Positions 1 to 31,823 of a stretch of DNA of 31,823 bases are shown in pieces. The DNA is from Saccoglossus kowalevskii (Eukaryota > Hemichordata > Enteropneusta > Harrimaniidae): the NCBI RefSeq assembly GCF_000003605.2, contig NW_003147307.1, positions 1 through 31,823 on the forward strand. The letters are read 5' to 3'. Within the stretch, counting starts at the first letter, position 1; every line of letters begins with the position of its first letter. The position numbers and the translations under genes were made by a program. The notes below the pieces were generated by a model. It did no database searches. It saw only the letters and a list, made by a program, of their open reading frames with translations, and had not been told where the DNA came from.

Positions 1-300
1 GGTGTTAATTCATATGGTAAACAACTGTTGAAACTATGTAAAAAATTCGATTTGCATATTGCGGTCGTTTTCCTGGTGATAAAAGCGGGTTTCGCAAACA
101 ATGGCGTTAGTGTTGTTGACTGTGGTATCTTATCTTCAGAGTTGCTTCATGTTGTTGATGACTTTGGCACTATTCCAGAAGCCACACCTGCACACAATTT
201 GGTGACGCCACAAAATACATGTACTTCAATCGGGGTCGTTTGTTCGGTATATACGAATTGGTATATACAAATTACAATAAAGATACTTAAGACATTACCA
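1..300 (+). pseudogene. Endonuclease-domain (EEP) relic of a non-LTR retrotransposon, copy A, 5' part outside window
   Basis: Two frames together resemble the C-terminal part of an endonuclease/exonuclease/phosphatase domain such as those of non-LTR retrotransposons. The visible segments are KKFDLHIA, then in another frame GRFPGDKSG, then NNGVSVVDCGILSSELLH followed by VDDFGTIPEATPAHN. The frame changes around 70-100, consistent with a small deletion. The terminal SDH motif expected in this family reads as PAH, so a catalytic aspartate appears lost. No intact reverse transcriptase follows. The identification is from motif resemblance, without a database search. Confidence 0.6.
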
Positions 301-724
301 ATAAAGTGGAACAAATTAAGTGGCAATAAAATGATGTTAATAACGGTGATAAATTCTAGCTTGTTAAGCAGAACGATCAGTCGGGTCACGCCAAGGGTCA
401 CGCACTTCAATGCAATATGATGGGGTTGAAACTGGGTCATGGCGTGACACGCGAGGAAGACATTTTTCAACACTCAATAAAAAAAAGTCCCGACTTTGCC
501 AGTCTATAGATGAACACTCAACAGAACCAAAGAAATCGTTTTGGCTTTCCTATTCAACATTTCCTAATCGGGACATTGAAGTAGTTTGCAAAATATATCA
601 AAAAATAAATAAATCATAAAGTAACTTATAAATTAAACTGAGCGTTGCGCAAGTTTAGTTAGCTATTAAAAAAGTATAACGATAGTGTGTCCTATATTAC
701 GAAAACAATTCTGGAAACAGACGA

Positions 725-800
725 GTGTCCTCTGTAGTGTAGTGTAGTGTTGATTTACACTGACCGAGGCATTGTTGATCGGGGGTTCGAAATCAGCTTT
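725..800 (+). repeat. tRNA-derived SINE-like head with GTAGT repeat (3 units), copy A
   Basis: GGTTCGAAATC at 784-794 matches a Pol III B-box (GGTTCGANNCC-like). About 35-45 bases upstream lies TAGTGTAGTG followed by a TTTACAC segment, resembling a decayed A-box and D-loop. No acceptor stem pairing was found, so this is a SINE-type relic at best and not a tRNA gene. The A-box region carries three tandem GTAGT units (734-748). Confidence 0.35.
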
Positions 801-866
801 TTTCCGAAAGTTTCACAATTAAATTAAATATCTTATGATAGCAGTATATTTATTTCATTATTTTAT

Positions 867-1036
867 CAACTGGTGAAGTTAATCAAACGTGAGTTCTTTA
901 TACCTAAATGAGTCTAAACTATTTGTTGAGATATTTATTCTCTTAATTTAACAACTTGTAATGGTGGAAATTAATTAAACGAGAGTTGTTTTCACCAAAA
1001 TAAGTCTCAAATATTTGAGACATTTATTCTTATTTA
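867..1036 (+). repeat. Diverged 85-bp tandem duplication within block X, copy A
   Basis: Two consecutive segments align at a period of about 85 bases: CAACTGGTGAAGTTAATCAA (867 on) with CAACTTGTAATGGTGGAAAT (952 on), then GAGTT, TGAGTCTAAA/TAAGTCTCAA, ATATTTATTCTTAATTTA/ACATTTATTCTTATTTA. The same pair is present in copies B (about 12735-12904) and C (about 29485-29655), so it predates the segmental duplication. Confidence 0.7.
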
Positions 1037-1041
1037 TTCGG

Positions 1042-1869
1042 CCACCGTAGAGAGTAGCATTGTACTCCGCCGGGATCGAACACGCCGAACAACGGAGGTT
1101 CCGCTCCTTAACAAAGAAAATCCAACTCCGTCCACATCGGCTGATGCAAGTACGAGACACATTTCTTCAAGGTTTCAATCCTTCTAACTGGCCTACCGCT
1201 GATGCATGCTTGGACATTCTGTTACCTCCCAACACGTTCAGGAAAGGATTCAACGCTATGCTGCTCACAATAGCGATGACATCATATATCACCGAATTGT
1301 TACCCCCATAAGATAAACATTGTAATCACCCACTACTGGTTCACATCTCATTGTTTATATCATTGTAGTTACAGTGCTCGCTGTTTCTACGTAACTCATA
1401 TCTAACTGCATTTTAGTAGAGGGAGGTGGTGTAAGGGTAGCTGAATGTACAGGTTACATGGGTAAAAAATGGCATTTCACGTTAAAATAAAATGAATATT
1501 TCATTTACAGTAAAAAATAGGATTTTTACACTTCACAGATAACACAGATTCCTAAGTACATTTTACATTTTTATAATATTTTAATAATTTGAGTTTAAAA
1601 ATCAAAATTGGAAATTAGGTACGAATTACGACATTGGATTTGGAATAAAAATAATATCTTTGTACAAAATACGGACGAATAAAATAGCTGATTATTTTAC
1701 ACCTTGCTCATGTATACGAATTTACGTGTTTTATTTATTTAAATAACATTATTACGAAAATAAAAACAATTGATCGCAACTTACGAAAATACCACTTGCC
1801 GATCCTCTTTGTAGTTGCGGTCGCGCTGCTTCTACGTACAGAGCTACTTCTACCAACTAATTCTTGTTC
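1042..1869 (+). repeat. Direct repeat Y, left copy in copy A
   Basis: Begins CCACCGTAGAGAG and ends CTTGTTC. It flanks block Z together with Y' at 3361-4237 in the same orientation. Relative to Y' it lacks about 45 bases after ACACGTTCAG and shows a set of diagnostic bases (for example ATATTTC, AAATTAGGTAC, GATCCTCTTTG). The short plus-strand frame inside (1060-1311) is not convincing as coding because Y/Y' differences are mostly amino-acid changing. Confidence 0.88.
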
Positions 1870-2603
1870 CAGACAAAATTAAACTGCTGTTGACATGGTA
1901 GGACATGAACGTAAAGATAACGTCGGTTTGTAACTAAAACCGGGAAAAAAACATTCAGTCTTCATAATTCACTCCACTTTATTACTAGCACGTATTCTGC
2001 TGTTAATTGTATTTTTTCCGACCGTTTTACGAGTGTATTTTCTAGATTAAACGCAGCATTTACAGTTCATTCAAAGTTCAAAGTTGCGTTGGGATTACCT
2101 TGATACAGTGTAAAAATATCGGCGGAGTGATCTCTTACCAGTGCGCAACGTAGCCAAAATAAAAAGCATGATCATTTGAACACTACTATCACAAGACTGG
2201 TAGGAGGTAATCTATTTGTGGCGAAAGTATTCAAAAATCATTTTTTTGCTGCTGAGACAATTAGAGACAGTATGACCTGCCTGCCAATTTAAACAAAATC
2301 GGCCAAGACAAAAGAAATCCATTAAAAAGTTAAAAAGCCATTACTAGTGAAAAGTTATTCAAACTTTGAGGTCAATTTTTGGGGTAATGAAAAAAAACAT
2401 CAAAAAAATAAATAAAAAAAATACACCCACACTCAAGCTGAGTAGAATGATCTATGTCCAGTGTGTTTAATCCTAAATACATAGGAGGAGACACATTTGC
2501 CGAGAAGCTATTCAGTTTTATGGCAACGGTGTGCCAGAATTTTTTTTTACAGATTTTAGCTACTAAAAAAACTCACAGAATAATTAATACGTGAAGATAC
2601 CGG

Positions 2604-2668
2604 AATCCTAGGGACCGGATTGCCAAAAGTGATTTTTAGGACAATCCTAGCGGAGCGGATCGCCAATA
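2604..2668 (+). repeat. Short direct repeat pair, 39-bp period
   Basis: AATCCTAGGGACCGGATTGCC at 2604-2624 is echoed by AATCCTAGCGGAGCGGATCGCC at 2643-2664. The same pair occurs in copy C near 31221-31282. Confidence 0.6.
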
Positions 2669-2706
2669 TCATTACTCACATGACTGTCGTCATCGTCATC
2701 GGTTAA

Positions 2707-2865
2707 TTAGTTGAAAATTTTTTGCGGATATGCGGATAGTTCAACCCCCTTTTCGAACCACTCGCGAGGTTGGTCATTATAATATGACCCCTTGTCACTG
2801 AGTCGCAGATTTTTCTTTGCCTCGTCTGTCATCGACGTCTCCGCTTTCTTTTTGTTCCTCGTCAT
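2707..2865 (-). CDS. Possible 52-residue lysine-rich small ORF in block Z (copy A)
   Basis: On the minus strand an ATG at 2865 opens a 52-codon frame ending at 2707. The product is basic at the N-terminus (MTRNKKKAE) and contains the acidic/aromatic segment GSYYNDQPREWFEKG. I do not recognise it. Copy C has the same frame (31324-31482) with exactly two substitutions, both at third codon positions and both synonymous (AGG/AGA Arg, AAA/AAG Lys). That is compatible with coding constraint, but two changes are too few to prove it. It could equally be a chance frame. Confidence 0.25.
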   Translation of the reverse strand: MTRNKKKAETSMTDEAKKNLRLSDKGSYYNDQPREWFEKGVELSAYPQKIFN

Positions 2866-3360
2866 TGCATTAGTAAAATTGTGTTAGTAAACAGAATATT
2901 GGCTTTAAAAGATTTAAAAGGAAGTGGCGCAAAGTTATGATCCTATTTTACCGACGAAGTCTGACAACAATGCTGACAATGGACGTTAGATAAACATGCA
3001 TACAGATAAGGTGTTATCATTTAAACCGCTCCAAGGTTAAACATTGTGTAAATATTCACGAAACGGCAGTTGTGGTTATGTGTGTTAGCTTTTAAAACAC
3101 TATTTCGATCTTTTGAAAAGTTGGAGTGATGTATCAAGGTCTAAAGTAACCGTTTTATTATTTTTTGGAAAATCTAGGAAAAAAATAATCCTTTTTCGTT
3201 ACCTTAAATAGTGTTTACGACATGAATCTCGCGTGACTTTGTGTGACGCAGTATTTTAGTTTGTAGCCATCTTTAACAGTTTAGTTTCTTAGTCCAGTGT
3301 TTTGATTTGCTTGATTGGGTTCAAATTCACTTGAATTTACTCCTCACAACTATACTTCGA

Positions 3361-4237
3361 CCACCGTAGAGAGTAGCATTGTACTCCGCCGGGATCGAAC
3401 ACGCCGAACAACGGAGGTTCCGCTCCTTAACGAAGCAAATCCAACTCCGTCCACATCGGCTGATGCAAGTACGAGACACATTTCTTCAAGGTTTCAATCC
3501 TTCTAACTGGCCTACCACTGATGCATGCTTGGACATTCTGTTACCTTCCAACACGTTCAGAAAAGCACTTTTACGGACATTTGAGTTGATAAAGACCGTG
3601 TTGTTGAACCGATTCAACGCTATGCTGCTCACAATAGCGATGACATCATATATCACCGAATTGTTACCCCCATAAGATAAACATTGTAATCACCCACTAC
3701 TGGTTCACATCTCATTGTTTATATCATTGTAGTTACAGTGCTCGCTGTTTCTACGTAACTCATATCTAACTGCATTTTTGTAGAGGGAAGTGGTGTAAGG
3801 GTAGCTGAATGTACAGGTTACATGGGTAAAAAATGGCATTTCACGTTAAAATAAAATGAATATTCCATTTACAGTAAAAAAAAATAGGATTTTTAAACTT
3901 TACAGATAACACAGATTCCTAAGTACATTTTACATTTTTATAATATTTTTAATAATTTGAGTTTAAAAATCAAAATTGGAAATTACGTACGAATTACGAC
4001 ATTGGATTTGGAATAAAAATAATATCTTTGTACAAAATACGGACGAATAAAATAGCTGATTATTTTACACCTTGCTCATGTATACGAATTTACGTGTTTT
4101 ATTTATTTAAATAACATTATTACGAAAATAAAAACAATTGATCGCAACTTACGAAAATACCACTTGCCGACCCGCTTTGTAGTTGCAGTCGCGCTGCTTC
4201 TACGTGCAAAGCCACTTCTACCAACTAATTCTTGTTC
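3361..4237 (+). repeat. Direct repeat Y', right copy in copy A
   Basis: Same start and end motifs as Y, but with an extra block of about 45 bases (about 3567-3611) and the alternative diagnostic bases ATATTCC, a longer A-run, AAATTACGTAC and GACCCGCTTTG. Left flank differs completely from that of Y (Z sequence instead of X), right flank is W. Confidence 0.88.
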
Positions 4238-4611
4238 ATGAGTGTAGAGCTAGAATCACGAAGATTTTCTAACTTGTAGTTGCAGTCACGCTGCTTATAC
4301 CTCCATTTACCAATTCTAACAATATCATTTGGGGGCTGGTATATATTTTTTTGAACAATGTCGTTTTTTATGTTGTAATTTCAGTTGGATATAATTTCAC
4401 TTTGGTAGGTCACCGTGTCATCACACAGTGTGTGTATCGCCTATTGTTATGTTCGCTGTTTTTCTTGTGTAGTGCTGCTTAGGTGGGACACGGTGAGGCT
4501 CCCTTATGCCAATAAAGTATTTTGAACTGTAACTTGAAGTGTTTGCGTCGTAAATATTATGAAACTGCCTGAATTACCGATTGTGAAACACAAAAACGAT
4601 ACGATTGAATT
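4238..4611 (+). repeat. Start of block W, no gene seen (copy A)
   Basis: AT-rich non-coding sequence. A GTAGTTGCAGTC.CGCTGCTT motif at the end of Y' (about 4180) recurs about 92 bases later at about 4274, a short local duplication. Nothing else was recognised. The copy B equivalent is 13741-14128. Confidence 0.6.
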
Positions 4612-4812
4612 GGACATGTGTACTAAATGTTCGTAATATCTGCCTTGAAGAATACTAGTAATTAGGAAGAGTACCGCTTGTTGACGGAACAAGATCAATG
4701 CACTATGTAACACTATGCACCTCTAACTCCAGGGTGTGAAGACATGCGAGGGAGGCCATGTGCTAGCAACCTTTGATCTCAACTTGCAGATTTTATAATG
4801 CTTGTAGTGGCA
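4612..4812 (+). repeat. Repeat V, left copy in copy A, with 47-bp internal deletion
   Basis: Aligns with 6538-6768 of the same copy and with 14129-14365 and 16088-16318 of copy B. Shared landmarks are TATCTGCCTTGA, TTAGGAAGAGTACCGCTTGTTGAC, GAAGACATGCGAG and TTTTATAATGCTTGTAGT. Compared with 14129-14365, 47 bases are missing after GTTCGTAA, with TAA at both edges of the lost segment. Confidence 0.8.
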
Positions 4813-5089
4813 AATGCCGTTTACTACAAGTACCCACTCGGTGATAAACAATGCGCAGAGGCCAGTTGTGTATAAACAAGACACCAAAAGTACCACTAAT
4901 CAGGGCAACAAAGAAAGCCGCAACCCCCATTACTCGTGGAAACGACAATTCGGTAACATCAGTCCACAGTCCATTTGCATTGCGATAACAGAGTCGAATA
5001 TATTCCATGCGACCAATGTACCTTATTACCTGTCGTAGCCGTGCTTTGAGGCCACAGCAACCCATCCGTATCAAGTCCACGGAATTCAC
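4793..5089 (-). pseudogene. Possible membrane-protein-like fragment on minus strand (copy A)
   Basis: A 98-codon minus-strand frame with an N-terminal cysteine/arginine-rich part (MGCCGLKARLRQVIRYIGRM), a GLWTDVTELSFPRV segment and a hydrophobic stretch VMGVAAFFVALISGTFGVLF that would span a membrane. A GLW followed by a C-poor loop and a transmembrane segment is faintly reminiscent of claudin/PMP22-type proteins, but the diagnostic cysteines are not in place. The predicted peptide is unchanged in copy B, which is expected for such a recent duplication and is not evidence of function. It may be a captured exon or a chance frame. Confidence 0.2.
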
Positions 5090-5542
5090 GTCGATTGGTG
5101 TAATCTCTCCTCTCCACAGTAAAAATAATGAATGATGAGTTCAAGTTCGTCATCACAAGCTCGTTTTGCCAGCGCCATATTTCTAAACTACGAAAGTTAC
5201 TGCAACAACACGTGTCAGGCAATAAGAAAGTTTTTCTTAACAAAGTTCTTTCCCGGTTCTTATTTGCATATGTCCATTATATCACAGGGATATTCCCATT
5301 ATTCTGTTTCCCACATAAACTTTCGATATGTCATTCACAATTCTTCTTTTGATTGATACGTGTGTGATCTTTTCCAAGTTTACATCCATAAGCAGATTGG
5401 GTTTTTATAAACGTAATGATGTGTATGGTGTATATATCAAACTTACACCACTTTTGCATAATGGTTTGGTTCCAATGCTCGTGTCTGGGCGAAATATAAA
5501 AAAATACGTCATACCGATTATTCTGATTTGCAATACTAGACA

Positions 5543-6346
5543 ATGAACCGTGAATCGGTCAGAGGAAAGTCATATGTTTTGGGAACTTCTATCAGTGCAG
5601 ACCACAGAAAATCTACGACTGGAGAAATACCTCGCGGAAAAGTTACTGAAGTTGCCGACAAGACCAAACAAGACCGAAGTTTAAGGAAATTGTGGGTGCA
5701 GTTTTGGAATGATGGTTAATTTAGAACCAAAGTTCAACGCAGGTGGTATGCATCGAAAGCTTACTGAGCAAGATATTAGGTTCATGGAAATGATGAAAAT
5801 GGAAACTTTCTCTATCACATTGCGAGAAATACAACGTCGCCTTTTAGAAAATGCCAACGTCCACATTTCAATATCACAGATATCGTATTATGTGAAACAC
5901 AGACTGGGAGATAAGGACTGGGCGCGTAAAAATTTGACAAAATTGACAATAGAGCGGTTTACGGACAGAAACATGATGTACACCCAGGCGTATTTAGATT
6001 TGTTGTCAGAATGCGATTCCTATACTGTAAAATTCATGGACGAATCTGGAATCCAAATGTCAGCAGTAGGACACAAAACACATGGTCACTCGGGGAAAGG
6101 TGAAAGTTGTCTGGAAATCCAACGTTATGCAAAGTCACCGAACAAAACTTTATATTTATTAGTTGGTATAAATGGCGTATGTTAACACAATCTATGGTGC
6201 GTCAAATACTACTACATATTTACAGTTTTTTTGACGAAGCCGTGCATGCAACTGATGCAAACGGATTACCAGCTACTCAACCTGGTGATATTATTATTGT
6301 AGACAATTTTCCCATTCATCATCATGAAGGAGAACGCGCATTGCAG
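5543..6346 (+). pseudogene. IS630-Tc1-mariner-type transposase relic (copy A)
   Basis: Three overlapping frames give parts of a Tc1-like DDE transposase. The first (from ATG 5543) ends in TKQDRS, like the end of an N-terminal helix-turn-helix. The second (5709-6185) has a second HTH region (KLTEQDIRFMEMMK to ISISQISYYVKHRLG), the family-like KLTIERFTDRNMMYTQAYLD segment, and the first catalytic aspartate in KFMDESGIQ. After a break near 6180, and another at a T-run near 6226, the third frame gives FFDEAVHATD and the second catalytic aspartate in IIIVDNFPIHHHEGERAL. The sequence then ends abruptly in repeat R before the third catalytic residue. It is frameshifted and 3'-truncated, so inactive. 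Confidence 0.85.
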
Positions 6347-6440
6347 AGGCGGCGCCACGAAATTTTGCATGGAGGTGCGAGATCTTACCAGGGGGTCCAG
6401 GGGCATGCCCCCTTAAAATTTGCTGCATTTTGAGGGGTAA
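6338..6440 (+). repeat. Repeat R fragment fused to the transposase relic (copy A)
   Basis: GAGGCGGCGCCACGAAATTTTGC, GGGGGTCCAGGGGCATGCCCCC and CTGCATTTTGAGGG are motifs shared with 28132-28310. They resemble the 3' part of a dispersed repeat that I recall as common in marine invertebrate genomes. The element has replaced the 3' end of the transposase. The following 90 bases (to 6538) include a G-rich stretch with no further assignment. Confidence 0.6.
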
Positions 6441-6537
6441 ATTTTGCTGACACAAAGGGTATCAGCTTGATTTAGAGGGGGCGACGATGCGAAAGATTTG
6501 GACATGAAATTTGCCTGGCCTGAAGTCGTGAACTAAA

Positions 6538-6768
6538 TGTTTGGAAGCTTCCACAAGTATGGCTTAAATTGCCTAGACTACGTGCAAAATTAATATCTGC
6601 CTTGACGATTAATTAGGAAGAGTACCGCTTGTTGACATAACAAGCTCAATGCACTATCTAACACCATGCACCTCTGACTCCAGGTTGTGAAGACATGCGA
6701 GAGAAGCCATGTACTAGCAACCTCTGATCTCAACTTGTAGATTTTATAATGCTTGTAGTAGCAAATGC
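6538..6768 (+). repeat. Repeat V, right copy in copy A
   Basis: About 80-85% similar by eye to the V copy at 4612-4812 and includes the GCTTCCACAA..TAGCTTAAATT.. segment that the latter lost. Confidence 0.8.
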
Positions 6769-7004
6769 TTTGACCTTTCAGACACATCCCTGATAATCAC
6801 GTGGTCATACCAATTGCTGCAACCAATTGACCAATCGCTTGTCTACTCTGCCAAATCTTAAGAGTGTTATTAGTTTCCTGGCCTGAAGTCGTGTACCAAG
6901 GAGACAATCCATATAACATTTGGAAGACCATAAATTTCAACGTATATTCTTTTGTAATGGGGATATCCCTGATTAGAGAGAGTGACATCTCTGATTAGCT
7001 TTGT

Positions 7005-10000
7005 ATGTTACCATAGTGACATCAGATACGCATTTTTGGTTCATATATGACGTTACAGTATTATTTAGGATCAACAATTTCTATGTTGATGATATGCATT
7101 ACAGAAATGTTATAATCAAATTTTATTATAATTGTGTTCAGTAGTTGAACTTCCGCACTGCTTCAACCTTTGATACACATCCCTTGAAATCACAATCGGT
7201 GGTTTACTCTAACATATCTCAGAGTTTTATTGGAGAATATGTAAGAAGTAAAGAGCGAAGGGTTTACCTCAGCTGGCAGTTTTGAGGAATAACGCTGGAG
7301 TATATGTAATGAACTACTGTGTATTTATTTAGGTCGAACGTGCTATCTCTACTGTCAAGTGAGTTGAAGTTCTCTGCAAACTATGCTCTGCCTCAGTTCG
7401 TAGCTCCCGAAGAGAGAGGTCATTATACATGCATTCGCAACATACTCGACCGTCGTATATTTTGATTGGAGCTCCCTACAACCTAATAGTTCGTTTACGT
7501 CATGAAACGATAATGTCCGCAATTGTGAGCAGGGGCAGTTAGGTGACGATGGCTTATTCAATGTTTAATATCTACTTCAGGGCATTTAAATTACCGGATT
7601 TACATATTATACTACTTATATCCGATGACACCCTTTAAGAATGTCTCGATATTCCCATCTTCTGTCGACACACGTCCAGACACCGACACAGTTTAATGTA
7701 ATATCTCACATCCGGGAGAGTCATTGACATGACAACAGTGTAATTCATTCAACAAGACGTTGACAATAATTTGTTCAAATACATGTTGTCACCTTCAAAA
7801 CACTGAGATGAAAATTATTCCCCGCTTTATAGACCCCTTGTAAATTGTAGCTTAATGGTGTTAAGAAATTAAGCCGGTGTGTGTTATCTGGTAGGGTAGG
7901 GTATGCTGTGTCAAGTGGTCATGTAATTGAAACAACACCGGGTTATTATTAGAGATGCCAGTCTGCATGGCAACTGGTAACTATGCATCATAATAGAAGC
8001 CCTTAGTCGTAAAACTGGTGAATACCTGTACCACCCCCTGCATAGAGTGGTTAAGTCTCCGGCCTTAGTTACACCAGGTGACTGTTTTGAGGAATAAAAC
8101 AAAACAAAATATCAGTATTGAATTAATATTTATTCCTTTGGATCGAACCTAGTATCTCTACAGCGTAATTGTCATCTGCCAAGTGAGTTGAAGATCCCTG
8201 AAAACTACTCTCAATTCTTCACTTTTTTCCCGAAAAAGTAAGTAAATTTCCTCGTTATATTTTCTCTAAAGTTAGTCATTATGCGCGCATTCGACACATA
8301 CTCGACGGTTGAATATTAGAGGTCCCAACAACCCAATAGTTCATTTTCAGCGTGCAACAATACTTTTTCCAATTGTGATGTGTGAACAAATGTGTATGAA
8401 CTGCATGTCAGAGGATTGACTACTGAACTTGACCATGTATATTAATAAATCGATTAGTTGTGAAACAAAATGTATGGAAACTAATAATTAAAACCAGCGG
8501 GCGAACTAAAGTTGGCTTATTCAATTCTTAATATTAATATTAGGGCATTTGAATTTCCATACTATACTTATATTCTATTCTATTAAGCTCTCTAAAAAAG
8601 TTGTATTATTCCCCGTTTTATAGATCCGTTGTAAATTGTGCCTAAATGGTATTGAGAAATAAATTCATTGTTTGTTGTCAGTTTGATAGGTAAAGTATGT
8701 TGTGTCAAATGGTCACCTAAATGAAACAACACATAAAAATAACTCTGGTTAATCATTTATAATTTTGTAGAATAGGCCTTAAAAAGAATTGCATTCTTTT
8801 ATAATGGGGCGTATCAAAATGTTGTACGTAACCTTTTGTACCTTAGGGTCATATATGCTAATTCGGTAAATCGATGTTAATGATCGGCCACCATATTGGC
8901 ATCACGTACGCACATTGGTTTACATATGACGTTACAGTATTATTTATCGGGTATTAAACAGATATCTAAAGGTATTGTTCCCAATTGTGATATGTGAACA
9001 AATTGGTATGAAATGCATGTGAAAGGATTGACTACTGAACTTGACCATGTATGTAAACGATTGGATGTGAAACAAAATGTATGGAAACTAATAATTATAA
9101 CCAGCTGGTGAACAAAAAGAGTATGGCTTATTCAATGTTTAATATCTATATTAGGGCATTTGAACTTGGATTTACATACTATAATTATATCCTATGTCAC
9201 TCTCTAAGAACGAATGTCTTGATTCCCATGTCACAGGCCCGTCCCAGACACAGTTTAATGTAATGTGTCTCACATCAGGGGGGGGGACATTAAAATGACG
9301 ACAATGTGATTCATTTAACAAGGTATTGACAATAATTTGTTTAGATACACGTTGTTATAAAATTAAACAGTAGATATCACCTTCAAAATACTGTGATATA
9401 ACATTTTTCCCTGCTTTATAGACCCCTTGTAAATTGTAGCTAAATACTGTTGGGAAATAAAGCCATTATTTGTTATCAGTTTGACAGGTAGGGTATGTTG
9501 TTTCAAAAAGTAACAGCTGGTAGTTTAGAGACTATTGATATGAGTCCTTAGTCATGAAGCTGTTGAATACCTGGACACTATTATACTGAGTTAAAGGAAG
9601 AGGAAAGATTAGCTCTCCATAGCAATTTTTAAATACTGCTGTGATCCCAGTTAGGATCTGATAGCAATCTCTCTGTAGTGGAAAAAAGAACTTGCGAGTC
9701 TACTTAGCACAGCCAAAATTTGGAAGGACTACCAGCCAGATACACCCAGTTTGGATTTGCCCTGCCTGCATGCTATACATTGTTTGTTTTTTTTAATAAA
9801 GAAATTAAAACTCTATCATCTGTACGGCAGTGAATTATTCTTGTGCTGCCCTGCAAACCACCCCTACCCTTGGCCTCAAATGGGGACCCAGTCGAGGGTG
9901 TTATATTTTCACCAAACAAAGTCCACACCAGGAAGTGAGCAGCCAGAAAACTGTTGAAACTGTTACACTCCATTGGAGTTATAAGACTGGGAAAGGAACT

Positions 10001-10395
10001 ACTATCAGATCAGTCTTACTATTAATCCCGGCTGTGGAAAAGTCCAAGAGAACCACAAGGGACGATAATTTGCATTGGAAAGAGGCGAGCATTAGGAAAA
10101 TACATTACCTTTTGTATAATAAAACATTTAAGGTAAGCTACCATGGTGACATCACGTACTAAATTATTCCCCGCTCCATAGACACCTTGTAAAATGTAGC
10201 TAAATGCTGTTGAGAAATACAGCCATCGTTATTAGTTTGACAGGTAGGGTATGACATTTCAAAAAGTCATAAAAATAAAACAACACCTGGTAATTTAGAG
10301 GCTATTGATATGGTTCCTTCGTCATGAAACTGTTGAATACCCGGACACTATCATAGTGAGTTAAAACAGGGACTGAGAAGTAGGGTTAGCTATCC
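7005..10395 (+). repeat. Degenerate tandem array of roughly 0.6-0.9 kb units (copy A)
   Basis: Ordered landmarks recur. ATTATTCCCCGCTTTATAGA-like boxes followed by TTGTAAATTGTAGC and TTGACAGGTAGGGTATG occur at about 7814, 8605, 9401 and 10163. GGCTTATTCAAT followed by AGGGCATTT occurs at 7551, 8514 and 9124. ATGACGTTACAGTATTATTTA occurs at 7045 and 8928. ATTGACTACTGAACTTGACCATGTAT occurs at 8416 and 9026. Units vary in length because of internal deletions. The open frames inside (for example 9751-10162) are short and unrecognised. Confidence 0.8.
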
Positions 10396-10419
10396 ATACT
10401 AAAGAAATGTTCTTCAGGA

Positions 10420-11350
10420 GACATGGAGAGAACTAATTCAGTTGAACATGAAATAAATACCAGTATGGCCCCTATTAACAACAACCCTGAGGGAAGGCAA
10501 TTTGACAAGAGAAGCCGATATACTTGTTTTGTAGAAATTATGGAATATTAAGGATGCATACCCAGTAGCCAGATGACTCATTTCACTGTTTAGCTGGAGA
10601 TAAATGTTTCTCAACACTGGGCTTGGTCAGTGTATATTGGCAAGGGGAATTGGACACAGATACCAAGCAAAAATCCATGTTTGTGACACGAAGTGGTATT
10701 CATGGATTGCCATGCCCTTTAGACTTTATAATGTATCCTCTACATTTGAAAGGTTGAAAGTGTAATGGCTGGACTACAGTGCGAAATTATGCTGTTTACT
10801 TGGATGACATAATATACAGCAAACTGAAACTGGTGTTGGACCAGCTAAGAAAATCAGGATTAAAATTAAAACCGAAAAAGTGTCAGTAGTTTAAACAAGA
10901 GGTAGGTGATGGACGAGGGAGTATAAACGAACCAAGCAGAAGTCGAAGTGATAAGGGATTGGCCTGTCCATAACATAAGTTCAAAGTTTCATCGGTGTCA
11001 CTTTGTATTATCGTACATAGCAAATTTCACCAAAATAGTGAGCCCATTGCATATATTGATGGAAAAGGGGTAGAATGTTTGTCTGGAATGATGATTGTGA
11101 AGTGTCATTCAAAGAAAATGTTGATGACAGCCTCCAGGGGGAGGGCAATTATGTGTTGGATACTGACGCGAATGATCTTCGGATTGGTAATTCAAGGTAA
11201 GGTCTCAAACACAAGGAAACAGTTATCAGTTATCGCATATGGTAGCGTAACTAGGAAAGAGTTACGATGTGTTATCAAAGTTGGAAAACAGGGTACATAG
11301 ATTCAAGGGCCAGAGTTTATTGGTTGGACTTGGATCGTACTACCACAGTG
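10420..11350 (+). pseudogene. Ty3/Gypsy-type pol relic: reverse transcriptase and RNase H (copy A)
   Basis: Frames broken by several stops spell out the typical order of a Ty3/Gypsy pol: a start resembling VEHEI, an RT region with DAYPVAR, STLGLVS.YWQGELD and KSMFVTRSG, then the catalytic YLDD box at 10797-10808 followed by KPKKC-like and DWPV-like segments. An RNase H start (VLDTDAND near 11155) and VIAYGS follow. Internal stops, for example after the EIMEY segment and in the post-YLDD region, show it is dead. No integrase, gag or LTR was recognised, so this is a fragment of an old endogenous retroelement. Confidence 0.85.
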
Positions 11351-11505
11351 GACAATTTAAACTTCATAAAAGGAATGGATGAGGGCAACTTGATTTGATA
11401 TGATGGCAACAAAAATACAATTGAATTACGCTTGCCAACTAACACTGGCAACTTTGCCAAATAGTATTTACCAATGCAGCCGAGTACTTGTATGTTTCGC
11501 CAAAC

Positions 11506-11555
11506 NNNNNNNNNNNNNNNNNNNNNNNNNNNNNNNNNNNNNNNNNNNNNNNNNN
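11506..11555. other. Assembly gap (50 Ns)
   Basis: Exactly 50 Ns lie between the W end of copy A and the X start of copy B. A round number like this usually marks an unknown-size join, so the real distance and content are not known. Confidence 0.98.
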
Positions 11556-11556
11556 G

Positions 11557-12157
11557 ACTCAGTATGTGAAGCGAGTCGTTTCATTTACTCTAGATAAAAT
11601 TATATTTGGTTCAGACACAAATATACTGATAGCAGCTGTGTATATACCGCCGAAAAAATCCCCAACGTACGTATTGAACTATTAATTGTATTGTATAATT
11701 AGAATTGTTTTTAATTGATGCGTATTCTAGTCATGGTGAATTAAATTCAAATAATGTTGGTGAAGTTAACGCTAACACAGGAAATTGTAGTGATTCTTTT
11801 TTACAGCCGGGTTACGAAGCTGATGTTTTTGATTGGCATAGAAATTCAAAGAAAAAAGGTGTTAATTCATATGGTAAACAACTGTTGAAACTAAGTAAAA
11901 AATTCGATTTGCATATTGCGGTCGTTTTCCTGGTGATAAAAGCGGGTTTCGCAAACAATGGCGTTAGTGTTGTTGACTGTGGTATCTTATCTTCAGAGTT
12001 GCTTCATATTGTTGATGACTTTGGCACAATTCCAGAAGCCACACCTGCACACAATTTGGTGACGCCACAAAATACATGTACTTCTATCGGGGTCGTTTGT
12101 TCGGTATATACGAATTGGTATATACAAATTACAATAAAGATACTTAAGACATTACCA
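11557..12157 (+). pseudogene. Endonuclease-domain (EEP) relic of a non-LTR retrotransposon, copy B
   Basis: This is the more complete view of the relic. An upstream frame reads LDKIIFGSDTNILIAAVYIPP (11600-11660), typical of the middle of an APE-type endonuclease domain, and stops. A second frame starting near 11705 contains LIDAYSSHGELN, where a GDFN-like catalytic motif is expected, then DVFDWHRNS and GVNSYGKQLLKLSKKFDLHI. After another frame change near 11918 come VSVVDCGILSSELLH and VDDFGTIPEATPAHN. The active-site motifs are degraded and at least two frame breaks are needed, so it is dead. The same breaks occur in copies A and C. Confidence 0.65.
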
Positions 12158-12581
12158 ATAAAGTGGAACAAATTAAGTGGCAATAAAATGATGTTAATAA
12201 CGGTGATAAATTCTAGCTTGTTAAGCAGAACGATCAGTCGGGTCACGCCAAGGGTCACGCACTTCAATGCAATATGATGGGGTTGAAACTGGGTCATGGC
12301 GTGACACGCGAGGAAGACATTTTTCAACACTCAATAAAAAAAGTCCCGACTTTGCCAGTCTATAGATGAACACTCAACAGAACCAAAGAAATCGTTTTGG
12401 CTTTCCTATTCAACATTTCCTAATCGGGACATTGAAGTAGTTTGCAAAATATATCAAAAAAATAAATAAATCATAAAGTAACTTATAAATTAAACTGAGC
12501 GTTGCGCAAGTTTAGTTAGCTATTAAAAAAGTATAACGATAGTGTGTCCTATATTACGAAAACAATTCTGGAAACAGACGA

Positions 12582-12668
12582 GTGTCCTCTGTAGTGTAGT
12601 GTAGTGTAGTGTAGTGTTGATTTACACTGACCGAGGCATCGTTGATCGGGGGTTCGAAATCAGCTTTT
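12582..12668 (+). repeat. tRNA-derived SINE-like head with GTAGT repeat (5 units), copy B
   Basis: Same structure as in copy A with the B-box-like GGTTCGAAATC at 12651-12661. The GTAGT run has five units (12591-12615). Confidence 0.35.
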
Positions 12669-12908
12669 TTCCGAAAGTTTCACAATTAAATTAAATATCT
12701 TATGATAGCAGTATATTTATTTCATTATTTTATCAACTGGTGAAGTTAATCAAACGTGAGTTCTTTATACCTAAATGAGTCTAAAGTATTTGTTGAGATA
12801 TTTATTCTCTTAATTTAACAACTTGTAATGGTGGAAATTAATTAAACGAGAGTTGTTTTCACCAAAATAAGTCTCAAATATTTGAGACATTTATTCATAT
12901 TTATTCGG

Positions 12909-13740
12909 CCACCGTAGAGAGTAGCATTGTACTCCGCCGGGATCGAACACGCCGAACAACGGAGGTTCCGCTCCTTAACAAAGAAAATCCAACTCCGTCC
13001 ACATCGGCTGATGCAAGTACGAGACACATTTCTTCAAGGTTTCAATCCTTCTAACTGGCCTACCGCTGATGCATGCTTGGACATTCTGTTACCTCCCAAC
13101 ACGTTCAGGAAAGGATTCAACGCTATGCTGCTCACAATAGCGATGACATCATATATCACCGAATTGTTACCCCCATAAGATAAACATTGTAATCACCCAC
13201 TACTGGTTCACATCTCATTGTTTATATCATTGTAGTTACAGTGCTCGCTGTTTCTACGTAACTCATATCTAACTGCATTTTTGTAGAGGGAGGTGGTGTA
13301 AGGGTAGCTGAATGTACAGGTTACATGGGTAAAAAATGGCATTTCACGTTAAAATAAAATGAATATTCCATTTACAGTAAAAAAAAATAGGATTTTTAAA
13401 CTTTACAGATAACACAGTTTCCTAAGTACATTTTACATTTTTATAATATTTTTAATAATTTGAGTTTAAAAATCAAAATTGGAAATTACGTACGAATTAC
13501 GACATTGGATTTGGAATAAAAATAATATCTTTGTACAAAATACGGACGAATAAACTAGCTGATTATTTTACACCTTGCTCATGTATACGAATTTACGTGT
13601 TTTATTTATTTAAATAACATTATTACGAAAATAAAAACAATTGATCGCAACTTACGAAAATACCACTTGCCGACCCGCTTTGTAGTTGCAGTCGCGCTGC
13701 TTCTACGTGCAAAGCCACTTCTACCAACTTATTCTTGTTC
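12909..13740 (+). repeat. Chimeric Y/Y' repeat in copy B
   Basis: The left part matches Y: AACAAAGAAAATCC, ACCGCTGATG, TTACCTCCC, and the 45-base block is absent. The right part matches Y': GCATTTTTGTAG, ATATTCC, the long A-run, AAATTACGTAC and GACCCGCTTTG. The switch lies between about 13114 and 13277, with one Y-type base (GGGAGGTGG) just beyond. X lies on its left and W on its right, so it joins the outer flanks of the Y-Z-Y' arrangement. Confidence 0.9.
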
Positions 13741-14128
13741 ATGAGTGTAGAGCTAGAATCACGAAGATTGTCTAACTTGTAGTTGCAGTCACGCTGCTTA
13801 TACCTCCATTTACCAATTCTAACAATATCATTTGGGGGCTGGTATATATTTTTTTGAACAATGTCGTTTTTTATGTTGTAATTTCAGTTGGATATAATTT
13901 CACTTTGGTAGGTCACCGTGTCATCACACAGTGTGTGTATCGCCTATTGTTATGTTCGCTGTTTTTCTTGTGTAGTGCTGCTTAGGTGGGACACGGTGAG
14001 GCTCCCTTATGCCAATAAAGTATTTTGAACTGTAACTTGAAGTGTTTGCGTCGTAAATATTATGAAACTGCCTGAATTACCGATTGTGAAACACAAAAAC
14101 GATACGATTGAATTGGACATGTGTACTA

Positions 14129-14365
14129 AATGTTCGTAAGCTTCCACAATTATAGCTTAAATTGTCTAGACTAAGTGCAGAATTAATATCTGCCTTGAAG
14201 AATACTAGTAATTAGGAAGAGTACCGCTTGTTGACGGAACAAGATCAATGCACTATGTAACACTATGCACCTCTAACTCCAGGGTGTGAAGACATGCGAG
14301 GGAGGCCATGTGCTAGCAACCTTTGATCTCAACTTGCAGATTTTATAATGCTTGTAGTGGCAAAT
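14129..14365 (+). repeat. Repeat V, left copy in copy B
   Basis: Undeleted form of the V repeat. Together with 16088-16318 it flanks the transposase-relic segment in direct orientation. Confidence 0.8.
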
Positions 14366-14639
14366 GCCGTTTACTACAAGTACCCACTCGGTGATAAACA
14401 ATGCGCAGAGGCCAGTTGTGTATAAACAAGACACCAAAAGTACCACTAATCAGGGCAACAAAGAAAGCCGCAACCCCCATTACTCGTGGAAACGACAATT
14501 CGGTAACATCAGTCCACAGTCCATTTGCATTGCGATAACAGAGTCGAATATATTCCATGCGACCAATGTACCTTATTACCTGTCGTAGCCGTGCTTTGAG
14601 GCCACAGCAACCCATCCGTATCAAGTCCACGGAATTCAC
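14343..14639 (-). pseudogene. Possible membrane-protein-like fragment on minus strand (copy B)
   Basis: Identical peptide to the copy A frame at 4793-5089; same doubts apply. The C-terminal end of the frame runs into repeat V, so at least that part is not native coding sequence. Confidence 0.2.
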
Positions 14640-15092
14640 GTCGATTGGTGTAATCTCTCCTCTCCACAGTAAAAATAATGAATGATGAGTTCAAGTTCGT
14701 CATCACAAGCTCGTTTTGACAGCGCCATATTTCTAAACTACGAAAGTTACTGCAACAACACGTGTCAGGCAATAAGAAAGTTTTTCTTAACAAAGTTCTT
14801 TTCCGGTTCTTATTTGCATATGTCCATTATATCACAGGGATATTCCCATTATTCTGTTTCCCACATAAACTTTCGATATGTCATTCACAATTCTTCTTTT
14901 GATTGATACGTGTGTGATCTTTTCCAAGTTTACATCCATAAGCAGATTGGGTTTTTATAAACGTAATGATGTGTATGGTGTATATATCAAACTTACACCA
15001 CTTTTGCATAATGGTTTGGTCCCAATGCTCGTGTCTGGGCGAAATATAAAGAAATACGTCATACCGATTATTCTGATTTGCAATACTAGACA

Positions 15093-15896
15093 ATGAACCG
15101 TGAATCGGTCAGAGGAAAGTCGTATGTTTTGGGAACTTCTATCAGTGCAGACCACAGAAAATCTACGACTGGAGAAATACCTCGCGGAAAAGTTACTGAA
15201 GTTGCCGACAAGACCAAACAAGACCGAAGTTTAAGGAAATTGTGGGTGCAGTTTTGGAATGATGGTTAATTTAGAACCAAAGTTCAACGCAGGTGGTATG
15301 CCTCGAAAGCTTACTGAGCAAGATATTAGGTTCATGGAAATGATGAAAATGGAAACTTTCTCTATCACATTGCGAGAAATACAACGTCGCCTTTTAGAAA
15401 ATGCCAACGTCCACATTTCAATATCACAGATATCGTATTATGTGAAACACAGACTGGGAGATAAGGACTGGGCGCGTAAAAATTTGACAAAATTGACAAT
15501 AGAGCGGTTTACGGACAGAAACATGATGTACACCCAGGCGTATTTAGATTTGTTGTCAGAATGCGATTCCTATACTGTAAAATTCATGGACGAATCTGGA
15601 ATCCAAATGTCAGCAGTAGGACACAAAACACATGGTCACTCGGGAAAAGGTGAAAGTTGTCTGGAAATCCAACGTTATGCAAAGTCACCGAACAAAACTT
15701 TATATTTATTAGTTGGTATAAATGGCGTATGTTAACACAATCTATGGTGCGTCAAATACTACTACATATTTACAGTTTTTTTGACGAAGCCGTGCATGCA
15801 ACTGATGCAAACGGATTACCAGCTACTCAACCTGGTGATATTATTATTGTAGACAATTTTCCCATTCATCATCATGAAGGAGAACGCGCATTGCAG
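15093..15896 (+). pseudogene. IS630-Tc1-mariner-type transposase relic (copy B)
   Basis: Same relic as in copy A, offset 9550 bp, with the same frameshifts and the same truncation into repeat R. One visible amino-acid difference is MPRK in place of MHRK at 15299 on, the proline version being closer to what the family usually shows. Motifs KFMDESGIQ and IIIVDNFPIHH are present. Confidence 0.85.
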
Positions 15897-15990
15897 AGGC
15901 GGCGCCACGAAATTTTGCATGGAGGTGCGAGATCTTACCAGGGGGTCCAGGGGCATGCCCCCTTAAAATTTGCTGCATTTTGAGGGGTAA
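15888..15990 (+). repeat. Repeat R fragment fused to the transposase relic (copy B)
   Basis: Identical counterpart of the fragment at 6338-6440. Confidence 0.6.
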
Positions 15991-16087
15991 ATTTTGCTGA
16001 CACAAAGGGTATCAGCTTGATTTAGAGGGGGCGACGATGCGAAAGATTTGGACATGAAATTTGCCTGGCCTGAAGTCGTGAACTAAA

Positions 16088-16318
16088 TGTTTGGAAGCTT
16101 CCACAAGTATGGCTTAAATTGCCTAGACTACGTGCAAAATTAATATCTGCCTTGACGATTAATTAGGAAGAGTACCGCTTGTTGACATAACAAGCTCAAT
16201 GCACTATCTAACACCATGCACCTCTGACTCCAGGTTGTGAAGACATGCGAGAGAAGCCATGTACTAGCAACCTCTGATCTCAACTTGTAGATTTTATAAT
16301 GCTTGTAGTAGCAAATGC
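16088..16318 (+). repeat. Repeat V, right copy in copy B
   Basis: Counterpart of 6538-6768, essentially identical. Confidence 0.8.
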
Positions 16319-16554
16319 TTTGACCTTTCAGACACATCCCTGATAATCACGTGGTCATACCAATTGTTGCAACCAATTGACCAATCGCTTGTCTACTCTG
16401 CCAAATCTTAAGAGTGTTATTAGTTTCCTGGCCTGAAGTCGTGTACCAAGGAGACAATCCATATAACATTTGAAAGACCATAAATTTCAACGTATATTCT
16501 TTTGTAATGGGGATATCCCTGATTAGAGAGAGTGACATCTCTGATTAGCTTTGT

Positions 16555-19500
16555 ATGTTACCATAGTGACATCAGATACGCATTTTTGGTTCATATATGA
16601 CGTTACAGTATTATTTAGGATCAACAATTTCTATGTTGATGATATGCGTTACAGAAATGTTATAATCAAATTTTATTATAATTGTGTTCAGTAGTTGAAC
16701 TTCCGCACTGCTTCAACCTTTGATACACATCCCTTGAAATCACAATCGGTGGTTTACTCTAACATATCTCAGAGTTTTATTGGAGAATATGTAAGAAGTA
16801 AAGAGCGAAGGGTTTACCTCAGCTGGCAGTTTTGAGGAATAACGCTGGAGTATCTGTAATGAACTACTGTGTATTTATTTAGGTCGAACGTGCTATCTCT
16901 ACTGTCAAGTGAGTTGAAGTTCTCTGCAAACTATGCTCTGCCTCAGTTCGTAGCTCCCGAAGAGAGAGGTCATTATACATGCATTCGCAACATACTCGAC
17001 CGTCGTATATTTTGATTGGAGCTCCCTACAACCTAATAGTTCGTTTACGTCATGAAACGATAATGTCCGCAATTGTGAGCAGGGGCAGTTAGGTGACGAT
17101 GGCTTATTCAATGTTTAATATCTACTTCAGGGCATTTAAATTACCGGATTTACATATTATACTACTTATATCCGATGACACCCTTTAAGAATGTCTCGAT
17201 ATTCCCATCTTCTGTCGACACACGTCCAGACACCGACACAGTTTAATGTAATATCTCACATCCGGGAGAGTCATTGACATGACAACAGTGTAATTCATTC
17301 AACAAGACGTTGACAATAATTTGTTCAAATACATGTTGTCACCTTCAAAACACTGAGATGAAAATTATTCCCCGCTTTATAGACCCCTTGTAAATTGTAG
17401 CTTAATGGTGTTGAGAAATTAAGCCGGTGTGTGTTATCTGGTAGGGTAGGGTATGCTGTGTCAAGTGGTCATGTAATTGAAACAACACCGGGTTATTATT
17501 AGAGATGCCAGTCTGCATGGCAACTGGTAACTATGCATCATAATAGAAGCCCTTAGTCGTAAAACTGGTGAATACCTGTACCACCCCCTGCATACAGTGG
17601 TTAAGTCTCCGGCCTTAGTTACACCAGGTGACTGTTTTGAGGAATAAAACAAAACAAAATATCAGTATTGAATTAATATTTATTCCTTTGGATCGAACCT
17701 AGTATCTCTACAGCGTAATTGTCATCTGCCAAGTGAGTTGAAGATCCCTGAAAACTACTCTCAATTCTTCACTTTTTTCCCGAAAAAGTAAGTAAATTTC
17801 CTCGTTATATTTTCTCTAAAGTTAGTCATTATGCGCGCATTCGACACATACTCGACGGTTGAATATTAGAGGTCCCAACAACCCAATAGTTCATTTTCAG
17901 CGTGCAACAATACTTTTTCCAATTGTGATGTGTGAACAAATGTGTATGAACTGCATGTCAGAGGATTGACTACTGAACTTGACCATGTATATTAATAAAT
18001 CGATTAGTTGTGAAACAAAATGTATGGAAACTAATAATTAAAACCAGCGGGCGAACTAAAGTTGGCTTATTCAATTCTTAATATTAATATTAGGGCATTT
18101 GAATTTCCATACTATACTTATATTCTATTCTATTAAGCTCTCTAAAAAAGTTGTATTATTCCCCGTTTTATAGATCCGTTGTAAATTGTGCCTAAATGGT
18201 ATTGAGAAATAAATTCATTGTTTGTTGTCAGTTTGATAGGTAAAGTATGTTGTGTCAAATGGTCACCTAAATGAAACAACACATAAAAATAACTCTGGTT
18301 AATCATTTATAATTTTGTAGAATAGGCCTTGAGTGCTGGTACCATGATAATTAAATTACTTGAATTGCATTCTTTTATAATGGGGCGTATCAAAATGTTG
18401 TACGTAACCTTTTGTACCTTAGGGTCATATATGCTAATTCGGTAAATCGATGTTAATGATCGGCCACCATATTGGCATCACGTACGCACATTGGTTTACA
18501 TATGACGTTACAGTATTATTTATCGGGTATTAAACAGATATCTAAAGGTATTGTTCCCAATTGTGATATGTGAACAAATTGGTATGAAATGCATGTGAAA
18601 GGATTGACTACTGAACTTGACCATGTATGTAAACGATTGGATGTGAAACAAAATGTATGGAAACTAATAATTATAACCAGCTGGTGAACAAAAAGAGTAT
18701 GACTTATTCAATGTTTAATATCTATATTAGGGCATTTGAACTTGGATTTACATACTATAATTATATCCTATGTCACTCTCTAAGAACGAATGTCTTGATT
18801 CCCATGTCACAGGCCCGTCCCAGACACAGTTTAATGTAATGTGTCTCACATCAGGGGGGGGGGACATTAAAATGACGACAATGTGATTCATTTAACAAGG
18901 TATTGACAATAATTTGTTTAGATACACGTTGTTATAAAATTAAACAGTAGATATCACCTTCAAAATACTGTGATATAACATTTTTCCCTGCTTTATAGAC
19001 CCCTTGTAAATTGTAGCTAAATACTGTTGGGAAATAAAGCCATTATTTGTTATCAGTTTGACAGGTAGGGTATGTTGTTTCAAAAAGTAACAGCTGGTAG
19101 TTTAGAGACTATTGATATGGGTCCTTAGTCATGAAGCTGTTGAATACCTGGACACTATTATACTGAGTTAAAGGAAGAGGAAAGATTAGCTCTCCATAGC
19201 AATTTTTAAATACTGCTGTGATCCCAGTTAGGATCTGATAGCAATCTCTCTGTAGTGGAAAAAAGAACTTGCGAGTCTACTTAGCACAGCCAAAATTTGG
19301 AAGGACTACCAGCCAGATACACCCAGTTTGGATTTGCCCTGCCTGCATGCTATACATTGTTTGTTTTTTTTAATAAAGAAATTAAAACTCTATCATCTGT
19401 ACGGCAGTGAATTATTCTTGTGCTGCCCTGCAAACCACCCCTACCCTTGGCCTCAAATGGGGACCCAGTCGAGGGTGTTATATTTTCACCAAACAAAGTC

Positions 19501-19972
19501 CACACCACGAAGTGAGCAGCCAGAAAACTGTTGAAACTGTTACACTCCATTGGAGTTATAAGACTGGGAAAGGAACTACTATCAGATCAGTCTTACTATT
19601 AATCCCGGCTGTGGAAAAGTCCAAGAGAACCACAAGGGACGATAATTTGCATTGGAAAGAGGCGAGCATTAGGAAAATACATTACCTTTTGTATAATAAA
19701 ACATTTAAAGTAAGCTACCATGGTGACATCACGTACTAAATTATTCCCCGCTCCATAGACACCTTGTAAAATGTAGCTAAATGCTGTTGAGAAATACAGC
19801 CATTGTTATTAGTTTGACAGGTAGGGTATGACATTTCAAAAAGTCATAAAAATAAAACAACACCTGGTAATTTAGAGGCTATTGATATGGTTCCTTCGTC
19901 ATGAAACTGTTGAATACCCGGACACTATCATAGTGAGTTAAAACAGGGACTGAGAAGTAGGGTTAGCTATCC
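16555..19972 (+). repeat. Degenerate tandem array of roughly 0.6-0.9 kb units (copy B)
   Basis: Same array as 7005-10395. It contains about 26 extra bases near 18331 (GAGTGCTGGTACC... where copy A has AAAAA), and its G-run near 18854 is 10 bases against 9 in copy A. Confidence 0.8.
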
Positions 19973-19996
19973 ATACTAAAGAAATGTTCTTCAGGA

Positions 19997-20927
19997 GACA
20001 TGGAGAGAACTAATTCAGTTGAACATGAAATAAATACCAGTATGGCCCCTATTAACAACAACCCTGAGGGAAGGCAATTTGACAAGAGAAGCCGATATAC
20101 TTGTTTTGTAGAAATTATGGAATATTAAGGATGCATACCCAGTAGCCAGATGACTCATTTCACTGTTTAGCTGGAGACAAATGTTTCTCAACACTGGGCT
20201 TGGTCAGTGTATATTGGCAAGGGGAATTGGACACAGATACCAAGCAAAAATCCATGTTTGTGACACGAAGTGGTATTCATGGATTGCCATGCCCTTTAGA
20301 CTTTATAATGTATCCTCTACATTTGAAAGGTTGAAAGTGTAATGGCTGGACTACAGTGCGAAATTATGCTGTTTACTTGGATGACATAATATACAGCAAA
20401 CTGAAACTGGTGTTGGACCAGCTAAGAAAATCAGGATTAAAATTAAAACCGAAAAAGTGTCAGTAGTTTAAACAAGAGGTAGGTGATGGACGAGGGAGTA
20501 TAAACGAACCAAGCAGAAGTCGAAGTGATAAGGGATTGGCCTGTCCATAACATAAGTTCAAAGTTTCATCGGTGTCACTTTGTATTATCGTACATAGCAA
20601 ATTTCACCAAAATAGTGAGCCCATTGCATATATTGATGGAAAAGGGGTAGAATGTTTGTCTGGAATGATGATTGTGAAGTGTCATTCAAAGAAAATGTTG
20701 ATGACAGCCTCCAGGGGGAGGGCAATTATGTGTTGGATACTGACGCGAATGATCTTCGGATTGGTAATTCAAGGTAAGGTCTCAAACACAAGGAAACAGT
20801 TATCAGTTATCGCATATGGTAGCGTAACTAGGAAAGAGTTACGATGTGTTATCAAAGTTGGAAAACAGGGTACATAGATTCAAGGGCCAGAGTTTATTGG
20901 TTGGACTTGGATCGTACTACCACAGTG
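19997..20927 (+). pseudogene. Ty3/Gypsy-type pol relic: reverse transcriptase and RNase H (copy B)
   Basis: Counterpart of the copy A relic at an offset of 9577 bp, with YLDD at 20374-20385 and the same stops. Shared lesions mean the element was inactive before the block was duplicated. Confidence 0.85.
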
Positions 20928-21083
20928 GACAATTTAAACTTCATAAAAGGAATGGATGAGGGCAACTTGATTTGATATGATGGCAACAAAAATACAATTG
21001 AATTACGCTTGCCAACTAACACTGGCAACTTTGCCAAATAGTATTTTACCAATGCAGCCGAGTACTTGTATGTTTCGCCAAAA

Positions 21084-21851
21084 CCCCACTATCAGAGAGG
21101 TCCATGTTTGTGGATGTTGGGGTGAGGGTGTTCTGTAGTAGCGTGATGGCATGTATATACATGTATGTGCAAAGGGTAAACCATTGAGTGCGAGTGGAAG
21201 ATTTAGCACAATAAAATAAAATGCATAGATAAGACATTACAAAAAATGCCCCTGTCGCATGTGTTCAGCTATCCAATCCATGATTTGAAATGTTTGACAC
21301 CTGTGTTTTACTGTGTGTTAGGGTGTGTGTGTTGGAGTCCCCCCGCTTATGGTGTTCCTTCACATCAAGGAATCCTTGTATCCAATTTAATGACATAGAA
21401 TGTATAATATATGTGTAAATCTAGCATTTCTAAAAGTTATATACTAGATCACCAGTTTCAATTTTATTTGGTAGATAAATACAACATCGTGGTATTTTAA
21501 TACTCATTTTACTATTTTATTGGTCTGAATAAAAATGACAGACGTTTTTGTCTTGCCCTTAAACGTCCGTCACTCATACTTTGTGAGCTCAATTTGCAAA
21601 CTGTTTCCATGTGACCGATTTCAAAAGCTTGTTCAGATGAATTGTTTTACTGTTATGCATATTATTTCCACTTTGTTGATTAGGCTGTACATAATAATTT
21701 GCATGCTAAATTAGAATTTGCATACTGAATACACGTTTGTTCAAATTATTTGACATCTTGGTACAAGCCAATTGCTTACGTAATTAAATGTTTGCATAAT
21801 ATGTTAGAAATAATCCGCAAAATAACATGTTTAACTTGATTATTCAACATT
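21084..21851. other. Non-repeated region without a recognised gene
   Basis: AT-rich sequence right of copy B. It holds a 14-bp palindrome CATGTATATACATG near 21150-21163 and an imperfect hairpin at 21536-21572 (arms TGACAGACGTTT and AAACGTCCGTCA). The short minus-strand frames at 21003-21237 straddle the repeat edge and look fortuitous. Confidence 0.6.
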
Positions 21852-21988
21852 TTAAAGCGGGAGAGTCGTCACTTGCACATGCGTCAAACAAGCGTCTACC
21901 TATGAGTCTTTGCATTTTAGCGTGTGTTGTTGTCATCACTTGGGACTCAATTTCCGTGCGTGCGCAGGTGACGACCCTCCCACTTTAA
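21852..21988 (+). mobile_element. TTAA-flanked MITE, copy 1 (129 bp)
   Basis: Flanked on both sides by TTAA (21852-21855 and 21985-21988). Terminal inverted repeats of about 28 bp: left AGCGGGAGAGTCGTCAC.., right complement AGTGGGAGGGTCGTCAC... The core shares AGCGTGTGTTGTT with copies 2 and 3. It lacks about 25 internal bases found in copy 3. A TTAA target is typical of piggyBac and Kolobok transposons; the purine-starting ends are closer to Kolobok than to the CCC start of piggyBac. This is a non-autonomous element with no coding capacity. Confidence 0.85.
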
Positions 21989-22428
21989 TGGTTCAATGAA
22001 AATGATAGTTGAAGCTGTTACTTGAATGAAAAGGAAACAAATCTTTCCCATACACCATACAGTGTTGTTTTGTTGTGTTGCATTATGGTGGAATCATAAA
22101 GAATCATATTACACGCATTATGGTTGAGATAAAGATGTATAATGTCAATAAATTAAACATAACTATTTCACTGAACATACTTGGAACATTAATTCTTCTC
22201 TAGAAAAACCTTGATTTCAATGGTTTGTGAGAAATAAAAATATTTATTGTGTATATTCTATATTTCTGGTATCACTTTGCGAAATTTGATTGGATCCGTG
22301 AAATTGTTAGTCAAATGTTCATAATCTAGCTAATTGCAAACATTCTCTCAGAAAAAGTGTACAAGACACTATGATACTCCTCCCCTATTTGATATAATAT
22401 CTCATCGTTCATATATTACATATTATTA

Positions 22429-22439
22429 CTTTTTCACAG
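22429..22439 (+). promoter_or_regulatory. Candidate 3' splice acceptor just before the start codon
   Basis: CTTTTTCACAG ends at 22439, one base before ATG 22441 is reached through a C. It follows an A-rich stretch that could supply a branch point. The start itself has A at -3 and G at +4, a good initiation context. This suggests an untranslated upstream exon, although no donor was identified. Confidence 0.5.
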
Positions 22440-22440
22440 C

Positions 22441-23781
22441 ATGGAAGATTGTGCCATTTCTGAAGATATGCTGTTAAGTGGAGATACTCTTCCTGCGTGT
22501 CATGTTACTAAAGGACTGGTATTAGACTTGTTTCAGTTTACAAAGAAACATCAACTCAAAGAAATACATCTTCTTGGCTGGCTGTCACAGATTTCTCAAA
22601 TTCCAAGTGAAGAGCTCAGTATACGAGCTATTGTCAGCAAGATCCACAGAATCATAAAAAAATCTAAGCACTATAGTCGTGAGCAGAAAGATTTTTCTCG
22701 TTCTGAAGAGTTTGTTCTCAGAGTGCAGACGCCAGTGTCTGAACCAGATCACTCCGAAGAAGTGTCCACAGATCCGGATCATGAGTTATCCCTGTCACGG
22801 ATGAAATACAAGCAATTGGAAATACAACATGCAAAGGTCAAAAACCAAGTTGCGAAGAAACAAACAAAAATCAGTGTCTTACTGGAAGAGAGAAAACAAC
22901 TTAAACGGAAGCTTGAGAGAAGAACCAAGAAAGTGTTGTGCTTGAAGACAAAAGCTGAAGAAACAAGAGAAAGTGAAAAGAAACAACGAATGAATTATAT
23001 AAATGAAACTATGGGAGCAGTGATATATCAGCCAGGAAACATGAATTATCATATTGTTAAATTACAACAAGAAACTACAACACAGTTAGCAGCAAAGGAT
23101 GCTCTTATCCAGCAACTTACTAGTCAACTCCAGGACATGAAGAAATCTAAAACTCAAATAACCAAAGATTTGAATGACAAGATTCACAACTATGAATTTA
23201 TGATTGAGGATCTGAATAGTCAGCTGGAAGATGAGATCCATGTATATGATATGCACAGAAGGTGCTATACACCACAGCTAATGGAATGTGCCATGTCATT
23301 ACATAATCATAATGTTTCAACTGGACAGATGACTAATGTCATCAAAACGGTAATGAAATTAGCAGGGAAAACAGTACCACGCCTTCCATGTGTGAGAACC
23401 TATGACAGCATTGTTGACAGCAAGGCTGCTTTGGCACATAAACATATTGCCTCAACATTTGTTGAAAAGGAGAAAAGTACACTGTATTCTGACGAAACTA
23501 GGAAATTTTCCCGCACTTACAACACATTCGTAGGTACAAGTCAAGATGGAGAGGTTTGTGTTTTAGGTTTGAGAGAGATGGTCAATAAATGTGCTAGTAC
23601 CACCTTTGACACGTTCACTGAGATCCTAGATGACATAAGTTTGGCTGGAGGGAACAGTGACACAAATGCAGGGAAGCAGTTACTTTGTAATATCCAGAAT
23701 ACCATGTCTGACAGGGCTAGTGTAAATGCATCGTTTTTCAAACTTGTTGAGAGTATAGAAAAGAAATCCTGCCCAGCATGA
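22441..23781 (+). CDS. N-terminal frame of a DDE transposase-like protein (446 codons)
   Basis: I recognise the family only as an uncharacterised, expanded group remembered from cnidarian and mollusc genomes; no symbol applies. Residues 20-95 form a helical N-terminal region (LFQFTKK..EIHLLGWLSQ..LSIRAIVSKIHRIIKK). Residues 115-270 are strongly charged and heptad-like, a probable coiled coil. A conserved-looking core follows: CAMSLHNHNVSTGQM (284-297), STLYSDETRKF (D351), LGLREM (375-380), and CNIQNTMSDRAS (D424). Two aspartates in such contexts fit the first two catalytic residues of a DDE nuclease fold, by inference. The frame has no introns and starts at the first in-frame ATG after an acceptor-like CAG. 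It stops in an ATGA overlap with the next frame, which supplies the rest of the same protein. A database search and structure prediction would settle the fold. Confidence 0.75.
   Translation: MEDCAISEDMLLSGDTLPACHVTKGLVLDLFQFTKKHQLKEIHLLGWLSQISQIPSEELSIRAIVSKIHRIIKKSKHYSREQKDFSRSEEFVLRVQTPVSEPDHSEEVSTDPDHELSLSRMKYKQLEIQHAKVKNQVAKKQTKISVLLEERKQLKRKLERRTKKVLCLKTKAEETRESEKKQRMNYINETMGAVIYQPGNMNYHIVKLQQETTTQLAAKDALIQQLTSQLQDMKKSKTQITKDLNDKIHNYEFMIEDLNSQLEDEIHVYDMHRRCYTPQLMECAMSLHNHNVSTGQMTNVIKTVMKLAGKTVPRLPCVRTYDSIVDSKAALAHKHIASTFVEKEKSTLYSDETRKFSRTYNTFVGTSQDGEVCVLGLREMVNKCASTTFDTFTEILDDISLAGGNSDTNAGKQLLCNIQNTMSDRASVNASFFKLVESIEKKSCPA
23775..23781 (+). other. Frame junction between the two halves (ATGA overlap)
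   Basis: The upstream frame ends GCA TGA and the downstream frame begins ATG AGC within the same bases. Family-like sequence runs without a gap across the junction (KLVESIEKKSCPA then SSSWELLSTEEQERYSKLNKFFCGLH), so the frames belong to one domain architecture. Confidence 0.8.
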
Positions 23782-24941
23782 GCTCATCGTGGGAGTTACT
23801 GTCAACAGAGGAGCAGGAAAGATATAGCAAACTCAATAAATTTTTTTGCGGTTTACACATCTTAGTTAACTTAGCGGATTGTGCAGTCTCCAAGATTGCA
23901 CAGTTTGAAGCAGCTTACCAGGAAGAAGACAAAGAAGATGCTGCTGAACAGGTACTGGATGGAGAAAGTGGTACCATCAGGTTGATTCGTGATGCAAGTA
24001 AATGCTTCTCCCGAGATGCTGATCTAAGCAATGGGTGCCACTCCGATTTTAAAGCATTTTGTGACACAATCAATGACAAAGTTCGGTTTGTTAGTTATAG
24101 AGGCCATCGTTTCAATATTACCTTCTATTTAGCTCAGGTTTTATATTATCATCATTCAAATGTAATTAAGTTTTTAGGTGACATCTATGGTACACCAAAT
24201 GATTTACTCCGCAATGTGTATAGGCTTAGCCAAAATAACCTTTATGTAGCAGGTTGTAAGGTTCTTGGTCTCTTCTCTAAATTAGTCACTGCCCCTCTGT
24301 GGCGTCTTATTGAGGAGAACACTCACATCTTGGATATGAATGGCCATTATATGGACTTAGTGGCCTATCTGGATGAAGTAATGGAAGATGCCACTGGATT
24401 CCTAGATGGTTCAAAGTTCCCATTTGATGAAGATCTAATAAAAAAGGATGATGAATATGTTTCCCTGGTAAAGGAAAACAAAAATGTTGATAGCATTGCT
24501 GTGCGATTGGCACAGCTACTAGCTGGAGCATTTTCACAACTTATCAGAAAAGCCATGGCTGAACACCTTCCTGGTGGATCATTAATCACACCATCATCAG
24601 AACTGATTGACGACACCCAATCCACACTAGCACATAACAAATTGTCCGAGTCTGTATTTGGTAGGTTTGATCATATGCTTCGATACCGACCAAATGCTTC
24701 TACATTAACCAATGAAGCCTATATAATGTACAGTACAAACAAAACTGGTGAATGGTTGGAAAAATTACCCGCACAGAAAAAAGAGAAGCTGTTTGCCGAA
24801 AGCCGGAAAGGTGGCAGAGAATTGAGAAAGAAGTTTAGAGAAAGATGTCAAGGGATCAAAGTAAAGAAAATGGAAAATATTCGCAAAAAGCAGGAAGATA
24901 AATCAAGAGTGGAAAAGAAACGCGCCAAAAAAAAAAGATAA
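23778..24941 (+). CDS. C-terminal frame of the same DDE transposase-like protein (387 codons)
   Basis: This frame continues the protein of 22441-23781 in the -1 frame. It begins at an ATG inside ATGA (23778), but this may not be a real start. Residues 14-34 (RYSKLNKFFCGLHILVNLAD) contain CxxH (C24, H27), the position where many eukaryotic DDE transposases have a C/DxxH motif after the second aspartate. Next come GTIRLIRDASKCF (65-77), YRGHRFNI (107-114), LYVAGCKVLGL (155-165), TAPLWRLIEE (171-180), and HNKLSESVFGRFDHMLRYRPNAS (286-308), whose E291 is a candidate third acidic residue, similar to the SER.FS region of hAT-type enzymes. The tail (345-387) is lysine/arginine-rich and ends KKKR, plausibly nuclear. 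A one-base loss near 23775 would explain the split; termination-reinitiation is an alternative. Confidence 0.75.
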   Translation: MSSSWELLSTEEQERYSKLNKFFCGLHILVNLADCAVSKIAQFEAAYQEEDKEDAAEQVLDGESGTIRLIRDASKCFSRDADLSNGCHSDFKAFCDTINDKVRFVSYRGHRFNITFYLAQVLYYHHSNVIKFLGDIYGTPNDLLRNVYRLSQNNLYVAGCKVLGLFSKLVTAPLWRLIEENTHILDMNGHYMDLVAYLDEVMEDATGFLDGSKFPFDEDLIKKDDEYVSLVKENKNVDSIAVRLAQLLAGAFSQLIRKAMAEHLPGGSLITPSSELIDDTQSTLAHNKLSESVFGRFDHMLRYRPNASTLTNEAYIMYSTNKTGEWLEKLPAQKKEKLFAESRKGGRELRKKFRERCQGIKVKKMENIRKKQEDKSRVEKKRAKKKR

Positions 24942-25086
24942 GTTGCCTGTTTTTCTGAGGGCAAGAGAAATGCTATCTCAAATGTTATTGAGGAATTGTT
25001 GACTCCCGCAGTATTGACATTATTGTGTCAGTAACATTGCTTCAAATGTGAGCATAAAATAGTTGGTCTGGATATTTATTATTCAG

Positions 25087-25213
25087 CAAACTTGAAGCGG
25101 CTTTCCAGGAGGAGACAAAGAAGACTCTGCTGAACAGGCACTGGATGGAGGAAGTGATACCATCAGGTTGATTCGTGATGCAAGTAAATGCTTCTCCTGA
25201 GATGCTCATCTAG
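25087..25213 (+). pseudogene. Duplicated fragment of the downstream frame
   Basis: About 127 bases align with 23899-24027, inside the second frame (residues about 41-84). Nearly identical runs include GTGATGCAAGTAAATGCTTCTC and CCATCAGGTTGATTCG. It has a one-base loss after GAGACAAAGAAG and a stop where the gene has CGA (TGAGATGCT against CGAGATGCT), so it is not coding. It is bracketed by a 20-odd-base direct repeat, TAGTTGGTCTG.ATA..TATTCAG, at 25060-25087 and 25211-25233. Confidence 0.85.
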
Positions 25214-25236
25214 TTGGTCTGAATACTATTCAGAGT

Positions 25237-25242
25237 AATAAA
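25237..25242 (+). terminator. Candidate polyadenylation signal AATAAA
   Basis: First AATAAA found downstream of the second frame, about 300 bases past its stop codon and just after the duplicated fragment. Position alone supports it. Confidence 0.3.
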
Positions 25243-26347
25243 CACCGTCCAATTTTTATATGAACACATATGTAGATTTTTTTAGTTTTCTTGTCATATA
25301 TATTTACTTCTTGAACTTTTCAATTAAAATAATAACAAAAATATTTCGAAATTTGGCAGTTAAACAATGACTTGATGGATTAATGTCTAATGACCTTTAA
25401 CAGTTCTGTGTGTATGTACCACCATGATCATTGCTTGCAGTTATATTTTTAAATTTGCTCTATTAGAAGCACTTGGGCTTACCTAAAATATAAATAACAA
25501 AGACATATGGTTAAACATATACATATTTCCATGATGTGCTTCTAATATAGTAAATACAGTATTCCTTATTTGTAGTTCATGCATCCAATACCCTTCAGCA
25601 CACGCGAGTTCTTTCTAAGCTTTCTTTGACTCACCTTGCCGATATTGAAAATGTCCTCCTTAGTAAAAGTGTGTCTTGAGGCTACAATAACTCAAATAGT
25701 TTTTTTATCCACTTTCATTCAAACTTTATATTGGTTAAATTTAAATTAAATTTAATATTGGTTAAATTCCACTTAAAATGTCTCTTTATGGTTACAGTTA
25801 CTCAAACAATTTTCATTTGATCAGCTTCAAATTTTGGAATCTCATCAGTCATTATAAAATGTCAACCAAGTTTAAATTTGGTGTAAGTGGCATGTGCAAA
25901 TAAAACATTTGTTAAACATAGAAATAAAAGGACAGAATGAAGAGATTTATAATGATCATAATGTTATCAGTATGAGTATAAATAAAAGTAGTTTTCCTGC
26001 TTTTTTCTTTAAAGCTTGGTAGTATTTTATTGTGTTTATATATATTATTGCATTATTATTTGAAATCTTGTATACAATTCATAATGTATCATTCTTTAAA
26101 GAACATTGTTAATAATACAGTACATTTAGTATTAATTGAGGATTACATTGGCTCGTATTGTTTTGGCAGTACTATTTTAGGAACTTTCATACAAATTTAT
26201 GTTATATTATTCTAGGAGCCGTACACTAATACAGCACATATAATATTCAGGATATGTTAGATACGTTACTGTATTTGTCGGCGAATGGTGTATAATCTTT
26301 ATCTTAATACATTCTATGTTGTAATTGCTGCCCAATGAATAATCAGT
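25243..26347. other. Non-coding AT-rich region
   Basis: No convincing gene. Contains an inverted repeat (CTATTAGAAGCAC at 25460-25472, GTGCTTCTAATATAG at 25536-25550) and a short direct repeat ATATTGGTTAAATT near 25728 and 25755. The frame at 26030-26215 is AT-rich and looks fortuitous. Confidence 0.6.
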
Positions 26348-26507
26348 TTAAAACGGGAAAGACGTCACCTGCGCACGCGCGGGAATTTGGTCCCAAACGA
26401 TGATAACAACACACGCTAAGAACGCAAAGGCTCATGACGCCTGTTTGTAAACAATGACACGCTATGACCACCTGACGCTTGCGTAGGTGACGACTCCCCC
26501 CGCTTAA
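26348..26507 (-). mobile_element. TTAA-flanked MITE, copy 2 (152 bp), inverted
   Basis: Read on the minus strand its interior matches copies 1 and 3 (GTTTACAAACAGGCGTC, TTAGCGTGTGTTGTT). Ends are AACGGGAAAGACGTCACCTGCGCA and TGCGTAGGTGACGACTCCCCCCGC, flanked by TTAA at 26348-26351 and 26504-26507. One end has lost a base compared with the other copies. Confidence 0.85.
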
Positions 26508-27122
26508 ACTTACCTTTGTCTTAGTTTTATCATCCACTTTTTGTGTGAAAACCAACCACTTACTAACCGAATTCAATATTTAAAGGCTCAACAAATCATA
26601 ACAGCTTGATGAATTTAAGAAAGCTGTATTGCTTTTAACAATTTGGTTTATTCACTGAGCTAGAAATTTGCAAACATTTCATTGTAATAGATAAAAATGT
26701 AACATTGTTTTTTAAAACTCTGTGAACATTCAAACAGTAATAAAAATTTAAAGCTGCTGTGTCTTAATTATGATGGTCAAGTGTTACCTATTGAATGTAA
26801 GCTTTCAAAACTGTCTACCTATGACTCGTACATTATTTAACATTGATACCTTTAACCATTTCACCACACCAGTGCAACTGAGAAGTGAACTGTTTAATAT
26901 GCTACTGGGTACTGGGTAAATTTGCAAGAAAGTTGTTAGTGGCCGTGAATGTGAAAACAAAAATAATAGATGGTGGTGTGTAAAATAAACGATAAGCAGA
27001 TTATGCATTAACACAAATATATGAGCGAGATGAAATTCAACAAAAATAGAACATACTGAATAGAACAGGAATATAAATATATCGGTCAACCATGGTCGAA
27101 ATTAAACTCATGCACGTTATAT
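26508..27122. other. Non-coding region between MITE copies 2 and 3
   Basis: AT-rich, with no gene, RNA or repeat that I can support. The minus-strand frame at 26805-27089 is low-complexity hydrophobic and looks fortuitous. Confidence 0.6.
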
Positions 27123-27284
27123 TTAAAGAGGGGAGTCGTCACCTGCGCATGCGTCAGTTGACCAAAGCATGTTATTGTTTACAAACAAGCGTCTACCCAC
27201 GAGCCTTTGGGTTTTTAGCGTGTGTTGTTATCGTCGCTTGGGACTCAATTCCCGCGCTTGCGCAGGAGGCACCCCCCGCTTTAA
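27123..27284 (+). mobile_element. TTAA-flanked MITE, copy 3 (154 bp)
   Basis: Flanked by TTAA at 27123-27126 and 27281-27284. Left end AGAGGGGAGTCGTCACCTGCGCATGCG; the right end is degraded (GCGCAGGAGGCACCCCCCGCT). Same orientation as copy 1 and includes the internal GTTGACCAAAGCATG..TGTTTAC stretch missing from copy 1. A plus-strand frame at 27092-27568 runs through it and the microsatellite and is not a gene. Confidence 0.85.
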
Positions 27285-27441
27285 TATTGCTACTTAAACA
27301 TATTTGTACTATTTCGAAATTATATCGAATATATATGTTTTTCAAATTTGTTCTGCTTTCCGCGTATAATACATATTTCGAGATTGCGCAGTACGTTTAT
27401 ATTGCCACTGTACGTGATCATATTATACATTATAAACAAAT

Positions 27442-27485
<44 letters not shown>

Positions 27486-28131
27486 CGCGTGATATAAAAA
27501 ATACATACCAGAAAATATTCGCGGCACTCACTGTCCCCAAAACAACGGCTCGAAATCGCGCGCAATGAACGTGGACCTATGGTGTCTAGATGGACATGCG
27601 CAAGTCGTATCTCTGACGTCACAACAAACATGCAGAATATATTTCTGCAGACATATACAGCCAGGTATTTTATAGCCACAACGACCTACACACACGCACA
27701 CAACGTCGATTACAACACCGCACTAGTTTCTGGGCATAGTATCATGTTTTGCACATCTCATTAATCTCGTAGCTGTCATGAGTGGCATGACCACATATAC
27801 AGTGAAGTGAGCTTGATTATTGATGAGACATCATATAAATACCGGGCGGTGGTGACATCCAATTGGGTCACATTATTGGTCATTGTTTATCTCGTTTTTG
27901 TGCCGACTGAAGACTGGGATGCGACTGAACATATAATCAAGGATTTGTTTAGTGCACATATATTATGTTATATTTGAGCACGTGCAAACACTTGCCTGAA
28001 CCCCGTTATTCCTTGCCGAACGTCCAGTCATTGTAAAATTCTCCTTTTATGGCAACGAGATTATGTCGTTAAAGAATTAATAAACACAAAGCTAGGGCGT
28101 CCGCTGGCCCCACAGGGTAACAAATCAATGT
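27285..28131. other. Non-coding region with a microsatellite
   Basis: No gene recognised. A CA/TA microsatellite is listed separately. A TATAAATA at about 27835 and a few CCAAT-like words are present but not supported as a promoter. Confidence 0.55.
27441..27485. repeat. Compound (CA)n(TA)n microsatellite
   Basis: About fourteen CA units run directly into about eight TA units. Confidence 0.97.
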
Positions 28132-28310
28132 CCATACAGAGGCGGTGACACGAAATTTTGCTCTCAGGAGGGGGCGAGATCTGCACACCATCCCTCGCGC
28201 CGAGGGCGCGGCCATACTAGGTGGGTCCGGGTGCATGGCCCTTTGACAATTTTAAAATCTAGACCCTCTGAAACGCTATTTCCTGCATTTTGAGGGAAAC
28301 ATCTTGCCTC
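28132..28310 (+). repeat. Repeat R fragment adjoining copy C
   Basis: Shares GAGGCGG.G.CACGAAATTTTGC, a GGGTCCGGG.GCATGGCCC segment and TTTCCTGCATTTTGAGGGAAA with the other R fragments and is longer in its middle. It ends within two bases of the left edge of copy C homology. Confidence 0.6.
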
Positions 28311-28312
28311 GA

Positions 28313-28913
28313 ACTCAGTATGTGAAGCGAGTCGTTTCATTTACTCTAGATAAAATTATATTTGGTTCAGACACAAATATACTGATAGCAGCTGTGTATA
28401 TACCGCCGAAAAAATCCCCAACGTACGTATTGAACTATTAATTGTATTGTATAATTAGAATTGTTTTTAATTGATGCGTATTCTAGTCATGGTGAATTAA
28501 ATTCAAATAATGTTGGTGAAGTTAACGCTAACACAGGAAATTGTAGTGATTCTTTTTTACAGCCGGGTTACGAAGCTGATGTTTTTGATTGGCATAGAAA
28601 TTCAAAGAAAAAAGGTGTTAATTCATATGGTAAACAACTGTTGAAACTAAGTAAAAAATTCGATTTGCATATTGCGGTCGTTTTCCTGGTGATAAAAGCG
28701 GGTTTCGCAAACAATGGCGTTAGTGTTGTTGACTGTGGTATCTTATCTTCAGAGTTGCTTCATATTGTTGATGACTTTGGCACAATTCCAGAAGCCACAC
28801 CTGCACACAATTTGGTGACGCCACAAAATACATGTACTTCAATCGGGGTCGTTTGTTCGGTATATACGAATTGGTATATAAAAATTACAATAAAGATACT
28901 TAAGACATTACCA
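28313..28913 (+). pseudogene. Endonuclease-domain (EEP) relic of a non-LTR retrotransposon, copy C
   Basis: The sequence is nearly identical to the copy B relic with the same frame breaks and the same PAH in place of the terminal motif. It differs by a few bases, for example a K replacing a Q in the segment after TNWYI. It sits immediately right of a repeat-R fragment, so copy C gives the only visible left flank of the duplicated block. Confidence 0.65.
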
Positions 28914-29336
28914 ATAAAGTGGAACAAATTAAGTGGCAATAAAATGATGTTAATAACGGTGATAAATTCTAGCTTGTTAAGCAGAACGATCAGTCGGGTC
29001 ACGCCAAGGGTCACGCACTTCAATGCAATATGATGGGGTTGAAACTGGGTCATGGCGTGACACGCGAGGAAGACATTTTTCAACACTCAATAAAAAAAGT
29101 CCCGACTTTGCCAGTCTATAGATGAACACTCAACAGAACCAAAGAAATCGTTTTGGCTTTCCTATTCAACATTTCCTAATCGGGACATTGAAGTAGTTTG
29201 CAAAATATATCAAAAAAATAAATAAATCATAAAGTAACTTATAAATTAAACTGAGCGTTGCGCAAGTTTAGTTAGCTATTAAAAAAGTATAACGATAGTG
29301 TGTCCTATATTACGAAAACAATTCTGGAAACAGACG

Positions 29337-29420
29337 AGTGTCCTCTGTAGTGTAGTGTAGTGTAGTGTTGATTTACACTGACCGAGGCATTGTTGATCGG
29401 GGGTTCGAAATCAGCTTTTT
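29337..29420 (+). repeat. tRNA-derived SINE-like head with GTAGT repeat (4 units), copy C
   Basis: Same structure, with the B-box-like motif at 29402-29412 and four GTAGT units (29347-29366). Confidence 0.35.
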
Positions 29421-29659
29421 TCCGAAAGTTTCACAATTAAATTAAATATCTTATGATAGCAGTATATTTATTTCATTATTTTATCAACTGGTGAAGTTAA
29501 TCAAACGTGAGTTCTTTATCCCTAAATGAGTCTAAACTATTTGTTGAGATATTTATTCTCTTAATTTAACAACTTGTAATGGTGGAAATTAATTAAACGA
29601 GAGTTGTTTTCACCAAAATAAGTCTCAAATATTTGAGACATTTATTCTTATTTATTCGG

Positions 29660-30487
29660 CCACCGTAGAGAGTAGCATTGTACTCCGCCGGGATCGAACA
29701 CGCCGAACAACGGAGGTTCCGCTCCTTAACAAAGAAAATCCAACTCCGTCCACATCGGCTGATGCAAGTACGAGACACATTTCTTCAAGGTTTCAATCCT
29801 TCTAACTGGCCTACCGCTGATGCATGCTTGGACATTCTGTTACCTCCCAACACGTTCAGGAAAGGATTCAACGCTATGCTGCTCACAATAGCGATGACAT
29901 CATATATCACCGAATTGTTACCCCCATAAGATAAACATTGTAATCACCCACTACTGGTTCACATCTCATTGTTTATATCATTGTAGTTACAGTGCTCGCT
30001 GTTTCTACGTAACTCATATCTAACTGCATTTTAGTAGAGGGAGGTGGTGTAAGGGTAGCTGAATGTACAGGTTACATGGGTAAAAAATGGCATTTCACGT
30101 TAAAATAAAATGAATATTTCATTTACAGTAAAAAATAGGATTTTTACACTTTACAGATAACACAGATTCCTAAGTACATTTTACATTTTTATAATATTTT
30201 AATAATTTGAGTTTAAAAATCAAAATTGGAAATTAGGTACGAATTACGACATTGGATTTGGAATAAAAATAATATCTTTGTACAAAATACGGACGAATAA
30301 AATAGCTGATTATTTTACACCTTGCTCATGTATACGAATTTACGTGTTTTATTTATTTAAATAACATTATTACGAAAATAAAAACAATTGATCGCAACTT
30401 ACGAAAATACCACTTGCCGATCCTCTTTGTAGTTGCGGTCGCGCTGCTTCTACGTACAGAGCTACTTCTACCAACTAATTCTTGTTC
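29660..30487 (+). repeat. Direct repeat Y, copy C
   Basis: Carries the Y-type bases throughout (GCATTTTAGTAG, ATATTTC, AAATTAGGTAC, GATCCTCTTTG), lacks the 45-base block and is followed by Z as in copy A. Confidence 0.88.
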
Positions 30488-31823
30488 CAGACAAAATTAA
30501 ACTGCTGTTGACATGGTAGGACATGAACGTAAAGATAACGTCGGTTTGTAACTAAAACCGGGAAAAAAACATTCAGTCTTCATAATTCACTCCACTTTAT
30601 TACTAGCACGTATTCTGCTGTTAATTGTATTTTTTCCGACCGTTTTACGAGTGTATTTTCTAGATTAAACGCAGCATTTACAGTTCATTCAAAGTTCAAA
30701 GTTGCGTTGGGATTACCTTGATACAGTGTAAAAATATCGGCGGGGTGATCTCTTACCAGTGCGCAACGTAGCCAAAATAAAAAGCATGATCATTTGAACA
30801 CTACTATCACAAGACTGGTAGGAGGTAATATATTTGTGGCGAAAGTATTCAAAAATCATTTTTTTGCTGCTGAGACAATTAGAGACAGTATGACCTGCCT
30901 GCCAATTTAAACAAAATCGGCCAAGACAAAAGAAATCCATTAAAAAGTTAAAAAGCCATTACTAGTGAAAAGTTACTCAAACTTTGAGGTCAATTTTTGG
31001 GGTAATGAAAAAAAACATCAAAAAAATAAATAAAAAAAATACACCCACACTCAAGCTGAGTAGAATGATCTATGTCCAGTGTGTTTAATCCTAAATACAT
31101 AGGAGGAGACACATTTGCCGAGAAGCTATTCAGTTTTATGGCAACGGTGTGCCAGAATTTTTTTTACAGATTTTAGCTACTAAAAAAACTCACAGAATAA
31201 TTAATACGTGAAGATACCGGAATCCTAGGGACCGGACTGCCAAAAGTGATTTTTAGGACAATCCTAGCGGAGCGGATCGCCAATATCATTACTCACATGA
31301 CTGTCGTCATCGTCATCGGTTAATTAGTTGAAAATCTTTTGCGGATATGCGGATAGTTCAACCCCCTTTTCGAACCACTCGCGAGGTTGGTCATTATAAT
31401 ATGACCCCTTGTCACTGAGTCGCAGATTTTTCTTTGCCTCGTCTGTCATCGACGTCTCCGCTTTCTTTTTGTTTCTCGTCATTGCATTAGTAAAATTGTG
31501 TTAGTAAACAGAATATTGGCTTTAAAAGATTTAAAAGGAAGTGGCGCAAAGTTATGATCCTATTTTACCGACGAAGTCTGACAACAATGCTGACAATGGA
31601 CGTTAGATAAACATGCATACAGATAAGGTGTTATCATTTAAACCGCTCCAAGGTTAAACATTGTGTAAATATTCACGAAACGGCAGTTGTGGTTATGTGT
31701 GTTAGCTTTTAAAACACTATTTCGATCTTTTGAAAAGTTGGAGTGATGTATCAAGGTCTAAAGTAACCGTTTTATTATTTTTTGGAAAATCTAGGAAAAA
31801 AATAATCCTTTTCGTTACCTTAA
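30488..31823 (+). repeat. Block Z, copy C, cut by window end
   Basis: Follows copy A's Z from 1870 to 3207 with few substitutions. Contains the same 39-bp-period motif pair and the same short minus-strand frame. A 75-codon minus-strand frame at 30713-30940 exists only because a stop differs between copies and looks fortuitous. Confidence 0.8.
31324..31482 (-). CDS. Possible 52-residue lysine-rich small ORF in block Z (copy C)
   Basis: Same predicted peptide as the copy A frame at 2707-2865; both nucleotide differences are silent. Function unknown, coding status uncertain. Confidence 0.25.
   Translation of the reverse strand: MTRNKKKAETSMTDEAKKNLRLSDKGSYYNDQPREWFEKGVELSAYPQKIFN

Follow-up and report, generated by a model that had tools for sequence, protein, structure and literature searches.

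Transposases of the hAT superfamily, Hermes among them, are built on an RNase H-like core in which two catalytic aspartates are followed by a CxxH motif after the second D and by a helical insertion that precedes the catalytic E. The insertion domain carries an 'RW' motif. Target site duplications (TSDs) of hAT elements are 8 bp long, and Repbase text implies hAT entries with 7 bp. A C/DxxH motif also occurs in P enzymes, in Kolobok and KolobokP, which are bivalve-rich, and in Dada, a DDE superfamily with 6–7 bp TSDs that occurs in oyster (PMC3706591). Spindlin (Spin/Ssty) proteins such as SPIN1 contain three repeats.

Here we analyse a two-frame gene of Saccoglossus kowalevskii that very probably is the decayed transposase gene of a cut-and-paste DNA transposon with a hAT-like catalytic core, belonging to a large lineage missed by the models tried. 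The family has the hAT order of D, D, CxxH, helical insertion and E. Unlike Hermes, it has a predicted all-helical N-terminal domain and a long coiled coil; no BED finger was found in the window ORF1 or in the relative P0059, and no hAT dimerisation match at family loci. A Spin/Ssty repeat is present in 38/48 relatives scanned by Pfam, as one strong repeat fused to the transposase core rather than the three of SPIN1.

The two-frame gene and its relatives

The window, i.e., the whole stretch of DNA analysed, is one entire contig of 31,823 bases from a 572-Mb genome in 4830 contigs. On its forward strand, where all features below lie, ORF1 (22441..23781, 446 aa) encodes the N-terminal domain, the coiled coil and the first half of the RNase H core. 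ORF2 (23751..24941 as a stop-to-stop frame) encodes the CxxH, the helical insertion and the catalytic-type E; from its ATG (23778-24941) it comprises 387 aa, and this ATG overlaps the ORF1 stop by 4 bases. The all-helical N-terminal domain (22441..22728, 96 aa) is predicted with a pLDDT of 94.4, and the coiled coil spans approximately 22810..23250, an extent taken from residues 125-269 of the predicted model of the relative P0059. The first catalytic-type Asp, D351 (YSDET), is encoded at 23491..23493 and the second, D424 (MSDRAS), at 23710..23712. The CxxH motif (CGLH) lies at 23847..23858, with the C codon at 23847-23849 and the H codon at 23856-23858, followed by an RFN motif of the insertion domain (24108..24116) and the catalytic-type Glu (SESVFG, 24648..24650), which is E291 of the ATG-started ORF2 and residue 300 of the stop-to-stop frame. 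A reading of these letters without any database had placed a two-frame gene with these signatures at 22441..24941, and both the frames and the motifs lie exactly there.

Relatives of the gene are numerous. Protein searches at E <= 10 returned 30 proteins for ORF1, 29 for ORF2 (the window's own ORF2 included) and 202 for residues 60-560 of the relative P0016, the best 120 of which were listed. Named hosts among the matches listed comprise 14 mollusc genera (Mytilus, Pecten, Ruditapes, Mya, Dreissena, Pinctada, Magallana, Crassostrea, Saccostrea, Mizuhopecten, Patella, Haliotis, Gigantopelta and Littorina) and the sponge Dysidea avara; one weak match (E 4.7e-4) came from the fish Oryzias melastigma. 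Among named relatives, those nearest to the window gene are molluscan, and the long members of the family reach ~930-1130 residues. Most of the named relatives are labelled uncharacterised, hypothetical or unnamed. Pattern matches in viral contigs (58) pointed to a possible viral origin, which was rejected when tblastn confirmed none of them.

The catalytic-type residues are nearly invariant. In an alignment of 140 sequences (the 138/157 relatives that passed a length cut of 400 aa, and both window frames; gapped rows left out), D351 is conserved in 122/122, D424 in 131/132, C in 131/132, H in 131/132 and E in 123/124 sequences. The four positions singled out by the sequence-only reading thus do not vary freely. 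Spacing is likewise regular, with a median arrangement of D-72-D-45-CxxH-269-E and an H-to-E range of 258-283 in the 81 ungapped rows of an 89-member alignment. That same alignment shows strong conservation within the insertion, both of the RFN motif (R 87/87, F 86/87, N 87/87) and of W643 (85/87).

A 42-sequence tree of the ORF2 region (339 columns) places the window copy, at low support (0.32 and 0.62), next to a group that includes a Mytilus coruscus sequence, and the copy on contig C1912 of the same genome next to sequences from Dreissena and Mya; the sequences of Pecten maximus, like those of Mya arenaria, are spread over two or more positions. Transposon trees commonly show such mixing of species, which is not proof of mobility.

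By tblastn, each of the 107 relatives above 600 aa in length matches the window stretch, and 105 of them match both frames within one protein; the two frames therefore represent a frame break in one gene and not two genes. Homology switches from the ORF1 frame to the ORF2 frame around 23751..23775. Two further features had escaped the sequence-only reading. The window copy ends short of the relatives' C-terminal part, which includes the YGLW region and, in 38/48, the Spindlin repeat; this repeat was not found in the window copy. Downstream, 121 bases (25092..25212) are 91% identical to 23905-24026 of ORF2, a sign of decay or rearrangement. Because of the frame break, the missing C-terminal part and this duplicated fragment, the window copy is most likely a decayed, inactive fossil. 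No near-identical copy was found elsewhere in the genome among the candidates scored, and a strict scan of 4 kb either side of the gene revealed no inverted repeat combined with an exact duplication.

The surrounding contig is itself repetitive. It forms a tandem array with a unit of ~16.76 kb, in which 3356-11504 recurs at 12904-21082 (98.2%), 11557-13740 at 28313-30487 (98.7%) and 1-3207 at 28614-31823 (99.3%). This array may be genuine, or it may be an artefact of haplotypes or of the assembly, and an N run at 11506-11555 hides whether every unit carries the gene. A 7.2-kb gene-bearing segment was considered as an insertion into the array and rejected, as the comparison junction coincides with this N run. 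Three mutually related palindromic MITE-like elements with TTAA ends lie at 21852-21989, 26348-26506 and 27122-27285, and another such palindrome adjoins a family fragment on contig C203 (locus L024, 2246-2396). They were rejected as termini of the gene, since each looks complete alone and the first recurs throughout the genome (1042 first-look candidates, 40 scored).

Predicted fold and sequence-model searches

Fold prediction and structural comparison were made on the relative P0059. Its model has an RNase H-like core: strand 1 carries the first D, the second D closely follows strand 4, the CxxH comes directly behind strand 5, and a helix beyond a long helical insertion bears the E. The best solved-structure matches are to the hAT transposase Hermes, with 342 aligned residues, at least 107 of which must fall in model residues 511-758, by arithmetic on the aligned range. 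From this topology and the Hermes superposition, the D, D and E are predicted to cluster in space. The model thus has the RNase H-like core that the sequence-only reading called for, together with a helical insert between CxxH and E. That reading had compared the gene with hAT, P and Kolobok-like enzymes without naming a superfamily; the general plan holds, and the Hermes matches narrow it further towards hAT.

Within the insertion, RFN is a possible counterpart of the hAT RW motif. Its Phe and W643 are two candidates, chosen by conservation, for the aromatic position of Hermes W319. The residue two past the first D is T in 82/85 members, whereas Hermes, with D180 as its first catalytic Asp, has W182 at this position. 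For the N-terminal helical domain, all fold matches were weak, and several were to DNA-binding domains. As far as tested, the family and hAT have fold and motif order in common but not recognisable sequence.

When 48 members were scanned against Pfam, no transposase stood among the families listed (25 of 73). A second set of 25 members, picked because the coiled coil is mostly or entirely missing, gave the same outcome (25 of 41 families listed), and NCBIfam returned nothing relevant for four proteins. Against PDB sequences, a profile of those 25 members retrieved 17 sequences of Spindlin, three marginal chains (E 0.28-0.41, KIAA1240 and ATAD2B) and nothing else. Precomputed Pfam accessions PF28160 and PF28159 sit on the family members P0003 and P0072, and PF28160 is absent from the Pfam hits computed here for P0003. 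These accessions may come from a newer Pfam release and cover the family, so that a recent catalogue entry is possible.

Termini and mobility of a sister lineage

Direct evidence for transposition comes from the same genome, in a sister lineage with 35-37% identity to the window protein. Genome searches returned 12 stretches for ORF1 and 38 for ORF2, selves included, the others being 22-63% identical; the family occupies ~25 places, which is a lower bound. The best sister copy, on contig C1912 (locus L011), has an uninterrupted 723-residue core frame with D, D, CxxH and E. This frame runs up to a GT..AG intron that interrupts the Spindlin repeat, and the N-terminal part of the copy lies in another frame. 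This element is ~6.07 kb long and bounded by 14-bp terminal inverted repeats matching at 12/14 positions, TAGCGATAACAGAC and, inverted, TAGGTATAACAGAC.

Dispersed copies corroborate these boundaries. The copy on C379 has ~6 kb in common with that on C1912, in pieces 83-91% identical, and the copies on C2920, C379 and C3528 all start within one base of the C1912 5' end. At the 3' end, where five other copies were matched, those on C2736 and C2920 finish at the same base and three stop earlier. Duplications of 7 bp flank two copies, ATTGTGA around that on C1912 and ATCATTG around that on C379. When 3 bases of slack were allowed, none of 20,000 random end pairs equalled the C1912 duplication and eight equalled the C379 duplication; an early C379 end score, computed on the former definition of the 3' end, lacked significance (522 of 2000). 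The copies on C2920 and C3528 miss the same stretch (L011 2630-6397), which comprises almost the whole coding part upstream of the last intron. Non-autonomous derivatives show such internal deletions.

A related empty site on C379, ~20 kb from the element, aligns across the junction and contains a single ATCATTG and no element. This is direct evidence of insertion with a 7-bp duplication. The site fits 7 bp best; a duplication of 8 bp in which one base later changed would be a possible, less simple account. The sister lineage is therefore mobile, and the past mobility of the window copy is inferred from its kinship with this lineage.

Other loci are less complete. The C2920 copy has both inverted repeats and no target duplication, the C3528 copy has lost its 3' end, and a dispersed pair on C1169 and C2921 shows neither inverted repeats nor duplication. 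A termini scan over 4 kb or the available length gave no candidate at the window gene and 12/13 other loci, and the single candidate at the thirteenth, on C477, was taken as chance. Two family copies (L033 and L034) stand in tandem on contig C1166, 98% identical over 5.3 kb.

Alternative readings, mechanism and implications

Tentatively, we propose that the family may form a separate cut-and-paste superfamily, sister to hAT and widespread in marine invertebrates, whose transposase would combine a long coiled coil with a novel type of helical DNA-binding domain and a histone-mark reader of the Spindlin repeat 2 type. That it is instead an ordinary, already catalogued hAT subgroup we consider rather doubtful: the Pfam families listed above hold no transposase, and the observed TSDs, in two sister copies, are 7 bp and not the 8 bp of hAT, although the Repbase text implies that hAT entries with 7 bp exist. 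Furthermore, the hAT dimerisation model PF05699 matches 34 places in the genome, none of them at a family locus, and has no match in the window ORF2, while window ORF1 and P0059 show no match to a BED finger. Two of the PF05699 matches (C1728:986306-986509 and C4096:41573-41776) lie inside open frames of 3834 and 7157 codons, part of which may be N runs read as open.

It is improbable that the family consists mainly of domesticated host genes, e.g., a chromatin-bound nuclease, with the elements that have termini as exceptions. The low number of places in 572 Mb, with few close copies, would suit this explanation, as would the retention of a Spindlin-type histone reader in most members scanned and the GT..AG intron that splits the repeat in the C1912 copy. 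However, 28/37 other ORF2 stretches carry stops, one internal deletion is common to two dispersed copies, the sister lineage has target duplications and an empty site, the catalytic residues have been kept, and the tree sets the genome's two copies in different clades interleaved with other species. The sequence-only reading had offered a transposase lineage or a domesticated derivative; the termini, 7-bp duplications, deletion derivatives and empty site of the sister lineage uphold the former, and the latter gained no positive support, although domestication could have occurred in other clades.

Membership in Dada, P or Kolobok appears highly improbable. The D-D-C/DxxH-E order is common to all, and the 6–7 bp TSDs and oyster occurrence of Dada resemble our observations, but the top solved matches of the P0059 model are to Hermes. 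Kolobok uses a 4-bp TTAA, in contrast to the two different 7-bp TSDs of the sister lineage, and Dada is reported to lack terminal inverted repeats and to target small RNA genes, whereas the C1912 element has such repeats. THAP domains, as in the P superfamily, had no match in window ORF1 or P0059. Least credible is the idea that the two frames serve a function, through a programmed -1 frameshift or re-initiation, for which the 4-base overlap of start and stop would speak, given that 105/107 relatives hold both frames in one protein and that the window copy has lost its C-terminal part and has a duplicated fragment downstream.

For a transposase with a hAT-like core, the intact enzyme would bind the element ends through its N-terminal domain and presumably multimerise via the coiled coil. 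The DDE triad would then cut at the terminal inverted repeats, i.e., at TAGSKATAACAGAC ends, and the CxxH may couple the nick to a hairpin by analogy with hAT enzymes; in Kat1, the CxxH is needed for hairpin formation (PMC4763223). Insertion with a 7-base stagger would leave the 7-bp duplication, and the Spindlin repeat could tether the enzyme to methylated histone tails.

The family adds a hAT-like core with a different N-terminus to the known transposases. In surveys that rely on profiles of known superfamilies, it may end up with the 'unknown' repeats or be called host genes; it could, for instance, escape a bivalve transposon survey that used profiles of 17 known superfamilies (PMC10294476). 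No description of a Spindlin-bearing transposase was found in the literature searched, and the repeat provides a testable case for chromatin-guided DNA transposition in animals. If the proposed separate superfamily with its histone-mark reader is real, the reader would steer integration or expression to H3K4me3 chromatin, and the family would be a DNA-transposon counterpart of chromodomain integrases.
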